From: an uncultured Bacteroidales bacterium
Lineage (GTDB): Bacteria > Bacteroidota > Bacteroidia > Bacteroidales > UBA932
Length of the DNA: 64,000 nucleotides
Direction: 5' to 3'
Assembly: GCA_905233275.1 (NCBI GenBank)
Contig: CAJODR010000001.1
Location: forward strand, 21,329 to 85,328
Notes under the pieces: generated by a model
Told to the model about the DNA's origin: nothing
Databases searched by the model: none
Seen by the model: only the letters and a program-made list of their open reading frames with translations
Made by a program: the position numbers and the translations under genes
Part shown: positions 1 to 64,000 of the stretch, one piece after another
Layout of the letters: the number at the start of each line of letters is the position of its first letter
Numbering within the stretch: position 1 is the first letter of the stretch

Positions 1-251
1 AACGCCACGGGCACAAGTGACGCGGCATTGATGCCCGGCAGGCCTTCGGCGAAGAAATCCACGGCGAGACCTGTCGCAAATGCAATCAGCATGGATGCAA
101 CCTGGCCGACGCGAAGAGGAAGGCACAGGATCATGACCGGCAGGATGCTGAGCATGATGAAAGGCGTGAGATTCAGGAAGTTGCAGATCACCATCTGCGC
201 GATCACGAGCAGCACGAAGATCAATATGAATCCGGGTCCTGACTGTCTCAT
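1..251 (-). CDS. mreD: Rod shape-determining protein MreD-like, partial (runs off window start)
   Basis: Reverse-strand translation MRQSGPGFILIFVLLVIAQMVICNFLNLTPFIMLSILPVMILCLPLRVGQ..., hydrophobic, immediately downstream of mreC with ATGA start/stop overlap. Confidence 0.75.
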   Translation of the reverse strand, partial: MRQSGPGFILIFVLLVIAQMVICNFLNLTPFIMLSILPVMILCLPLRVGQVASMLIAFATGLAVDFFAEGLPGINAASLVPVA

Positions 252-1099
252 AGTCCTTTCTCCGCCGCTTTGCGTTCCAGTGCGGACAATTCATCCCTGC
301 CGGTATTCTTCACGATTGTGACGAATCGGAGGTTGGAGAAGTCCTGGAACAGATTGACTTCAATTTCGTAAGTGGATCCGTCCACGATCCTGGAGCCACC
401 GACGGTCCCGAGAGGAATTCCCGAGGGGAATATGCTCGAGTGGCCGCTGGTGTAGACCGTGTCGCCCGGAGAGAAGCGGTTTTGCAGGGGAATCTCCCTG
501 AGGCGGGCGCCTGAAGGATGGATCCCGTCCCAGGTCAGCGGCCCTGAAGTGCCGTCGATTCCGAGCCTGGTGCTGACGCTGACATCGGTGTTCTTGAGCG
601 ACAGGGCGAAGCTGTAGTGCTCGCCGACGACCTCGACGATGCCGACCACGCCGCTCCCGGTGATAATGCCGCAGTCGGTAGTGACGCCGTCTTCGGAGCC
701 TTTGTCGAGAAGAATGTAGTTGTGCTGGCTGTTGTTGCCGATTTTGATGACCGTCGCGGGGATCCAGGTGAATCCCTGGGGTTTGTATTCGGCGATCAGC
801 GCATCGGAGAGTTCTTCGCGGGATTCTGCGTCTTCGCCGTCGCGGTATTGTTCGAGGGCGAGGCGGAGGCGTACATTCTCTTCAGCAAGGGCCTGGTTGG
901 TCTCCTTGAGGGATGTGTAGTAGGATATGCTCCTGCTGCTTCCCCACAGCGTCATCATCACATGATGGCCGGCGCGGGATATCCAGAGCCCCTGCACTGA
1001 GCTGTCTGAGGAGAGCATATTGAGCGAAGCCATCTCCAGAAGTATGAAGACGGCTATGCTGAATAGGGCCGGAAGGACCTTTGCTTTTCCCCTGGGCAT
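248..1099 (-). CDS. mreC: Rod shape-determining protein MreC
   Basis: 283 aa, N-terminal TM, coiled coil, MreC-type beta domain (PATVIKIGNNSQHNYILLDKGSEDGV); adjacent to mreB. Confidence 0.93.
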   Translation of the reverse strand: MPRGKAKVLPALFSIAVFILLEMASLNMLSSDSSVQGLWISRAGHHVMMTLWGSSRSISYYTSLKETNQALAEENVRLRLALEQYRDGEDAESREELSDALIAEYKPQGFTWIPATVIKIGNNSQHNYILLDKGSEDGVTTDCGIITGSGVVGIVEVVGEHYSFALSLKNTDVSVSTRLGIDGTSGPLTWDGIHPSGARLREIPLQNRFSPGDTVYTSGHSSIFPSGIPLGTVGGSRIVDGSTYEIEVNLFQDFSNLRFVTIVKNTGRDELSALERKAAEKGL

Positions 1100-2121
1100 T
1101 ATCTCATGAGGAAGGAGTAGTTGTCCGTATTCTTAAGTGCGATACAGGTGCCTCTGGCGACCGCGCGGAGTGGATCCTCGGCCACGTGGAACGGAATGTT
1201 GACCTTCTCTGACAGACGCTTGTCGAGGCCGCGGAGTAGTGCGCCGCCGCCCGAGAGGAAGATACCGTTCTCGACGATGTCGGAATAGAGCTCCGGGGGA
1301 GTCTTTTCAAGGACGTGGAGGATTTCGCTCTCGATGCGGGCGACTGATTTGTCGAGGCAGTGGGCGATCTCCTGGTAATTGATGGTGGCGTCCACCGGGT
1401 GGGCGGTCATGAGGTTCGGACCGCGGGCGGTGAAGGGTTCGGGCTCCTCGTCGAGCTCGGGAATGACTGCGCCGACGGCGATCTTGATCTTCTCGGCGGT
1501 GATTTCACCGACCTTGATATTGTGCTGCTGGCGGAGATAGTTCTGGATATCGGTAGTGAAGACGTCGCCCGCGACGCGGATGCTGGCCTGCTCGACGATA
1601 CCGCCGAGGGAAATCACCGCAATCTCGGTGGTGCCGCCTCCGATGTCGACGACCATGTTGCCTTTAGGGGCTTCGACATCAAGACCGATACCGAGGGCCG
1701 CTGCCATAGGCTCGAAAATGAGGAAGACGTCGCGACCGCCGGCGTGCTCGGAAGAGTCGCGGACGGCCCTGATTTCGACTTCCGTCGAACCGGAGGGGAT
1801 GCCGACGACCATCTTGAGGTTGGGCTGGAACAGGTGACGGCGGCGGCCGTTGACCTGCTTGATGAATCCGCGGATCATCATCTCCGCGGCGTTGAAGTCG
1901 GCGATGACGCCGTCACGCAGGGGGCGGACAGTCTTGATGCCGGGATTGACCCTCTCGTGCATCAGCTTGGCTTTCTGGCCGAGGGCGATGCATTTGCCCG
2001 TATTGTTGTCGATGGCGACAATCGAGGGCTCGTCCAGGACAATCTTGTCGTTTTGGAAGACGACGGTGTTGGCGGTACCGAGGTCAACGGCGAGTTCCTG
2101 TGTCAGAAAAGAAAATGCCAT
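1099..2121 (-). CDS. mreB: Rod shape-determining protein MreB
   Basis: Actin-like motifs AVDLGTANTVVF, VVDIGGGTTEIAVISLGGIV, GIFLSGGGALLRGLDKRL. Confidence 0.98.
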   Translation of the reverse strand: MAFSFLTQELAVDLGTANTVVFQNDKIVLDEPSIVAIDNNTGKCIALGQKAKLMHERVNPGIKTVRPLRDGVIADFNAAEMMIRGFIKQVNGRRRHLFQPNLKMVVGIPSGSTEVEIRAVRDSSEHAGGRDVFLIFEPMAAALGIGLDVEAPKGNMVVDIGGGTTEIAVISLGGIVEQASIRVAGDVFTTDIQNYLRQQHNIKVGEITAEKIKIAVGAVIPELDEEPEPFTARGPNLMTAHPVDATINYQEIAHCLDKSVARIESEILHVLEKTPPELYSDIVENGIFLSGGGALLRGLDKRLSEKVNIPFHVAEDPLRAVARGTCIALKNTDNYSFLMR

Positions 2122-2179
2122 ATTTTTATAAGTCTAAAGCCTGAAAAATGGATAATCGTGTAAAGGTACGAAAAATTAT

Positions 2180-2187
2180 TATCTTTG
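2180..2187 (+). promoter_or_regulatory. Predicted Bacteroidetes -7 box TATCTTTG for ispD
   Basis: Matches TAnnTTTG consensus ~20 nt upstream of start codon. Confidence 0.6.
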
Positions 2188-2207
2188 TAAAAAAAAACGT
2201 GGGCCGA

Positions 2208-2894
2208 ATGGACAGAAAATTTTACCTTGTCGTTACAGCCGGCGGGACCGGCACCAGAATGGGCGCCGCAGTCCCCAAGCAGTTCCTTACTCTCGGAGGC
2301 AAACCCATTCTCCGAAGGACAATGGAGGCGTTTGAGAAGGCGTGCCCTTCCCTCAAAGTGGTCACGGTTCTGCCTTCCGCTTCGGTTGCTGACTGGAAGG
2401 ATTACTGCTTCAAAAGCAACTACAACCTGCCCCAGGTGATAGTGGAGGGCGGATTGACGCGATTCCATTCGGTTCAGGCTGCACTCTCGAGGGTGCCCGA
2501 CGGGGTGATCGTGGCGGTCCATGACGGGGTTCGTCCCCTCGTTCCGCCGGAGCTCATCTCGAGGATGATTTCGGAGATGGAAGACAAGGAGGCGCTGATC
2601 CCGGTAATACCTTCCGTGGATACGCTCAGGGTGCTTTCAAAAGGGGATGGCGGCGAACTCGCAGCCAGTGGCAGGGTCATTGACCGCAGCGAGATTTTTG
2701 CGGTCCAGACGCCTCAGATGTTCCGTTCGGAGCTGCTCAAGGCCGCTTATTCGCAGCCATACGACACCGCCTTCACCGATGACAGCTCCGTCGCCGAGCG
2801 TTTCGGCATCAAACTGTCATTCACTGAAGGCGTCAGGACCAATATCAAGATTACCACACCCGAGGACCTTGTCCTCGCAGAGAGACTGCTCTAG
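2208..2894 (+). CDS. ispD: 2-C-methyl-D-erythritol 4-phosphate cytidylyltransferase
   Basis: VVTAGGTGTRMGAAVPKQFLTLGGKPIL and VHDGVRPLVPPELI motifs; start chosen at MDRKFY downstream of -7 box. Confidence 0.95.
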   Translation: MDRKFYLVVTAGGTGTRMGAAVPKQFLTLGGKPILRRTMEAFEKACPSLKVVTVLPSASVADWKDYCFKSNYNLPQVIVEGGLTRFHSVQAALSRVPDGVIVAVHDGVRPLVPPELISRMISEMEDKEALIPVIPSVDTLRVLSKGDGGELAASGRVIDRSEIFAVQTPQMFRSELLKAAYSQPYDTAFTDDSSVAERFGIKLSFTEGVRTNIKITTPEDLVLAERLL

Positions 2895-3391
2895 CCGCGG
2901 TTTCCGCCGGTGAAGCTGGTGTTCTTGTAGTCTTTCACCCAGACCTGGCGCTCGATGGCCTGGTCGAGGGAAATCATGGTTTCAGTCGACTGGATGTAAG
3001 GAATCTTCTGGATGGTGTTGAGGAGCACCTCCATCAGATGGTCGTTGTCAAAGCAATATACCTTTGCGAGGATTCCGTATTTGCCGGTAACAAAGTGGCA
3101 TTCAACTATTTCCGGAATCTGCTTGAGGTAGGAGATCACTTCGATATACTTGTTGGCTTCCGACAGCGAAATGCTGACGAATGCGCAGATGTTGAGGCCA
3201 AGGGCCTGGGGCTTTACGAGCAGACGGCTGCCGGTGATGACGCCGCTGGCTTCGAGCCGTTTGACCCTCTGGTGAATGGCGGCGCCGGAAACGCCTATGT
3301 CGCGGGCGATTTCCAGAAACGGCATCCTGGCATTCTTGACGAGATGCGCGAGGATCTGTTTGTCGATGTTGTCGATATGGTCTATCGTCAT
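2891..3391 (-). CDS. Lrp/AsnC family transcriptional regulator
   Basis: N-terminal HTH (MPFLEIARDIGVSGAAIHQRVKRLEASGVITG) plus RAM/AsnC ligand domain. Confidence 0.92.
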   Translation of the reverse strand: MTIDHIDNIDKQILAHLVKNARMPFLEIARDIGVSGAAIHQRVKRLEASGVITGSRLLVKPQALGLNICAFVSISLSEANKYIEVISYLKQIPEIVECHFVTGKYGILAKVYCFDNDHLMEVLLNTIQKIPYIQSTETMISLDQAIERQVWVKDYKNTSFTGGNRG

Positions 3392-3407
3392 TGTGAGAGG
3401 GATATGG

Positions 3408-5672
3408 TTATTTCTTGTTGTCTGAGATGATGGCCCTGCAGTCCTGCTCGGTGAGGGATTCTGCCTTCTTGCCGCGTGGAATCCTGTAATTGACGCCTCC
3501 GGCCTTGATGTACGGGCCGTATTTGCCCTTGAGAATCAGGATGTCACCGAAATCGCTGATCACGCTGCCTGCCGGTGCGCTTCCGCTGAGAAGGGGAGCC
3601 GCCTCGTCGAGGGTGAACGTGAGGGGATCCTTGCCTTTCGGGAGGGACACGTTGGTAGTGCCGTATTTGATATAGGGGCCGAATCTTCCCTTGGTCACGA
3701 CCACGGGAATGCCGTTAATCTCACCGAGAGTCCTCGGGAGCGAGAACAGGGCGAGAGCCTCCTCGAGCGTGATTGTTTCGATGAGCTGGCCCTTTTCGAG
3801 CGAAGCGAACTGGCGTGAATCCTCGTCGCCCTTCTGCACGTACGGGCCGTACTGGCCGAACCTTGCAGTGACGGGAAGTCCGGTCTCCGGATCGTTTCCG
3901 AGGAAGCGCGAGACGCGGCTCTTGCCTCCTTCCTTGACGGTGTCTTCGACGGTGGCGTGGAAGGGTTTGTAGAAGTCGGCGATGACTTCGTTCCACCTCT
4001 TGCCGCCCTCGGCGATTTCGTCGAAATCCTTTTCGACCCTGGCCGTGAAATCGTAGTCCACGATGCCCGGAAAATGCGCCACCAGATAGTCTGAGACAAT
4101 GATTCCGATCTCCTGGGGGAGGAGCTTGCCCTTATCCGCACCGACCGTTTCGGTCTTGTGGGAGGGGGTGATGGTGTCGCCCTTTAGAGTCAGGTTGGTG
4201 ACCGTCACCTTGCGGCCTTCCTTGTCACCTTTGACGAGGTAGCCTCTCGCGGTGGTGAGGGTTGAAATTGTGGGGGCGTATGTCGAGGGCCGGCCGATGC
4301 CGAGCTCTTCGAGTTTCTTGACGAGGGTGGCCTCGGAATAGCGCGGAGGTGCCTGGGTGAATTTGCAGGCTGCTGTGATCTGCTTGTCAGTCATCGCGCA
4401 TCCGGTGTTGAGGCTAGGAAGTACCACGGAGCCGGCGGCCGTCCCGTTCTCGGAAGATTCGCTGTAAAGCTTGAGGAAGCCGTCGAACAGGATTTCAGTG
4501 GCCTGGGCCGAATAGACTGCGCCCCTGTCGGAAGTGATGGTGAGCGTCGTTCCGAGTACCCTTGCATCGGCCATCTGTGAGGCTACGGTGCGCTTCCAGA
4601 TAAGGTCGTAGAGCTTCTTCTCTTGTGCCGTGCCTTCGATCGAGGGATTGGCGATATAGGTGGGACGAATGGCCTCGTGCGCCTCCTGCGCTCCCTTGCT
4701 GTGCGTCTTGTACTGGCGGGGATGGGAATATTCTTCTCCGAAATTGTCGCAGATGAGCTGCTTGGCGGAGTTGATGGCGAGTGACGACAGGTTCGTCGAA
4801 TCGGTCCTCATGTAGGTGATAAGTCCCTTTTCGTAGAGCTGCTGGGCGATGCGCATCGTAGCGCTGACGGGGAAGCGGAGTCGCCTGGAGGCCTCCTGCT
4901 GAAGTGTCGAGGTGGTAAACGGCGCTGCCGGGAAGCGGGTGCCTTCCTTCTTTTCGGCGGATGTGAGCGTGTACTTGGCTCCAATGCTCTCGCGGAGGAA
5001 ATCCTCTGCCTCCTCCATGGAGACGAATCTGTGGTCGAGGACGGCCGTAACCTTTGTCGCGGCTGGGGTGCCTTCCGGGTGGAATACCGCTTCGACGCGG
5101 TAGAATGATTCTTCGCCGAAGGCCATTATTTCCTTTTCGCGGTCCACCACGAGGCGGAGAGCCACGGACTGGACCCTGCCGGCGGAGAGCTTCGGCTGGA
5201 TCTTGCGCCAGAGGACGGGAGACAACTCGAATCCCACGAGGCGGTCGAGGACGCGGCGCGCCTGCTGGGCGGCCACCATATTCATATCTATATTGCGGGG
5301 ATGCTCGACGGCTTCGAGGATGGCGTGCTTGGTGATTTCGTGGAAAACGATGCGCCTGGTTTTTGCGGCGGGGAGCCCGAGAGTCTCGGCAAGGTGCCAG
5401 GAAATGGCTTCTCCTTCACGGTCCTCATCGGATGCGAGCCATACGATATCGGACTTTTCGGCGAGTTTGCGGAGGTCGGCGACTACTTTGCGCTTGTCGG
5501 CCGGGACGACATATTCCGGTGCGAATCCGTTGCGGATATCAACGCTCAGCTTGTTATCCTGGAGATCGCGGATATGTCCGAAACTGGGTTTTACCGTAAA
5601 TCCTTGTCCAAGAAACTTCTGTATGGTGCCGGCTTTGGCCGGGGATTCTACTATAACCAGATTGTCTGCCAT
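3408..5672 (-). CDS. topA: DNA topoisomerase I
   Basis: LVIVESPAKAGTIQKFLG, SDEDREGEAISWHLAE, GLITYMRTDSTNLS; repeated FGPYIKYG C-terminal modules. Confidence 0.97.
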   Translation of the reverse strand: MADNLVIVESPAKAGTIQKFLGQGFTVKPSFGHIRDLQDNKLSVDIRNGFAPEYVVPADKRKVVADLRKLAEKSDIVWLASDEDREGEAISWHLAETLGLPAAKTRRIVFHEITKHAILEAVEHPRNIDMNMVAAQQARRVLDRLVGFELSPVLWRKIQPKLSAGRVQSVALRLVVDREKEIMAFGEESFYRVEAVFHPEGTPAATKVTAVLDHRFVSMEEAEDFLRESIGAKYTLTSAEKKEGTRFPAAPFTTSTLQQEASRRLRFPVSATMRIAQQLYEKGLITYMRTDSTNLSSLAINSAKQLICDNFGEEYSHPRQYKTHSKGAQEAHEAIRPTYIANPSIEGTAQEKKLYDLIWKRTVASQMADARVLGTTLTITSDRGAVYSAQATEILFDGFLKLYSESSENGTAAGSVVLPSLNTGCAMTDKQITAACKFTQAPPRYSEATLVKKLEELGIGRPSTYAPTISTLTTARGYLVKGDKEGRKVTVTNLTLKGDTITPSHKTETVGADKGKLLPQEIGIIVSDYLVAHFPGIVDYDFTARVEKDFDEIAEGGKRWNEVIADFYKPFHATVEDTVKEGGKSRVSRFLGNDPETGLPVTARFGQYGPYVQKGDEDSRQFASLEKGQLIETITLEEALALFSLPRTLGEINGIPVVVTKGRFGPYIKYGTTNVSLPKGKDPLTFTLDEAAPLLSGSAPAGSVISDFGDILILKGKYGPYIKAGGVNYRIPRGKKAESLTEQDCRAIISDNKK

Positions 5673-5800
5673 CACTTTTCCTTTCAAATTTTCTGCAAAG
5701 TAAAGCAGAATCCGGGAATTATTCCAAATTTATTCGTTAAATTTGTCAATTGAAAAATATTTTACCCAGCTATTAGCTGTGTAAACAAATTTCGTCCGAT

Positions 5801-8212
5801 ATGAACGTAAAGACAAGAAAAACCATAGTTATAGTCTTCTGGTCGCTTTTCGGTGCCGGCGTCCTCTCCGTCATCCTGCTCCTTGCCGCAGCGAGGATCT
5901 GGGGAGATCTCCCGTCCTTCGAGCAGCTGGAGGACCCGACCAACAACGAGGCCACCCTCATCTTCTCGGCTGACGGCGACACCCTCGCCACCATGTTCCG
6001 CGAAAACCGCATCAACGTCACCCTGGACAACATGTCCCCGTACCTCGTCTATGCGGCAGTGGCGACTGAGGACGCCAGGTTTTACGAGCATTCGGGCATC
6101 GATATCCCGAGTCTCGGCCGTGTGGCTTTCAAGACCCTCATCGGAGGCGACAGTTCCCAGGGCGGCGGCAGTACCATCACCCAGCAGCTCGCCAAAAACA
6201 TCTACGAGGCCGATGACAAGCGCCAGCGCAACATTCGCTCAAAGGCCAAAATGGTCTGGGTCAAGATGGAGGAATGGGTGACCGCCATGCAGCTCGAGCG
6301 CCGCTACACCAAGGACGAAATCATGGAGCTCTACCTCAACACCGTTGAGTTCAGCTATAATACAAAAGGTATAGACCGCGCCGCCAAGAGCTTCTTCGGC
6401 AAGCAGCCGCGCGACCTCGACATCGCCGAGAGCGCGACTCTCATCGCGATGATCAACAAGCCCACCCGCTACAACCCCTGCATCAATCCCGACAAGGCCC
6501 TCGAGAGGCGCAACCTCGTGATTTCCAGGATGGCGGAGGCTGGATTCATCACCGCCGCCGAGGCCGATTCCGCAAAGCGCGAATCCCAGGACGCCTACAT
6601 CCACTTCACCGTCCAGGACCACAACGCCGGCATGGCCCTCTACTTCCGCGACATGCTCAAGCGCGAAATGAACGCCACCCGCCCGGTCCGCGAAAACTAC
6701 CTCTATCCTGAAGAATACACAGCCGACTCCCTCCGCTGGGAGCGCGACGACCTCTACGGCTGGGTCGAAAAGACCCGCAAGGCCGACGGATCCAAATACG
6801 ACCTTGAGACCGACGGTCTCCGTATCTACACCACCATCGATTCCCGCATGCAGCGCTACGCGGAAGAGGCTGTCGCCGAATTCCTCGGCGGCGAAATGCA
6901 GCCCGCCTTCAACAAGGAGCAGTCCCGCAATTCCAAGGCTCCGTTCGCCGCAGAGGTGACCCAGGAGCAGATGGACCGCAGCATGCGCATGTCCCGCAGG
7001 ACCTCCGACCGCTACAAGAGCCTTGTCGCGAGGGGCGCCTCCGACAGCGAGATCGAGAAGGAATTCTCCACTCCGGTGCGCATGTCCGTATTCGCCTGGA
7101 AAAACGAGGGCACCAAGAAAGAACCGCACTGGGTTGGCTCCAGGGTCGATACCACGATGACCCCGACCGATTCGCTCAAATACTACAAGAACATACTTCG
7201 CGCGGCATTTGTCGCCGTCGAGCCGGAGACAGGGCACGTCAGGGCATACGTGGGCGGCCCGGACTACCGCAGCTTCAAGTTTGACAACGCCCGCCAGTCA
7301 CTCGCCTCCAACGGCGAATTCCAGGGCAAACGCCAGGTAGGCTCCACCATTAAGCCCTACCTCTACACCCTCGCGATGCAGTCGGGCATGAATCCCTGCA
7401 CCCCGGTTGTCAACGTATCCCAGACCTTCATGATCGGCCCTGACCGGGAATGGACCCCGCGTTCGACCGACCGCGGCGACTGGATCGGCAAGACCGTCAC
7501 CCTCAAATGGGGCCTCACCAATTCGTCCAACAACATTTCCGCATACCTCATGAAGCAGTTCGGCCCGGACGCCATGGCGCACATGATGCGCAAGATGGGT
7601 ATCTCGTCCCACCTCGACGTGGTCCCGGCCCTCTGCGTCGGTGCGGCTGACCTCTCGGTGCTCGAGATGGTCGCGGCCTATAATACATTCCCCTCCAGGG
7701 GCGTATTCATCGAGCCGATGTTCGTCACCCGCATTGAGGACAAGGAAGGCAATGTGATATCCGAATTCGCCCCGCGCCGCCATGAGGCAATCAGCGCGTC
7801 GACGGCCTATCTGATGGTCGACCTGATGCAGGGCGTCGTCAACGCAGGTACCGCCCAGCGCCTCCGCAGCTCGGCATACTACAACCTCAAAGGCCAGATC
7901 GCCGGCAAAACCGGTACCACCAACAACAATACCGACGGCTGGTTCATCGGCTATACCCCGACCATTACGGCCGGCTGCTGGGTAGGCGGCGAGGACAAAA
8001 ACGTCCACCCGTCCATGGCGCTCGGCCAGGGCGCCCATTCGGCTTTGCCCATCTGGGGTATCTGGATGAAGAAAGTCATGGCGGACGGCACCCTCGGCGT
8101 CACCGAGCATGACACGTTCACGGCACCTCCCGGAGGCGGCGGATACGGATGCACCGGCGGCGACAGCGACGAGAATTACACAACCGAAGAAGAAGAGAAT
8201 TATTTCGAATAA
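5801..8212 (+). CDS. mrcA: Penicillin-binding protein 1A (transglycosylase/transpeptidase)
   Basis: GT51 motif ATEDARFYEHSGID, GGGSTITQQLAKN; transpeptidase motifs GSTIKPYLY and GKTGTTNNNTDGWFIGYTP. Confidence 0.95.
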   Translation: MNVKTRKTIVIVFWSLFGAGVLSVILLLAAARIWGDLPSFEQLEDPTNNEATLIFSADGDTLATMFRENRINVTLDNMSPYLVYAAVATEDARFYEHSGIDIPSLGRVAFKTLIGGDSSQGGGSTITQQLAKNIYEADDKRQRNIRSKAKMVWVKMEEWVTAMQLERRYTKDEIMELYLNTVEFSYNTKGIDRAAKSFFGKQPRDLDIAESATLIAMINKPTRYNPCINPDKALERRNLVISRMAEAGFITAAEADSAKRESQDAYIHFTVQDHNAGMALYFRDMLKREMNATRPVRENYLYPEEYTADSLRWERDDLYGWVEKTRKADGSKYDLETDGLRIYTTIDSRMQRYAEEAVAEFLGGEMQPAFNKEQSRNSKAPFAAEVTQEQMDRSMRMSRRTSDRYKSLVARGASDSEIEKEFSTPVRMSVFAWKNEGTKKEPHWVGSRVDTTMTPTDSLKYYKNILRAAFVAVEPETGHVRAYVGGPDYRSFKFDNARQSLASNGEFQGKRQVGSTIKPYLYTLAMQSGMNPCTPVVNVSQTFMIGPDREWTPRSTDRGDWIGKTVTLKWGLTNSSNNISAYLMKQFGPDAMAHMMRKMGISSHLDVVPALCVGAADLSVLEMVAAYNTFPSRGVFIEPMFVTRIEDKEGNVISEFAPRRHEAISASTAYLMVDLMQGVVNAGTAQRLRSSAYYNLKGQIAGKTGTTNNNTDGWFIGYTPTITAGCWVGGEDKNVHPSMALGQGAHSALPIWGIWMKKVMADGTLGVTEHDTFTAPPGGGGYGCTGGDSDENYTTEEEENYFE

Positions 8213-8216
8213 TACC

Positions 8217-9236
8217 ATGTCCAAGTATCAGTCCATAGCAGTCATCTACGGCAGCGATTCCTCCGAATGGGAGGTTGCATGCCGGAGCGGTGAATACACC
8301 GCATCGCGTCTCGACGACACCCGTTTCGACATCTATGAGATATTCGCCCGGTTCGGCAAATGGTCCCTCGTGGCCATGAGGAGCCGCAATTCGATGCGTG
8401 TCACCTTCCCCGAGGAGGCCCGTCCGGAGGTGGACAAGACGGATTTCTCCGTCAAGGTCCTCGGCCGCAAGGTCAAATTCGACTACGCCTATATCATGCA
8501 GCACGGCGTTCCCGGCGAGACCGGACAGATACAGGGCTATCTCGAGATTCTCGGCGTCCCGTTCTCTTCCTGCAGTTCGTTCGTCTCGGCGGTCGCATTC
8601 GACAAATACAGCTGCAAGAGCTATTTGAGGGACGTTCCGTTCGTCAAGCTCGCTCCGGATGCGTTCATCCGCAAGGGTGACGACGTGGAGGCATTTGCCA
8701 AGAGCACCGCACGCCAGCTCGGCTTCCCGCTCTTTGTCAAGCCGACGAGCGGCGGATCGTCATTCGGCATTACAAAGGTTAAGGATGAGGCGGCTCTCGC
8801 CGAGGCTGTCAGGTTCGCCTATACCGAAAGCGAGACCGTGATTGTCGAAAAGGGTATTCCCGGAAGGGAATTCACCTGCGCGGCCTACACCGGCAAGGAT
8901 GGCGTCATGACTCTCCCTGTCATTGAAATCGTCAGCCAGAACGACTACTTCGACTACGACGCAAAATACAACGGCCACAGCGACGAAATCTGCCCTGCAC
9001 CGATTCCGGATGAGAAATCCGCCCTCATTCAGGAGACCACGGCGCAGATTTATTCCCGCCTCGGCTGCAAGGGTATTGTGCGCATCGACTACATTGACCA
9101 TCCGGAGGAGGGACTCTACTTCCTTGAGATCAACACGATTCCGGGCATGACCAGCGCATCGCTCGTTCCCAAGATGGTCAGGACCGCCGGTCTCGACATG
9201 ACCGAATTCCTCTCTACCATCATCGACCACTCCTAA
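8217..9236 (+). CDS. ddl: D-alanine--D-alanine ligase
   Basis: ATP-grasp: FPLFVKPTSGGSSFGITKV, EKGIPGREFTCAAYTG, FLEINTIPGMTSASLVP. Confidence 0.95.
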   Translation: MSKYQSIAVIYGSDSSEWEVACRSGEYTASRLDDTRFDIYEIFARFGKWSLVAMRSRNSMRVTFPEEARPEVDKTDFSVKVLGRKVKFDYAYIMQHGVPGETGQIQGYLEILGVPFSSCSSFVSAVAFDKYSCKSYLRDVPFVKLAPDAFIRKGDDVEAFAKSTARQLGFPLFVKPTSGGSSFGITKVKDEAALAEAVRFAYTESETVIVEKGIPGREFTCAAYTGKDGVMTLPVIEIVSQNDYFDYDAKYNGHSDEICPAPIPDEKSALIQETTAQIYSRLGCKGIVRIDYIDHPEEGLYFLEINTIPGMTSASLVPKMVRTAGLDMTEFLSTIIDHS

Positions 9237-9242
9237 GCGGCC

Positions 9243-10127
9243 GTGCTCCTCAGGGACTTCATCCGCAGCGGCATCGAAGCTCTCGGGCATCTCTACCCCG
9301 AGGCCGAGGCCCGCGGAATCATACTCTCCCTGACGGAGAATATCCTCGGCACGCGCAGCTACACGCACATAATCGAACCCGAAACTGTCATCGATCCGGA
9401 GAAACTACGGGTGCTTGAATCTGCCATGGAGAGGCTTTCTGACGGTGAGCCCATACAGTATGTAATCGGCCGTACAGAGTTCTGCGGGCGCGTTTTCCAG
9501 GTGACTCCGGCCGTGTTGATTCCCCGTCCGGAGACTGAGATGCTCTGCGCCGAGGCTATCAGGATTGCGGCGCCAGGCGCTCGCATCCTCGACCTCTGCA
9601 CCGGCAGCGGCTGCATCGCCTGGACACTAGCCCTCTCAGTCCCCGAAGCGCACGTGGTCGGGATTGATGTGTCCGTAGCGGCACTGTCTGTGGCAGCTTC
9701 CCAGGAGAGACTTGTTTCTGTCATTTCGAGCGGAGTCGAAGCCGGAGCCGAGAAATCTCCTTCCTTCATTCAGGCCGACATTTTCGGCCCGGTGCCTTCT
9801 GATCTCGGCCAGTTCGACCTGATTGTGTCGAACCCTCCATACGTGCTGGAGTCGGAAAAAGCGGCGATGAGGCGCAATGTCCTCGGGTATGAGCCGGAGC
9901 TGGCGCTTTTCGTCCCCGACAGCGATCCGCTGCGCTTTTACCGCGAAATTGCCCGCTGGGCGGGGGCCCTTCTCGTTCCCGGAGGCAGCGGCATAGTTGA
10001 GATAAACGAGGCTCTCGGGGAGGAAACTGCGGCCCTTTTCCGGGACGAAGGATTGGTTTCCGTTCGGATTCTTCAGGATTTTTTCGGAAAAAACCGCTTC
10101 GTTCTCTTCCAAAAAGCGACCGTGTAA
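9243..10127 (+). CDS. prmC: Peptide chain release factor N5-glutamine methyltransferase PrmC (GTG start)
   Basis: DLCTGSGCIAW and catalytic DLIVSNPPYVLESE; directly after ddl. Confidence 0.93.
   Translation: MLLRDFIRSGIEALGHLYPEAEARGIILSLTENILGTRSYTHIIEPETVIDPEKLRVLESAMERLSDGEPIQYVIGRTEFCGRVFQVTPAVLIPRPETEMLCAEAIRIAAPGARILDLCTGSGCIAWTLALSVPEAHVVGIDVSVAALSVAASQERLVSVISSGVEAGAEKSPSFIQADIFGPVPSDLGQFDLIVSNPPYVLESEKAAMRRNVLGYEPELALFVPDSDPLRFYREIARWAGALLVPGGSGIVEINEALGEETAALFRDEGLVSVRILQDFFGKNRFVLFQKATV
9719..9758 (+). repeat. Dispersed REP-like element, copy 1, inside prmC
   Basis: TGTCATTTCGAGCGGAGTCGAAGCCGGAGCCGAGAAATCT; first 17 nt and last 10 nt identical to copy 3. Confidence 0.8.
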
Positions 10128-10147
10128 GCGCCTGTAAGGGCGTTTTT
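10126..10147 (+). terminator. Candidate terminator downstream of prmC
   Basis: Short stem AAGCGCC-tgtaag-GGCGTTT followed by T run. Confidence 0.5.
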
Positions 10148-10215
10148 GCACTTTATCCGTCTGTTTTTTCTTGAGACGGATAATTCTTAGGTACTTTGCA
10201 AAAAACAAAAGTACC

Positions 10216-11424
10216 ATGAGAACACCTTTATTATTATTGTTCGCAGCGACGCTTCCGCTCGTCACTCTGTCCTGTGAAAATGTGGACACAAATCCGCTTG
10301 ACCATCCCGACCAGGGCGAAGTCCCGGCGACCGCCCCGGCCGTGCCTCTCGGCGAAGTCGCCGAAATCTTTTCCATTCTTCCCATAGGCCCTGAGCAGCT
10401 CAGGGAAGTGTCGGATGCCGTCAGCGCATCGGTCGCCAACGGTTACGACGAGGAGTACACCATGGCCGATCTCTTCACTGTGCCCGGCGCCGGGGTAGGG
10501 GATGACCGGCTGGAGACCAAAGCCGCTCTGCGGACATACAGCCGCCCTCTCAGGGATCTCCTCTCGGAATGCATCCGCGACCGATTCGCCACCCGTGGCG
10601 ACGACGGGACCTCCGCCGACAAGTATCTGGAACTACTCACAGGCTCCGATCTCCAGGTGTACTGGCCATATTCGGATTCCTGGAATGGCGAAGAGGCTCC
10701 CGTAATCACATTCGACCCGGAAGACGGGTCGTCCAACAACATCGGGTACAAAGTCTCGACGGACGCCAACGGCAAACGCACCGTCACCAAAATGGTCGTC
10801 ACCGAGGATTACGCAAAGCAGCACCCGGTGTGGGTGATCAACCGCAATGACGACGCGTCGTATACGTCTCTCGAGCTGCTCCGCCGTCAGGACCCGGACT
10901 GGGGCTCATCAGGCGGCAATGTAGTGGTCAAGAGCAGCGACAGCGGCGACGAATCCAAAACCCTGGTCCTCAAGAGTTTCAAAGCCTACCGCAATTACGA
11001 TTGCTGGCTCCGCGGAGGATCTGAATTCTTCGTCAAATGCGGCTCAATTGAGAATTTCACGGCAAAGAATGACGCCGAGATGCGGCAGTATTCGCCATCA
11101 ATCACCGACTTCATGATTGAAGTGCGGCGCAACATGGTGGGCATCAGCCTTCCCTTCAACGCCGTGCTGGTCACCGACTGGACCCCCCAGCTGGAAAAAT
11201 GCCTCTTCATGATCACCGAAGACGACGGCGGCGCCCAGACCGGATGGACCGCCTCAGCCGTAGTAAAGTACAACTCAAAAGCTTACGGCATCGAAATCAC
11301 CATCCCCTTCAACGCCCTCGACGACATCGTCTGGCGCGGCACCCTCTCCAGCAAATACCTCCAGAAAAAGAACGTCCACGGCCGCTTCGGTGACGTCGAA
11401 GTCCTCTTCGATGTCCTGGATTAA
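10216..11424 (+). CDS. Hypothetical lipoprotein of unknown function
   Basis: Lipobox-like signal MRTPLLLLFAATLPLVTLSC; no recognised domain. Confidence 0.75.
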   Translation: MRTPLLLLFAATLPLVTLSCENVDTNPLDHPDQGEVPATAPAVPLGEVAEIFSILPIGPEQLREVSDAVSASVANGYDEEYTMADLFTVPGAGVGDDRLETKAALRTYSRPLRDLLSECIRDRFATRGDDGTSADKYLELLTGSDLQVYWPYSDSWNGEEAPVITFDPEDGSSNNIGYKVSTDANGKRTVTKMVVTEDYAKQHPVWVINRNDDASYTSLELLRRQDPDWGSSGGNVVVKSSDSGDESKTLVLKSFKAYRNYDCWLRGGSEFFVKCGSIENFTAKNDAEMRQYSPSITDFMIEVRRNMVGISLPFNAVLVTDWTPQLEKCLFMITEDDGGAQTGWTASAVVKYNSKAYGIEITIPFNALDDIVWRGTLSSKYLQKKNVHGRFGDVEVLFDVLD

Positions 11425-13235
11425 GCTTCCGTGACGGTCATTTCGCAGTGGGGGCAGTCGAAGTGGAGGGGGAGGCGGCGGCCGTTGTTGAGGAGGTAGA
11501 GTCGCCTTCCATCGGGGTTGTCGCGGAGGCACATGCCGAGCTGGTGGCGGATGCAGTAGCGGGTGCGCATCAGTTCGGCTCCTTTCTGGCCGGTGATTTC
11601 GTATGCGGAGTCGACGGAGGGGGCGCCTGCACGACGAAGGAGCTCTTCGCTGACACGGTTGGCGATGTTGTCCTTGTAGGTGACGGGGGCGGTGATGTCG
11701 GGATTGCCGACCTTTCCTTTTCCGAGGGGCCGTGAGCGCAGCGGGATGGCTTCAAACTGCTCGGCGAGGGCCCTTCTCATGGCATTGATCTGAGCAGCCG
11801 CGAGATGGGGGATGCCGTCTGCGAGAAGATTCCTTACGTCGAACGAGAGGATTCCGGCCTTTTTTGAGAGCTGGCTGCGGAGGATTTCCGTCATGCGGGC
11901 CTCGTCCCTTGCCGCTTCGCCTTCAGCGGCGAATCTGCGCACGATCTTCTCCCCGTCTTCCCGCACCGCCTCGATGGTGACGGAATCGACCTTGGTGCTG
12001 ACATCCATAGTGACTGAAAGCGTCCGCAGTGGCGTATGGGCCTCGATTTCCCGCTCGAAGGCGGAATCCTGGTTGCGGTAGAGCCGTATGCCGGGGCCGA
12101 GGCCGTCAATCCGCTTGGCGCGAATGGTCAAGCCCTCGCACACGTCACCCCTGAATCCCTGCACCTGTCCGTTGCCGGTGACGAATGAGAACCCGTCCCC
12201 CGACCTGAGGCTGATACCGGGCCCGGAAGGAGTGATTCGGATAAGTACGCTGCCGTTTCCTGCCGGGCGCATAGAGGAGATGGTCCCGATGGGCTGGCCC
12301 ATTCCGCGGGCGGCCTCTGCGGTCATCCATTCGCCGCGGCGGCCGTCGAGGTACAGCGAGGTGAAGCCGCGGTTGAAAGTCTTTGCCGTGTCGGGGACGA
12401 ATCCGCCCGTGACATGCCCGAAAGAGGCCCTGCAATAGCGTTCAGGGTATCTGGCGACCAGTTCGTCAAGGGCTTTGGAGTATGCCCTGACAGTGTTGGC
12501 GACATACGAACGGTTCTTGAGGCGGCCTTCGATCTTGAAGGACATGATTCCGGCTTCGGCGAGGTCTTCCAGGCGGTCCAGGAGCTGAAGGTCCTTGAGG
12601 GACAGAAGGGGTTTGTTTTTCATGAGGACGTGCCCCTTGTCGTCCACGAGGTCGTAGAGGCTCCTGCAGGCCTGGGCGCATTCGCCACGGTTGGCGCTCC
12701 TGCCGGTAATGCACTGCGACAGGTAGCACTGGCCGCTGTACGAGACGCACAGGGCGCCGTGCACGAAAGCCTCCAATTCGACGGAAGTCGCAGCCCGGAC
12801 CGCACGGATCTCGGAGAGCGAAAGCTGCCTCTCAAGCACCAGGCGGGCACATCCGATGCTCTCGAAGAACCTGGCCCTCTCCGGCTCGCGGATTGAGCAC
12901 TGGGTGCTCGCGTGAACGGGAATGGACGCCATCGCCATCACGGCGGGATCCTGCACTATAAGCGCGTCGGCGCCTGCTTTTTCGATCTCCCGGACCAGGC
13001 CGCGCACCTTTTCGAGCTCGTCATCATATACAATGGTATTGACCGTGACGAATACCCGCGCTCCGAACCGATGCGCATATTCGCACAAGGTACGGATGTC
13101 CTCTACCGGGTTGCCGGCATCCTTGCGGGCCCCGAACTCGCCGGCCGCTATATAGACGGCATCGGCACCGCAGTCGATGGCCGCGATGCCGATATCCAGA
13201 TTTCTGGCCGGAGACAGTAGCTCGAGAGCCTGCAT
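11421..13235 (-). CDS. Peptidase U32 family protein
   Basis: LELLSPARNLDIGIAAIDCGADAVYIAAGEFGARKDAGN; conserved EAFVHGALCVSYSGQCYLSQCITGRSANRGECAQACR. Confidence 0.95.
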   Translation of the reverse strand: MQALELLSPARNLDIGIAAIDCGADAVYIAAGEFGARKDAGNPVEDIRTLCEYAHRFGARVFVTVNTIVYDDELEKVRGLVREIEKAGADALIVQDPAVMAMASIPVHASTQCSIREPERARFFESIGCARLVLERQLSLSEIRAVRAATSVELEAFVHGALCVSYSGQCYLSQCITGRSANRGECAQACRSLYDLVDDKGHVLMKNKPLLSLKDLQLLDRLEDLAEAGIMSFKIEGRLKNRSYVANTVRAYSKALDELVARYPERYCRASFGHVTGGFVPDTAKTFNRGFTSLYLDGRRGEWMTAEAARGMGQPIGTISSMRPAGNGSVLIRITPSGPGISLRSGDGFSFVTGNGQVQGFRGDVCEGLTIRAKRIDGLGPGIRLYRNQDSAFEREIEAHTPLRTLSVTMDVSTKVDSVTIEAVREDGEKIVRRFAAEGEAARDEARMTEILRSQLSKKAGILSFDVRNLLADGIPHLAAAQINAMRRALAEQFEAIPLRSRPLGKGKVGNPDITAPVTYKDNIANRVSEELLRRAGAPSVDSAYEITGQKGAELMRTRYCIRHQLGMCLRDNPDGRRLYLLNNGRRLPLHFDCPHCEMTVTEA

Positions 13236-13240
13236 GGATT

Positions 13241-14164
13241 TTACTGGCTCAGCTGCTGGATGAGCTTTTTGGCGTTGTCGCCGTACTTGGAGTCACCTGT
13301 GACCATCTTGTAGTATTCGATGGCTTTGGCCTTGTTGCCGGCTTCTTTGTAGCAGGTGGCGAGGTTGTACTTGATCTGTGCGGGGGCGTCCGGTTTGAGA
13401 GCGATGAATTTCTCGTATGCCGCGATGGCATCCTTGAATTTCTTGCCCTGCTGGGCGGCGCTGCCGGCGATCTGGTATGCGCTGGCGTTCTCTGCATATC
13501 CGGCGGACTCGATGGCGAGATTGTAGGCTTCGCCGAATTTCTTCTCCTTAAGAGCGGCCTGTGCGAGCTTCAGCACGGTGTTGCCGAGGGGCTTGGAGAC
13601 GTTGAGACCGTTTTCCTGGGCCTTGAGATAGGCATCCTTTGCTTCGGCGAGACGGTCGAGCTTGGTGAAAGCCTGGCCGAGGCGTGCCGCCGAATTGGCG
13701 TCTGCGGGATTGAGCTCGAGAGCCTTTCCAAGAGCCTCGATAGCTGCTTCGAAGTTTTCGGCTTCAAAGAGAGTCTTGCCCTTGCCTGCGTAGAGGTTGG
13801 GGAGGAGGTCCTTGCACTGCTCGACAACTTCTTCCTGACCGTACTCAGTGGCGGTCTTTACGACCTCGTCAAGGAATGCGATGGCGCCGTCATAGTCGCC
13901 TTCGCCTCCCATGCCTGTAACGATGGAGTACTGGATATTGGAGATGTTCTGCTTGCAGTCGGAGACGAGGCTTTCGCCTTCATCGCCGAGCTGGGCGGCC
14001 ATGTCAAGGGCCTTTTTGAAGAAGTCGACAGCGCCTGTCTTATTGCCGTCGCTGAATGCTGTACGGCCCTGCTCGAAGAGGTCGGCGGCTTCATTGAGTG
14101 TCTGAGCGGAAGAGATACCTGCGGCGAGGAGTAAAATAGCCGCGGCTGCAAAGAATCTTTTCAT
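13241..14164 (-). CDS. Secreted tetratricopeptide repeat protein
   Basis: Signal peptide plus TPR motifs (EAALGKALELNPADANSAARLGQAF; AYEKFIALKPDAPAQIKYNLATCYKEAG). Confidence 0.88.
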   Translation of the reverse strand: MKRFFAAAAILLLAAGISSAQTLNEAADLFEQGRTAFSDGNKTGAVDFFKKALDMAAQLGDEGESLVSDCKQNISNIQYSIVTGMGGEGDYDGAIAFLDEVVKTATEYGQEEVVEQCKDLLPNLYAGKGKTLFEAENFEAAIEALGKALELNPADANSAARLGQAFTKLDRLAEAKDAYLKAQENGLNVSKPLGNTVLKLAQAALKEKKFGEAYNLAIESAGYAENASAYQIAGSAAQQGKKFKDAIAAYEKFIALKPDAPAQIKYNLATCYKEAGNKAKAIEYYKMVTGDSKYGDNAKKLIQQLSQ

Positions 14165-14265
14165 ACTTGTTTAGTTTATGGTATTATTTTCGTTGTCAAT
14201 TCTGCAATCGAATTGCAAAAATAGCAAATTTTTGTTTTACTTTTGCATCTAGGAAAGAGAAACGG

Positions 14266-16797
14266 ATGAAATTGCATTTTCCGAATACGCTTTGTCTGAC
14301 GCTGGGGTTGTTTTTAGCAACAATAATGCCAGCGCAGAATCTGCCGTCCCTGCCAAAAGCGGCGGAGATACGCACTGGCACCCTCGGAAAAGGCGATTCA
14401 TACTATCTGGTGACCAATAAAGCAGTGGGCGGCAAAGCCGATTTCGCACTCGTCACAGACGCCGTCACAGATATTACCGTCCTTGAAGACCTCCCTCATT
14501 TCGACGGGGTCGAGCCGTGGATGATGCTCGCTCGCGGCGGCGCCGACACCGGTCCTGACGGATGGTTTTCCAACAGTGACAGGGGCTCACTGTTCCATTT
14601 CCGCGGCGTTCCGTCGGGTGACAAGGTGCGGAGGGATTCGACACTTCTCCTGCTGTTCGACCTCATGGCGGAGATTCCCGGCCGGCACGCGGTAATCATC
14701 GCCGGCGACATAGATGCGGACGCCACTGCCAAGGATCTGGGCATATTCTCCATGATGCTCCCGAGTCCTTCGGAGAATGAATCCGCGCCCTACCGCTGGT
14801 CCCCAGGCACCGCCCCGACAGTCACAGTGTCGACGGCCGATGGCATTCCGTTCGTCGAAGTGACCTGGAAAGCGGAGCGGATTCCTGCGGAGCAGATGCC
14901 GACAATTATACCTTATATTACTGAGCAGTACGCCTCGGAGCTCGGCGAAGTGGTGACCAGGCGGGTTGAGCGCAGTCTCCGTGAACAGCGAATTCCATAC
15001 GGCACGGTCACCAGCGACTATGTCGGCAGCGCTGAGACGGACGGGGACGAGATATGGTCCGTAAAAGTCACAGCCCCTTCCGGCCATCTTCTGGACGTCG
15101 CCAGGACAATTGCATCATCGCTGTCCACTGTTGAGCGTGACGGCGTGACCGCCGCCGAATATTCCGACGCGCATGACGCATTCTCCGCCAGGAGGTCCGA
15201 GTACGCCAGCCGCCCGGTCAGGGACAACGGTGAATACATTGAAAAATGCGCATCAGCATTCCTCCGCGGCAGCGACCTGGCGTCAAAAGTTGCGGTTGAG
15301 AAGTATTTCTCCGCGAGGACGATGCCGGATTCGACGCAGTTGCGTCTGTTCAATTCATATTGTTCGGCCCTGCTGGCCCCTGAGGGCAATATGTCGCTCG
15401 CTTTTCGCACTGACAGCGCCCTTTTCTCTCCGGCCAACGCCCTGGCCGAATTCCGCCACGCGTGGAAAAATGCTCCGGCGCTTAAGGAGACTTACGATGC
15501 CGCGGCTCCGGATACCCTCGGACTCAGCTCCCATTCCGGCAAAACACGCATAAAGAATGAACAGCCGGACCCGATTTCCGGAGGCACGATTTGGACCACG
15601 CCGAGCGGCATCAAGGTGATCTGGCGGCACATGGATACTCCCGGTGTCGTTCACTGGGGATGGCTGCTGAAAGGCGGATTTGTGGGATTCGACAGCATCG
15701 GGCCGGGTGAGGGGGCATTCCTCTCCGACCTAATGTCGCTGTATTCGGTTGGTGGGCTGAGCGCGTCCGGATTCGCAGACATGCTGGAGTCCAACGGAAT
15801 AAGTCTCAGCACTGACGTCTCCCTCACGGGAATCAGGTTGGAGGGCAGCGTGCCGCCTTCGAGGCTGGATCTTCTCGTTCGCGTCCTGGTGGCGCTGTCG
15901 AAGGAAAGGCTTCCCGATGAGGCTGCATTCCGCGATTATCTCGCGGCTGAAAGGTTCCGCCTGGACGGCGGAATGACGGTGTCGGAGCGCATGAAGACCA
16001 TTCTTCGTCCTGACGACCGATACACCATGGTCAAAGCCGCGGACAATCTGAAGGATGACCTGCAGGAGCGCGCAGAGGCGTATTTCGAAGAACGCTTCTC
16101 AAGGGTGGACGAAGGTGTGCTCGTCTTTGCCGGCGACATCGAAGAGGCGGAGCTGCGAAGGATTCTGACCCGGCATCTGGGCAATTTCCGCACGTCATCG
16201 TCGCGCAAAGGGACCGTACGGATCAGCAGGCAGACGATATCCGGGACCGTCGTCCGTACTGAGAAAGGCTCTCCGGAGTGCATCAGCACCCTGATTTCGC
16301 TCCCGCTCAATTATACCGGCGAAAACCGGATGGCGGCATACATGGCTGCGACCATGCTGAGGGACCGCCTGGCCGTCGAAATGGTGCCCTGGGGCATCTC
16401 GGTCGATTTCAGGACCGAAGTGAGCGCGTTCCCTGACGAACGGTTCGACCTGTATCTCACCGGCACACGCGTTCCCGAAGGTTCGGTGCCCGAATGCCTT
16501 CTGCGTCCGGACCTCTCCGAGGCGGTGGCAGTATGGCGCAAGGTGTTGAAAGAGGCTGGGGCCATGACGCCTTCCGCCCCCGTTCTTTCGGCCTTCAAGA
16601 GCGGCCTCGTGGCGGAAATCGCCTCCGAGCTCAAGGATCCGAAGGGCATAGTCGAGGCAGTAATTGTCCGTTACGCCGACGGAAAGGACGTGGTCACGCG
16701 ATACAAGGAGCGGATCGAGGCCGTGACCGCATCCCGGGTACAGGAGATCCTCGCCGCTTTTTCAAAGGCCCCCAGAGTAGAGTACATCGTACAATGA
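14266..16797 (+). CDS. M16 family (insulinase-like) peptidase-fold secreted protein
   Basis: Signal peptide; C-terminal half with M16-type architecture (GGTIWTTPSGIKVIWRHMDTPGVVHWGWLLKGGFVG; FAGDIEEAELRRILTRHLGNFR). Confidence 0.7.
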   Translation: MKLHFPNTLCLTLGLFLATIMPAQNLPSLPKAAEIRTGTLGKGDSYYLVTNKAVGGKADFALVTDAVTDITVLEDLPHFDGVEPWMMLARGGADTGPDGWFSNSDRGSLFHFRGVPSGDKVRRDSTLLLLFDLMAEIPGRHAVIIAGDIDADATAKDLGIFSMMLPSPSENESAPYRWSPGTAPTVTVSTADGIPFVEVTWKAERIPAEQMPTIIPYITEQYASELGEVVTRRVERSLREQRIPYGTVTSDYVGSAETDGDEIWSVKVTAPSGHLLDVARTIASSLSTVERDGVTAAEYSDAHDAFSARRSEYASRPVRDNGEYIEKCASAFLRGSDLASKVAVEKYFSARTMPDSTQLRLFNSYCSALLAPEGNMSLAFRTDSALFSPANALAEFRHAWKNAPALKETYDAAAPDTLGLSSHSGKTRIKNEQPDPISGGTIWTTPSGIKVIWRHMDTPGVVHWGWLLKGGFVGFDSIGPGEGAFLSDLMSLYSVGGLSASGFADMLESNGISLSTDVSLTGIRLEGSVPPSRLDLLVRVLVALSKERLPDEAAFRDYLAAERFRLDGGMTVSERMKTILRPDDRYTMVKAADNLKDDLQERAEAYFEERFSRVDEGVLVFAGDIEEAELRRILTRHLGNFRTSSSRKGTVRISRQTISGTVVRTEKGSPECISTLISLPLNYTGENRMAAYMAATMLRDRLAVEMVPWGISVDFRTEVSAFPDERFDLYLTGTRVPEGSVPECLLRPDLSEAVAVWRKVLKEAGAMTPSAPVLSAFKSGLVAEIASELKDPKGIVEAVIVRYADGKDVVTRYKERIEAVTASRVQEILAAFSKAPRVEYIVQ

Positions 16798-17396
16798 GTT
16801 CTCCCCACGGTATTATAATAGAAATAGGTGACATCCTTGTTTCGGAGGAGGTCATCACCGAGTTTTTCGCCTGCGATTACAAAGTCTGCCGCGGCGCATG
16901 CTGCATCATCGGCGACAGCGGGGCGCCTCTCCTGGAGGAGGAACTGGACCCCGTGGAGGCCGCATATCCATCCGCTGCACCTCTGATGACAGAAAAAGGC
17001 AGAGGAGTGATTGCTTCGACCGGATTCTTCTCCATCGACAGGGACGGGGATCTAGTCACTCCGACCGTTCCCGGCTCGGAGGAATGCGCCTACGCCCATT
17101 TCGCCCCGGACGGAAGTTGCCTCTGCGCGCTGGAAATGGCTCATCTTAAGGGAAGCTGCTCATTTCGCAAACCGCGTTCATGCAGCCTGTATCCCATTAG
17201 GGTGACGGAGCTCGCCCCCGGCCGCCTTGCACTCAATTACCATCGCTGGGATATCTGCAAGGCTGCTGTCGAGAAGGGACGCAAGGAAAATACCCGGGTC
17301 TTCCAGTTCCTGAAAGGCCCGCTCACGGAGTATTTCGGGGAGGAGTTTTATTCCGCTTTGTCTGAAGCGGCAACGAGGCTTTTCGCGGTCTCGTAA
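16794..17396 (+). CDS. DUF3109 family protein
   Basis: Cys-rich signature CDYKVCRGACCIIGDSGAPLLEEE...SCSFRKPRSCSLYPIRV; ATGA overlap with upstream gene. Confidence 0.88.
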   Translation: MSSPHGIIIEIGDILVSEEVITEFFACDYKVCRGACCIIGDSGAPLLEEELDPVEAAYPSAAPLMTEKGRGVIASTGFFSIDRDGDLVTPTVPGSEECAYAHFAPDGSCLCALEMAHLKGSCSFRKPRSCSLYPIRVTELAPGRLALNYHRWDICKAAVEKGRKENTRVFQFLKGPLTEYFGEEFYSALSEAATRLFAVS

Positions 17397-17566
17397 TCTG
17401 CGGCGTCGACCTTGACTTCGATAGGGTCTGTAAAGCCGAGGGACGGATACGGTGAGGATTCGCCGAGCACTGCGGCGGGGATGCCGTTGGCAATGAGCAT
17501 TTCGGCGACGATCCGTGCGCTCACAACATTGTTGAACGTGGCAACGGTTTTGAATTCTTCTTTCAT
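17348..17566 (-). CDS. DUF2007 family small protein
   Basis: MKEEFKTVATFNNVVSARIVAEMLIANGIPAAVLGE resembles DUF2007 (putative signal-transducing) proteins. Confidence 0.75.
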   Translation of the reverse strand: MKEEFKTVATFNNVVSARIVAEMLIANGIPAAVLGESSPYPSLGFTDPIEVKVDAADYETAKSLVAASDKAE

Positions 17567-17569
17567 GGC

Positions 17570-18037
17570 CTACTCTTCTTCCGGATTGAACTGCATCTTG
17601 TATTCGAGTCCGCTCTTGATGCGGACAATGTCACGGGTCGCTCCCTCGATAAACCAGGAGCCATATTCCCTCTCAATCGTGACACGGTCTTCAAAGAGGC
17701 GGAATATCTTCGTAAACACTGAGCGGAGACGGAAAGTCTTCAGCTCCGGAGTGTCTTTTTCTGCTTTGTAGCCCCTTTCCTTCATGTATTCGCCGAGGAC
17801 TCTCAGCAACTCGGCTTCACTGCCCGCAATGCGCAAGCGCTTGTAGCCGAATACGGGATAAATGAGCGACACCGCGGCAAAAAACCCGAGAATCATCCAC
17901 ACGGACGTCCATCCGCGCGTAAACATCACATTGATATCCTTGCTGACAAATCCCGCCGCGACAAGTATCGCAAGCACAACAATCAGCAACAGACAAATCT
18001 GGACGAAATATTTCAGGGATCTTACAAGGTACTTCAC
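17570..18037 (-). CDS. Hypothetical membrane protein
   Basis: Two predicted N-terminal TM segments; typical codon usage; 3 bp from DUF2007 gene. Confidence 0.65.
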   Translation of the reverse strand: MKYLVRSLKYFVQICLLLIVVLAILVAAGFVSKDINVMFTRGWTSVWMILGFFAAVSLIYPVFGYKRLRIAGSEAELLRVLGEYMKERGYKAEKDTPELKTFRLRSVFTKIFRLFEDRVTIEREYGSWFIEGATRDIVRIKSGLEYKMQFNPEEE

Positions 18038-18180
18038 GTCGTTTCAGTTTTTCTGCAAAGATAACATCTTTTTTGATTATATAGAATCGTCGCCTCCCCG
18101 AACCAATGAGGTTTCGGAAATTTGAATTACGGCATATTTTATGTATTTTTGTACGATAAATCAAAGTTGACAATAATACT

Positions 18181-19146
18181 ATGGACGAGACCGATCCGAT
18201 CCTTGAGCGCCGTGCGCGGGAGGAAAAACAGCAGAAGACAAAGAATCTCCGTAACATAGCCATCGCGATGGCGGCAGTAGCAGCTGTGCTTGCCGCGTTG
18301 CTCGTTTATGTGTGGCTCCAGAAAGGCAAGGCCGAATCGGCCTCTGACAAGGCCAAGGCCGAGAATGAAGAAGTTGCAGCCCTTATCAAGTCAGACTATG
18401 CCGCTGAGCTCGGAATGATCCGGGACTCCCTCGGTATGCTGCAGACTGACAACCAGCAGCTCCTGCTCCAGCTCGATTCGTCCAGGATGAGGGTGGAAGT
18501 CCTCATGGAAGAGCTCCAGAAGGCCCGTTCGATCACCAGCGCCGAGCTGCAGAAGTACAAACAGGAAGTTGGTACCCTGCGCTCCATCATGCGCAACTAC
18601 GTCGACCAGATCGACTCCCTCAACCAGCTCAACCAGAAACTCACGAAGGAGAATACCGGTCTCCGTACCGACCTCACCAATACCCGCCAGCAGAACGAAG
18701 AGCTCACCCGTCAGGTTGAAGATCTCTCCGGCAAGGTGGCTTCCGGCTCCGTCCTCAAGGCGAGCGGCATCACCGTACAGGCCTACAAGCAGCGCTCAGG
18801 CGGCGAAGACCGTGACAAAGTGGTCGACGCCTCCCGCAAGGTCGATTACCTGAAGGTCTCCATGACCCTCAACGCCAACAACCTCGCCACCCAGGGAGAA
18901 GTCCGCGTCTACGTCCGCGTCATCGATCCCGAAGGCCTCCTCCTCACCGGCAGCGAGTCCACCGGCTTCACCGTAGGCGGCAACCCCATGTCCGCCACCG
19001 CTTCCCGCGCCGTCGACTACAACGGCTCCGAAACCCCCGTAGCCATCTACGTCCGTGACGCCGGCTCCTTCCACAAAGGTGACTACAAAGTCGAAGTCTA
19101 CACCCCCGACGGCCTCCTCGGCACACGCTCGCTGACGCTGAGGTAG
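18181..19146 (+). CDS. Hypothetical membrane-anchored coiled-coil protein
   Basis: Single TM (IAIAMAAVAAVLAALLVYVWL), long coiled coil, C-terminal beta-rich domain. Confidence 0.8.
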   Translation: MDETDPILERRAREEKQQKTKNLRNIAIAMAAVAAVLAALLVYVWLQKGKAESASDKAKAENEEVAALIKSDYAAELGMIRDSLGMLQTDNQQLLLQLDSSRMRVEVLMEELQKARSITSAELQKYKQEVGTLRSIMRNYVDQIDSLNQLNQKLTKENTGLRTDLTNTRQQNEELTRQVEDLSGKVASGSVLKASGITVQAYKQRSGGEDRDKVVDASRKVDYLKVSMTLNANNLATQGEVRVYVRVIDPEGLLLTGSESTGFTVGGNPMSATASRAVDYNGSETPVAIYVRDAGSFHKGDYKVEVYTPDGLLGTRSLTLR

Positions 19147-19151
19147 GGGTA

Positions 19152-20210
19152 ATGATATATATCCATATACCATTTTGCAAGAGTTTTTGCCGGTACTGCG
19201 GGTTTTATTCGGAGTGCTACGGAGAGGGGGATGGGAGTGTAGAGGCGTTTGAAAAGAATCTCATGGCTGAAATCCAGAGGCGCCGGGGCGAGGACCCGGG
19301 CCCTGTGAAGACGGTTTATATTGGCGGCGGCACTCCTTCGGTGCTGCCGCTGAGTGTTTTGGAGAGGATTGTGGGGGCGCTGCCGGCCGGTTCATATGAC
19401 GAATTCACGGTTGAGGTGAATCCGGAGGATATCGTGACCAGAGGGATGGAGTATGTAAGGGGGTTGAGGAGTCTCGGTGTCAATCGGGTGAGTATGGGGG
19501 TGCAGTCGCTGTCGGATGAGGTTCTCCGGTGGATGCACCGGCGGCATACGGCGGAGAGGGCGGTTGAGGCGTTCAGGATGCTGCGCGAGGGGGGATTCGA
19601 CAATGTCAGCTTGGATGTGATTTTCGGGGTTGCAGGGTTTCCTGATGCGGTTTTGGAGGAGACGATGGAGGGGATTATCAGGCTTGGACCGGAGCATTTG
19701 TCGTGCTATCAGCTGTCGGTGGAGGAGGGGAGCGAACTCGCGGAGATGGTTGCTGGCGGCAGCTACGTGGAAGCGTCCGAGGAGGTGTGCCGCTCGCAGT
19801 ATTCGCTGATTTGCAGAATGCTGGCGGACGCGGGGTACCGGCATTACGAGATTTCGTCGTGGGCCAGGCCCGGGTATGAGGCGGTCCACAACAGCGCCTA
19901 TTGGCGAAGGGTGCCGTATATCGGCTTCGGGCCTGGGGCGCATTCATTCGACGGGAAGCGTCGGAGTTGGAATTCGGAGACGTTGCCTTCCTGGGAGGCC
20001 TCTTCTGAGGTGCTTTCGGAGGAGGATGCGGCTGTCGAGAGGGTGATGCTAGCGCTTCGTACGGCCGATGGGATTCTCCGCGAGGAATTGCCACGGGAGG
20101 CTTGTGAGAGGCTGATTTCGGAGGGGGCGCTTGCCGTTGAGGGCGACCGGGTGAGGATTCCGGAAGAGAGGTTTTTCGTTTCAGACGATATTATTAGACA
20201 ATTGATATGA
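19152..20210 (+). CDS. hemW: HemW-like radical SAM heme chaperone (coproporphyrinogen III oxidase-like)
   Basis: MIYIHIPFCKSFCRYCGF (CX3CX2C), VYIGGGTPSVL, VNRVSMGVQSLSDEVL, YIGFGPGAHSFDG. Confidence 0.93.
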   Translation: MIYIHIPFCKSFCRYCGFYSECYGEGDGSVEAFEKNLMAEIQRRRGEDPGPVKTVYIGGGTPSVLPLSVLERIVGALPAGSYDEFTVEVNPEDIVTRGMEYVRGLRSLGVNRVSMGVQSLSDEVLRWMHRRHTAERAVEAFRMLREGGFDNVSLDVIFGVAGFPDAVLEETMEGIIRLGPEHLSCYQLSVEEGSELAEMVAGGSYVEASEEVCRSQYSLICRMLADAGYRHYEISSWARPGYEAVHNSAYWRRVPYIGFGPGAHSFDGKRRSWNSETLPSWEASSEVLSEEDAAVERVMLALRTADGILREELPREACERLISEGALAVEGDRVRIPEERFFVSDDIIRQLI

Positions 20211-21988
20211 ATATCCATTCACAGAGGATCGAAGCGCTTCGCAGCATGATGCGCGACCAGGGCTGGGACGCCGTGGTGATCAAGGGTTCGGACCCTCATT
20301 CCAGCGAATATCTTGCGCCGAGGTGGCAGCAGGTCAAATGGCTGACCGGCTTTACCGGTGAGGCGGGCGACGTGGTCGTCACCCTCGACCATGCCGGTCT
20401 ATGGACCGATACCCGGTATTTCATCCAGGCTGTGCGGCAACTCGAAGGCACAGGCGTCGAGTTGCACAAAATGCGTATTCCCGGCGCCGTAGGTATCCCT
20501 GAATGGCTCGCCGCGCAGGGTGGTCTGAAGGTAGCTGTCGATTCGCTCTGCCAGAGCGTGGCGTTTTCCGAGCAAATCGCTGCTTCGTGCGAGGTGATCG
20601 GCGTTCCCGATCTTCTTGGACCGATCTGGCCTGACCGTCCGGAAATACCTGCTACTCCGATAATTACGCTCGGGGAGGACCTCGCCGGAGAGAGTCGGGA
20701 GGCGCGACTTGACGCCCTGCGGCGCTTCCTGCTGAAGGAGGGGTGCGACGCCATTCTTCTTTCGTCTCTCGACGAAATAGCGTGGACGCTCAATGTCAGG
20801 GGCTCTGACATCGACTACAATCCGCTGGTTTTCTCCTATCTCCTCGTGACAATGGAGGACGCATTCTGGTACGTCCTCAAGGATTCTGAGCCTGATGACG
20901 AGACGGCGGCAAGCCTTATCGAAGTCGGTGCCGACGGAGTAACGGTGCTGCCTTATTCAGACATTGCGTATGCGCTCGGCAGTATTCCCGGAAAGCTGTT
21001 TGTGGATACTTCAACGCTGAATTATTATCTCTATTCGATTATCACAGAATCGATTCCGCAGGAATCCCTGAAGACTGGTGAATCCCCGGTCCCGCTGTGG
21101 AAAGCGGTCAAAAACGCGACTGAAATCGCCGGGATGAAAGAGGCTCACCTCGAGGACGGCGTCGCCATGGAGCAGTTCCTCTACTGGCTGGAAAAGTCGG
21201 TTGCGGAGGGCCGGAGCATATCGGAATTCGATGCGGCGCTGCATCTTAGGAGCCTCCGGGCGGCCATTCCCGGCTACCGGGGAGACAGTTTCGAGACGAT
21301 TTCGGCTTACGGAGCAGGGGCGGCACTTCCGCACTATGTGACTCCTTCGGAGAATGCCCCCATCCTCGAGCCCCACGGTCTCTACCTGGTAGACTCCGGC
21401 GGACAATTTCTTTTCGGCACCACCGACATCACGCGGACAGTGCCGCTCGGTCCGTGCACAGACCTCGAAAAGGAGGACTATACCCTGGTACTGAAAGGCC
21501 ATATAGCCCTCTCCATGGCCGTTTTCCCCCACGGAACGGCTGGCTGCCAAATCGATCTCCTGGCCCGCGATCCGCTCTGGAAAGCCCGCCGCAATTTCGG
21601 CCACGGCACCGGCCACGGCGTCGGTTTCTACCTCTGCGTCCACGAAGGTCCCCATGACATTCGTCAGAATTTCAACCCCCAGCCGATTGTCCCCGGCATG
21701 ATAGTCTCCGACGAACCCGGAATCTACCGCGAAGGCCTCCACGGCGTCCGTCACGAAAACCTCATTCTGTGCGTCCCTGACGACGAAAACGAATTCGGCA
21801 CCTGGTACCGTTTCGAGCCTCTCACCCTCTGCCACTTCGACACCTCTGCGGTAGTGAAAGAACTCCTCTCCCCGGAGGAGATAGCCTGGCTCAACGCCTA
21901 CAACGAGCACGTCTACCAGACTCTCTCTCCCCGCCTTGCCCCCGAAATCTCCGCCTGGCTCCGTGACAAAACCCGTGAGTTAAGGTAA
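20207..21988 (+). CDS. Aminopeptidase P family (M24) Xaa-Pro peptidase
   Basis: YLVDSGGQFLFGTTDITRTVPLG, RRNFGHGTGHGVGFYLCVHEGP, SDEPGIYREG metal-binding motifs. Confidence 0.94.
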   Translation: MNIHSQRIEALRSMMRDQGWDAVVIKGSDPHSSEYLAPRWQQVKWLTGFTGEAGDVVVTLDHAGLWTDTRYFIQAVRQLEGTGVELHKMRIPGAVGIPEWLAAQGGLKVAVDSLCQSVAFSEQIAASCEVIGVPDLLGPIWPDRPEIPATPIITLGEDLAGESREARLDALRRFLLKEGCDAILLSSLDEIAWTLNVRGSDIDYNPLVFSYLLVTMEDAFWYVLKDSEPDDETAASLIEVGADGVTVLPYSDIAYALGSIPGKLFVDTSTLNYYLYSIITESIPQESLKTGESPVPLWKAVKNATEIAGMKEAHLEDGVAMEQFLYWLEKSVAEGRSISEFDAALHLRSLRAAIPGYRGDSFETISAYGAGAALPHYVTPSENAPILEPHGLYLVDSGGQFLFGTTDITRTVPLGPCTDLEKEDYTLVLKGHIALSMAVFPHGTAGCQIDLLARDPLWKARRNFGHGTGHGVGFYLCVHEGPHDIRQNFNPQPIVPGMIVSDEPGIYREGLHGVRHENLILCVPDDENEFGTWYRFEPLTLCHFDTSAVVKELLSPEEIAWLNAYNEHVYQTLSPRLAPEISAWLRDKTRELR

Positions 21989-21993
21989 AATAT

Positions 21994-22222
21994 GTTTCGC
22001 ATTGCGAAACTACCGTGTTAAGGAGGCCTGTGGCCGACAGCTTGTCCCTCCCTGAGGGAGGGAAAACGGGAAAAGGGTGGGGTCGTAGATAGAAAATGCA
22101 GTAATACTACTGATATACCTGTCTTTTGATCGCCCCTCCTCCAACCTCCTCCCCCCGGGGAGGAGACTTGCCAACGCCCTTACAGGGCTCTAAAATAGGT
22201 AACTTCCGCAAGCTTGCGAAAG
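21994..22222. repeat. Palindrome-dense foldback/MITE-like intergenic element
   Basis: Ordered palindromes GTTTCGCA-t-TGCGAAAC, TCCCTCCC-tga-GGGAGGGA, CTCCTCCCC-cc-GGGGAGGAG, GCCCT-tac-AGGGC, CGCAAGCTTGCG; arms are imperfect inverted copies. Confidence 0.55.
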
Positions 22223-22240
22223 TTGAATAAGGTAAAAATC

Positions 22241-22278
22241 CATAAAAAGAATTATATTTCATAAAAAGAATTATATTT
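22241..22278 (+). repeat. Perfect 19-bp tandem duplication containing a -7-box-like sequence
   Basis: CATAAAAAGAATTATATTT twice in tandem; second copy continues to TATATTTG. Confidence 0.9.
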
Positions 22279-22301
22279 GCGGAAGCAAACTAACCATAGA
22301 A

Positions 22302-23891
22302 ATGAAATTGAAACTGACGGCGCTGACAAGCCTTTTTGCGCTGATTACCGTTTTCTCCTGCGGGACCACTACGCCGGAGAAGAATAATAATAACGATAAC
22401 CCCCCGGTTGAAGTTACGCACAAACTCAAGGCGTCTCCGACCATGCTGCGTTTTCCCGGTGAAAGCGGGAGCCAGTCATTCTCGCTGGAGGCGAATGTGC
22501 CTTGGACGGCCACCGACGATGCTTCGTGGCTGAGTTTTACTCCTGAGTCGGGTAGTGGCAATTCCAAGATTACCGTTACCGTTGAGGCAAATCCTTCCTC
22601 TACCGCAATCAGGGAAGGCACGATTACCATTACCACCGGAAAGATTGCGCTGGTGTTCAAAGTCTCACAGGATGAAGGTTCCGGGGAGCCGGAACAACCG
22701 GTTGATCCCGAACAGCCGGAGAGGCTGAGTGCCGCTGTCAGTACGGGCTCGGCGAGCAGTATTACTGTAGAATCCGCGTACCTGACGGCCACTTATTCCG
22801 GCGCCAATGCAACTGTGCGAGAGGTTGGATTCGACTGGGGACAGACGTCGACTCTTGGCAAGGTGCTGCAGGCGGATGTCACCGCTCCGTCGGCATCCTC
22901 GGGTACATTCGGCGCAGCCCTGGAGGGACTTGGAGACGGGATGACGTATTATTACAGGGCGTATGTGATGTTGGAGAGGGGGGACGAGATAGAGACGTTC
23001 TACGGTGAGACGCGCAGTTTCAAGACGCAGGTGCAGGAAGATAAGCCTACGTCGTCTGTGCCCGCATGGCCGGAAATGCCGTCCATATCGGTGTCATTCT
23101 CAGGCAAATATATGACGAGCGCGACGGATGCTACGCAGTATTATGCATGGCACATCTGCCCGGACGTTTATGGCCCCGGCGGACATCTGGCGCGCAATTA
23201 TACGGTCTGCTACAGCTCCAAATATCACTGTTCGTTGTGGGTGGCTGCTCCGCTGCATTCGATGTACAAGGGCGGTTCCGGCCGTACGGAAGCGTATGAT
23301 GAAGACCCCGACATCCCTTACGACATCCAGTGGCACAGCAAGACCAATGCAAGCGGGTACAACAAGGGCCATCTGCTCGGTTCGGCCGACAGGTCTGCCT
23401 CCGCTGCAACCAACCGGCAGGTATACTATTATCCCAATATCGCGCCCCAGCTAAGCTCCGGATTCAACACCGGTGGCGGCGGATGGAATCTGCTTGAAGA
23501 CTATGTCGACGGGCAGGTGTGCAAGGATACGCTGTATGCCGTAATCGGCTGCTACTTCGACAAATACACGGACGGCTACGGCAATACCGTCACGCCTGCG
23601 ACTCTTTCGCAGGGTAGCAGGAATGATGTCGCCAAACCGACCATGTTCTACTATGTGCTCCTCAGGACCAAGAGCGGAACTAGCGGCAAGTCCGTCAAGA
23701 ACTGCTCGGCGGACGAGCTCAAGTGCGTTGCTTTCGTAAGGTGCCATACAAATGACCTAAAAGGCCAGAAAGCTTCTTCCAGAGAGCTGATGTCGGTCGC
23801 GGACCTCGAGAAGATCACGGGCGTCACGTATTTCCCCAACGTCCCGAATGCTCCAAAATCCTCATACAAGGCCTCTGACTGGGGCTTGTAG
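22302..23891 (+). CDS. BACON-domain lipoprotein with C-terminal DNA/RNA non-specific endonuclease (NUC) domain
   Basis: BACON-like LRFPGESGSQSFSLEANVPWTATDDASWLSFTPESG; NUC region NKGHLLGSADRSASAATNRQVYYYPNIAPQ. Confidence 0.88.
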   Translation: MKLKLTALTSLFALITVFSCGTTTPEKNNNNDNPPVEVTHKLKASPTMLRFPGESGSQSFSLEANVPWTATDDASWLSFTPESGSGNSKITVTVEANPSSTAIREGTITITTGKIALVFKVSQDEGSGEPEQPVDPEQPERLSAAVSTGSASSITVESAYLTATYSGANATVREVGFDWGQTSTLGKVLQADVTAPSASSGTFGAALEGLGDGMTYYYRAYVMLERGDEIETFYGETRSFKTQVQEDKPTSSVPAWPEMPSISVSFSGKYMTSATDATQYYAWHICPDVYGPGGHLARNYTVCYSSKYHCSLWVAAPLHSMYKGGSGRTEAYDEDPDIPYDIQWHSKTNASGYNKGHLLGSADRSASAATNRQVYYYPNIAPQLSSGFNTGGGGWNLLEDYVDGQVCKDTLYAVIGCYFDKYTDGYGNTVTPATLSQGSRNDVAKPTMFYYVLLRTKSGTSGKSVKNCSADELKCVAFVRCHTNDLKGQKASSRELMSVADLEKITGVTYFPNVPNAPKSSYKASDWGL

Positions 23892-23897
23892 GGCCAG

Positions 23898-24917
23898 ATG
23901 GACCGTCCCCTTGTCATAGCCGGACCATGCAGCGCCGAGAGTGAATCCCAGGTGCTGGAGACCGCCCGCGGACTGAAACCGCTAGGCGTCGGCGTGTTCC
24001 GAGCCGGCCTCTGGAAGCCTCGTACCCATCCGGGCGGCTTCGAAGGAGTGGGGGAGAAGGGCCTCTCATGGCTCGCCCGCGTCCGTGAGGAAACCGGCAT
24101 GAAAACAGCGACGGAAGTAGCTGGAGCAAAGCATGTTGAGGTGTGCCTTGAGAGCGGGGCCGTGGATATTCTCTGGATTGGTGCCCGCACCACATCCAGC
24201 CCGTTCCTGGTGCAGGAGATCGCGGAAGCGTTGCAGGGGACAAACATTCCGGTGTTCGTCAAAAACCCTCTCAGTCCTGACATGGATCTCTGGAGCGGCG
24301 CCCTGGAGCGTCTTTCCGGCGTCGGGAGCCTCGGTCTGATTCACCGCGGATTCACCCCGAGCGGCAGTTCTCCCTGGCGCAACGATCCCCTCTGGAGGAT
24401 AGCCATCGAGATGAGGACCCGTTTCCCGGGAATGCCGTTTCTCGTGGACCCTTCCCATATCGGAGGCGACCGCCGCTTCGTCGGCGAATTGTCCCAGAAA
24501 GCCCTCGACCTAGGCTTCGACGGCCTGATGATCGAGGCGCACTGCAACCCCTCCGAGGCGCTGTCTGATGCGGCCCAGCAGCTTTCTCCTTCGCAGTTAG
24601 GCGAGATTCTCAGCAGCCTCCGTCTGCGTCGCCAGGACTCCGATGACGCGGCCTACAGGGAGGTGATCGATTCGCTGAGAGCGCGAATTGATGATATTGA
24701 CGAATCGCTCCTTGCCCTTCTCGCAGACCGCCAGGCCGTCAGCCGCGAGATCGGTCGCTACAAGAAGGAGCACGGCATCGCCATCGTGCAGGCCGCCAGA
24801 TGGGACGAGGTAATGACATCGGTGCTGGAACGCGCTGAGGCCCTTGGCTTGCCAGCTGACACCGTCCGCCGGATTTTCACCGCCATCCACGCCGCGTCGG
24901 TCCGTTCGCAGGAATAA
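23898..24917 (+). CDS. Bifunctional 3-deoxy-7-phosphoheptulonate synthase / chorismate mutase (type II)
   Basis: VIAGPCSAESESQVLETARGLKPLGVGVFRAGLWKPRTHPGGFEG; C-terminal chorismate mutase helix LRARIDDIDESLLALLADRQAVSREIGRYKKE. Confidence 0.93.
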   Translation: MDRPLVIAGPCSAESESQVLETARGLKPLGVGVFRAGLWKPRTHPGGFEGVGEKGLSWLARVREETGMKTATEVAGAKHVEVCLESGAVDILWIGARTTSSPFLVQEIAEALQGTNIPVFVKNPLSPDMDLWSGALERLSGVGSLGLIHRGFTPSGSSPWRNDPLWRIAIEMRTRFPGMPFLVDPSHIGGDRRFVGELSQKALDLGFDGLMIEAHCNPSEALSDAAQQLSPSQLGEILSSLRLRRQDSDDAAYREVIDSLRARIDDIDESLLALLADRQAVSREIGRYKKEHGIAIVQAARWDEVMTSVLERAEALGLPADTVRRIFTAIHAASVRSQE

Positions 24918-24954
24918 GGAGTGGCCCCGATTTTGCATTGTGGCGGAATTTCAG

Positions 24955-24962
24955 TATATTTG
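24955..24962 (+). promoter_or_regulatory. Predicted -7 box TATATTTG for frr
   Basis: TAnnTTTG match 32 nt upstream of frr ATG. Confidence 0.6.
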
Positions 24963-24994
24963 CATGATTAAGGAAATATAATAAAGATCAAGAT

Positions 24995-25561
24995 ATGTTA
25001 CCACGCGCCAAAGAAATCGTAGATGCATCCGAGGCCAAAATGAAGGATGTCGTCGCGTTCCTCGAAGAGGATCTCAAGACTTACAGGGTTGGCAAGGCCA
25101 ATCCGGGCATCTTCAACGGTGTCACAGTCGACTATTATGGCACCCAGACCCCGCTCAACCAGGTTGCTTCCGTGACTACTCCGGACGCAAAGACTCTGGT
25201 CGTGCAGCCCTGGGACCGTTCCATCATCGGCAAGATCGAGAAGGCCATCCTCGTGGCCAACCTCGGCTTCACCCCCACAAACAACGGTGAAATCATCCGC
25301 TGCGTTGTCCCTGCCCTTACAGAGGAGCGCCGCCGCGACCTCATCAAGAAGGCCCGTTCGGCAGGTGAAACATCCAAGGTAGGTATCCGCAACGCACGCC
25401 GTGAAGGCATCGACCTCCTCAAGAAGGCCCAGAAGAATGAAGGCCTCTCCGAGGACGGCGAAAAGGAAGGCGAAGACGAACTCCAGAAAGTCACAGACAA
25501 GAAGGTCAAGGAAATCGACGCCCTCATTGACGCCAAGGAAAAAGAAATTCTCACCGTCTGA
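24995..25561 (+). CDS. frr: Ribosome recycling factor
   Basis: KTYRVGKANPGIFNGVTVDYYGTQTPLNQVASV; LTEERRRDLIKKARSAGETSKVGIRNARRE. Confidence 0.98.
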   Translation: MLPRAKEIVDASEAKMKDVVAFLEEDLKTYRVGKANPGIFNGVTVDYYGTQTPLNQVASVTTPDAKTLVVQPWDRSIIGKIEKAILVANLGFTPTNNGEIIRCVVPALTEERRRDLIKKARSAGETSKVGIRNARREGIDLLKKAQKNEGLSEDGEKEGEDELQKVTDKKVKEIDALIDAKEKEILTV

Positions 25562-26088
25562 TGTTCAAGGTAGGAGACCCCGTCAGCACTCCTCCGGCGC
25601 AATATTCTACCGAGCTCCAGCAAAAGGTCTACGAGACCTTCGCCGGGCTCGGTATCGCTTTTGAGCGCGTTGACACAGACCCGGGGCTGACAATGGAGGA
25701 CTGTCAGCACATCGACGCCAAGATTGGCGTACGCATAGTCAAGACCATTTTTCTCTGCAATCGCCAGCAGACCGAATTCTACTTGTATGTCACCACGGAC
25801 GACAAGCCGTTCGTCACGCGGGAGTTCTGCGGAGCACTCGGCATCCCGCGCGTTTCATTCGCTTCCGCGGATCATCTCCGCGCCCTGACCGGCGTCGAGG
25901 TCGGTGCCACGACGATCCTGAGCGCCATCCTCCCGTCCGCGGCCGCCATTCACCTTGTCATGGACCGCAATGTAGCTGAATCAGAATGGTTTGCCTGCAC
26001 CGACGGCACACCCACGTGCTTTGTGAAAATTCTCACGAGGGATCTGTTTGAGCACTATCTTGCTGGGCGGGAGGTTGATCTGATATAG
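25561..26088 (+). CDS. YbaK/EbsC-type prolyl-tRNA deacylase family protein
   Basis: HIDAKIGVRIVKTIFLCNRQQTEFYLYVTTDDKPF; LTGVEVGATTILSAI. Confidence 0.85.
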   Translation: MFKVGDPVSTPPAQYSTELQQKVYETFAGLGIAFERVDTDPGLTMEDCQHIDAKIGVRIVKTIFLCNRQQTEFYLYVTTDDKPFVTREFCGALGIPRVSFASADHLRALTGVEVGATTILSAILPSAAAIHLVMDRNVAESEWFACTDGTPTCFVKILTRDLFEHYLAGREVDLI

Positions 26089-26094
26089 CACAGA

Positions 26095-26131
26095 GAGATT
26101 TCTCCGCGCGCTCCGCTTGGTCGAAATGACA
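26095..26131 (-). repeat. Dispersed REP-like element, copy 2
   Basis: Reverse complement TGTCATTTCGACCAAGCGGAGCGCGCGGAGAAATCTC, related to copies at 9719 and 55661. Confidence 0.75.
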
Positions 26132-26138
26132 GGGGCAG

Positions 26139-26224
26139 TGACGGTGGTGGTGTCGAAAGAGGGACAGTACCGACGAAAAAGGGGGTAGAATGACGGTGGT
26201 GGTGCTGGAATAGGGACAGTACCG
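26139..26224. repeat. Two 34-bp imperfect direct repeats, 52 bp period
   Basis: TGACGGTGGTGGTGtcGAAagAGGGACAGTACCG and TGACGGTGGTGGTGctGGAatAGGGACAGTACCG. Confidence 0.85.
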
Positions 26225-27259
26225 TCACAGACCGTATACGCCGGTGGGAGTGGGGAGGGGAGTGGTGCCCCAACGGGTGGCGATGTGGTCGAGGAGGGAG
26301 TAGAGGGCGTCGGGGTCGGTTTCGGTGACGAGGCGGATGCGAGTGTCCTTGAAGTCGGGGAGGCCTTTGAAGTAGCAACTGAGGTGGCGGCGCATTTCGT
26401 AGACGCCTGTTTTGGGACCCTTCAGTGCCAGTGAGAGGGCGAGGTGGCGTTTGGCGAGTGCGACGCGGTCAGTGACGGGGAGGGGAGGGAGTTCCTCGCC
26501 GGTGTCGAGGAAGTGGCGGATTTCGTGGAATAGCCACGGGTGGCCGAAGGAGGCGCGTCCCACCATGATACCGTCCACGCCGTAGCGGTCGAAAGCGGCT
26601 GCCGCGGCGACCGGCGTGGAAATATCACCATTACCTATAATAGGAATATGCATGCGGGGATTGTTTTTGACTTCCCCGATCAGGGTCCAGTCGGCTTCTC
26701 CCTTGTACATCTGGCAGCGGGTGCGGCCGTGGATGGTGAGCGCAGCGATGCCTGTATCCTGTAGTCTTTCAGCCAGTTCCACGATGATTTTGCTGCTTTC
26801 GTCCCATCCGAGGCGGGTTTTTACCGTGACAGGCTTGCTGACAGCCTCGACCACTGCCTTTGTAATGGCGACCATTTTGTCAGGCTCCTTCATCATGCCG
26901 GAACCTGCGCCTCGGCCGGCTATCTTGGACACCGGACAGCCGAAATTGATATCGATCACATCCGCTCCGTGGCCTCCTGCGATCTCAGCGGCGCGGTCCG
27001 CCATCCGGGCGGCGTCGACCATCGCTTCCGGAATATTCCCGTAGATCTGAATGCCTACCGGAGCCTCTTCCTCTGATGTTTTCATCTTTGCGATTGCCTT
27101 GGCGGCATCGCGAATGAGGCCGTCCGAGGAGACGAATTCGGTATAGACCATCGCGGCGCCCTGCTCGCGGCAGAGCACCCTGAACGATGCGTCGGTGACG
27201 TCCTCCATGGGCGCCAGGAGCACGGGCCTGTTTCCGAGATTGATGTCTCCTATCTTCAT
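26225..27259 (-). CDS. dusB: tRNA-dihydrouridine synthase (DusB type)
   Basis: VLLAPMEDVTDASFRVLCREQGAAMVYTEFVSSDGLI; DINFGCPVSKIAGRGAGSGMM; IPIIGNGDI. Confidence 0.95.
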   Translation of the reverse strand: MKIGDINLGNRPVLLAPMEDVTDASFRVLCREQGAAMVYTEFVSSDGLIRDAAKAIAKMKTSEEEAPVGIQIYGNIPEAMVDAARMADRAAEIAGGHGADVIDINFGCPVSKIAGRGAGSGMMKEPDKMVAITKAVVEAVSKPVTVKTRLGWDESSKIIVELAERLQDTGIAALTIHGRTRCQMYKGEADWTLIGEVKNNPRMHIPIIGNGDISTPVAAAAAFDRYGVDGIMVGRASFGHPWLFHEIRHFLDTGEELPPLPVTDRVALAKRHLALSLALKGPKTGVYEMRRHLSCYFKGLPDFKDTRIRLVTETDPDALYSLLDHIATRWGTTPLPTPTGVYGL

Positions 27260-27299
27260 ACGGGTGGCAAAGATAGAAAAAATATCGTATATTTGTCTC

Positions 27300-29969
27300 A
27301 TGGACAAACAGGAAGGCCAGACCTTCGGACAGTATCTGAAGGCATATTTCAAGAATTTCAAAGAGACGCTTAAACACCCGCTTACGCTGCTTCCTACAGC
27401 GGTGCTGGCGGTGATCTGGATTGTATTCGGCATAGTTCAGGCCAGGAGTGGTGAAAGCCAGGCACTGGCGGTGTTCAACTTTTTCACATTCGCCCAGGGC
27501 GGACTGTTCGGGGGTGTCGTCGGCGCGATCGGCGGCATTGTCGGAAAGATATTGATTGCGACGCTGGTGACGTCCCTGGTGATGCCGCTCGTCAAAAAGG
27601 GCAGCAGGCCGTTCGCCCGATTCGGCAAGGGGGTCAAGGGGCTGTTCGGCAGCTTTGCCTTCGATTCGCTGCGCGCCCTGTCGGTGTTCCTCTGGGGAAT
27701 GGGACTGGCGCTGCTCCTGTACAGCGTGTTCAATATCACCCAGCGGTGGCAGGAAAGTATTGTGGGTCTGGCCGGTGCGATTCTCCTGATACGCAGCATC
27801 GGGCAGAGAGGTGGATTCCTGTTCAGCATACTGTTCAGTATAGTGTCGGCGTTTTCAAAGGGTAAGACGCCGTCGTATATTGGTGTCAGCCGCTTCCTTT
27901 CGGGAATGGCGACAGGCATGACGGTCGGCTTCGGCATCAATGTGTTCGGGCTGAGGTGGTGTCTTGTATTCGCCGCAGGCTCGCTGGTGCTGGCGCTGGT
28001 GTTTGTATTCTTCGGAAAGAAGCAGAGGGCTGCGCTTTCGGCCGCGAGCATTGTTGCGCTGCTGCTGGTGCCCGTTTATGCGCAGACGCCGCAGAAGAAG
28101 GAGCAGGAGAAGGAGCTGAACAGCATTCTCGGCAAGGCGAATGATGCCGGCAACCTGGCAAACGACCTGAACGGCATGCTCTCGCAGATACAGGCGGCTG
28201 GGGCGAATGACGATTATTCCGGGATGGAGAAGATCGGGGATCAGATGATGGACAAGCTTAATGCCGGTGATCTGAATTCGCTGATGGGAATGATTGACAA
28301 TATGGATATGTCGCAGTTCGAGGGGATGGAAGGATTTGATGATGAGGAGTTTGGCGAAGAAGAGTATGGCAATCCGGGTATTCCCGAGGGGACGATTTCC
28401 GATAATATCGGAGGACTTTTCGCGGGCGCCAAGGGTAATAAAGGTGAAGATGCCGGAAAAGAGAAAACAGTCAAGGATGATGATGAGGATGAGGACGAGG
28501 AGGAGGAGGAGGAGGATTCGTCGGATAATGGATTTGTGGAAACGATGACCGAGGGGTTTGCGGATGAGAGTTCGTATGTGGATGACGAAGGGGAGGCCGG
28601 GGTGCTTGAAGGGATAGGCGCTGTCGGAGGCGCTCTCGGCGCTGCCGGTGCTGCTGGTGCCGGCGCTGGTTCTGCTGCTGCAGCCGGTGGTGGCGGAGGT
28701 GGCGGAACTGGCGGTGGGACTCCGGATCTGCCGGATTCTCCCGACCTGTCGGAAGGTCCTGAAAAAGAGACAGGTAAGGACGAGGAAGACGAAGAAGAGG
28801 AGAAGACGGAGGGCGGCGGAGATGGCGATGACAAAGAGCCGTATGAAGGTACGGACGAGGACCCGCAGCCTGGTGACGAGGAAGGATTCGAAGAAGAGAA
28901 AGAAACTGATAATCAGGAAGAAGAGACGGAGGATCTGTCAGAGGAAGAGTACCAACAGAAGATGGAGGAGTATGAGAAAGAGGTGGCGGATCTGGAGCGG
29001 GAGAGGGAAGAAAGGGCCAAGCAGCAGGAGGAGACGGATAAGAAATACAAGGACGAATTCGACAAGGATGCGGAGAAGTACCAGACCACTTCCAGCGAGG
29101 AAAAGATTCGCGAAGCATCTGAAAAGCATATGAAGGAGGAGGAAGCGCAGGAGGACGAACGGATTCGTCAGGACAAGGTCATTGAGACCGCGCAGAAGCA
29201 CGGAGTGGATACAAACAATCCCGACGGCACCCCCAAGGATATCAAACAGCTTCAGGATGAGACGGTTAAGAAGATTGTAGAGGACCGCCACTGGGGCAAT
29301 TACAAGGACGAACTTTTCGTCCAGCAGCTGCTGAACGACGAGGAGCTTGAGTATTCGCTGCTTGAAGCGGACGCGTCCTATATCGACGAGGTGTCGGAGA
29401 ATTCCGTCAACGTGCTGGGCGAAGTCGTTCCCGGAGGGCGCTGCGTCAAGAACGGGCACAATTTCCTGAAGGCTGTCGGCAAGAATGTTTCCGAGGCGCA
29501 CGCCAAAGGCGAATCGATGGGCAAGGCGGCCATAGTCGGTGCCGGAGAAGGCTCCCTCAGCATTCTGCAGAATCAGGCAGGCGATATCAAATGGGCCAAG
29601 TACGGCGGCAAAGTCGCCCAGCTGGCAGGTGAGGCCACGGCCGTAATCGGCGCTGAAGGTGCCAAGGTCCTCCTTCACGAACTGGCGAACGGCACGTCTC
29701 CTCAGGACGCTTTGGACAAGGCACTCACGGCCACAGGCCAGAAGGCTGCCTATTTCGCCGGAAACAAGATGTACGGCAAACTCACCCAGGGCCTGACACG
29801 GCTCGGAGGCTTTGACAAGGAGCTTGGCAAGTTCATCCAGAAATCAGCGGAAGCCGGCCTCACGGAAGGCGTGCACAATTATGCCGTCTCCGATAAGGTT
29901 AAGGACGTCATGGAGTCGTTCGAGAATTTCCGTGACGAGAAGGCGGGTGATATTCTGGGCCTGAAATAG
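27300..29969 (+). CDS. Large membrane protein of unknown function with acidic low-complexity and charged coiled-coil regions
   Basis: N-terminal multi-TM region, DE-rich and Gly/Ala-rich linkers, long coiled coil, Gly/Ala-helical C-terminal domain; start follows TATATTTG box. Confidence 0.8.
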   Translation: MDKQEGQTFGQYLKAYFKNFKETLKHPLTLLPTAVLAVIWIVFGIVQARSGESQALAVFNFFTFAQGGLFGGVVGAIGGIVGKILIATLVTSLVMPLVKKGSRPFARFGKGVKGLFGSFAFDSLRALSVFLWGMGLALLLYSVFNITQRWQESIVGLAGAILLIRSIGQRGGFLFSILFSIVSAFSKGKTPSYIGVSRFLSGMATGMTVGFGINVFGLRWCLVFAAGSLVLALVFVFFGKKQRAALSAASIVALLLVPVYAQTPQKKEQEKELNSILGKANDAGNLANDLNGMLSQIQAAGANDDYSGMEKIGDQMMDKLNAGDLNSLMGMIDNMDMSQFEGMEGFDDEEFGEEEYGNPGIPEGTISDNIGGLFAGAKGNKGEDAGKEKTVKDDDEDEDEEEEEEDSSDNGFVETMTEGFADESSYVDDEGEAGVLEGIGAVGGALGAAGAAGAGAGSAAAAGGGGGGGTGGGTPDLPDSPDLSEGPEKETGKDEEDEEEEKTEGGGDGDDKEPYEGTDEDPQPGDEEGFEEEKETDNQEEETEDLSEEEYQQKMEEYEKEVADLEREREERAKQQEETDKKYKDEFDKDAEKYQTTSSEEKIREASEKHMKEEEAQEDERIRQDKVIETAQKHGVDTNNPDGTPKDIKQLQDETVKKIVEDRHWGNYKDELFVQQLLNDEELEYSLLEADASYIDEVSENSVNVLGEVVPGGRCVKNGHNFLKAVGKNVSEAHAKGESMGKAAIVGAGEGSLSILQNQAGDIKWAKYGGKVAQLAGEATAVIGAEGAKVLLHELANGTSPQDALDKALTATGQKAAYFAGNKMYGKLTQGLTRLGGFDKELGKFIQKSAEAGLTEGVHNYAVSDKVKDVMESFENFRDEKAGDILGLK

Positions 29970-29970
29970 T

Positions 29971-31047
29971 TTATTCCACCGCGCGGAGAAGCGCTGCAGT
30001 AAAGATTTCCTGCTCTTCAGGGGTGAGGAAGGTGGCCTCGATCGGGAGGCAGAAGAGACGGGACCGCAGTTCGGCAGGAACTGATTTGCAGCTGGTTACG
30101 CGTCCGGCATCCTTTTCGGTGGTGCATACGATGGCCGTGGGCTCGGTGCGGACGGCCGTGCGGATTCTACCCATGTCGGACGTGGTGTAGCGGTGATGGT
30201 CGGGGAAGCGAAGGTGCTTAACGACTGAAAACTTGTCGCCAAGATAGCGCACGAGTGGTCCGTCCTTGGCTATTCCGCTGAATAGGATCAGCCGTTTGGC
30301 GTAGGTAAACCTGTTGTCGGCGTCTTCCGGAAAGACGGGTGTCATCTCGCCGTATTTGATGCCGGTGAAAAAAACGTATTGTTCCTTTCCTTTCTTATTG
30401 TGGCCCTTGCAGGTGGTCGGGTTGTAGTCCTTGATGCCGAGGCCTGCAGCCCAGGAGGTACGTTCACTCTGGTCGAGGAATGCCGGGCACTTGGTCACAA
30501 TGAGAATGTCGGCGGCCTTGAGGCGTGAAGGAAGGTCCCTCAGCGAGCCGAGCGGCAGGAGGACGTCCTTTTTGACGGGCCTGTTGTAATCCACGAGAAT
30601 GACATTGACCCTCGCACGAAGCTTCCGGTACTGGAAAGCGTCGTCGAGAACGACGATTTCGGAAGGCGGAGCGAGCTTGCTGCATCCGTTAATCCTGTCG
30701 GCGTCCACCGCTACGGTGACCAGGGGAAACTTGCGGGCGATCTGAGACGGCTCGTCGCCGTAGAGGTCGGCGTCTCCGCCACGGGGAACAACCTGGAAGC
30801 CCTTGCTCTTCCGTTTGTAGCCGCGGGAGAGTACGGCTATATTGGAGTACGCCCAGCGGTCGCTCGCAAGGAGCGTCCTCAGTATCATCTCGGTATGGGG
30901 CGTCTTGCCTGTGCCTCCGACGGTGATATTTCCCACGCAAACCGTGGGGACGGAGGCCTTGAAGGACTTTTTCCAGCCCTTGTCGAAGAAAAGATGGCGC
31001 AGTGACAGCGTCAGGTAGTATGGAGAGAGAAGTACCTTTCTAAGCAT
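29971..31047 (-). CDS. lpxK: Tetraacyldisaccharide 4'-kinase
   Basis: PTVCVGNITVGGTGKTPHTEMI; VLSRGYKRKSKGF; VLDDAFQYRKLRA. Confidence 0.95.
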   Translation of the reverse strand: MLRKVLLSPYYLTLSLRHLFFDKGWKKSFKASVPTVCVGNITVGGTGKTPHTEMILRTLLASDRWAYSNIAVLSRGYKRKSKGFQVVPRGGDADLYGDEPSQIARKFPLVTVAVDADRINGCSKLAPPSEIVVLDDAFQYRKLRARVNVILVDYNRPVKKDVLLPLGSLRDLPSRLKAADILIVTKCPAFLDQSERTSWAAGLGIKDYNPTTCKGHNKKGKEQYVFFTGIKYGEMTPVFPEDADNRFTYAKRLILFSGIAKDGPLVRYLGDKFSVVKHLRFPDHHRYTTSDMGRIRTAVRTEPTAIVCTTEKDAGRVTSCKSVPAELRSRLFCLPIEATFLTPEEQEIFTAALLRAVE

Positions 31048-31747
31048 TGTGGACGAGGGTCCCCACTTTTTCGCCGTCGAGGATGCGCTTGAGGTTGCCT
31101 TCGCCGTTCATGTCGAAGACTATGATCGGCATGTTCCCCTCGCTGCAGAGGGCGAATGCGGTCTGGTCCATCACCTTGAGGTGCTTTGAGATAGCTTCGT
31201 CAAAGGTCAGGGTGTCGTATTTGACGGCAGTCGGATCCTTTTCCGGGTCGGCTGTGTAGACTCCGTCGACGCGGGTGCCCTTGAGGAGTGCGTCGGCCTT
31301 GATCTCGAGGGCGCGGAGGGCTGCACCGCTGTCTGTGGTGAAGAACGGATTGCCGGTGCCGCCAGCAATGAGTGCGACGCCGCCTCTTTCCAGCACCTCG
31401 ACGGCCTTGTCCCTCATATAGTATTCGGCCATGGGCTCCATCGGGGTGGAGGTGAAGACTTTGGCTTCTACGCCTTCTTCCTTTATAAACATTGAGAGCG
31501 CGAGCGAATTGATCACCGTCGCCAGCATGCCCATCTTGTCCCCGTCGACCCTGTCGAATCCTTTTCCGGTGCCCTGGAGCCCGCGGAAAATGTTGCCTCC
31601 ACCGTTGACGATGGCGACCTGAAGGCCTGCCTTTGCCGCGGAGGCCACCTCACGGGCCGTCCTGCGGAGACTTTCGGTGTCGAGTCCCTTTCCGACGCTG
31701 CCGCCGAGGGATTCGCCGCTGAGTTTGAGAAGTACTCTCCTGTACAT
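31040..31747 (-). CDS. pyrH: UMP kinase
   Basis: VLLKLSGESLGG; QVAIVNGGGNIFRG; LIAGGTGNPFFTTDSGAALRALEI. Confidence 0.97.
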   Translation of the reverse strand: MYRRVLLKLSGESLGGSVGKGLDTESLRRTAREVASAAKAGLQVAIVNGGGNIFRGLQGTGKGFDRVDGDKMGMLATVINSLALSMFIKEEGVEAKVFTSTPMEPMAEYYMRDKAVEVLERGGVALIAGGTGNPFFTTDSGAALRALEIKADALLKGTRVDGVYTADPEKDPTAVKYDTLTFDEAISKHLKVMDQTAFALCSEGNMPIIVFDMNGEGNLKRILDGEKVGTLVHNA

Positions 31748-31867
31748 ATCGTTTAGCTTTGAGTTATGATGCAAATATAACACTTTTGACGGAAAAAATT
31801 TTCATTCTACGGCAAAAGAAGCTATATTTGCATAATCAATACAACCTGCTAACTAAATCAAAACATA

Positions 31868-32641
31868 ATGGCCAGCTTCATCAAATCTTCAATCGGAAAG
31901 AAATTCATCCAGAGCGTCAGCGGAGCGTTCCTCATCATTTTCCTCCTGCTCCACGGCACCATCAACTTCTTCTCGGTCATAGATACCTTCCAGGGCACAT
32001 ACGGCAGCGTCGGCGTAGACGAAGAGCTGTTCACCACGGGTGACGGCCTCTTCAAGCTCGGCTGCGACTTCATGTCGACTATGATCATCGACATCATGGT
32101 CCCTGTCCTCGCGCTCGGATTCGTCATCCACATCGGATACGGTATCTACCTCAGCATTGAGAATTACAAGAAGCGTGGTGGCTTCAAACGCTACGAAGTA
32201 GCTTCCAAGGCCAAGGCTGACAGCTGGTCGGCAAAGAACATGTTCATCCTCGGCATCATCATCCTCGGCTGCCTCGGATTCCATCTCATGGACTTCTGGG
32301 CCAAGATGCAGATGCAGGACTTCTTCGGTAACGGCGGTGAGGAGAATCCCTATCTCCTTCTCAACACTACCTTCAAGAGCTGGTGGCTCCTCGCCCTCTA
32401 CATCGTATGGTTCTTCTTCCTCTGGCTCCACCTCAACCACGGTTTCTGGTCCATGTTCCAGACCATCGGTTGGAACAATGACAAGTGGCTTCCCCGCCTC
32501 AAGGTGATAGGCATCATCGTCAGCACCATCATTGTCCTCCTCTTCGTCTCCGTGGCCGTCAACGCCTTCATCCAGGCCAACTGGCCCTGCGAAACCACTA
32601 CCGCCAACCTCAACGCATATCTCGCCGCCCTACCCAAGTAA
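31868..32641 (+). CDS. Succinate dehydrogenase/fumarate reductase cytochrome b subunit
   Basis: [31 protein letters not shown]; multiple TM with conserved His; Bacteroidetes-type 5-TM cytochrome b architecture. Confidence 0.9.
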
Positions 32642-32642
32642 T

Positions 32643-33629
32643 ATGGCAGATATCAATACCATCGGCGTACTCACCTCCGGGGGCGATTCTCCTGGAATGA
32701 ACGCCGCAATCCGAGCCGTCACCCGCACGGCCCGGTTCAACAACATCAACGTCATCGGCGTGATGCGCGGCTACCAGGGGCTCATCGAAGGCGAATTCGT
32801 CAAATTCACCTCCTCCTCGGTATCCAACACCATCCAAAGGGGCGGAACCATCCTCAAAACGGCCCGCAGCAGCGAATTCATGACCGATGAAGGCCGACGC
32901 AAGGCCTACGAAAACATGAAGCAGGCCGGCATCGACGCCCTGGTCGTCATCGGCGGCAACGGTTCGCTCACCGGCGCCCAGTTGTTCGCCCGCGAATACG
33001 ACATTCCGATTATCGGCCTTCCCGGTACGATTGACAACGACCTCTACGGTACCGACTATACCATCGGTTACGATTCGGCCCTCAATACTATCGTCGAATG
33101 CGTCGACAAGATCCGCGACACCGCCAACAGCCACGACCGCATATTCTTCATCGAAGTAATGGGGCGCGACGCCGGATTCCTGGCTCAAAACAGTGCGATC
33201 GCTTCCGGAGCTGAGGCTGCCATTATCCCTGAGAGCAGCACCGCGGTCGACCAGCTGGCAGAATTCATCGAAAGAGGCAAACGCAAGTCCAAGAACAGCG
33301 CGATCGTCCTCGTTTCCGAGGCCCAGAAGAATGGTGTCGGAGGTGCATTCTACTATGCCGACAGGGTCAAAAAGGAGTATCCGCAGTTCGACGCCCGCGT
33401 CACCATTCTCGGCCATCTCCAGAGGGGTGGAATGCCGTCGGCTTACGACAGGATCCTCGCTTCCAGGATGGGATACGCCGCCATCGAGGCCCTTCTCGAG
33501 GGGCAGCGCAACATCATGGTCGGCATCAAAAACGATGAAATCGTCTATGTCCCCATCCAGCGCGCAGTCAAACTGGACAAACCAATCAACCCTGAGCTGA
33601 TATCGGTTCTCAACGTTCTGTCCATGTAA
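32643..33629 (+). CDS. pfkA: ATP-dependent 6-phosphofructokinase
   Basis: [62 protein letters not shown]. Confidence 0.97.
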
Positions 33630-33654
33630 ATTTGCTATTCCGCGAAATAATTCT

Positions 33655-33690
33655 TACCTTTGCGGTCCCCAAAAAAACGAGGGGATCGCA
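33655..33690 (+). promoter_or_regulatory. -7 box TACCTTTG overlapping a 9-12 bp inverted repeat at the start of the rplM operon
   Basis: TACCTTTG at 33655-33662; GCGGTCCCC-aaaaaaacga-GGGGATCGC at 33662-33689. Confidence 0.65.
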
Positions 33691-33723
33691 AATTTTATTG
33701 TTAAACCATTAAAGATCAAGTAA

Positions 33724-34176
33724 GTGGACACACAAAGCTACAAGACTGTATCGCTCAACGCAGCGACTGTCAAGAAGGAGTGGGTTGTGATTGATGCCAC
33801 GGATCTCGCACTCGGTCGCCTTGCCTCGAGGGTCGCTCTCGTCCTTCGCGGTAAGACAAAGCCCGGTTTCACCCCCAACGTCGACTGTGGTGACAACGTC
33901 ATCATCGTCAACGCCGAAAAGGTGAAGCTCCTCGGCAAGAAGATGACCGACAGGGTCTATACCCGCTACACCGGATATCCCGGCGGCCAGCGCTTCACGA
34001 CCCCCAGGGAGATTCTCGCAAAACGTCCTGCCGAACTCATCCGCAGGTCTGTCAGGGGCATGCTCCCGAAGACCCGTCTTGGTGACAAGCTCATCGGAAA
34101 CCTCTACGTTTACGCAGGTCCCGAGCATCCTCACCAGGCCCAACAACCCAAAACCATCAAGTTAAACGAAATTTAA
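33724..34176 (+). CDS. rplM: 50S ribosomal protein L13 (GTG start)
   Basis: WVVIDATDLALGRLASRVALVLRGK; PNVDCGDNVIIVNAEKVKLLGKK. Confidence 0.97.
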   Translation: MDTQSYKTVSLNAATVKKEWVVIDATDLALGRLASRVALVLRGKTKPGFTPNVDCGDNVIIVNAEKVKLLGKKMTDRVYTRYTGYPGGQRFTTPREILAKRPAELIRRSVRGMLPKTRLGDKLIGNLYVYAGPEHPHQAQQPKTIKLNEI

Positions 34177-34185
34177 ACAGAGCAA

Positions 34186-34575
34186 ATGGAACAGAAACAC
34201 GCCCTTGGAAGACGTAAATCAGCTGTCGCTCGTGTTTATGTTGCTGCCGGAAAAGGTAACATCGTTATCAACGGCCGTGAGCTCGAGAACTATTTTCCCG
34301 ATGCTTCCCTCCGTTATATCGTGAACCAGCCTTTCGAGGTGACCGGTACAGCAGGCCAGTTTGACATCAAGGTCACCCTTTCCGGTGGTGGCACAAAAGG
34401 TCAGGCTGAGGCAGTCCGTCTCGGTATCGCCCGCGCACTTTGCGAGGTCGACAGCGAGGCCTACCGTCCCGCCCTCAAAGCCGCAGGCTTCCTGACCCGT
34501 GACCCCCGCGAAGTCGAAAGGAAAAAGCCCGGTCAGCCTGGCGCACGCCGCCGCTTCCAGTTCAGCAAACGTTAA
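34186..34575 (+). CDS. rpsI: 30S ribosomal protein S9
   Basis: [26 protein letters not shown]; ...[17 protein letters not shown]. Confidence 0.98.
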
Positions 34576-34619
34576 CGATTGCTGCCTGATTTACATTTAT
34601 TGCACAGTCCGGTCAGAAA

Positions 34620-34735
34620 TCCCGGGACCCGGGTTTCAGAAGAGATTCTCACCCTGCTACCTTAATTAATTGGGATTGCCGGCACTGCGGAAAATCAGAG
34701 GAGACCGCTCCACGAAAGCGCTACTCCCGATTGAT
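34620..34735 (+). promoter_or_regulatory. Structured RNA leader candidate upstream of rpsB
   Basis: 11-bp closing stem ATTAATTGGGA (34665-34675)/TCCCGATTGAT (34725-34735) around internal hairpins; upstream CCCGGGACCCGGG hairpin. Confidence 0.5.
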
Positions 34736-34760
34736 GAAAAGAGAAAACAAAAGTAAAACA

Positions 34761-35669
34761 ATGTCAAGAACAAATTTCCAAGAACTGCTTGATGCAGGCG
34801 TACATTTCGGACACCTCGCCCGCAAATGGAACCCCAAGATGGCCCCTTACATCTTCGACCAGAAGAACGGGATCCACATCATTGACCTGCACAAGACCGT
34901 CGTCAAGATCGACGAGGCCGCCGAAGTTATGAAGGAATTCGCCCGCCAGGGCCGCAAGATCCTCTTCGTCGCCACCAAGAAACAGGCAAAGGACATCGTT
35001 TCCGAAAAAGCCCTGTCAGTCAATATGCCTTCAGTGACCGAGCGCTGGCCCGGCGGAATGCTTACCAACTTCCCCACCATCCGCAAAGCGGTCAAGAAGA
35101 TGAACACCATCGACAAGATGAAAGAAGACGGCACCTTCGAGAAGCTCGCAAAGCGTGAGCGCCTCCAGATCGACCGTCAGAGAGCAAAACTCGAGAAGAA
35201 CCTCGGCTCCATCAAGGACATGAGCCGTCTCCCTTCGGCCCTCTTCGTCGTAGACGTACAGAAAGAGGCCAACGCCGTCAAGGAAGCCGCCCGTCTCAAC
35301 ATTCCCGTTATCGCAATGGTTGACACATGCTGCGATCCCACTCCGATCGATTACGTGATTCCGGCGAATGACGATGCCACAAGGTCCATCGAGGTTATCC
35401 TCAATGCCCTCTGCGCCGCTATCCAGGAAGGTCTCGAAGAGCGCAAGCTCGTCAAGGAGAAAGAGGACGCCGAAGCTCCCGCCGAGGCCGCTCCCGCCGT
35501 CCCCCAGAAGAAGCTCCGCGCCCGCCGCGCCAAGACTGAGGAGTCCGCTCCCGCCGCCGAGCCCGTCGCCGAGGCTGCACCTGCAGCTGAGCCCGTCGCC
35601 GCAGCAGAGCCCGTAGCAGAGGCCGCCCACGCAGCCGAAGCAGCTCCCGCCGCAGAACCTGAAGCATAA
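34761..35669 (+). CDS. rpsB: 30S ribosomal protein S2 with Ala/Pro/Glu-rich C-terminal extension
   Basis: LLDAGVHFGHLARKWNPKMAPYIF; RLPSALFVVDVQKEANAVKEAARLNIPVIAMVDT. Confidence 0.97.
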   Translation: MSRTNFQELLDAGVHFGHLARKWNPKMAPYIFDQKNGIHIIDLHKTVVKIDEAAEVMKEFARQGRKILFVATKKQAKDIVSEKALSVNMPSVTERWPGGMLTNFPTIRKAVKKMNTIDKMKEDGTFEKLAKRERLQIDRQRAKLEKNLGSIKDMSRLPSALFVVDVQKEANAVKEAARLNIPVIAMVDTCCDPTPIDYVIPANDDATRSIEVILNALCAAIQEGLEERKLVKEKEDAEAPAEAAPAVPQKKLRARRAKTEESAPAAEPVAEAAPAAEPVAAAEPVAEAAHAAEAAPAAEPEA

Positions 35670-35695
35670 TATAAACCAAATCAACCCAAAACACC

Positions 35696-36688
35696 ATGGC
35701 AATTGCATTAGCAGATATCAAGAAGCTCCGCGACATGACGAGCGCCGGTATGATGGACTGCAAGAATGCCCTCACAGAGGCTGACGGCGATTTCAAGCGC
35801 GCCGTTGAGATTCTCCGTGAAAAAGGCAAGTCCACCCTCTCCAAGAGGGGTGACAACGAGACCACCCAGGGTGCAGTCCTCTCCCGCATCGACGGAGGCA
35901 AGGCCATCCTCGTATGCCTCGGCTGCGAGACCGACTTCGTCGCCGCCACGCCCGACTTCAAGACCCTCGCCGGCAATATCGCCGACAAGGCTATCGCCGC
36001 CCTCCCCGCAGACAAAGAGGCCCTCAAGGCCGAAAAGCTCGCCGACGGTTACACCGTTGAGGAGGACATCACCAACCAGGCAGGCAAGACCGGTGAAAAG
36101 CACGTTCTCGCATACTACGCCGCCCTCGAGGCTCCGTTCGTATCCGAATACGTCCATTTCAACGGCAAGCTCGGCGCCATCGTCGCTTTCAGCAAAGTGG
36201 TTCCCGCCGAGATCGCCCGCGGTATCGCCATGCAGGTCGCTTCGATGAACCCTGTGGCAGTGGACGAAGCATCCGTCCCCGCCGAGGTCCTCGAGTCCGA
36301 GCGCACCGTCGCTATCCAGAAGACCAAGGACGAACAGGTCCAGAAGGCCGTTGACGCCGCCCTCAAGAAGGTCGGAATCAACCCCGCCCACGTCGACAGC
36401 GAAGATCACATCGAGTCCAACACCGCCAAGGGTTGGCTCACCCCTGAGCAGGCCCAGCAGGCCCGTCAGATCATCGCTGAGGTCGGTGCAGCCAAGGCTG
36501 CTTCCCTCCCCGAGGCAATGATCAACGGCATCGTCAACGGCCGTATCCAGAAGTTCCTGAAGGAAAACACCCTTCTCGAACAGGAATACCAGCTCTCCGA
36601 CGACAAAGTGTCCGTCAAGGCCGCTCTCGCAGCCGCTGACAAAGATGCAAAGGTTCTCGCCTTCCGCCGCTTCTCCCTCAGCGACTAA
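35696..36688 (+). CDS. tsf: Elongation factor Ts
   Basis: ADIKKLRDMTSAGMMDCKNALTEADGDFKRAVEILREKG. Confidence 0.97.
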   Translation: MAIALADIKKLRDMTSAGMMDCKNALTEADGDFKRAVEILREKGKSTLSKRGDNETTQGAVLSRIDGGKAILVCLGCETDFVAATPDFKTLAGNIADKAIAALPADKEALKAEKLADGYTVEEDITNQAGKTGEKHVLAYYAALEAPFVSEYVHFNGKLGAIVAFSKVVPAEIARGIAMQVASMNPVAVDEASVPAEVLESERTVAIQKTKDEQVQKAVDAALKKVGINPAHVDSEDHIESNTAKGWLTPEQAQQARQIIAEVGAAKAASLPEAMINGIVNGRIQKFLKENTLLEQEYQLSDDKVSVKAALAAADKDAKVLAFRRFSLSD

Positions 36689-36717
36689 GCAATACCCCCG
36701 GTATTGTCCAAAGCCTA

Positions 36718-36750
36718 TCGTGGTCCCCACCCCGGGGACCACGATTCTTT
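36718..36750 (+). terminator. Rho-independent-like terminator after tsf
   Basis: 11-bp stem TCGTGGTCCCC/GGGGACCACGA followed by TTCTTTT. Confidence 0.75.
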
Positions 36751-36805
36751 TGTCATTCGCCATCTCCGTGGCTCCTGAAACGCTTGATTGGCGACAATAG
36801 ATTAT

Positions 36806-36941
36806 TCCGCGTTGCAGCTTGCAGGAGGCTCTGTGGGCGTTTCTGGGTGCAACGCGGAGGTGTTATTGGCGATTCTGGCGGTTTGGGGCTCCGCGTTGCG
36901 TCGCGAGATTAACTCTGTGGTCATTTTTTACCGCAACGCGG
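36806..36941. repeat. Paired palindromic units (BIME-like)
   Basis: TCCGCGTTGCA...TGCAACGCGGA (36806-36816/36848-36858) and CCGCGTTGCG...CGCAACGCGG (36891-36900/36932-36941). Confidence 0.75.
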
Positions 36942-36976
36942 TATGAACAAAAAAAAATCGTATATTAGCAGCATGC

Positions 36977-37108
36977 GTGTCCACTAAAAGTTGTGGACGA
37001 TTATTATAAAGTTTAACATTTAAATTCAAATCGGTTGACTCCAAAAACCTTTGTAATTACCTAACTCTCAATATTTTCAAAGAACTTTTATGATTTTTTA
37101 GTGGACAC
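36977..37108. mobile_element. 132-bp MITE / IS-end relic with perfect 13-bp terminal inverted repeats
   Basis: GTGTCCACTAAAA at 36977-36989 and TTTTAGTGGACAC at 37096-37108; AT-rich interior. Confidence 0.65.
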
Positions 37109-37126
37109 TAATGATATGATTCTATT

Positions 37127-37756
37127 ATGAAAAGATTATTTGTGATTCTTGCCGTGGCGGTGGTTGCGCTGGCGGCGGTTTCGTGCGGGTCGAAGAAGAA
37201 GGGTGATGCTAAGGAGGCGTCGACGCCTTTTGTTACGCCTACGGGTATAGGTAAGATTGAGATTGGGGAGAGGATTGATGACGTGCCGGCATCTCTGAAT
37301 GGGCTTTATGACAGTATTGAGGCCGTCGAGGAGACGGAATATGCTGAGGGAGGGGACGAATGGACCGCTGAAGTCTTTTATGCCAAGAAGGACGGCCAGA
37401 GGGTGTTCAAGATTATTCCCGATGAAGGGAAAATATGGCATATTGAAGTGATCTCTCCCAAACTCAAGACGGAGAGCGGCTTGGGGATCGACTCTACTGT
37501 CGAGGAGTTATTCGCCGCAGGCGGAAAGGCTTATTGCGGGATCGAGTGGTGGGAGTATTACGACGGTATTCTCTGCGAAGACCTTATATTCACGGGTTTC
37601 GACCTCTCTCCGAAGGGCGAGGCCAAGATTGCCGATCTTGATGACGGCGATTTCATCAAGCTGGAGCTTTCCGACCTTAAGGAAGGATCCAAGCCACACA
37701 AGTTGAGTATTCCCGACGATTTGTGGCGGAATACAATCAAGGAAATGTTACAATAG
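37127..37756 (+). CDS. Hypothetical lipoprotein
   Basis: Lipobox MKRLFVILAVAVVALAAVSCGSKKKG; no recognised domain. Confidence 0.75.
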   Translation: MKRLFVILAVAVVALAAVSCGSKKKGDAKEASTPFVTPTGIGKIEIGERIDDVPASLNGLYDSIEAVEETEYAEGGDEWTAEVFYAKKDGQRVFKIIPDEGKIWHIEVISPKLKTESGLGIDSTVEELFAAGGKAYCGIEWWEYYDGILCEDLIFTGFDLSPKGEAKIADLDDGDFIKLELSDLKEGSKPHKLSIPDDLWRNTIKEMLQ

Positions 37757-37828
37757 TTTTTAACTATATTTCACTAACCATTTAACCGACATTGATGGTA
37801 CCTTCACCCTCAACAATCTGCCGGATGC

Positions 37829-38287
37829 CTAATAGCCGCTGCGGTCCATGTCGCGGCGGATGTCTTTTTCCTTGATGGAGTGGCGTTTATCGTATTCCTT
37901 TTTGCCGCGGGCGAGGGCGATGACGAGCTTGGCGAATCCGTTCTCGGCGATGAAGAGCTTGACGGTCACGATGGTGAGGCCTTTCTTGGTGTATTCATCC
38001 CTCAGGTGGCGCAGTTCGCGTTTTGTGAGAAGGAGGCGGCGGTCACGGAGAGGCTCGTGCTGGCCCCATGAGCCCCAGAAGTACTGGGCGATGTTGAGTC
38101 CGCGGACAAAGAGCTGGCTGCCGGAGAAATAGCAGTAGGAGTCGTTGAGGGAGACTTTTCCGTTGCGGATGGACTTGATCTCCGTACCGACGAGCTGGAT
38201 GCCGGCCGTGTAGGTCTCGAGGAACTCGTAGTCGAACGAGGCCCTCCGGTTGCGGTATTCCACTTTATGTTGTTTCTCCTTTGCCAT
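37829..38287 (-). CDS. smpB: SsrA-binding protein SmpB
   Basis: NRRASFDYEFLETYTAGIQLVGTEIKSIRNGKVSLNDSYC. Confidence 0.97.
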   Translation of the reverse strand: MAKEKQHKVEYRNRRASFDYEFLETYTAGIQLVGTEIKSIRNGKVSLNDSYCYFSGSQLFVRGLNIAQYFWGSWGQHEPLRDRRLLLTKRELRHLRDEYTKKGLTIVTVKLFIAENGFAKLVIALARGKKEYDKRHSIKEKDIRRDMDRSGY

Positions 38288-38331
38288 GATGCGGTTGCAA
38301 AGGTAGGAAATTTTCCGTAGATTTGTAAATA

Positions 38332-39303
38332 ATGGCGAAACGTCCTTTTATACCGATTCCGCCGCCGGCGCCTCTCCCGGAGCCGGAGGTGATTGACGTG
38401 CCGTCGCTGGTAAAGGCGTATGAGGAGGGCGAAATCGACCTCATCTGCGTCCTGGGCCCTACCGCATCTGGTAAGACGCGATATGCAGTACAGTTGGCAC
38501 GCGAGATTTCAGCGGAGATTATTTCTGCTGATTCGCGGCAGGTGTACAGGGGGATGACGATAGGGACGGGGAAGGACCTGGAGGAGTATGGGGAAGTGCC
38601 GTACCATCTTATTGATATAGTGGATGCGGGTGAGAAATATGACCTGTACCGCTATCAGCACGATTTCGAGAAGGTTTTTGCCGATATCAGAGGGAGGGGA
38701 GTGATCCCTGTTCTCTGCGGAGGGACCGGCCTGTACATTCAGGCGGTCACGCATGCATTCGCCTTAAGGAATGTGCCGGCGGACTGGGAGTTGAGAAGGC
38801 GGCTGGATGAGGCGGATGATGAATATCTGCTGAGCGAATATGAAAGGTTGAAAGAGATTTACAACAGCGACGCTCAAAGTGACATTCAGTCACGGCACCG
38901 GCTGATCAGGTCGCTGGAGGTAATGTATGCTGAGGAGAAGGGGTTGCCTGACGGTTCGGAGGTAAAGTCGACGGAGTTCTGTCCCAAGAAGACATATTAT
39001 ATAGGTACGCTCGTGGACCGCGAGACGCGCAATGCGCGCATCGACGCCAGGCTGGATGCCCGCCTTGAAGCGGGACTCGTGGACGAGGTCCGCGGCCTTC
39101 TCGCAAGCGGAGTCGGACCGGAGGACCTGATATACTACGGCCTTGAATATAAATTTGTTACGCAGTATATTCTGGGGCTTATCGACTACGACGCCATGCG
39201 CCTTCAGCTCGCCACCGCCATCCATCAGTTCGCCAAACGGCAGATGACCTTCTTCCGCGGCATGGAAGCCAAAGGCGACGTCATACACTGGACGCTTGTG
39301 TAG
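38332..39303 (+). CDS. miaA: tRNA dimethylallyltransferase
   Basis: ICVLGPTASGKTRYAVQLAREISAEIISADSRQVYRGMTIGTGK. Confidence 0.95.
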   Translation: MAKRPFIPIPPPAPLPEPEVIDVPSLVKAYEEGEIDLICVLGPTASGKTRYAVQLAREISAEIISADSRQVYRGMTIGTGKDLEEYGEVPYHLIDIVDAGEKYDLYRYQHDFEKVFADIRGRGVIPVLCGGTGLYIQAVTHAFALRNVPADWELRRRLDEADDEYLLSEYERLKEIYNSDAQSDIQSRHRLIRSLEVMYAEEKGLPDGSEVKSTEFCPKKTYYIGTLVDRETRNARIDARLDARLEAGLVDEVRGLLASGVGPEDLIYYGLEYKFVTQYILGLIDYDAMRLQLATAIHQFAKRQMTFFRGMEAKGDVIHWTLV

Positions 39304-39318
39304 TAATTAAAATATTAC

Positions 39319-39326
39319 TACCTTTG
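39319..39326 (+). promoter_or_regulatory. Predicted -7 box TACCTTTG for metK
   Basis: TAnnTTTG match with upstream TTG; precedes metK. Confidence 0.6.
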
Positions 39327-39394
39327 CGACCCAAAAGAAACCGTGGACAGATTTGAACAGCTTGCAACCACGGCCATAAAAAATGCTAAAAGAC

Positions 39395-40654
39395 ATGAAA
39401 AACACGTATCTGTTTACGTCGGAGTCCGTTTCCGAAGGACATCCCGACAAGGTCGCGGACCAGATCAGCGACTCTCTCCTTGACGAATTCCTCCGCCGCG
39501 ACCCCGAATCCAAGGTCGCCTGCGAAAGCTTTTGTTCCACCGGCCTCACCGTGGTGATGGGCGAGGTTAAATCCGAAGCATACGTCGACGTGCAGACAAC
39601 GGTGCGCGAGACTATTCGCCGGATAGGCTATGACAGGGCCGAATACATGTTTGACGGCTACAGCTGCGGGGTGCTTTCCGCCCTTCACGAGCAGAGCCCG
39701 GACATCAACCGCGGCGTTGAGAGGGAAGATCCTGACAGACAGGGTGCCGGCGACCAGGGAATTATGTTCGGCTATGCCTGCCGCGACACTGAAGACTATA
39801 TGCCGCTGCCTCTATGGCTCAGCCATCGCATACTTCTCATTCTCAGGGATTTGCGTCACAACGAGCCGAAGGTGATGCCGTATCTGCGACCTGACGCCAA
39901 GAGTCAGTTTACCATCGAATACGACGCCGAAACGCACCATCCGCTCCGCGTCCATACCATAGTCCTTTCGACCCAGCATGACGAATTCGACACCGACGAG
40001 GTTATGCACGCGCGTATAGAAAAGGATGTGCGGGAGATCGTCATTCCCCGCCTCAAGGCTTCGATTCCGGAGGAGACGGCTGCGCTGTTTGACGACGATG
40101 TCATCCTGTACGTCAATCCGACGGGCAAATTCGTGATCGGAGGCCCTCACGGCGATACCGGACTTACCGGACGCAAGATCATCGTGGACACTTACGGAGG
40201 CAAGGGTGCACACGGCGGTGGAGCATTCTCCGGAAAGGATCCGTCCAAGGTGGACCGCAGCGCAGCATACGCCGCACGTCATATTGCGAAGAATATGGTC
40301 GCTGCCGGCGTTGCGGATGAAATCCTCGTCCAGCTGTCGTACGCAATCGGCATTGCCGAGCCCGTGAGCATATTCGTCAATACGTACGGGACTTCCCATT
40401 CGTCGGTGAGCGACGACGAGATAGCGCGCAGGATCAGGGCGTCATTCGACCTCAGGCCGGCCGCAATCATCCGCCGCTTCGGTCTCAAGAACCCGATATA
40501 CGCTCCTACGGCCGCGTACGGGCACTTCGGCCGCAAGCCTTATAAGCAGGAAGTTACCGTGTATGAGGGCGAAAAGCCTGTTACTAAGGAGGTTACCTTC
40601 TTCGGCTGGGAGGCCCTCGACGAAGTGGAAAATATAAAAAATTCTTTTTTATAA
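39395..40654 (+). CDS. metK: S-adenosylmethionine synthetase
   Basis: [61 protein letters not shown]. Confidence 0.98.
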
Positions 40655-40682
40655 GGCCGTTGTTTTTGTGCTAAAGAAAGCG

Positions 40683-40690
40683 TAACTTTG
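40683..40690 (+). promoter_or_regulatory. Predicted -7 box TAACTTTG for the first TonB receptor gene
   Basis: TAnnTTTG match with TTG about 21 nt upstream. Confidence 0.55.
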
Positions 40691-40738
40691 TGCACGAAAT
40701 TTTGACTCATCAATATTTCTTATATCTATTCACATCTT

Positions 40739-43700
40739 ATGAGAAAAGCTTTTAAAAGCATCCTGCTCGCATTCACGATGATGTTTGCGGGCTCTGTCGC
40801 CTATTCCCAGGTGACCACATCGTCCCTCGCCGGACACGTGGTTGACCAGAACGGCGAATCTGTTGTCGGCGCTACCGTCATCGTCCTGCACGAGCCCTCG
40901 GGTACCGTGTACGGCGGTGTCACCAACGTCGATGGACGGTATTCCCTCCAGGGCCTTCGCCCCGGCGGTCCCTACACCGTCACCTTCACACTTATCGGAT
41001 ACCGTGACGCCCAATACACGGACGTCACCCTCCAGCTCGCCGAGACCTACAATCTCCAGGCAAAGATGGAAGAAGCGACCGAATTCCTCTCCGAGGCAGT
41101 CGTGACCGCGGTCCCCGCCTCCAAGTTCTCGGCCGAGAAGACAGGTGCTGCGACCAACATCACGTCCAGCCAGATCATCTCGATGCCTACCGTATCGAGG
41201 AGCATTTCCGACATTACCCGCCTCTCTCCTTACGGCGGCAACGGAATGAGCTTCGCCGGTTCCGACGGACGTCTCGCCAACTTCACCGTTGACGGCGCCA
41301 ACTTCAACAACAACTTCGGCCTTTCCTCAAATCTCCCCGGTGGCGGTACTCCTATCTCCATCGACGCCATTGAGGAGGCCCAGGTGGTGATTTCCCCCTA
41401 TGACGTGCGCCAGACCAACTTTATCGGCGGCGGCGTCAACGCTATCACCAAGTCCGGTACCAACACCTTCCGCGGCACCGCCTACGTGTATCACAGGAAT
41501 GAAAACATGCAGGGCGACGCCGTCTGCGGCGAACAGATCACCGGTGCCCGCGAGAAAGACCGCAAGACCACTTACGGTCTCACCCTCGGCGGACCCATCA
41601 TCAAGAACAAACTCTTCTTCTTCGTCAACGCAGAATTCTCCAAGATCCCTACGGTGGTCAACCGCTGGAGAGGTTCCGAAGACGGCGTAGCCGATCCGGA
41701 CAATTACATCTCCCGTACCACTCTCACCGACCTTGAGAGGGTTTCCACCTTCCTGAGGACCAATTACGGCTACAACACAGGCTCATGGACAAAATTCCCT
41801 GCCGACGAGGACAACAAGAAGATCCTTGCCCGTCTCGACTGGAACATCGACAGCAGGAACCATCTCGCCCTCCGTTACAACCGCACTGTCAACAACTACT
41901 GGCAGAGCCCCAACGCAACCTCGATGGACGGTGGTACCCGTATGGCCGGTGCCCGTATGTCCCAGTACTCGATGTCCTTCGCCAATTCGATGTATTCGAT
42001 GCAGAACATCGTCGACACCTGGTCCCTCGATCTCAACAGCCGCATCAGCGACAATCTCTCCAACCAGTTCCTGGCCACATTCTCCAGGCTTGACGATATC
42101 CGCGGCACCAATTCTTCGGAATTCCCGTTCATCGACATCCTGAAGGACGACGACAACTACATGGCAGCAGGTTACGAGCTCTTCACATGGAACAATGCGG
42201 TTCACAACACCGTTGCCAACGTCAAGGATGACATCACCTACTCCCTCGGCCGCCACAAAATCACCGGAGGTATCAGCTTCGAATACCAGATGGCTGACAA
42301 CCAGTACATGCGTAACGGTTCCGGTTACTACCGTTATGACAGCCTGGACGACTTCCTCTCCGGAGCAGCTCCCGAAATCGTCTGCCTTACTTACGGCTAT
42401 GACGGCGAGACCGCACCTGCAGCCCGCGTCCAGTTCTACAAGGCCGGTATCTATGCCCAGGATGACTGGAGTGTCAACGACAAGTTCAAACTGACCTATG
42501 GCGTCCGTCTCGACGGTCTCTTCTTCGACAACGGAGACCTTATGACCAACGCTGCCATCAAGGCCCTCGACTATTATCCCAAGAAATACAACTACGCCGA
42601 GAAGCACATCGACACCGGCACATGGCCCACTTCCAACGTGACTGTTTCACCCCGCGTCGGCTTCACCTACGACGTGTTCGGTGACAAGAGCCTCAAGGTC
42701 CGCGGCGGTACCGGCCTCTTCGTCGGCCGTCTCCCGCTCGTGTTCTTCACCAACATGCCTACCAACGGCGGTCTCGTACAGTACCAGGCCCAGCTGAGCG
42801 GCAAGACCCAGGTCTATGACGCCAAGAATGACAAGGTAAAGCTCCCTTGGTACACCGGAGCAGTCACTGTCGATGACAAAGGCAACAAATACATCGACAT
42901 GAGCCAGTTCGCCGGCGGCCTCGTGACCGACAAGGACGGCAAAGCCACTGTCCAGGCCCTTCTCGACAAGCTCGCAGGCATGGGTTATCCTACGACAGTC
43001 TCTCCTGAGGACGGCACCGTGCCGAGCTCCATCAGCGCTGTCGATCCCAACTTCAAGATGCCTCAGGTATGGAAGACTTCCCTCGCAGTGGACTATTCCT
43101 TCCCGACATCCTTCCCGATGTCAATCACCGCTGAAGGCATTTTCAACAAGACCATCAACGCAGTCAGTATCTCCGACTGGAGCATGAAGGACGTCGGCGG
43201 ATACTCCCGCTTCAACGGCGTGGACAACCGTCCTATCTATCCTGCCAACTACCGCACCGGTACCAAGGCATTCGTCCTTGAGAATACCAACCAGGGTTAT
43301 GGCTGGTCAGCCAATGTCACCTTCAACATGAGCCCTGTCAAGGGTCTCGACATCATGGCCGCCTACACCCACACTGTCAACAAGGAGATCACCGGTATGC
43401 CCGGTAGTGCAGCCGAGTCCGCCTTCACCTACGTTCCCACGACCGAAGGCCCCAACTACATCAAGCTGCACAACTCCCAGTACGTGACTCCGGACCGCGT
43501 CATCGCTTCCGTATCCCACTCTGACAACAGCGGCAACCACTACAGCGTCATTTATGAGGCATGGAGGGGCGGTTACAGCTATTCCTACATGACCACCAAC
43601 GATATGAACGGTGACGGTTATGCATACGATGCCATCTATATCCCCACTGTCGCAGAGGTCGTCAACGGTGACTTCCGCTTCGTCTCCCAGGGTGATGCGG

Positions 43701-44104
43701 ACCGCTTCCTTGACTTCGTCGCCAAGGATAAGTACCTCTCCAGCCACAGGGGCCAGTATGCTGAGCCTTACAGTGTCTATTCTCCTTGGGTACACCGCTT
43801 CGACCTCAGCTACAAACATGACTTCACAGTCCATGTGGCAGGCCAGAAGAACACTCTCCAGGTCGGCTTCGACATCAAGAATGTCCTCAACCTCTTCAAC
43901 TCCAGCTGGGGTGTTTCCAAGTACCTCAATCCCGCCATCGGCAGCGAGGCCCGCATCCTCAAGTATGAGGGCGTCGACGGCGACGGCTATGCTACCTTCT
44001 CAACGCCGAAGGGTGTGAGCGGCGACACCGCCACTTTCGTTCCCAACCATTCTCTCGGCCAGTGCTGGTATGCTTCCATCGGTATCAAATATCTGTTCAA
44101 CTAA
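40739..44104 (+). CDS. Oar-like TonB-dependent receptor with carboxypeptidase-regulatory-like N-terminal domain
   Basis: SSLAGHVVDQNGESVVGATVIVLHEPSGTVYGGVTNVDGRYSLQGLRPGG; plug region GSDGRLANFTVDGANFNNNFGL; terminal LGQCWYASIGIKYLFN. Confidence 0.92.
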   Translation: MRKAFKSILLAFTMMFAGSVAYSQVTTSSLAGHVVDQNGESVVGATVIVLHEPSGTVYGGVTNVDGRYSLQGLRPGGPYTVTFTLIGYRDAQYTDVTLQLAETYNLQAKMEEATEFLSEAVVTAVPASKFSAEKTGAATNITSSQIISMPTVSRSISDITRLSPYGGNGMSFAGSDGRLANFTVDGANFNNNFGLSSNLPGGGTPISIDAIEEAQVVISPYDVRQTNFIGGGVNAITKSGTNTFRGTAYVYHRNENMQGDAVCGEQITGAREKDRKTTYGLTLGGPIIKNKLFFFVNAEFSKIPTVVNRWRGSEDGVADPDNYISRTTLTDLERVSTFLRTNYGYNTGSWTKFPADEDNKKILARLDWNIDSRNHLALRYNRTVNNYWQSPNATSMDGGTRMAGARMSQYSMSFANSMYSMQNIVDTWSLDLNSRISDNLSNQFLATFSRLDDIRGTNSSEFPFIDILKDDDNYMAAGYELFTWNNAVHNTVANVKDDITYSLGRHKITGGISFEYQMADNQYMRNGSGYYRYDSLDDFLSGAAPEIVCLTYGYDGETAPAARVQFYKAGIYAQDDWSVNDKFKLTYGVRLDGLFFDNGDLMTNAAIKALDYYPKKYNYAEKHIDTGTWPTSNVTVSPRVGFTYDVFGDKSLKVRGGTGLFVGRLPLVFFTNMPTNGGLVQYQAQLSGKTQVYDAKNDKVKLPWYTGAVTVDDKGNKYIDMSQFAGGLVTDKDGKATVQALLDKLAGMGYPTTVSPEDGTVPSSISAVDPNFKMPQVWKTSLAVDYSFPTSFPMSITAEGIFNKTINAVSISDWSMKDVGGYSRFNGVDNRPIYPANYRTGTKAFVLENTNQGYGWSANVTFNMSPVKGLDIMAAYTHTVNKEITGMPGSAAESAFTYVPTTEGPNYIKLHNSQYVTPDRVIASVSHSDNSGNHYSVIYEAWRGGYSYSYMTTNDMNGDGYAYDAIYIPTVAEVVNGDFRFVSQGDADRFLDFVAKDKYLSSHRGQYAEPYSVYSPWVHRFDLSYKHDFTVHVAGQKNTLQVGFDIKNVLNLFNSSWGVSKYLNPAIGSEARILKYEGVDGDGYATFSTPKGVSGDTATFVPNHSLGQCWYASIGIKYLFN

Positions 44105-44108
44105 TTAA

Positions 44109-45974
44109 ATGCAAGGCACTATGAAACTCAGATATTTATTCGTTTCACTTCTCGCAGTTCTCGGCCTTGCCGTAGCTTGTGAGACAGAGGAAGACCACTA
44201 TCTCGACGAGGTCAAGGTTTCATCCTCCTACCTCGCATTCCCTGCAGAGGGTGGCTCGGTCACCTTCTCGCTCAGCGCCGAGGAGGCATGGTCCATTACC
44301 GATACGCCCGAATGGCTCACAGTAAGCCCTTCTTCCGGAGGTGCCGGTGAGGTCAATGTGACCGCTACCGCCACCGCAGCCGAGGATACCCGCAGCGGCA
44401 ACTTCAATATCGTCTGCGGAGGCAAGACCCAGATCGTCAGCCTCATCCAGATGACGGAGAAAACAGAGCTTCCCGTTACTTCAATCGCCGATGTGATCGC
44501 CGCGGGCGCGGGCTCATTCCGCGTCAAGGGTACTGTCACCAAGGTGGCCAACACCCAGTACGGCAACATCTACATCAACGACGGCTCCACCGATACCAAT
44601 CTGTACATTTATGGTACAAAGAAGGACGGCGCCTATCCCAAGGACAGCACCGGCGGATGGGACAGCTTCGGCATCGAGCCCGGTGACATCATCACCGTAG
44701 AGGGTCCTTTCACCCTGTACAACGGCACCACTCCCGAGATTATCGACGGCGAACTCATCTCTGTCGAGAAATCCCTCATCCAGGTGGCTGCATTTGACTT
44801 TGAGACTCTCCCCGCAGAGGCCGGCTCATTCAGCATGACCGTCAATGCCAAGGTCTCCCCGATCCTCGTTACCACAGAGTCCGAATGGCTCCACGTCACG
44901 GATGTCGCTGCCGGCGGTGTCTACGTCCTCACCTATGACGAAAACACTCGTACAGCCACCCGTACCGCGACTATCACCATCAAAGGCCCCGGCGCCCTCA
45001 AGACAGTTGATGTCTCTCAGATCGGTGTACCTGCGAGCGGTGCTTCCGTTACCGAAATCATCGCCATGGAGGATGATTCCCAGGTCCAGACCCTCCAGTC
45101 CACCACTACCGTGGCCAAGACCACAAAGGGCATCGTGGTTTCTGACGGCGAATCTGCAGTATATGTTTATGGCACAGCTGTAGATGCCATCAAACTCGGT
45201 GACAACGTCCAGATCAGCGCCAAGAAGACCACTTACAACGGTGTTCCCGAACTTACCGATGTGACTGAGGTCATGGTCGACAGCGAAGGCAATACCGTCA
45301 AGCATCCGGAGGCCAAGGATATCACGGCCACTGCTACGGAATATACCGCCGACAAGGCTGAGTTCATTACTCTCTCCGGTACCCTTTTCGTAAGCGACGA
45401 CGGCAAGTACTACAACATGGAGATTGACGGAGTGGACAAGACTGTCCGTCAGGGCTCGATCGTCTATCCTGTCGAGTCCCTGAATGCCAAGAGCTTCAAC
45501 GGCAAGAAGATCACCGTAACAGGCTACTTCAACGGTATCTCTGGCAATGGTGTCTACATCAACATCATCGCTACCAAGATTTCCGAATTCGTCGAGAATC
45601 CCAAGGGCACCATCACCAATCCTTACGGTGCAGATGAACTTGCAGCTCTCCTTCTCGCAGGCGAGACCTTTGATTCAGAGGTTTATGCCAAAGGAAAGAT
45701 CAACAAGATCGACAGCATCTCCTGGGATGTGAACGCTGAAAAGTACTACGGCAATGCCCAGTACTGGCTTTCCGATGACGGTTCCGCAGCCACCCTCGAG
45801 GTTTACCGCGGCTTCTGGTTCGACGGTGACAAATTCACCGCCGAGGATCAGATCAAGGTCGGAGACGAGGTCCTTGTTTACGGCAAGGTGAAGCTTTATG
45901 TCAATGGGGACAACAAGACTCCCGAGTTTGATGCAGGCAACTATATCGTCTCCCTTAACGGCAAGACGGAATAA
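44109..45974 (+). CDS. BACON-domain lipoprotein with multiple OB-fold-like (DUF5689/YhcR-type) modules
   Basis: Lipobox ...LGLAVACETEEDHY; BACON LAFPAEGGSVTFSLSAEEAWSITDTPEWLTVSPSSG; repeated VKGTVTKV...GNIYINDGST and LSGTLFVSDDGKYYNMEIDG units. Confidence 0.82.
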   Translation: MQGTMKLRYLFVSLLAVLGLAVACETEEDHYLDEVKVSSSYLAFPAEGGSVTFSLSAEEAWSITDTPEWLTVSPSSGGAGEVNVTATATAAEDTRSGNFNIVCGGKTQIVSLIQMTEKTELPVTSIADVIAAGAGSFRVKGTVTKVANTQYGNIYINDGSTDTNLYIYGTKKDGAYPKDSTGGWDSFGIEPGDIITVEGPFTLYNGTTPEIIDGELISVEKSLIQVAAFDFETLPAEAGSFSMTVNAKVSPILVTTESEWLHVTDVAAGGVYVLTYDENTRTATRTATITIKGPGALKTVDVSQIGVPASGASVTEIIAMEDDSQVQTLQSTTTVAKTTKGIVVSDGESAVYVYGTAVDAIKLGDNVQISAKKTTYNGVPELTDVTEVMVDSEGNTVKHPEAKDITATATEYTADKAEFITLSGTLFVSDDGKYYNMEIDGVDKTVRQGSIVYPVESLNAKSFNGKKITVTGYFNGISGNGVYINIIATKISEFVENPKGTITNPYGADELAALLLAGETFDSEVYAKGKINKIDSISWDVNAEKYYGNAQYWLSDDGSAATLEVYRGFWFDGDKFTAEDQIKVGDEVLVYGKVKLYVNGDNKTPEFDAGNYIVSLNGKTE

Positions 45975-45998
45975 TCGCCATCAGCTCTCAAACAGTAG

Positions 45999-46033
45999 TC
46001 CGGACCCCTCCCGCGAGGGGCCCGGATTTTTTA
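45999..46033 (+). terminator. Rho-independent terminator
   Basis: TCCGGaCCCCTC-ccgc-GAGGGGcCCGGA followed by TTTTTT. Confidence 0.85.
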
Positions 46034-46067
46034 TTTTTCTTTTCTTGTAAAAGAAAGGGGAAATAAT

Positions 46068-46075
46068 TATCTTTG
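46068..46075 (+). promoter_or_regulatory. Predicted -7 box TATCTTTG for second part of the locus
   Basis: TAnnTTTG with TTG at 46045-46047, directly after terminator. Confidence 0.6.
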
Positions 46076-46117
46076 TAGGACTGGCAGAATTAAACAATAA
46101 CCAAATAAACCAACATT

Positions 46118-49100
46118 ATGAAACTCAGACACCTTCTTGTCGCCGCCGCAGCCGCGGTCTTCACCCTCGCCTCATGCGAAGAGGAAGAAAACCTCGGACC
46201 GGCATCTATCTCGATCGACGGAGTTACCGAGATAGAGCTTCCTGCGACGGAGTCTACCAAGACCGTCACATTCACGTCCACACGCGACTGGATGATCTCT
46301 TCCAAACCCGACTGGGTCCATCCCGACATCACAAAGGGACCCGCTTCCACGAAGCCCCAGACGGTCAACCTCACGTTTGAAGCCAACGGCGAATACAACC
46401 GCGAAGGCGTCGTCGTCTTCACCATCGGTCTCGCCAAGGCCCCGTTCAAGGTTTACCAGGCCGGTGAAAATGGCGAATATATTGTCCCGACGATCACCTG
46501 CGCCGAGTTCATCGAGAAAGCCGATCCCAACACAGAGTATCGTCTCGTCGGTACGGTCGCATCTGCAGTCAATACCTCATACTGCTCATTCGACCTCAAT
46601 GACGGCACCGCCACGGTCTCTGTATGGACCGTCAACAACAAGGACGAATGGAAAGACGTCGTCAAGAAGGGCGGCACAGTCACCGTACGCGGCAAATACA
46701 CCCTCTACGAGAACAACGGCTCCACCAAGCACGAAATGATCGATGCTTACATCGAATCCTTCGAGGAGGCCGTAATCGATGCCGCCGAGCCTGCAGGTGC
46801 CGGTACCGCTGAAGATCCGTACAACGTGGCAGCAGCCGTCCAGGCCGCTCAGGAGCTCACATGGACGTCTACCACCGAGTATCAGAAAGCGGGCCCGTTC
46901 TATATCAAGGGCAAAGTCTCCGCCATCAATGAAAACTTCGATGAAGTCGGCACCAACGGCACCAAGTACGGCAACGCCACATTCGACATGGTCGACGAGG
47001 GACATACCCAGACTTTCACCTGCTACCGCATCCTTCACTTCGGCAACAAGAAGTGGGTTGACGGCCAGCCGGTCCTCAGCGTCGATGACGAGGTCGTCAT
47101 CTGCGCCGAAATCATGAACTACCGCAACGACACTCCCGAGACGGTCCAGAATTCCGCATACCTCTACAGCCTCAACGGCGAAAAGGGCCAGGAGCAGACC
47201 GGCGCCGAACCTTCCGGTACAGGTACACTCGAAGATCCGTACAATGTCGCCGCCGCATGTGAACAGGCAAGCGACCTGACATGGACATCCAACACTGACT
47301 ATCAGAAGGCAGGCCCGTTCTACATCAAGGGTACTGTCTCTTCAATCAGCGATAACTTCGGCGCCAACGAGTTCGGCAACTCCACCTTCGTTATTGTCGA
47401 TAAGGGCTACACTCAGGAATTCACCTGCTATCGTATCCTCTACCTCGGCAACAAGAAATGGGTTAGCGGCCAGACCGCTCTTAAGGCTGAAGACGAAGTT
47501 GTCATCTGCGCCGAAATCATGAATTACCGCAACAACACGCCCGAAACGGTCCAGAATTCCGCATACCTCTACAGCCTCAACGGCAATACCGGTGAGCAGG
47601 GCGGCGATGAGACCATGGCCGATCCTACCGGTGACGGTTCGCTTGAAAACCCGTTCAATGTCGCCGGCGCCATCAACGCTGTCGCCGATCTCACATGGAC
47701 ATCCAACTCTGACTATGAAAAGGTCGGCCCGTTCTACGTCAAGGGCAAAATCAGTGAAGTCACCGACAACTTCGACAAGAAGAACGCCAGCACCGGCGAA
47801 TATTACGGCAACGCTACATTCATCATGGTGGACGAAGGCTACACAGCTACATTCACCGCATTCCGCATCCTCTATCTCGGCAACGAGAAGTGGGTAGAGG
47901 GACAGGATCTCGTAGCAGCCAATGATGAAGTCATCATTTGCGGCGAACTGATGAATTACAAGGGCAATGCCCCCGAAACGGTTTCCGGCAAGGCATATCT
48001 CTACAGCCTCAACGGCAATACCGGCGGTCAGCAGGGCGGCGATGAGACGATGGCCGATCCTATCGGAGACGGCTCGCTTGACAACCCGTTCAACGTAGCA
48101 GGCGCCATCAACGCTGTCGCCAACCTCGGCTGGACAGACAACCAGACATACGACAAGGTCGGTCCGTTCTATGTCAAGGGCAAAGTCGGCACCATCACCG
48201 ACAACTTCGACAAGAAGAACAATAGCGGCCAGTATTACGGCAACGCCACCTTCACCATGGTGGACGAAGGCTACACCGCCACATTCACCGCATACCGTAT
48301 CCTCTATCTCGGCAACAAGAAATGGGAAGAGGGGCAGGATATCCTGGCGGCCGACGACGAAGTTATCGTTTGCGGCGAACTGATGAATTACAAGGGCAAG
48401 GATCCCAATGTTCCCGAAACAGTCCAAGGCAGCGCATACCTCTACAGCCTCAACGGCTCGACCACCGTCGAGACCAAGCTCGTGATCTCCAGCTTCAAGA
48501 TTACTGCTACCGGTTTCTCCGCCGCATGGAACAATATTGAAAATGCGTCTTACACATACACTATCAGTGATGTGACCGGCTCTCCGGCAGCCATGGGTAC
48601 TACGAATGAAACCACCGTGGCCCAGGAGATAGGCAGTATGGACCTCCAGTGGGCTATCCAGGCTTGGGAGCCCGGCGCCACCTACACCCTTGAAGTCGCC
48701 GCCAATGTTCCCGGCGCCACCCAGGGCTACACGGCTACGGCAACCGCCAAGGCTCCGAGCCCTACCGGCGAGGCGATTGAGATCAAACTCGACTTCAGGC
48801 AAAAAGCTCCCTCCGGTCTGCCCACCGGTTCCTCCAACAAGGCTACGGATGTTAACAAATACACATGGGAGGGTTACGAGTTTACTCTCAGTGGATCCAG
48901 CGATGGTGGTTATTACTGGAATACTGACGGCTATGTCCTCATCGGCAAGCAGAATGCATACATACTCCTCCCTGCCATTGATGGCAAGAAGCTGACAAGC
49001 ATTGCATTCGAAACAGGTAAGAACGCCTCCACTGCTGTTATAGTTGATGTTCACTCCGCAGACGGCAACGGTGACCTTAACGTGAATACCACAGCCCTCA

Positions 49101-49219
49101 ACAAGGATACGGCTTATACCTGGGAGCTCACCGAAACTGAGGCCGGTGTACAGTACCGCATCCAGGTTGAGACCAAACACAACGCCCAGTTCAAGTATCT
49201 GAATCTCAAGTACGAATAG
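46118..49219 (+). CDS. Large BACON/OB-fold-like repeat lipoprotein (four tandem ~140-aa modules)
   Basis: Lipobox FTLASCEEEENLG; BACON; repeated EDPYNVAAA...GPFYIKGKVS...GNATFxMVDEGxTxTFTCYRIL...YLYSLNG. Confidence 0.85.
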   Translation: MKLRHLLVAAAAAVFTLASCEEEENLGPASISIDGVTEIELPATESTKTVTFTSTRDWMISSKPDWVHPDITKGPASTKPQTVNLTFEANGEYNREGVVVFTIGLAKAPFKVYQAGENGEYIVPTITCAEFIEKADPNTEYRLVGTVASAVNTSYCSFDLNDGTATVSVWTVNNKDEWKDVVKKGGTVTVRGKYTLYENNGSTKHEMIDAYIESFEEAVIDAAEPAGAGTAEDPYNVAAAVQAAQELTWTSTTEYQKAGPFYIKGKVSAINENFDEVGTNGTKYGNATFDMVDEGHTQTFTCYRILHFGNKKWVDGQPVLSVDDEVVICAEIMNYRNDTPETVQNSAYLYSLNGEKGQEQTGAEPSGTGTLEDPYNVAAACEQASDLTWTSNTDYQKAGPFYIKGTVSSISDNFGANEFGNSTFVIVDKGYTQEFTCYRILYLGNKKWVSGQTALKAEDEVVICAEIMNYRNNTPETVQNSAYLYSLNGNTGEQGGDETMADPTGDGSLENPFNVAGAINAVADLTWTSNSDYEKVGPFYVKGKISEVTDNFDKKNASTGEYYGNATFIMVDEGYTATFTAFRILYLGNEKWVEGQDLVAANDEVIICGELMNYKGNAPETVSGKAYLYSLNGNTGGQQGGDETMADPIGDGSLDNPFNVAGAINAVANLGWTDNQTYDKVGPFYVKGKVGTITDNFDKKNNSGQYYGNATFTMVDEGYTATFTAYRILYLGNKKWEEGQDILAADDEVIVCGELMNYKGKDPNVPETVQGSAYLYSLNGSTTVETKLVISSFKITATGFSAAWNNIENASYTYTISDVTGSPAAMGTTNETTVAQEIGSMDLQWAIQAWEPGATYTLEVAANVPGATQGYTATATAKAPSPTGEAIEIKLDFRQKAPSGLPTGSSNKATDVNKYTWEGYEFTLSGSSDGGYYWNTDGYVLIGKQNAYILLPAIDGKKLTSIAFETGKNASTAVIVDVHSADGNGDLNVNTTALNKDTAYTWELTETEAGVQYRIQVETKHNAQFKYLNLKYE
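46790..48465 (+). repeat. Four tandem ~410-bp coding repeats within the OB-fold lipoprotein gene
   Basis: Units begin near 46790, 47207, 47619 and 48052; units 3 and 4 most similar. Confidence 0.9.
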
Positions 49220-50394
49220 TGAAGCCGAGACTGTCATTAATCCTCGCAGCAGTAGCAGTGCTGGCGGTGCTCTTCTCATGTGAGAAGGAGAGTACCGTCG
49301 ACACCACTGCCACGCTGACGGCCAACAAGTCGTCGGTCGGTCCCGACGGCGGCAGCGTCTTCATCACCGTTTCCGCCAAAGGCGAATGGAGCATCACCCT
49401 TGAGCCTTCCGATTCCTGGGTGAGCATCAGCCCTTCGTCCGGAAACGGTGAGAGGGGAGATGTCCGCCTCCGCTTCGAGGCCAACTCCGGAGCCGTCAGG
49501 CGCAGCGTCAAGCTGGTGCTCTACAGCGGCAAAATGGCCGTCAATTCCCTGACTCTCACCCAGTACGGCACAGATGACGCGCCTTCCACCGGCAAGTACG
49601 GCTATGATGTCGCACCTATGGACTGGCTGGAGCTTCCCGCTACGGTAGCCGGTGACGGCCGCGAGCTGCTTGTCCACGACAAGAGTGGCGGCCTATACGT
49701 CAGCAAGTCCTCCAGCGGCATCCGCAACTGGTCATGCTACTGGGACTATGACGACCATCTCTCCCTCTGGGTGGCCTATCCCCTCAACCGCAACCTCATC
49801 GGAAGCGGCTCCAGGACCAATCAGTGGGGCTATGACAAACTCCTCCCGGCATCGATCCAACCGGCCCTCATCAACAATTCATACGGTGGAGGCTGGGCCC
49901 GCGGTCATCAGATACCTTCTGCCGACAGGCTGACGTACGCTGCCAACGTGTCCACATTCGTCCCGACGAACCTTACCCCCCAGGATTACGACTTCAACGG
50001 CGGAATCTGGGCCGGTCTGGAAACCAAGGTACGCAATTATGCAAACCAGGCGGATACGCTTTACGTTGTGACAGGATGCCTGTTCGACGGTTCGAAAACA
50101 GTGACCGGCAAAGACTCCGGATTCTATGTCAAGGTGCCCACGCATTACTTCAAGGCTCTTCTGTACAAGGGAACGTCTTCGTATGCGACAAGCGGTTACA
50201 TGGCCGCCGGATTCTTCTTTGAGCACTCCAGCTCAATCAGCGGCGACAACTTCCTGGATGACAAATACCTCATGTCGATTGACAAGCTTGAGGAAAAGAC
50301 AGGCATAGACTTCTTCCCCAATCTTGCGGCAAAGATCGGTGATACGGCTGCCGCCAAGATTGAGGCAGAGACTCCTTCAAAATGGTGGAAATAA
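49219..50394 (+). CDS. BACON-domain lipoprotein with DNA/RNA non-specific endonuclease (NUC) domain (GTG start, TAGTG overlap)
   Basis: NUC motif GGWARGHQIPSADRLTYAANVSTFVPTNLTPQ; BACON GSVFITVSAKGEWSITLEPSDSWVSISPSSG. Confidence 0.9.
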   Translation: MKPRLSLILAAVAVLAVLFSCEKESTVDTTATLTANKSSVGPDGGSVFITVSAKGEWSITLEPSDSWVSISPSSGNGERGDVRLRFEANSGAVRRSVKLVLYSGKMAVNSLTLTQYGTDDAPSTGKYGYDVAPMDWLELPATVAGDGRELLVHDKSGGLYVSKSSSGIRNWSCYWDYDDHLSLWVAYPLNRNLIGSGSRTNQWGYDKLLPASIQPALINNSYGGGWARGHQIPSADRLTYAANVSTFVPTNLTPQDYDFNGGIWAGLETKVRNYANQADTLYVVTGCLFDGSKTVTGKDSGFYVKVPTHYFKALLYKGTSSYATSGYMAAGFFFEHSSSISGDNFLDDKYLMSIDKLEEKTGIDFFPNLAAKIGDTAAAKIEAETPSKWWK

Positions 50395-50412
50395 CTTAGA
50401 ATCAACCATATA

Positions 50413-51480
50413 ATGAAAAGAATACTCCTTCCTCTTCTGATGATGCTCATTCTCGTCCCCTCGGCCGGGGCGCAGAAATCGAGATCCCATGTCATCGGGT
50501 TTTACAATCTTGAGAACCTCTTTGACACCTATCATGACGAAGGTAAAAACGATTACGAATACCTCCCTGAAGGCGGTAACCAATGGACCGAGGCCAAGTA
50601 TCAGAAAAAACTGTACAACATGGCCCACGTCATCGCCGCGATGAAGGAGGACAACAAGGTCTGGCATACCATTCTCGGCGTCTCCGAGGTTGAAAACCGC
50701 CACGTTCTCGAAGACCTCGTGGCAGAGCCCGAGATTGCCGAGGCCAATTACCAGATCATTCACTACGACGGTCCCGACCGCCGCGGTGTCGACGTCGCCC
50801 TCCTGTACAAACCCGAGATTGTCACGATCGTGGAGAGCAAATCGCTCCCGTTCACATTCGACAGCGAGAATATCAAATTCTCCATGACCCCCGAGGAGCA
50901 GGTCGAATTCCGCACCCGCGACATCCTCATGGTGCACTGCATAATCGACGGTGAGCATTTCGCCATCTACGTCTGCCACCTTCCTTCCCGCCTCGGCGGC
51001 AAGGGTCAGGACCTCCGTGCACGCGGCGGCGAGATCATCTACCTCCATTCGATGGAAATGATGAAGGAGTATCCCGGCATCAAGTGCATCGTAATGGGCG
51101 ATATGAACGACAATCCGGTGGATGACTCCATGGCTGTCTATCTCCACGGCAAGGGCACCATCGACGAGGTGGGACCGGAGGATTACTTCTCCCCCTTCCT
51201 CCCGATGTTCAACGCCGGGTACAGTTCGCTCTACTATCGCGGTGAGGGCAATATCTACGACTGCATCCTTGTCAACGACAACCTCGTCCACTGCGACAAG
51301 GGCTCTTTCAAGATCCAGCCCATCATCAAGAAGAAATACTACGGCCGCATCTTCTCAAAGCCTTTCATGACCAACCAGTCCGGCGCATACGTCGGTACGC
51401 CTTTCCGTACCTTCTCCGGCGGCCAGTTCACGGGCGGCTACTCCGACCATTATCCTACGTATATAGTTATAAAGAAATAA
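50413..51480 (+). CDS. Secreted endonuclease/exonuclease/phosphatase family protein
   Basis: Signal peptide; VIGFYNLENLFDTYHDEGKNDYEY; VSEVENRHVLEDL; MGDMNDNPVDDS; GGYSDHYP. Confidence 0.93.
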   Translation: MKRILLPLLMMLILVPSAGAQKSRSHVIGFYNLENLFDTYHDEGKNDYEYLPEGGNQWTEAKYQKKLYNMAHVIAAMKEDNKVWHTILGVSEVENRHVLEDLVAEPEIAEANYQIIHYDGPDRRGVDVALLYKPEIVTIVESKSLPFTFDSENIKFSMTPEEQVEFRTRDILMVHCIIDGEHFAIYVCHLPSRLGGKGQDLRARGGEIIYLHSMEMMKEYPGIKCIVMGDMNDNPVDDSMAVYLHGKGTIDEVGPEDYFSPFLPMFNAGYSSLYYRGEGNIYDCILVNDNLVHCDKGSFKIQPIIKKKYYGRIFSKPFMTNQSGAYVGTPFRTFSGGQFTGGYSDHYPTYIVIKK

Positions 51481-51481
51481 T

Positions 51482-54370
51482 ATGAAGAAACTAGTACTGA
51501 CCCTTTCCGCAGTGCTCCTCTCGGTGCTCCTGTCCGCCCAGGATCCGACGGGAGGCGTCAAGGGAACCGTCGTCAACCGTGAGGACCGTCAGGGCATCGA
51601 AAATGCCAACCTGACACTCCTCCAGGGCGCAGTCGAGATTGCCAAGGTGACTACCGACACCGCCGGCAACTTCCTCATCCCCGACCTCGCTGACGGCATG
51701 TACACCCTGGTGATCGATGCTCCAGATTTCCTCGAGACCCGGGTGGAAGTGACTGTCAACGACGGCTATGTCAAAAACATGTTCAACCTTTCGGTGACTC
51801 CGTCCCAGAAGCTCTCCGACCTCGGAGACGACTCCTTCGCGCAGTTTGACATGGACGACAGCGGATTCAAAGACAATCCGACCATCCTCTTCGGCTCGCA
51901 GGATGTCTTCAACAGCATCGCCGGCTACAACTTCAGCGCGGTCCGATTCCGCGCACGCGGATATGCTTCCGAGTCACAGGACGTGATGCTGGCTGGCGTA
52001 AAGCTCAATGATGCAGTCACCGGCTACAGTCCGTATTCCCTGTGGAGCGGCCTAAACGAGGCAACCCGTTCCAAGGAATCCGCATTCGGCTCTGAAGTGG
52101 CTGACTTCGGTTTCGGCGGCTACAACGGCATGACCAACATCTACGGTAACGCATCCTCCATGCGCCGACTCCTCCGCGGAAGCGTCATGACCAACAGCTC
52201 GCTCTACCGTCTCCGCCTGATGACCTCCTACGGCACGGGCCTCATGGACAACGGCTGGGCATTCGCGGTCAACTTCTCCGCCCGTCTCGGCGGAAATGAC
52301 TGGATAGACGGTGTCTATTACAAGAGTTTCGCATATTACTTCGCCGTCGACAGGGCCATCGGCAACCATCACAAGATCGGAGCCGCATTCTTCGGTACTC
52401 CGGGCGAGAGAGGTGCCCAGAACGCCTCCACCCAGGAAGTCTACGACCTCATGGGCGACAATATGTACAACTCCAACTGGGGATACCAGAACGGCAAGGT
52501 CCGCAACGCCCGCGTCCGCAAGGTTCACGAGCCGGTGGCGTTCATCAAGTATGATTTCACGCCGAATGACGACTTCTCGGCCTCTGCGACAGTCCTGTAC
52601 CGCTTCGGCAAGAACGGATACACCGCTCTCGACTGGTACGACGCCCAGGATCCCCGTCCGGACTACTACCGCAACCTCCCGAGCTACTTCATGGATGAAA
52701 GGGAGGACATGAACCGCGACAACCCCCTGAAGTGGGGATGGACCAGGGAAGTGTGGACCCATTCCTCCGATTTCCCGGAGCTCACCCACATCAATTGGGA
52801 CCGCCTCTATGCGGTCAATGCCATCCAGGACGGCGGCCGTTCCAAGTACGTTCAGGAAGAGCGCCACGTCGACCAGAGCGACCTCAACTTCGCAGGCTCG
52901 TTCAAATGGCGCCAGTCTGACAAGTTCACTCTTACCGGCGGTGTCAGCGCCCGTATGAACAAGACCGAATACTACAAGGAAGTCGCAGACCTTCTCGGAG
53001 GCCGCTATTTCATGGATATCGACAATTTCGCAGAGCGTGACTTCGCCGCCCAGCCGTACAAGCTCCAGAACGACCTGGACTACTACATGGAGCACGGCAA
53101 GGCCCGCGTTCTCGTCGAAGGAGACAAATACGGCTACGACTATTACGCACAAGTCCGTGACTTCGGCGGCTGGCTCAACGGCAAATTCTCCGCAGGCAAG
53201 TTCAGCGGCAACGTCGGCGTCAAGGCAGGCTACAACTCCTTCTGGAGGGAAGGCCTTCTCCGCAAGGGTCTCTTCCCCGGCGTGGACGAGAACGGACGCA
53301 ACCTCATCGTCGACGGAGTGGAAATCCAGCCCACATACGAGCCCGACGGCTCCGTGGTCACATCCTATGGCAAGTCTAAGGTTTCCAACTTCTTCACGTA
53401 CGCAGCCAAGGGCGGTCTGAGCTTCGTCATCAGCTCCCACCAGAAGATTTCCGGTAACATCGGCTACTTCCAGGACGCTCCCAAATTCAACCAGGCATTC
53501 CTCTCCCCGAGGACACGTAACTCCCTGGTCGAGGGTCTGGAGCCCGTTAAGACATTCTCCTCGGATATCAACTGGCTCTTCTTCGCCACGGGTATCAACA
53601 TCCGCCTCACGGCATTCTACACGGCCATTCTCGACCAGTCCAAGGTGATGAGCGCCTACGACGACCTGCAGAACGCATTCTCCAACTTTGCGATGAACAA
53701 TATCGACGAACGCCACGCCGGTATCGAATTCGGCCTCAAGGTCCCTACCCGCATTGTCCCGAATCTCTCGCTGCAGACAGTCCTCGCACTCGGACGCTAC
53801 GAATACATTTCGACGCCCCGCATGACCCAGACGCTCGACAACAGCGCCGAGACCGTTATGGAGAATGTCCTCGTGCCCTACTGGCGTACGACTTCCCTGC
53901 ATGACGGCACCGTCAAGCAGCACTACGTCCCTTCGACGCCCCAGATTGCTGCCAGCGTCGGCCTCAGCTACAATTACAACTACTGGTTCATCGACGCCGA
54001 CGTCGAATACTTCGGCGAATCCTACCTCGACATGAACCCTCTGTACCGCACCGACTACGCTACCGCAGGACGCGACCTGAACGCCACGGACGAAGAGATC
54101 CTGTACATGACATCACAGGAGAAATTCGATCCCGCGATCCTCGTCAACTTCTCGGTCGGCAAGTCCTGGTACATCCATCGCAAGTATCAGCTTGGCATGA
54201 ACATCAACGCCAAGAACATCCTCAACAACCGTGACGTCAAGACCGGCGGTTACGAGCAGACCCGTATCGTTGACAACACCGTCAACAACGAGCGCTACTA
54301 CCGCTTCGATCCCAAGTACTTCTACATGCCCGGTTTCAATTACATGATCAACGTTTACTTCAGATTCTAG
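51482..54370 (+). CDS. TonB-dependent receptor with carboxypeptidase-regulatory-like domain
   Basis: GGVKGTVVNREDRQGIENANLTLLQG; FSAVRFRARGYASESQDVMLAGVKLNDAVTGY; C-terminal FNYMINVYFRF. Confidence 0.92.
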   Translation: MKKLVLTLSAVLLSVLLSAQDPTGGVKGTVVNREDRQGIENANLTLLQGAVEIAKVTTDTAGNFLIPDLADGMYTLVIDAPDFLETRVEVTVNDGYVKNMFNLSVTPSQKLSDLGDDSFAQFDMDDSGFKDNPTILFGSQDVFNSIAGYNFSAVRFRARGYASESQDVMLAGVKLNDAVTGYSPYSLWSGLNEATRSKESAFGSEVADFGFGGYNGMTNIYGNASSMRRLLRGSVMTNSSLYRLRLMTSYGTGLMDNGWAFAVNFSARLGGNDWIDGVYYKSFAYYFAVDRAIGNHHKIGAAFFGTPGERGAQNASTQEVYDLMGDNMYNSNWGYQNGKVRNARVRKVHEPVAFIKYDFTPNDDFSASATVLYRFGKNGYTALDWYDAQDPRPDYYRNLPSYFMDEREDMNRDNPLKWGWTREVWTHSSDFPELTHINWDRLYAVNAIQDGGRSKYVQEERHVDQSDLNFAGSFKWRQSDKFTLTGGVSARMNKTEYYKEVADLLGGRYFMDIDNFAERDFAAQPYKLQNDLDYYMEHGKARVLVEGDKYGYDYYAQVRDFGGWLNGKFSAGKFSGNVGVKAGYNSFWREGLLRKGLFPGVDENGRNLIVDGVEIQPTYEPDGSVVTSYGKSKVSNFFTYAAKGGLSFVISSHQKISGNIGYFQDAPKFNQAFLSPRTRNSLVEGLEPVKTFSSDINWLFFATGINIRLTAFYTAILDQSKVMSAYDDLQNAFSNFAMNNIDERHAGIEFGLKVPTRIVPNLSLQTVLALGRYEYISTPRMTQTLDNSAETVMENVLVPYWRTTSLHDGTVKQHYVPSTPQIAASVGLSYNYNYWFIDADVEYFGESYLDMNPLYRTDYATAGRDLNATDEEILYMTSQEKFDPAILVNFSVGKSWYIHRKYQLGMNINAKNILNNRDVKTGGYEQTRIVDNTVNNERYYRFDPKYFYMPGFNYMINVYFRF

Positions 54371-54374
54371 GACT

Positions 54375-55589
54375 ATGAAAAAGATACTCATTTACTTCGC
54401 TGCCTTTGCAGCACTCGTTTCCTGCACGGATCTGAAAGAAGAGTGGCAGCCCGTCCTCACCTGTGGCGACATTGAGCCCGCTCCCAAGACGCTCTACACC
54501 GAGTCCTCACTTCCCGGCGAGGTCAACTTCATCTCCATCACCGACCTCAAGAAGATGTACAAGAGCGGCGGCCTGGAGATAGAGGATAACGTATGGATCA
54601 AGGGCCAGGTAACCTCCTCTGACAAGAGCGGCAATATCTACCGCGAGCTCTACATCCAGGACGAGACCGGCGGCATCGACGTCAAGGTCGGCAAGTCTTC
54701 GCTTTACAGCGAATATCTGCTCGGCCAGTGGGTCTATGTCAATTGCAAGGGCCTCCAGCTCGGTGCATACAACGGCATGCCCCAGCTCGGCGCCCCGCCG
54801 GACGAGACCTCTACCAACGAGTATGAGACCTCCTACATCGATGTCCAGGTCCTCATTGACCAGCATGTCTTCCCCGGTGCATACGATGAACCTTTGGATC
54901 CTATCGCGATCACACCTGCTGATATCAGGACCTCCATCAACAAAGGCTTCACCGGAGAGCTCTGGGGCAAACTCGTCAAACTCGACGGTCTCACCTACAA
55001 GAATGAGATATTCGCCCTCGTATACCCCAACCCCAATCTCCCCCACAAGAGCGGCAATCCTGAAAACAGGGTATTCTTCTCCGACAAGGGAACATGGGGC
55101 ATCACCACCTGGGCAATGTCAAAGAACAAAATGCTCGAGTACCTCGACACGCCGTATGTCACGCCCAACGGCGCTATGGTCAATCCCGACGGCACTCCCG
55201 TGTGCATCTGGGACGAAGTTGAGGTCGGCAGCGGAAACACCCGTTACGGTGCTATAGCCAGGATTACTCCCGCCAGCGTCCTCAAGGACGGCAAGACTCT
55301 TGACAGCTTCGGCGACGACGCCTATCTCACGTACAAGGAGATCATGCGTAAGTACGCCTCGGCCAACTATGTCTCGCATTATTTCGACTTCGGCGGAATA
55401 GACGTGCAGGTCCGCACCAGCGGCTACGCCAAATTCTCCGATGAGGAGCTCGACGGCCGTCTCCGCGAAGGTACCGGCAGTGCTACAATCGTCGGTATCC
55501 TCACCATCTACAACGATTCGGCTCAGATCACCCTCGTCGACGAGCCATCAATCAGCGTAAAAGTCAAAGATGTAGCGGGAACAAACTAG
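54375..55589 (+). CDS. DUF5689-like OB-fold lipoprotein
   Basis: Lipobox FAALVSCTDLKEEW; VWIKGQVTSSDKSGNIYRELYIQDETGGIDVKVGKSSLYSEYLLGQWVYVNCKGLQLGAYNG. Confidence 0.88.
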   Translation: MKKILIYFAAFAALVSCTDLKEEWQPVLTCGDIEPAPKTLYTESSLPGEVNFISITDLKKMYKSGGLEIEDNVWIKGQVTSSDKSGNIYRELYIQDETGGIDVKVGKSSLYSEYLLGQWVYVNCKGLQLGAYNGMPQLGAPPDETSTNEYETSYIDVQVLIDQHVFPGAYDEPLDPIAITPADIRTSINKGFTGELWGKLVKLDGLTYKNEIFALVYPNPNLPHKSGNPENRVFFSDKGTWGITTWAMSKNKMLEYLDTPYVTPNGAMVNPDGTPVCIWDEVEVGSGNTRYGAIARITPASVLKDGKTLDSFGDDAYLTYKEIMRKYASANYVSHYFDFGGIDVQVRTSGYAKFSDEELDGRLREGTGSATIVGILTIYNDSAQITLVDEPSISVKVKDVAGTN

Positions 55590-55611
55590 CAGTCAAGGCA
55601 TTACATGCAAA

Positions 55612-55650
55612 AACGGGACGGCCGAAAGCCGCCCCGTTATTGTTATTTTG
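55612..55650 (+). terminator. Candidate terminator at end of nuclease/TonB locus
   Basis: AACGGGaCGGC-cgaaa-GCCGcCCCGTT followed by T-rich tract. Confidence 0.65.
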
Positions 55651-55660
55651 CGCGCCCCGT

Positions 55661-55701
55661 TGTCATTTCGAGCGGAGGCGTTAGCAGGAGTCGAGAAATC
55701 T
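55661..55701 (+). repeat. Dispersed REP-like element, copy 3
   Basis: TGTCATTTCGAGCGGAGGCGTTAGCAGGAGTCGAGAAATCT. Confidence 0.8.
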
Positions 55702-55702
55702 A

Positions 55703-57124
55703 TTATTCCGCGAAAGCGTAGCTGTATCCGGCCACCTTGTCCCATTCGCCTCTAGTGAAGTCGGGGACTTCGACGGGACGGTTGCCGTTCTCGATGGAGA
55801 TGCGGGAGAGCTCTACGAGGCAGCACCATTCGGCGAGGTCATAGACGTCCATGTCGAGCGGGAGACCGTTGTGGAGGCAGTACACGAGGCGGTAGTCCAT
55901 GATGAAGTCCATTCCGCCGTGGCCGCCGATGGTCTTTGCGAGTGCCTCCAGCTCGGGGGTGTTGACCGGATTGCGGTGCTGTTCGAGGAGAGCGTCGAGT
56001 TCTGCTCCCTTGATGATCTTCTCGCCGCCGAGATTGTCATAGTTGACATTCTCCGCGCCTTCTTCGCGGAGGCAGACAATCTCAATGGGATACTTGCCTG
56101 CATAGCCGTCGGTGCCGACCAGCTGGTACATGCGGTCGTAGGGGCGGGGAGTCATGACATCATGCTCGATAAGCATGGTCTTGCCCTTTTCGGTGCGGAT
56201 GATTGTCGAGGTCTCGTCGCCGTTCTTGAATTCGGGGCAATCCCTGCCGGTTTTTGCCTTGACGTGCTTGGGGCCGTTGAAAGGATCGGTGTCCATCGAC
56301 ACGAGGGTGGTCATGCGATCGCCACGATGGATATTGAGGGCCTGGCAGATGGGGCCGATGCCGTGGGTCGGATAGACGTCGCCGCGGGTTACTTCGTTGA
56401 AATTCATTCGCCAATTGTTCCAGTATTCGTCCCAGAAGGGGTCGAGATTGTGGATATAGGCGCCTTCAGCGTGGATGATTTCGCCAAGGGCTCCGCTTTG
56501 GGCCAGGGTGAGGGCGGACATTTCGAAGAAGTCGTAGACGCAGTTCTCGAGCATCATGCAGTGCTTGCGGGTGCGCTCAGAGGTATTGATGAGGTCCCAA
56601 ATGTCCTTGAGAGAGGCGGCGGCGGGCACTTCGACGGCGACGTGTTTGCCCTGCTCCATGGCGTAGAGGGACATCGGCACGTGATTGAGCCAGTCGGTGC
56701 AGATATAGATAAGGTCGATGTCGTCACGTTCGCAGACCTTCTTCCAGCTGTCCTCGCCGACGTAAGTGTCTGCTTCCGGGAAGCCCCGTTTGAGGAGCGT
56801 AGCGTTGCACCAGTCGACATTCTCCTGGAGCAGGTCGCAGACAGCCTTGATCTCCACGCCGGGAAGATAGGTAAAGCGGTATACGGCGTCACTGCCTCTC
56901 ATTCCGACTCCGATAAAGCCGATGCGGATGTTCTCAATCGGCTCTGCAGTCATTCCCAGGGCACTTTTCTGTCCTGCGGGACGTTCGGGGACGGCGGTCT
57001 TGAGGATACCGTTTTCTTCGGTGATTTCTACTGATGCGGGTGCGAATGTGGCCTTTTTCGGGGCCTCCTTGCATGCGCCGATGGCGAATATGGCCGCGAG
57101 GGCGATGATTACTCTGATTCTCAT
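55703..57124 (-). CDS. Gfo/Idh/MocA-type GH109 glycosidase (alpha-N-acetylgalactosaminidase-like) lipoprotein
   Basis: NAD-binding IGFIGVGMRGSDAVYRF; YICTDWLNHVPMSLYAMEQGKHVAVEVPAA; HGGMDFIMDYRL; lipobox. Confidence 0.9.
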   Translation of the reverse strand: MRIRVIIALAAIFAIGACKEAPKKATFAPASVEITEENGILKTAVPERPAGQKSALGMTAEPIENIRIGFIGVGMRGSDAVYRFTYLPGVEIKAVCDLLQENVDWCNATLLKRGFPEADTYVGEDSWKKVCERDDIDLIYICTDWLNHVPMSLYAMEQGKHVAVEVPAAASLKDIWDLINTSERTRKHCMMLENCVYDFFEMSALTLAQSGALGEIIHAEGAYIHNLDPFWDEYWNNWRMNFNEVTRGDVYPTHGIGPICQALNIHRGDRMTTLVSMDTDPFNGPKHVKAKTGRDCPEFKNGDETSTIIRTEKGKTMLIEHDVMTPRPYDRMYQLVGTDGYAGKYPIEIVCLREEGAENVNYDNLGGEKIIKGAELDALLEQHRNPVNTPELEALAKTIGGHGGMDFIMDYRLVYCLHNGLPLDMDVYDLAEWCCLVELSRISIENGNRPVEVPDFTRGEWDKVAGYSYAFAE

Positions 57125-58215
57125 ATACTGTGCTTTTTGATGAATTCCTGCATTGCGGGCACCTTGCTCATCGCCGCGTGGAAGAGGGCGACCTGGTTGC
57201 GCGTGCGGACCAGATTGTGCTCCGGATACTTGATCTTATAATATGTATCGCCGTTGATGTAGTCCGCAAAGAACCGGACCGCCTGCATGTAAGGGAAGAG
57301 GCACGCGGCGTAGGGGAGATTGTCCCTCTCCACGGGAGTGAGGAATGTCGCGGACTCCAGATAGCCACGGGCGAATGCCTCGAAAATATCCATCTTGAAA
57401 TCCACCTTTTCGATCGCCGGATTGTCTTCGGCTACCGTATTGGCCGCCGTGCGGAGGAAATCGCCGAAATCGGAGAAGACGAATGACGGCATCAGCGTAT
57501 CCAGATCGATCACACAAAGAATATTGCCGTCTTTGTCGAACATCATGTTGTTGACCTTTGTATCGCAGTGGCAGATGCGCTTGGGAAGTATGCCCTCGCG
57601 GTACATCCTTTCCGCTTTGCACATCTCCTCTTCGTAGGGAAGAAGGTCACTGAGGATATCCTGGACCTCTTTTTCTGCCATTCTGCCCACCTTGTCTTCA
57701 GCCACGGCCTCCCTCAGCTGACGTGCCCTGAGCTCCATGTTGTGGAAGTCCGGAATCGTCTCCCCGAGCGTGTCGGGAATGTCCGCGAGCATCGCCTCGA
57801 AAGCGCCGAAAGCCTTTCCTGCATAGTAGGAATACTCGGGATTGACCGTCTCGTATGTGAATGCGTCCTTGATGAACACCGAGACTCTCCAGAAAGTCTC
57901 TCCGTCCGTCCAGTAGGTCTTGCCGGTAGCCTTTTCGGGAACAAAGCGGAGGACCTTGCGGTCGATGTCGGTTTCTCCGGCCGCAATGAGTTTGCGGCGA
58001 ATATGCTCCGTGGCGCAGTCAATATTGTGCTGCAGCAGCTCCACGTCCTTGAAAATGGCATTGTTGACCCTCTGCAGGACATAGTCGTCGGGTCCGTCAG
58101 TCTTGATTTTGAGGGTGTCGTTGATCAGACCGTTGCCCAGAGGCTTGATGTCAAGGATGTTTCCTTTGATGTCGAATTTGAGGGCGATTTCCCTCAGATC
58201 CTGTGGTGTTTTCAT
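57121..58215 (-). CDS. APH-family phosphotransferase, N-acetylhexosamine 1-kinase-like
   Basis: ICHCDTKVNNMMFDKDGNILCVIDLDTLMPSFVFSDFGDFLR; ATGA overlap with GH109 gene. Confidence 0.82.
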   Translation of the reverse strand: MKTPQDLREIALKFDIKGNILDIKPLGNGLINDTLKIKTDGPDDYVLQRVNNAIFKDVELLQHNIDCATEHIRRKLIAAGETDIDRKVLRFVPEKATGKTYWTDGETFWRVSVFIKDAFTYETVNPEYSYYAGKAFGAFEAMLADIPDTLGETIPDFHNMELRARQLREAVAEDKVGRMAEKEVQDILSDLLPYEEEMCKAERMYREGILPKRICHCDTKVNNMMFDKDGNILCVIDLDTLMPSFVFSDFGDFLRTAANTVAEDNPAIEKVDFKMDIFEAFARGYLESATFLTPVERDNLPYAACLFPYMQAVRFFADYINGDTYYKIKYPEHNLVRTRNQVALFHAAMSKVPAMQEFIKKHSI

Positions 58216-58317
58216 TGTGCGATTAGTGTAATTCCTTGCAAAAATACGAAGAATCAGTGAATAATCCGAAAAAACTTATTAACTTTGCCTTCCCGTTTGA
58301 CACGGGACCCAATCTTC

Positions 58318-58395
58318 AGGGGTGTAGCTCAGCTGGTTTAGAGCGCTTCAGTCACATTGAAGAGGTCATCGGTTCGAACCCGATCATCCCTACCA
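58318..58395 (+). tRNA. tRNA-Val (anticodon CAC), 3' CCA encoded
   Basis: Full cloverleaf by eye: AGGGGTG/CATCCCT acceptor, GCTC/GAGC D stem, CTTCA-gtCACat-TGAAG anticodon arm, ATCGG-TTCGAAC-CCGAT T arm. Confidence 0.88.
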
Positions 58396-58399
58396 CAAA

Positions 58400-58432
58400 A
58401 ACTGCCGGTCAATTTCCCGACCGGCAGTTTTT
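58400..58432 (+). terminator. Rho-independent terminator after tRNA
   Basis: CTGCCGGTC-aatttccc-GACCGGCAG followed by TTTTT. Confidence 0.9.
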
Positions 58433-58461
58433 GCTCTCTCCCCGGGGCACGTCTCCCAAAG

Positions 58462-59967
58462 TCACGGTAATAATTCGGAAATATCAACCACCTGGAATGT
58501 CATGTTCCCCACGGACGATTCGTAAAGAATCCCGACGTGGGACTTGTCCACCATTGTGAGACAGGAGTAGCCCCAGCCGTAGCCTTCGTCAAGAAGGACC
58601 GAGGATGGCCAGGTCTTGCCGCCGTCAAAGCTGGCCCTGATGGTGATATTGTTGCGGTCACTCGGCGATGCGGGATTTGAAAACAGGACCAAATCCCGGC
58701 CCAGAGCATTGTCGGCTGCATTTACGTGGATGATAGATCCCATGCAGACGGGATCCGGGAGTACGCCGTCACAGTCGTACGGGTCCCAGGTCTTTCCCAG
58801 ATTTTCAGTCACATACATCGCGCGGGCCTTGCCGCGGTTGTCGCGTATGGCAAGAAGGAGTTTGCCCGGGGCGATTTCGGCCACCTGGCTCTCCGTAGTG
58901 TTGATTTTGGCATAGTTGTACACATTCCAGGTCTTGCCGCGGTCCATGCTGTACATTATTCCCGCCGCGGGAGTGCGGTCAGGCTCCTGGTGCTGGAATG
59001 GAACGACGAGAGTGCCGTCGGCCATTGTAATCCCCCGTCCGGGGCCCTGAAAGGTGAAATTCCACGCCTCCTGCTTGATCTGGCGTGTCAGATTCTCCGG
59101 TTCCGACCACGTGAGGCCGTCATCGGTGGAGCGCGCCATCATCAGCTGCGGGGTGCAGCCAATCTCAAATCCGTCCTTCGCATTCCACCATGCCGTGCCG
59201 ATATCCCCATTCACCCAAGCGGCGAACAGCAGCAAATCCCCCGTCACCTCGTCCACGAGAATGCACGGGTCGCCGATACCGTTGAATTCCTGCCCGAGAC
59301 CGCCGTATTCGCCCATATCCATCGCAACGATCATCGGTCCCCAGGTCCTTCCTCCGTCAGTCGAACGCATCACGCCCACGTCTATATCCCCCTGAAGATC
59401 AGCAGAATTCCTTCGGCGAATGTCAAATGATCCCACCAGCGTCCCCTTCTTCGTCGTCACAAGCCCCGGAATGCGGTAGCTGTTGACCCCGTCATCCCCG
59501 AACGTGCGGATGACCAGCGCCCCATGGTGCAGCGCATTATCCTCATCTACCACCGTGAGCTTCTTCCCTCCCACTTTTATCTTGCTCACACTGATTGCCA
59601 CCGGCGAATACAAATCCAGATTCCCCCCAAGTCGAATGGCAACATTCACACCGCCCCCTTGCTCTACATTTTTGAAAACAACCTTGCCTTTCGGTCCCGG
59701 TTCAGCCGTCGCCAGCACAGTCTCCCCAGCGTACAGATACGCACTCTCTAACACTTGGGTATCAAGTCCTTTCACATCGAGCTGCAACTCATCGACAATC
59801 CCCGCAGGGAGTGCGATACTCATCACAAGATTATCCCCCCTCACCATCGGAATCTGCACATGATTCACCGTCGCCGCTTGGCTCCGGTCCTCAGCAATCC
59901 TTTTAGACGAAGAACAACCAGCCACCGCCAACACAGCAGCAATAAAGAGAGGAAATAATGGCTTCAT
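58462..59967 (-). CDS. Exo-alpha-sialidase (GH33-like, BNR/Asp-box repeats), lipoprotein
   Basis: NSYRIPGLVTTKKGTLVGSFDIRRRN; Asp-boxes RSTDGGRTWGPM, RSTDDGLTWSEP, SMDRGKTWNVY, SFDGGKTWPS; lipobox VAGCSSSKR. Confidence 0.95.
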   Translation of the reverse strand: MKPLFPLFIAAVLAVAGCSSSKRIAEDRSQAATVNHVQIPMVRGDNLVMSIALPAGIVDELQLDVKGLDTQVLESAYLYAGETVLATAEPGPKGKVVFKNVEQGGGVNVAIRLGGNLDLYSPVAISVSKIKVGGKKLTVVDEDNALHHGALVIRTFGDDGVNSYRIPGLVTTKKGTLVGSFDIRRRNSADLQGDIDVGVMRSTDGGRTWGPMIVAMDMGEYGGLGQEFNGIGDPCILVDEVTGDLLLFAAWVNGDIGTAWWNAKDGFEIGCTPQLMMARSTDDGLTWSEPENLTRQIKQEAWNFTFQGPGRGITMADGTLVVPFQHQEPDRTPAAGIMYSMDRGKTWNVYNYAKINTTESQVAEIAPGKLLLAIRDNRGKARAMYVTENLGKTWDPYDCDGVLPDPVCMGSIIHVNAADNALGRDLVLFSNPASPSDRNNITIRASFDGGKTWPSSVLLDEGYGWGYSCLTMVDKSHVGILYESSVGNMTFQVVDISELLP

Positions 59968-59987
59968 ATTAATATATGGGTTAGGGA

Positions 59988-60536
59988 CTACAGTGATTCG
60001 ACGGCTTCGCCTTTTTCGTTGAAGACGCCGCCGCGGTAGCTGCCGGTGCCGGGGACGCGGTAGAGGAGGAGCTCGCGGCCGGAGCCGAAATCGCCGGTGG
60101 CCTTGGTGACGTCAATGCGGACGAAGCGGACCTGGGCGCCGCCGAAGTCGAAGGACTTGGCGGAAGGGTCGCGTGTCCAGGAGAATGCTGCCGGCTCGGT
60201 CCATGTCTTGCCGTCGGCGCTCCAGGAGACTTCTACTTCCAGATTGCCGTTACGTTCTGATATGCAGCAATTTACTCCTTCCAGATTGCTGATCATCACA
60301 TCGTTGCACTCTTTCATCTTGATGGACACCTCTGTGCGATAAGCGGGCTTTGCCGTCGCCAGATATTTCCCTTTCCCGACCACCGAAAGCGCCCTTGATT
60401 GTGTCATTTGACGAATGCGCGCGTAGACCGACCCTATGGGAATGTCACCGAATGCGTCCATAAAATCCTTTACGGAAAGAATGTCATCCCGTTCCAGAAG
60501 TGCTGCCAGCAGTTGATCGTCCTTTGGGTACTTCAT
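59988..60536 (-). CDS. Small protein: N-terminal winged-helix-like region fused to F5/8 type C-like tail
   Basis: DILSVKDFMDAFGDIPIGSVYARIRQMTQSRALSVVGKGKYLAT then SWSADGKTWTEPAAFSWTRDPSAKSFDFGGAQVRFVRIDVTKATGDFGSGRELLLYRVPG. Confidence 0.7.
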   Translation of the reverse strand: MKYPKDDQLLAALLERDDILSVKDFMDAFGDIPIGSVYARIRQMTQSRALSVVGKGKYLATAKPAYRTEVSIKMKECNDVMISNLEGVNCCISERNGNLEVEVSWSADGKTWTEPAAFSWTRDPSAKSFDFGGAQVRFVRIDVTKATGDFGSGRELLLYRVPGTGSYRGGVFNEKGEAVESL

Positions 60537-60617
60537 CTCAACTTTTTTTGCAAAAATAATTATAAATCGGCAAAAATATTTTGTTTTTGCCGATTTATAC
60601 AAATTCTTTCTCTGCTC

Positions 60618-62063
60618 TTATTCCCCTTTCAGCAGCGGGAAGTCCGGATTCGGGATGTGGGCTTCGGACATGAGGCGGAGGAGGCGCTGGGCGATGTCGG
60701 GGCGGGAGGAGAAGAGGTCGGTGGTTTCGGCGGGGTCTTCGTCGAGATTGTAGAGCTCGTAGACGGGATTATCGGAGCGGATGCCGAGGTGGACGAGTTT
60801 CCACGGGCCTTCGCGGACTGCCTGGCGGCCGCCGGCTTCCTGGAATTCGAAGTAGAGATAATCGTGCTCTTTCTGCCCGTCGCGGCCTTCGAGGAGGGGG
60901 AGAATGCTGACGCCGTCGAGCCCGGAAGGGGAGACCTTGCCGGTCAGTTCGCGGAAAGTGGGCATGAGGTCCCAGAACGTGCAGACAAAGTCGGTCTCAC
61001 TCCCTGCGGCGACATGCCCGGGCCAGACGACGATCATCGGGACTCGGATGCCGCCTTCGTAGACATCGCGCTTGTAGCCCCTCCAGGGGCCGTTGCTGTC
61101 GAAGAAGTCAGGATCGGCACCGCCTTCGAGATGCGGCCCGTTGTCGCTGGAGAAAATAATAATGGTATTGTCCAGCACCCCTTCTTCCTTCAGCGTCCGG
61201 ACAATGTCGCTGACGTACCGGTCGAGCCGCGTCACCATCGCGGCGAATGTCGCATGCGGATACTCCTGCGAGCAATAACCACCCTTGCGGAACCATGGCC
61301 CGTCATCGACCCCGTAGAACGGCGTTTCCGGATAGCGCCCCCGGAATCCCTGGATAATATCGTCCTCAGGCACAATTAGTTCCGCGTGCGGAATCGTGGT
61401 TGGATACCACATGAAGAACGGCTTCTCGCTCCTTGCCGCCTGGCGAATAAACTTGAGCGCCTCCCCGTGGATGAGGTCCGGTGCGTATGTGCCTTCGCCG
61501 TAAGGCACCTCGTCGGTATTGTCCGTCAGGACGAACTTTTCGCTGTCGCTCCAGAGGTGGTCGGGGTAGTAGCTATGGGCGAGCAACTGGCAGTTGTAGC
61601 CGAAGAACCGCCCGACGCCCTGTGCCGCCGGATCGCCAGTCGTGCCGACGAATCCGAGTCCCCATTTGCCGAAGGCTCCGGTAGTATAACCAGCTTCGGA
61701 GAGGTCGTGGAATATGGTCTCGGCGCCCTCCGGCAGCGGAAACTGGCCCTCCGGGTCGAGCTCCACGTTGCCCCTTATCGCCGTGTGGCCGCTGTGGGTG
61801 CCGGTGATGAGGCAGCTCCGCGACGGTGCGCTGACGGTGGTCCCGGAGTAGCACTGCGTGAAGCGCATTCCCGCGGCCGCGAGCGAATCGATAGCAGGCG
61901 TAGTAAACCGCTGCTGTCCGTAGCAGCTCAAGTCACCCCATCCGAGGTCGTCGGCGAGGATAAACACGATATTCGGCTGCTGCTGAATAGTTTTGGCGGC
62001 CGGAGCACAAGCTGCGAGGAGCCCTCCGGCGGAGGCGATGGCTAAGTTCGGAAGATGTTTCAT
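60618..62063 (-). CDS. Sulfatase (S-type, SAPSR active-site motif), lipoprotein
   Basis: PNIVFILADDLGWGDLSCYG; TTVSAPSRSCLITGTHSGHTAIRGN; IIIFSSDNGPHLEGG. Confidence 0.94.
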   Translation of the reverse strand: MKHLPNLAIASAGGLLAACAPAAKTIQQQPNIVFILADDLGWGDLSCYGQQRFTTPAIDSLAAAGMRFTQCYSGTTVSAPSRSCLITGTHSGHTAIRGNVELDPEGQFPLPEGAETIFHDLSEAGYTTGAFGKWGLGFVGTTGDPAAQGVGRFFGYNCQLLAHSYYPDHLWSDSEKFVLTDNTDEVPYGEGTYAPDLIHGEALKFIRQAARSEKPFFMWYPTTIPHAELIVPEDDIIQGFRGRYPETPFYGVDDGPWFRKGGYCSQEYPHATFAAMVTRLDRYVSDIVRTLKEEGVLDNTIIIFSSDNGPHLEGGADPDFFDSNGPWRGYKRDVYEGGIRVPMIVVWPGHVAAGSETDFVCTFWDLMPTFRELTGKVSPSGLDGVSILPLLEGRDGQKEHDYLYFEFQEAGGRQAVREGPWKLVHLGIRSDNPVYELYNLDEDPAETTDLFSSRPDIAQRLLRLMSEAHIPNPDFPLLKGE

Positions 62064-62124
62064 TTGAGGGATAAGGCGTACAAATTTCGTGCCCCGCTCG
62101 GGATTTTTTATTACCTTTGTCAAC

Positions 62125-62739
62125 GTGGCAACGATAGTTATCATACTCCTGACAGCTGCGGTGAGCGTATTCGCCTTTTACGGCGGCCTGGACATCCATG
62201 GCCTCAAGTTCAACGCGTATGCCATCTGGCACCGCAGGCAGTGGTACAGGATGCTCACATACGGCCTCGTGCACGGCGGTTGGGGGCACCTGATCTTCAA
62301 TATGCTGACGCTGTGGTTTTTCGGTCCGCTGGTGGAGGACGGGTTCGCGGCGCTTTTCGGCGAGGTAGGGGGGCCGATAGTATTCGCCTCAATGTATGTG
62401 AGTGCGCTCGCGGTGTCGACGGTTGGGGACCTCCTCAAGTACCGTAACGACCCGTATTACAACGCAGTAGGTGCCTCCGGGGCGGTGTCGGCCGTGCTTT
62501 TCGCCGCCATTCTCTTCCAGCCGAGAATGGGGATATTCATCATGTTCATTCCGATTCCGGTGCCGGCGTGGCTGTTCGCTCCGCTATATCTGGTCTACTG
62601 CGTCTACATGGCCCGGCGCAATGTCGACAACATCGGCCACAGCGCCCACTTCTGGGGTGCCGTCTACGGGCTTGTATTCCCGATTTTGTGTTATCCGGGC
62701 ATAGTCACCTGGTGCCTCAGTCAGCTTCATCTGCTATGA
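62125..62739 (+). CDS. Rhomboid family intramembrane serine protease (probable GTG start)
   Basis: GWGHLIFNMLTLWFFG; catalytic NAVGASGAVSAVLFA; HSAHFWGAVYG. Confidence 0.9.
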   Translation: MATIVIILLTAAVSVFAFYGGLDIHGLKFNAYAIWHRRQWYRMLTYGLVHGGWGHLIFNMLTLWFFGPLVEDGFAALFGEVGGPIVFASMYVSALAVSTVGDLLKYRNDPYYNAVGASGAVSAVLFAAILFQPRMGIFIMFIPIPVPAWLFAPLYLVYCVYMARRNVDNIGHSAHFWGAVYGLVFPILCYPGIVTWCLSQLHLL

Positions 62740-64000
62740 AACGCTTCCTCCTTCTTCTCATTCTGATCCCCAGTCTGGCGCTTTCGCAGAATCCGATCAT
62801 CCCCGGCTTCCACCCCGATCCCTCCATCGTGCGCGTAGGCGAATATTATTATATAGTCAACTCCTCCTTCCAATACTTTCCCGGAGTGCCGATCCACCGA
62901 AGCTCCGACCTCCGTCACTGGGAGCTCATCGGAAACGTTTTGGATCGCGACAGCCAGCTTCCTCTCGGCAGCGCCAATTCCTGGCAGGGAATATTCGCCC
63001 CCACGATCCGTTACAATGACGGCATATATTACATGGTCACGACCAATGTCTCCGTCGGCCGCAACTTCTTCGTCACCGCGACAGATCCCGCCGGCCCCTG
63101 GTCCGAACCAATCTGGCTCGATCAGGGCGGAATCGATCCGTCATTCTATTTTGAAGGTGGCCGCTGCTATCTCGTGTCCAATCCGGACAATTCAATCACG
63201 CTTTGCGAAATCGATCCTTCTTCCGGACGTCAACTTTCGCCTTCAAAAGTCATCTGGAGAGGCACCGGCGGCCGTTATCCGGAAGGTCCCCATATCTATC
63301 ACAAAGACGGCTGGTACTATCTCCTGATATCAGAAGGTGGCACTGAAATGGCTCACAGCCTCACCATTGCCCGCAGCCGCAACATCGACGGCCCCTACAA
63401 GCCGGGTCCGTCCAATCCCATCCTCACCCACTGCAGTCTCGCGGCGCAGGACAGTCCCATCCAGGGCACCGGCCACGGCGACTTCGTCCAGTCCCCGGAC
63501 GGCTCTTGGCACGTGGTATTCCTCGCCTTCCGCCGCTTCGGCGGTGACTACCACCACCTCGGCCGCGAAACCTTCATCGCTCCCGTCACCTGGCTCTCCG
63601 GCTGGCCCGTCATCAACGACGGCCACCCCATCGCGCTCGACCTCACCGCCACGCCCGTCACAACTGTTTCCACGCCACCCTTTACCGGTCCCGAGTGGGT
63701 CCACATCCAGAACCCGGAGCGCGACAACTACACTCGCATCGGGAGCGCCCTTGTGCTTCGCGGCAACGGCTCGTCCCTTACCACCGGCCAGCACCCGACC
63801 TACCTCGGCCGCCGCCAGGAGGGCCCCGACATCTGTCTCGACGCCACCCTCACCGCCCTCACTGACAGCACCGTCGCCGGCATCACCGTTTACCAAATCG
63901 ACGGCGGCCACCTCGACCTCGGCTTCGGGTCCGACACCACCCTCACCCTCCGCTATCAACTCAAAAGCATCAACCACCTCGCCGCCTCCCGCCCCCTCCA
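62736..64000 (+). CDS. Glycoside hydrolase family 43 protein, partial (runs off window end)
   Basis: Translation NPIIPGFHPDPSIVRVGEYYYIVNSSFQYFPGVPIHRSSDLRHWELIGNVLDR; SWQGIFAPTIRYNDGIYYMVTT; ATGA overlap with rhomboid gene; absent from ORF track because no stop in window. Confidence 0.92.
   Translation, partial: MKRFLLLLILIPSLALSQNPIIPGFHPDPSIVRVGEYYYIVNSSFQYFPGVPIHRSSDLRHWELIGNVLDRDSQLPLGSANSWQGIFAPTIRYNDGIYYMVTTNVSVGRNFFVTATDPAGPWSEPIWLDQGGIDPSFYFEGGRCYLVSNPDNSITLCEIDPSSGRQLSPSKVIWRGTGGRYPEGPHIYHKDGWYYLLISEGGTEMAHSLTIARSRNIDGPYKPGPSNPILTHCSLAAQDSPIQGTGHGDFVQSPDGSWHVVFLAFRRFGGDYHHLGRETFIAPVTWLSGWPVINDGHPIALDLTATPVTTVSTPPFTGPEWVHIQNPERDNYTRIGSALVLRGNGSSLTTGQHPTYLGRRQEGPDICLDATLTALTDSTVAGITVYQIDGGHLDLGFGSDTTLTLRYQLKSINHLAASRPL

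Follow-up and report, generated by a model that had tools for sequence, protein, structure and literature searches.

Short palindromic repeats that lie in frame inside protein-coding genes are best known from the obligate intracellular alphaproteobacterium Rickettsia, in which RPEs (105-146 bp) were reported from 19 intragenic cases, an active Gmk carrying one of them (reviewed in PMC2229807; see also PMC10969869 for in-frame palindromic repeats in this genus). Enterobacterial MITEs (ERIC/RU) fused in frame to genes have been described as well (PMC2229807), and intragenic GTAG and CGTC REPs are known from several species (PMC3733652), the CGTC type allowing a TGTC tag and a stem that starts with AT (Di Nocera et al. 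2013, PMC3733652). The placement of different REPs at about the same site is on record only for recB of two Xanthomonas species (PMC3733652). The in-frame capture of palindromic repeats is a kind of event already known; what is new in the present case is the genus in which it occurs, how small the element is, how densely it populates genes, and that unrelated repeat families have filled the same loops of one enzyme (PrmC) time after time.

The locus under study lies in a stretch of 64,000 nucleotides from an uncultured Bacteroidales bacterium (the whole of which is hereafter called the window). The first-pass annotation of this DNA had described a 40-nt repeat shared by prmC and an intergenic site, with a third, diverged copy near 26095-26131, and had read it as a REP-like element turned into coding sequence in an essential-type methyltransferase. 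The features concerned are as follows:

9243..10127, plus strand: prmC (peptide chain release factor N5-glutamine methyltransferase), GTG start, 294 aa
9719..9758, plus strand: subfamily A repeat copy inside prmC, coding for VISSGVEAGAEKS, with exact 17-nt and 10-nt ends in common with 55661-55701
26096..26131, minus strand: subfamily B repeat copy, intergenic, 7 nt past the stop of ORF 25561-26088
26139..26226, plus strand: a 52-bp repeat of another kind (TGACGGTGGTGGTG..GGGACAGTACCG), present in two copies
55661..55701, plus strand: subfamily A repeat copy, intergenic, directly past the 3' end of the minus-strand ORF 55703-57124

The window additionally holds a SAM-II riboswitch (39337-39399; 49.8 bits, gathering score 44) and a series of coding tandem repeats of ~405-435 bp each (46783-48463).

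The product of ORF 9243-10127 is a PrmC: it scores above the TIGR03534 cut-off (214.2 bits vs 199.1), carries motif I and the NPPY motif (N197, P198, P199 and Y200, all invariant) and has the HemK/PrmC fold, its best structure match being E. coli PrmC (2b3t, TM 0.86/0.91). The repeat codes for residues 160-172 (VISSGVEAGAEKS), the frame stays open across it and the rest of the protein is normal. In an AlphaFold model made with 48 sequences of the genus (mean pLDDT 94.4, pTM 0.90), residues 161-170 reach a pLDDT of only 56, and this segment sits between helix 155-161 and strand 174-177. The E. coli enzyme, which was said to have no comparable segment, is indeed shorter at the repeat position, by 10 residues and not by 13-15.

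The prmC copy (full 40-nt sequence TGTCATTTCGAGCGGAGTCGAAGCCGGAGCCGAGAAATCT) and the copy at 55661-55701 are identical over their first 17 bases (TGTCATTTCGAGCGGAG) and over their last 10 (CGAGAAATCT), and the 17-mer, searched at up to three mismatches, has two sites in the window, both exact (shuffle mean 0.23 per window). The third copy was recovered at 26096-26131 on the minus strand and is a member of a second subfamily (TGTCATTTCGACCAAGCGGAGCGCGCGGAGAAATCT). Throughout the draft genome to which the window belongs (G000; 50 contigs, 1.97 Mb), a strict full-length pattern (GTCATTTCGAN{3,33}GAGAAATC) matched 43 places on both strands and many contigs (core length 25-40 nt), against 0 for the reversed control, and the genome-wide recurrence that the first-pass annotation had expected is thereby confirmed. 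Two subfamilies were discerned, A (TGTCATTTCGAGCGRAG...YCGAGAAATCT) and B (TGTCATTTCGACCAAGCGAAGCGCGCGGAGAAATCT); nearly all copies, when read with their ends, take the form TGTC-AT...AT-CT, and the TGTC-tagged element ranges in size from 27 to 41 bp. An Rfam search gave no match for it. The draft state of the assembly might raise the thought of a metagenome assembly artefact, or the resemblance might be put down to chance; we regard either as hardly credible, given the exact identity of the 17-mer and 10-mer, the 43 copies, the intact frame and the presence of the same pattern in many independent genomes; the genome-wide and cross-genome counts already contradict such an origin.

With regard to REPs, the element has a unit within the 20-60 bp range and many dispersed copies, and it shows outer ATTTC/GAAAT arms together with inner ones (GGC..GCC, GGCC..GGCC or GGTCC..GGACC) that change symmetrically between copies. 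The predicted hairpins of subfamilies A and B are no more stable than those of shuffled sequences, and RNA hairpin stability was dropped as a line of evidence. REPs lie mainly outside genes, beside their 3' ends; here the non-genic copies mostly start within ~30 nt past a stop codon, but 21 of the 48 copies inspected (the 43 strict ones plus near matches, called genic or non-genic by hand) are intragenic. The repeat-flanked Y1 gene of REP/RAYT systems (REPtron) has no counterpart here: behind the genome's only Y1 transposase (Y1_Tnp) gene stands a 52-bp tandem repeat of another kind (TGACGGTGGTGGTG...GGGACAGTACCGTCA), on which ground RAYT linkage of the prmC element was rejected, and a check of this single gene revealed no transposase linked to the prmC-type element. 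Separately, we observed that five 52-bp arrays other than the one behind the Y1 gene regularly begin at a distance of 6-10 bp from a copy of GTCATTTCGA (window 26096-26226, L011, L016, L038 and L235; L246 is a further locus listed for the 52-bp tandem repeat), which suggests that the two form a composite unit or that insertion favours this point.

The 21 intragenic copies lie in frame inside conserved ORFs, in both orientations and in at least five reading frames; the prmC case is not a one-off, as ~20 other genes of this genome carry the element in frame. The hosts are PrmC, an ABC-F ATPase, MnmG, an MFS transporter, V-type ATPase subunit I, an M16 peptidase, MetG, a galactarate/altronate dehydratase-type enzyme (two elements), RhaB, HutI, RfbB, a XerC-type recombinase, a SufE-FeS_assembly protein, AtpB, two YfhO-like proteins, a glycosyltransferase, a PD-(D/E)XK nuclease, an LptB-like ATPase and DnaX (families were identified for most of them; sequence reading alone gave the name LptB and the assignment of the second YfhO-like ORF). 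Two of these cases stand out for their clarity: the two in-frame elements of the dehydratase-type gene (L021, contig 14 of G000) belong to different subfamilies, and in MnmG the match to the family model stops at residue 500, directly before the element (residues 501-513). As an observation in its own right, the span from RAEYR to YxGYI in the MnmG of 29 genomes (L247-L275) varies between 115 and 207 aa, and it is within this variable region that the window's genome carries the element. The relatives available for comparison are distant, and the element sits in regions of variable length; the RfbB copy is replacement-like and not a clean insertion, because the corresponding stretch is just as long in the PDB homologue 8du1, and in alignments of HutI and XerC to PDB entries the element was not usefully covered. 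Copies with a GTC..TCT length divisible by three are genic in 12 of 18 cases vs 9 of 30 otherwise (p = 0.018), and the genic share is 14/21 in subfamily A vs 7/27 in subfamily B (p = 0.008), both tests being post hoc and confounded with each other. A hairpin-like element within a highly conserved enzyme could also be imagined to be skipped through ribosomal bypassing or removed after translation. We consider this very improbable, since all genic copies are in frame and stop-free (which renders skipping unnecessary) and a search among the other inspected copies for out-of-frame interruptions of conserved genes recognised none.

PrmC is present in 385 of 400 genomes of the same genus, and 168 loci were read, with split-match genes over-sampled, so that the frequencies given here are not population estimates except where stated. 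Nearly all length variation among these 168 proteins is confined to three loops (standard deviations of 12.4, 15.4 and 5.9 aa), most other spacings being almost fixed and those of S144-Q154, F175-D179, D192-N197 and P218-F232 showing zero variation. Each of the three loops precedes a strand of the sheet, and all three presumably lie, in a Rossmann methyltransferase fold, opposite the SAM and substrate end. Counted from one invariant residue to the next, loop 1 (before motif I) spans 15-108 residues, loop 2 (Q154-F175, which holds the element) 6-134 and loop 3 (before FDLIxSNPPY) 10-64. The 20 residues of loop 2 in the window PrmC exceed the commonest type by 5 and the shortest type (e.g. SQPFKGPRPTF in G114 and SQFNAGAPVF in G142) by ~12-13, the commonest lengths being 15 (79/166) and 8 (16/166). 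Orthologues without the repeat differ at loop 2 in both sequence and length, in keeping with the proposal of a captured repeat. The lineage-specific insertion of 13-15 aa that had been predicted is not evident as such: the net difference is 5 to 13 residues, depending on the relative. A near relative with an empty site was sought within the genus and none was found; as the closest PrmCs are ~60% identical (none above ~62%), insertion and replacement of loop residues are indistinguishable in this protein, which in the PrmC tree occupies a long branch with poor support (0.38). We further observed loops of ~100 residues or more, made up of low-complexity Ser-Ser-Gly-Leu tandem repeats in G196 (L186), of Pro-Ala-Ser repeats in G377 (L184) and of repeat-rich sequence in G027 (L160).

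Recognisable dispersed repeats, belonging to several unrelated families, occur in the loops of at least 18 of the 168 PrmCs, and long PrmC loops are often repeat DNA. In 18 PrmC loci the motif matches fall in the loops only, plus one N-terminal extension, with none elsewhere in the gene. Within a roughly unbiased subset of ~127 species, ~10 were positive, a lower bound obtained with eight motifs. Some of the other-family motifs were derived from the loops themselves, which makes their loop counts partly circular; the A and B motifs come from outside, and their matches in the PrmCs of G006, G021, G121 and G134 are all in loops (A- or B-type elements in all three loops of G006, several A-type in loop 1 and two B-type in loop 3 of G121, a B-type element in loop 2 of G134). 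Further loops contain TGAGC..CGAAGG repeats (G113, G300 and G066), GTCAT..GGCTTGACC-type palindromes (G331, G131 and G212) or, in loop 1, CACCCCCTNGCCGGGGGTGG hairpins (G007, G024 and G269).

With few exceptions, the families that occupy PrmC loops are abundant in the genome concerned. The window's own-family pattern was counted 65 times in G006, 32 in G121 and 3 in G134 (0-1 in eight other genomes), and the A-like GAGCG..AGGA(A)TCT 51 times in G006 and 32 in G121 (0-1 in G000, G105 and G114). TGAGC..CGAAGG reached 70 in G113, 54 in G300, 51 in G066 and 26 in G422 (2-6 in G000, G016, G105, G114 and G142), and CACCCCCTNGCCGGGGGTGG 14 in G024, 11 in G007, 6 in G269, 14 in G260 and 12 in G021 (0 in G000 and in five genomes without it). 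GTCAT..GGCTTGACC was found 55 times in G331 and 13 in G131, with 0-5 in the rest, G212 included; G212 and G017 have loops with GGCTTGACC-type sequence, yet only 1-2 exact genome copies of the pattern. Reversed controls of all these cross-genome counts gave 0-3. The abundance of a family does not force its presence in PrmC, because G095 (45 copies of GAGCG..AGGA(A)TCT) and G033 (46 of TGAGC..CGAAGG) are rich in repeats that are absent from their PrmC loops.

That four or more unrelated families occupy the same loops could be taken to mean that the elements actively target DNA sequences there, the loops being a true hot spot and not what selection has spared. We hold this to be quite unlikely, as families, orientations and exact positions differ, the same element is also found in ~20 unrelated genes, and the clustering of intergenic copies just past stop codons fits the avoidance of damage. 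It could likewise be argued, since the same loops are filled over and over across many species and all three are occupied by repeats in G006, that repeat-derived loops are kept for a benefit to PrmC (e.g. in release-factor binding or stability tuning). Such an adaptive exaptation appears unlikely, considering that neither sequence nor length nor frame is common to the inserted peptides of different species, that the segment is poorly ordered in the AlphaFold model, and that the loops filled are simply those variable in length.

We consider instead, with a probability of about 0.87, that the PrmC segment is a captured REP-like element, that in-frame copies survive in tolerant surface loops, and that the PrmC loops have been refilled independently in different lineages. 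In such a scenario, a small, non-autonomous, hairpin-type repeat would have moved and spread through the genome, and insertions that cause damage would have been purged, leaving two niches in which copies may survive: just downstream of genes, and in frame inside a tolerant surface loop or linker. Since the element is stop-free in most frames, an in-frame insertion (the insertion step itself being one that we infer) would simply add ~9-13 residues. The three PrmC loops would tolerate such additions and would therefore be refilled, independently, by whichever repeat family is active in each lineage, with a probably near-neutral effect on the enzyme. The interpretation offered by the first-pass annotation is supported, and was understated. 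A wider proposition, namely that PrmC and the proteome of the genus are a standing acceptor of selfish repeats, with unrelated REP families turned repeatedly and independently into surface loops of one essential-type enzyme, repeat DNA as a main source of new loop sequence and some of these loops now functional, is in our opinion possible but rather doubtful.

These observations extend in-frame capture from Rickettsia to a large Bacteroidales genus, where the element is far smaller and ~20 genes of a 2-Mb genome host it. Through the reuse of the same PrmC loops by unrelated families, nature has in effect run replicate trials of where random sequence is accepted by a folded enzyme, and of whether such sequence gains function, and PrmC becomes a natural record of selfish DNA turned into protein. 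They also call for caution in annotation, given that VISSxxEKS-, DFSxxLEMT- and CHSERSxGIS-like peptides in predicted proteins are repeat DNA and not domains. The repeated capture of unrelated families by one essential-type enzyme across a genus appears to be new in the open-access literature, in which we found neither this repeat nor any repeats in PrmC described (a search with the sequence of the element itself returned no repeat paper either); the subscription literature may differ.

Among the known systems, the Rickettsia RPEs (RPE-1 and others) resemble the present case in that dispersed repeats lie in frame in many conserved housekeeping genes that remain intact, the same repeat being shared here by several unrelated conserved genes (21 copies). 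Unlike RPEs, the unit is of 27-41 bp, the host is a Bacteroidales genus, several frames are in use, and one enzyme has been taken repeatedly by unrelated families. The ERIC/RU MITEs are comparable as small mobile repeats that add coding sequence, and differ in being larger and in having terminal inverted repeats and target-site duplications (not detectable here). With the CGTC REPs (including RPE-4/RPE-6) the element has in common its small size, the TGTC tag (CGTC, TGTC or CCTC in that group), the A-T pairs at the first two stem positions, copies both just 3' of genes and inside them, and no linked transposase. In place of their 8-9 bp stem, 4-5 nt loop and CCA-type tail, the G000 element has a 5-bp outer stem, a long interrupted interior and a CT(C) tail, and because stem length and tail depart in this manner it was not filed as a CGTC REP. 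The element in the PrmC loop of G331 (CGTC-ATTCGCCGG-CTTGA-CCGGCGAAT-CTC), on the other hand, fits the CGTC REP format of a 9-bp stem and a 5-nt loop.

Follow-up and report, generated by a model that had tools for sequence, protein, structure and literature searches.

Riemerella anatipestifer is a duck bacterium capable of natural transformation. In a genetic study, markerless deletion of either of two of its genes, encoding a barrel (RA0C_RS04915) and a DUF5689 protein (RA0C_RS04920), brought transformation below detection, a drop of about 10^5-fold, whereas many other mutants lost transformation only partly (PMC8459023). That study held the barrel to be confined to Flavobacteriaceae. F. johnsoniae, from a genus reported to have homologs, gave no transformation when treated in the same way (PMC8459023, PMC7965970), and the effects of tonB on transformation in R. 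anatipestifer were confounded by iron (PMC8383284). Two further kinds of system share parts with the locus described here. Sus-type and PUS loci cluster a TonB-dependent barrel with surface lipoproteins and hydrolases (PMC8115612), and the extracellular nucleases ExeM, NucH and YhcR combine OB and EEP modules.

Seven open reading frames, all on the + strand, occupied positions 40739-55589 of the window (the whole stretch of 64,000 nucleotides that was analysed), the ends of this span coinciding exactly with the g1 start and the g7 stop, so the collinear gene set described in the initial annotation was present. It had been taken as a single unit, which was not borne out: the genes were predicted to form two transcription units, an Oar receptor and OB lipoprotein module (unit A, 40739-45974, g1-g2) and a separate OB-NUC-EEP-g6-DUF5689 operon (unit B, 46118-55589, g3-g7). 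TAnnTTTG is the consensus of the Bacteroidota -7 type promoter, and only two such boxes occurred on the + strand of the locus, each a consensus match in an intergenic position (40683..40690, the predicted promoter of unit A, and 46068..46075, the predicted promoter of unit B). We placed the split between g2 and g3 because an intrinsic-terminator-like hairpin (45999..46038, + strand, -22.8 kcal/mol) with its T-run, TTTTTTATTTTT, was followed there by the only internal box. Another terminator-like hairpin was found 3' of g7 (55613..55655, + strand, in the fold of 55590-55703). Like Sus-type and PUS loci, the cluster joined barrels, surface lipoproteins and hydrolases. Unlike them, it had no SusD (no SusD Pfam match among g1-g7, as annotated), its lipoproteins were of the OB, DUF5689 and BACON types, its hydrolases were nucleases, and the cluster contained no regulator.

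In unit A, g1 (40739..44104) encoded an Oar-like TonB-dependent receptor (Pfam OMP_b-brl_4 1.5e-50, CarboxypepD_reg, TonB_dep_Rec 7e-7), and g2 (44109..45974) a lipoprotein with two BACON domains and an OB domain (Pfam BACON_2 1.5e-17, OB 6.5e-7). The lipobox of g2 (...VACETEED) had acidic residues past the Cys, as in the surface-export type, and its OB domain matched ExeM/NucH weakly (5e-4). Unit A is probably a separate nucleic-acid-related system adjoining unit B; in three genomes (G015, G062 and G068) it occurred with its own DUF5689-NUC protein and without unit B.

The first gene of unit B, g3 (46118..49219), encoded an OB lipoprotein (Pfam OB 1.9e-7, residues 140-203) with acidic residues behind the Cys (CEEEE). 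It also had four tandem repeats of about 125 residues, 57-73% identical to one another. These gave no recognised OB or DUF5689 match with Pfam or hhalign, and such homology was dropped as an explanation of them. The product of g4 (49219..50394) was a lipoprotein with BACON and a NUC-family DNA/RNA non-specific endonuclease domain (Pfam Endonuclease_NS 4e-36), confirming the earlier assignment; the domain matched Anabaena NucA (1e-20) and EXOG, and its active-site positions RGH, N and E were kept across 11 loci. EndA is the pneumococcal NUC-family competence nuclease and acts at the Gram-positive cell membrane. The NUC domain was common to EndA, NucA/EXOG and g4, but g4, unlike EndA, was a BACON-bearing lipoprotein inside a predicted outer-membrane import operon.

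The EEP-superfamily nuclease g5 (50413..51480; Pfam Exo_endo_phos_3, PF19580, 2e-84) had invariant N32, E92, H189, D230, N232, D283 and S344-D345-H346 among 16 homologs. No solved relative was found by phmmer, and a profile search gave only nocturnin, weakly. The initial annotation called this nuclease secreted; the EEP family held, but a periplasmic location appears likelier because the signal peptide was plain and neither a lipobox nor a T9SS tail was seen. The OB and EEP modules sat on separate genes here, in contrast to ExeM, NucH and YhcR, and g2 and g5 scored 19-24 bits with NF033681 (ExeM/NucH), far below its 300-bit cut-off for membership.

The next gene, g6 (51482..54370), encoded a carboxypeptidase-regulatory domain (Pfam CarboxypepD_reg), a plug region and a 22-strand barrel. 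No Pfam barrel match was found in g6; its AF2 model contained 22 barrel strands at moderate confidence (pLDDT 68), and Foldseek matched the model to solved TonB-dependent transporters (E 3e-19), which points to a fold of the TonB-dependent-transporter type. The plug region was of low confidence in the model, one relative matched Plug weakly (E 0.012), and a TonB box was not identified. Of the two annotated TonB-dependent receptors, g1 was thus recovered by Pfam and g6 by AF2 and Foldseek only. The last gene, g7 (54375..55589), encoded a DUF5689 tandem-OB lipoprotein (Pfam DUF5689 8e-45). No solved sequence relative of DUF5689 was found, and we found little literature on this family beyond the R. 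anatipestifer study (PMC8459023). The best Foldseek matches of the g7 model were tandem-OB nucleic-acid binders (HIN-200 with dsDNA, RPA, BRCA2 with ssDNA, and CST), so the predicted protein resembles this class. The proposal that the OB modules have nucleic-acid-binder folds was thus supported by the g7 model. Among the three lipoproteins described as built from BACON and OB modules, g2 had both, g3 had OB with BACON under threshold (Pfam, E 0.028), and g7 had OB/DUF5689 without BACON.

Comparison with R. anatipestifer indicated that g6 and g7 are distant homologs of the barrel and DUF5689 genes needed for its natural transformation (PMC8459023). The R. anatipestifer genome encoded a full-length g6 homolog (RA0C_RS04915, E 6e-158) that was 29% identical to g6 over 962 aa (E 2e-103); the two were reciprocal best hits, and the R. 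anatipestifer barrel matched only g6 in the host genome. The relation of g7 to RA0C_RS04920 was recovered by hhalign (P 99.5). As in unit B, the full-length barrel had a carboxypeptidase-regulatory domain, DUF5689 (the sole such gene of that genome) lay directly downstream of it and EEP directly upstream. In R. anatipestifer, comEC and recA were also nearby. On the other hand, the R. anatipestifer EEP gene (judging by tag spacing, probably RA0C_RS04910) was divergent, unlike g5, no NUC or OB/BACON (multi-OB) lipoprotein gene adjoined the locus, and the DUF5689 protein (469 aa) was longer than g7. The identity to the unit B proteins was only about 30%, with function tested only in R. anatipestifer. 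Thus, the suggestion that the locus was undescribed as a unit has to be narrowed, since the barrel and DUF5689 homologs of its core trio are needed for transformation in R. anatipestifer; in the available part of PMC8459023, we found no mention of the linked EEP nuclease.

Among 75 g6 loci, DUF5689 was present at 69 and EEP at 52, and no other family showed tight linkage to g6. EEP flanked g6 at 17 of 20 loci in a class-wide sample and at 23 of 40 in an order-wide sample, and DUF5689 at 19/20 and 39/40, respectively; therefore, the clustering was not due to chance. The barrel itself was found in 28 of 197 genomes sampled across the phylum and in 110/197 of the host's order. The expected conservation of the gene set across Bacteroidota consequently applied to EEP, g6 and DUF5689, linked class-wide, and not to NUC. 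The ancient part of unit B is EEP, g6 and DUF5689 only, and the NUC and OB additions appear specific to the host lineage and a few others of its order. Most loci lacked NUC or any nucleotide-salvage gene, a 5'-nucleotidase gene adjoined EEP in three genera (at L069, L072 and, judging by its N-terminus, apparently L071), and DUF5689 was fused to NUC at other loci (L041, L042 and L050).

We consider it reasonably probable that unit B works as a machine for importing DNA across the outer membrane. The evidence consists of homology and synteny, the predicted folds, the catalytic residues and, from the literature, the R. anatipestifer knockout phenotype. From it we infer that the host copy moves DNA, together with the order of steps, energising by TonB and what NUC, EEP and g3 would each contribute. 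The surface OB lipoproteins g3 and g7 would catch nucleic acid at the mouth of g6, and the lipoprotein endonuclease g4 would cut it to importable pieces. The g6 barrel would hand DNA on to the periplasm, where g5 may process it. The host genome encoded DprA, a ComEA-like HHH protein and a short ComEC with the channel domain only, and the last two could carry one strand into the cytoplasm. ComEC was rejected as a discriminator, being near universal (78/80 genomes), and a tie between short ComEC and the gene block was likewise rejected, as its lengths overlapped those in genomes without g6 and tracked lineage. The annotated sequence of surface capture, cleavage and import was well supported because of the homology, the g6 and g7 models and the conserved catalytic residues of the nucleases; the DUF5689-NUC fusions and the conservation of the trio agreed with it. 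Points against DNA import were the identity of about 30%, the lack of NUC and multi-OB lipoprotein genes beside the R. anatipestifer locus, the F. johnsoniae result, near-universal ComEC and its channel-only form in the host, the 5'-nucleotidase, the tonB and iron effects and the pLDDT of 68.

The initial annotation favoured a Sus analogue, in which extracellular DNA or RNA would be digested at the surface and oligonucleotides or nucleosides imported for phosphorus or carbon. Scavenging of this kind could also supply nitrogen, and any transformation would then be a by-product. The two nucleases, the NUC-DUF5689 fusions, the 5'-nucleotidase beside EEP and the three genomes with unit A and a DUF5689-NUC protein but no unit B would suit such scavenging, and low-phosphate Bacteroidota systems do couple TonB-dependent barrels with phosphodiesterases and nucleases (PMC8115612). 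However, NUC and nucleotide-salvage genes were missing at most loci, the F. johnsoniae EEP gene Fjoh_0074 (not necessarily a g5 homolog) was only weakly phosphate-regulated (log2FC 1.15, PMC8115612), and transformation loss was the only known genetic phenotype of g6 and g7 homologs (PMC8459023). We therefore regard scavenging for carbon or phosphorus as less likely, and a TonB-type DNA-import machine, which in Riemerella at least is used for transformation, as the better reading. The same data would also accommodate a single outer-membrane DNA importer whose cargo is mostly degraded as food and occasionally recombined; the nuclease-bearing variants of the host clade suggest a shift to degradation, and we find such dual use possible but doubtful. 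It is improbable that the ligand is something else altogether, with the barrel and DUF5689 protein affecting R. anatipestifer transformation indirectly through envelope or nutrient state and EEP acting on a different substrate as a phosphatase or phosphodiesterase. TonB-dependent barrels are versatile, OB folds also bind other ligands, and R. anatipestifer tonB mutants alter transformation partly via iron (PMC8383284). Nevertheless, the two mutants fell below detection where many others were partial (PMC8459023), the nearest solved folds to the DUF5689 model were nucleic-acid binders, and DUF5689-NUC fusions exist.

In P. gingivalis, a 2024 study found ComEA and ComEC essential and stated that periplasmic import "remains unclear"; DNA passage across the outer membrane of Bacteroidota is thus an explicit open question (PMC11532111). 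The host of unit B was itself a gut-type Bacteroidota bacterium. As a tentative but quite possible answer, we propose that Bacteroidia share an outer-membrane apparatus for DNA uptake. In it, a TonB-dependent barrel would stand in for the type IV pilus and secretin that other Gram-negative bacteria use, the DUF5689 tandem-OB protein would be the catcher, EEP would offset the nuclease domain missing from ComEC, and NUC and multi-OB lipoproteins would have been added in the host lineage. With the trio, specific genes can be named for tests of transformation in Bacteroidota of the gut and mouth, and hence of how resistance genes spread among them.

An ORF check of the window showed that the span 40739-55589 was filled by seven collinear genes on the + strand, exactly as the initial annotation had described. 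According to Pfam, they encoded an Oar-like TonB-dependent receptor (g1, 40739..44104), a BACON/OB lipoprotein (g2, 44109..45974), an OB lipoprotein (g3, 46118..49219), a BACON + Endonuclease_NS nuclease (g4, 49219..50394), an Exo_endo_phos_3 (EEP) nuclease (g5, 50413..51480), a carboxypeptidase-regulatory outer-membrane protein (g6, 51482..54370) and a DUF5689 lipoprotein (g7, 54375..55589); SusD had no Pfam match in any of the seven, confirming the absence of a SusD partner. By sequence match, the NUC domain of g4 resembled both NucA of Anabaena and the mitochondrial EXOG; across 11 loci it conserved its RGH, Asn and Glu positions, in agreement with the BACON + NUC nuclease proposed earlier. 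The catalytic set of g5 did not vary among 16 homologs. Lipoboxes were present in g2, g3, g4 and g7, and the lipobox cysteine was immediately followed by an acidic run in g2 (CETEED) and g3 (CEEEE), a surface-export pattern for Bacteroidota lipoproteins. Since g5 started with a plain signal peptide, this nuclease, previously called secreted, was more probably periplasmic. Beyond the locus, a GH109-like protein, an APH-type kinase, a sialidase-type BNR protein and a sulfatase lay in a row on the - strand (55703-62144), with the look of mucin glycan foraging.

In neighbourhoods fetched at 20 kb, close relatives of the window kept the order and strand of the OB lipoprotein, NUC, EEP, g6 and DUF5689 genes. 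At E<=1e-50, g6 was found in 30/80 genomes of the family (3 of these being short hits, likely paralogs); it was also found in 110/197 genomes at order level and in 28/197 sampled across the phylum, and these 28 all belonged to the same class. Around homologs, DUF5689 adjoined g6 downstream in 19/20 phylum-level loci and EEP was adjacent upstream and divergent in 17/20, while at order level they were linked in 39/40 and 23/40; as these counts were drawn from related genomes, binomial figures were no more than a rough guide. When all genes <=6 genes from g6 were clustered across 75 loci, DUF5689 (69) and EEP (52) stood far above all other families. Thus, the conserved unit was EEP, g6 and DUF5689, and the gene set expected to co-occur across Bacteroidota was linked class-wide for these three and not for NUC (7/75 loci). 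NUC and the multi-OB lipoprotein were additions seen in the window's family and at the loci L101/L102, where EEP was likewise reoriented to read with g6. The third-ranked neighbour family (15 loci) was, as we presumed from reading its sequence, similar to dolichol-phosphate mannosyltransferase, with dihydroorotase alongside. Two clusters carried a second EEP gene close downstream of DUF5689 (L045:1072-2094, L047:14698-15723), and in two relatives an M3 peptidase gene followed the DUF5689 gene (L032:15567-17849, L039:13330-15393). A diverged g6 paralog at L073, L074 and L075 had neighbours without EEP or DUF5689; at the latter two it was paired with an uncharacterised protein of ~275 residues.

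In the literature searched, DUF5689 was mentioned solely in one study, which screened transposon mutants of Riemerella anatipestifer for natural transformation. In the accessible text of that study, the screen picked out RA0C_RS04915, encoding a carboxypeptidase-regulatory outer-membrane protein, and the DUF5689 gene RA0C_RS04920; when either one was removed by markerless deletion, transformation fell below detection (PMC8459023). We located this genome via a published primer sequence. It contained one full-length g6 homolog (E 6e-158), with its sole DUF5689 gene immediately downstream and an EEP gene immediately upstream, and the distances of comEC and recA from this homolog fit the locus tags. 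The barrels were 29% identical over their full length and the EEPs 30%, g7 matched the DUF5689 protein by profile (probability 99.5%), and the R. anatipestifer barrel found g6 as its only match in the window's source genome. The two modules shared barrel, downstream DUF5689 and upstream EEP, although the EEP of R. anatipestifer was divergent. The accessible text did not mention EEP, and its screen of 3000 insertions was not saturating (PMC8459023); EEP is a candidate third core member.

The AF2 model of g6 (pLDDT 68, 12 sequences) had an N-terminal domain, a plug region of low confidence and 22 barrel strands. Its Foldseek matches in PDB were TonB-dependent transporters (Fiu, OprC, FecA, BtuB and SusC; best E 3e-19) at modest TM-scores, consistent with the second TonB-dependent receptor proposed initially. 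For g7 (pLDDT 76), the 50 best matches included p204 HIN/dsDNA, archaeal and human RPA, RADX, BRCA2-ssDNA, CST and tRNA-synthetase OB domains, with low whole-chain TM-scores, as expected for flexible tandem domains. The predicted g7 fold was a tandem OB of the nucleic-acid-binding kind, as suggested for the OB modules, which does not imply a specific ligand. Gene fusion also tied DUF5689 to nucleic acid, since the nuclease at L041, L042 and L050 was a BACON-DUF5689-NUC fusion. Elsewhere, at or close to the position of g3 and upstream of NUC, there were lipoproteins carrying DUF5689 in three or four tandem copies (L044:1704-6032, L045:7929-11045, L047:6033-8930, L048:5265-9653).

The initial annotation treated the locus as a single unit, which our data split in two. 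The gaps from g1 to g7 were 4, 143, -1, 18, 1 and 4 bases, and the 143-base gap held a hairpin (-22.8 kcal/mol) with a T-run, then TATCTTTG, a TAnnTTTG box; the + strand of the locus had two such boxes in all, the other upstream of g1. Therefore, g1-g2 and g3-g7 were probably separate transcription units. Comparative support came from L036, where both units shared a strand in changed order with metK in between, and from three genomes (G015, G062 and G068, the sources of the fusion loci) that had Oar and DUF5689-NUC genes near metK and lacked g6 altogether.

The best-supported function, in line with the import reading proposed earlier, was that g6 imports nucleic acid across the outer membrane with g7 as its receptor. 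This import may serve transformation, as the barrel and DUF5689 deletions in the accessible R. anatipestifer text argue (PMC8459023). The source genome also encoded DprA, ComEC and a ComEA-like membrane protein with two HHH motifs. Its ComEC (L145:2397-3458, contig C9; 353 residues) was channel-only: by Pfam it lacked DUF4131, and both it and the R. anatipestifer ComEC lacked a metallo-beta-lactamase domain. Similarly short forms occurred in many relatives. It is tempting, if unproven, to suppose that EEP supplies the strand-degrading activity missing from ComEC. Alternatively, the imported material may be food, as suggested by the NUC and EEP nucleases at the locus, by the fusion nucleases and by three genomes in which the EEP of the g6 locus adjoins a 5'-nucleotidase (Pfam-confirmed at L069:12535-13950 and L072:16959-18368, apparent at L071:1967-3400). 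Moreover, Flavobacterium phosphate-starvation barrels with phosphodiesterases are known (PMC8115612), and F. johnsoniae was, in the accessible text, non-competent under the R. anatipestifer conditions despite homologs reported in the genus (PMC8459023, PMC7965970). Import by g6 and g7 may also serve both.

The locus had been thought possibly undescribed as a unit; its barrel and DUF5689 homologs were known from R. anatipestifer transformation, and it represented a new, nuclease-enriched variant of that module. The accessible text restricted barrel homologs to Flavobacteriaceae (PMC8459023), a range that was too narrow, as the module was now traced to the window's order and to several further families within the class. 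In P. gingivalis, the DNA route across the outer membrane is stated to be unknown (PMC11532111), so that the present reading lends itself to a direct test.
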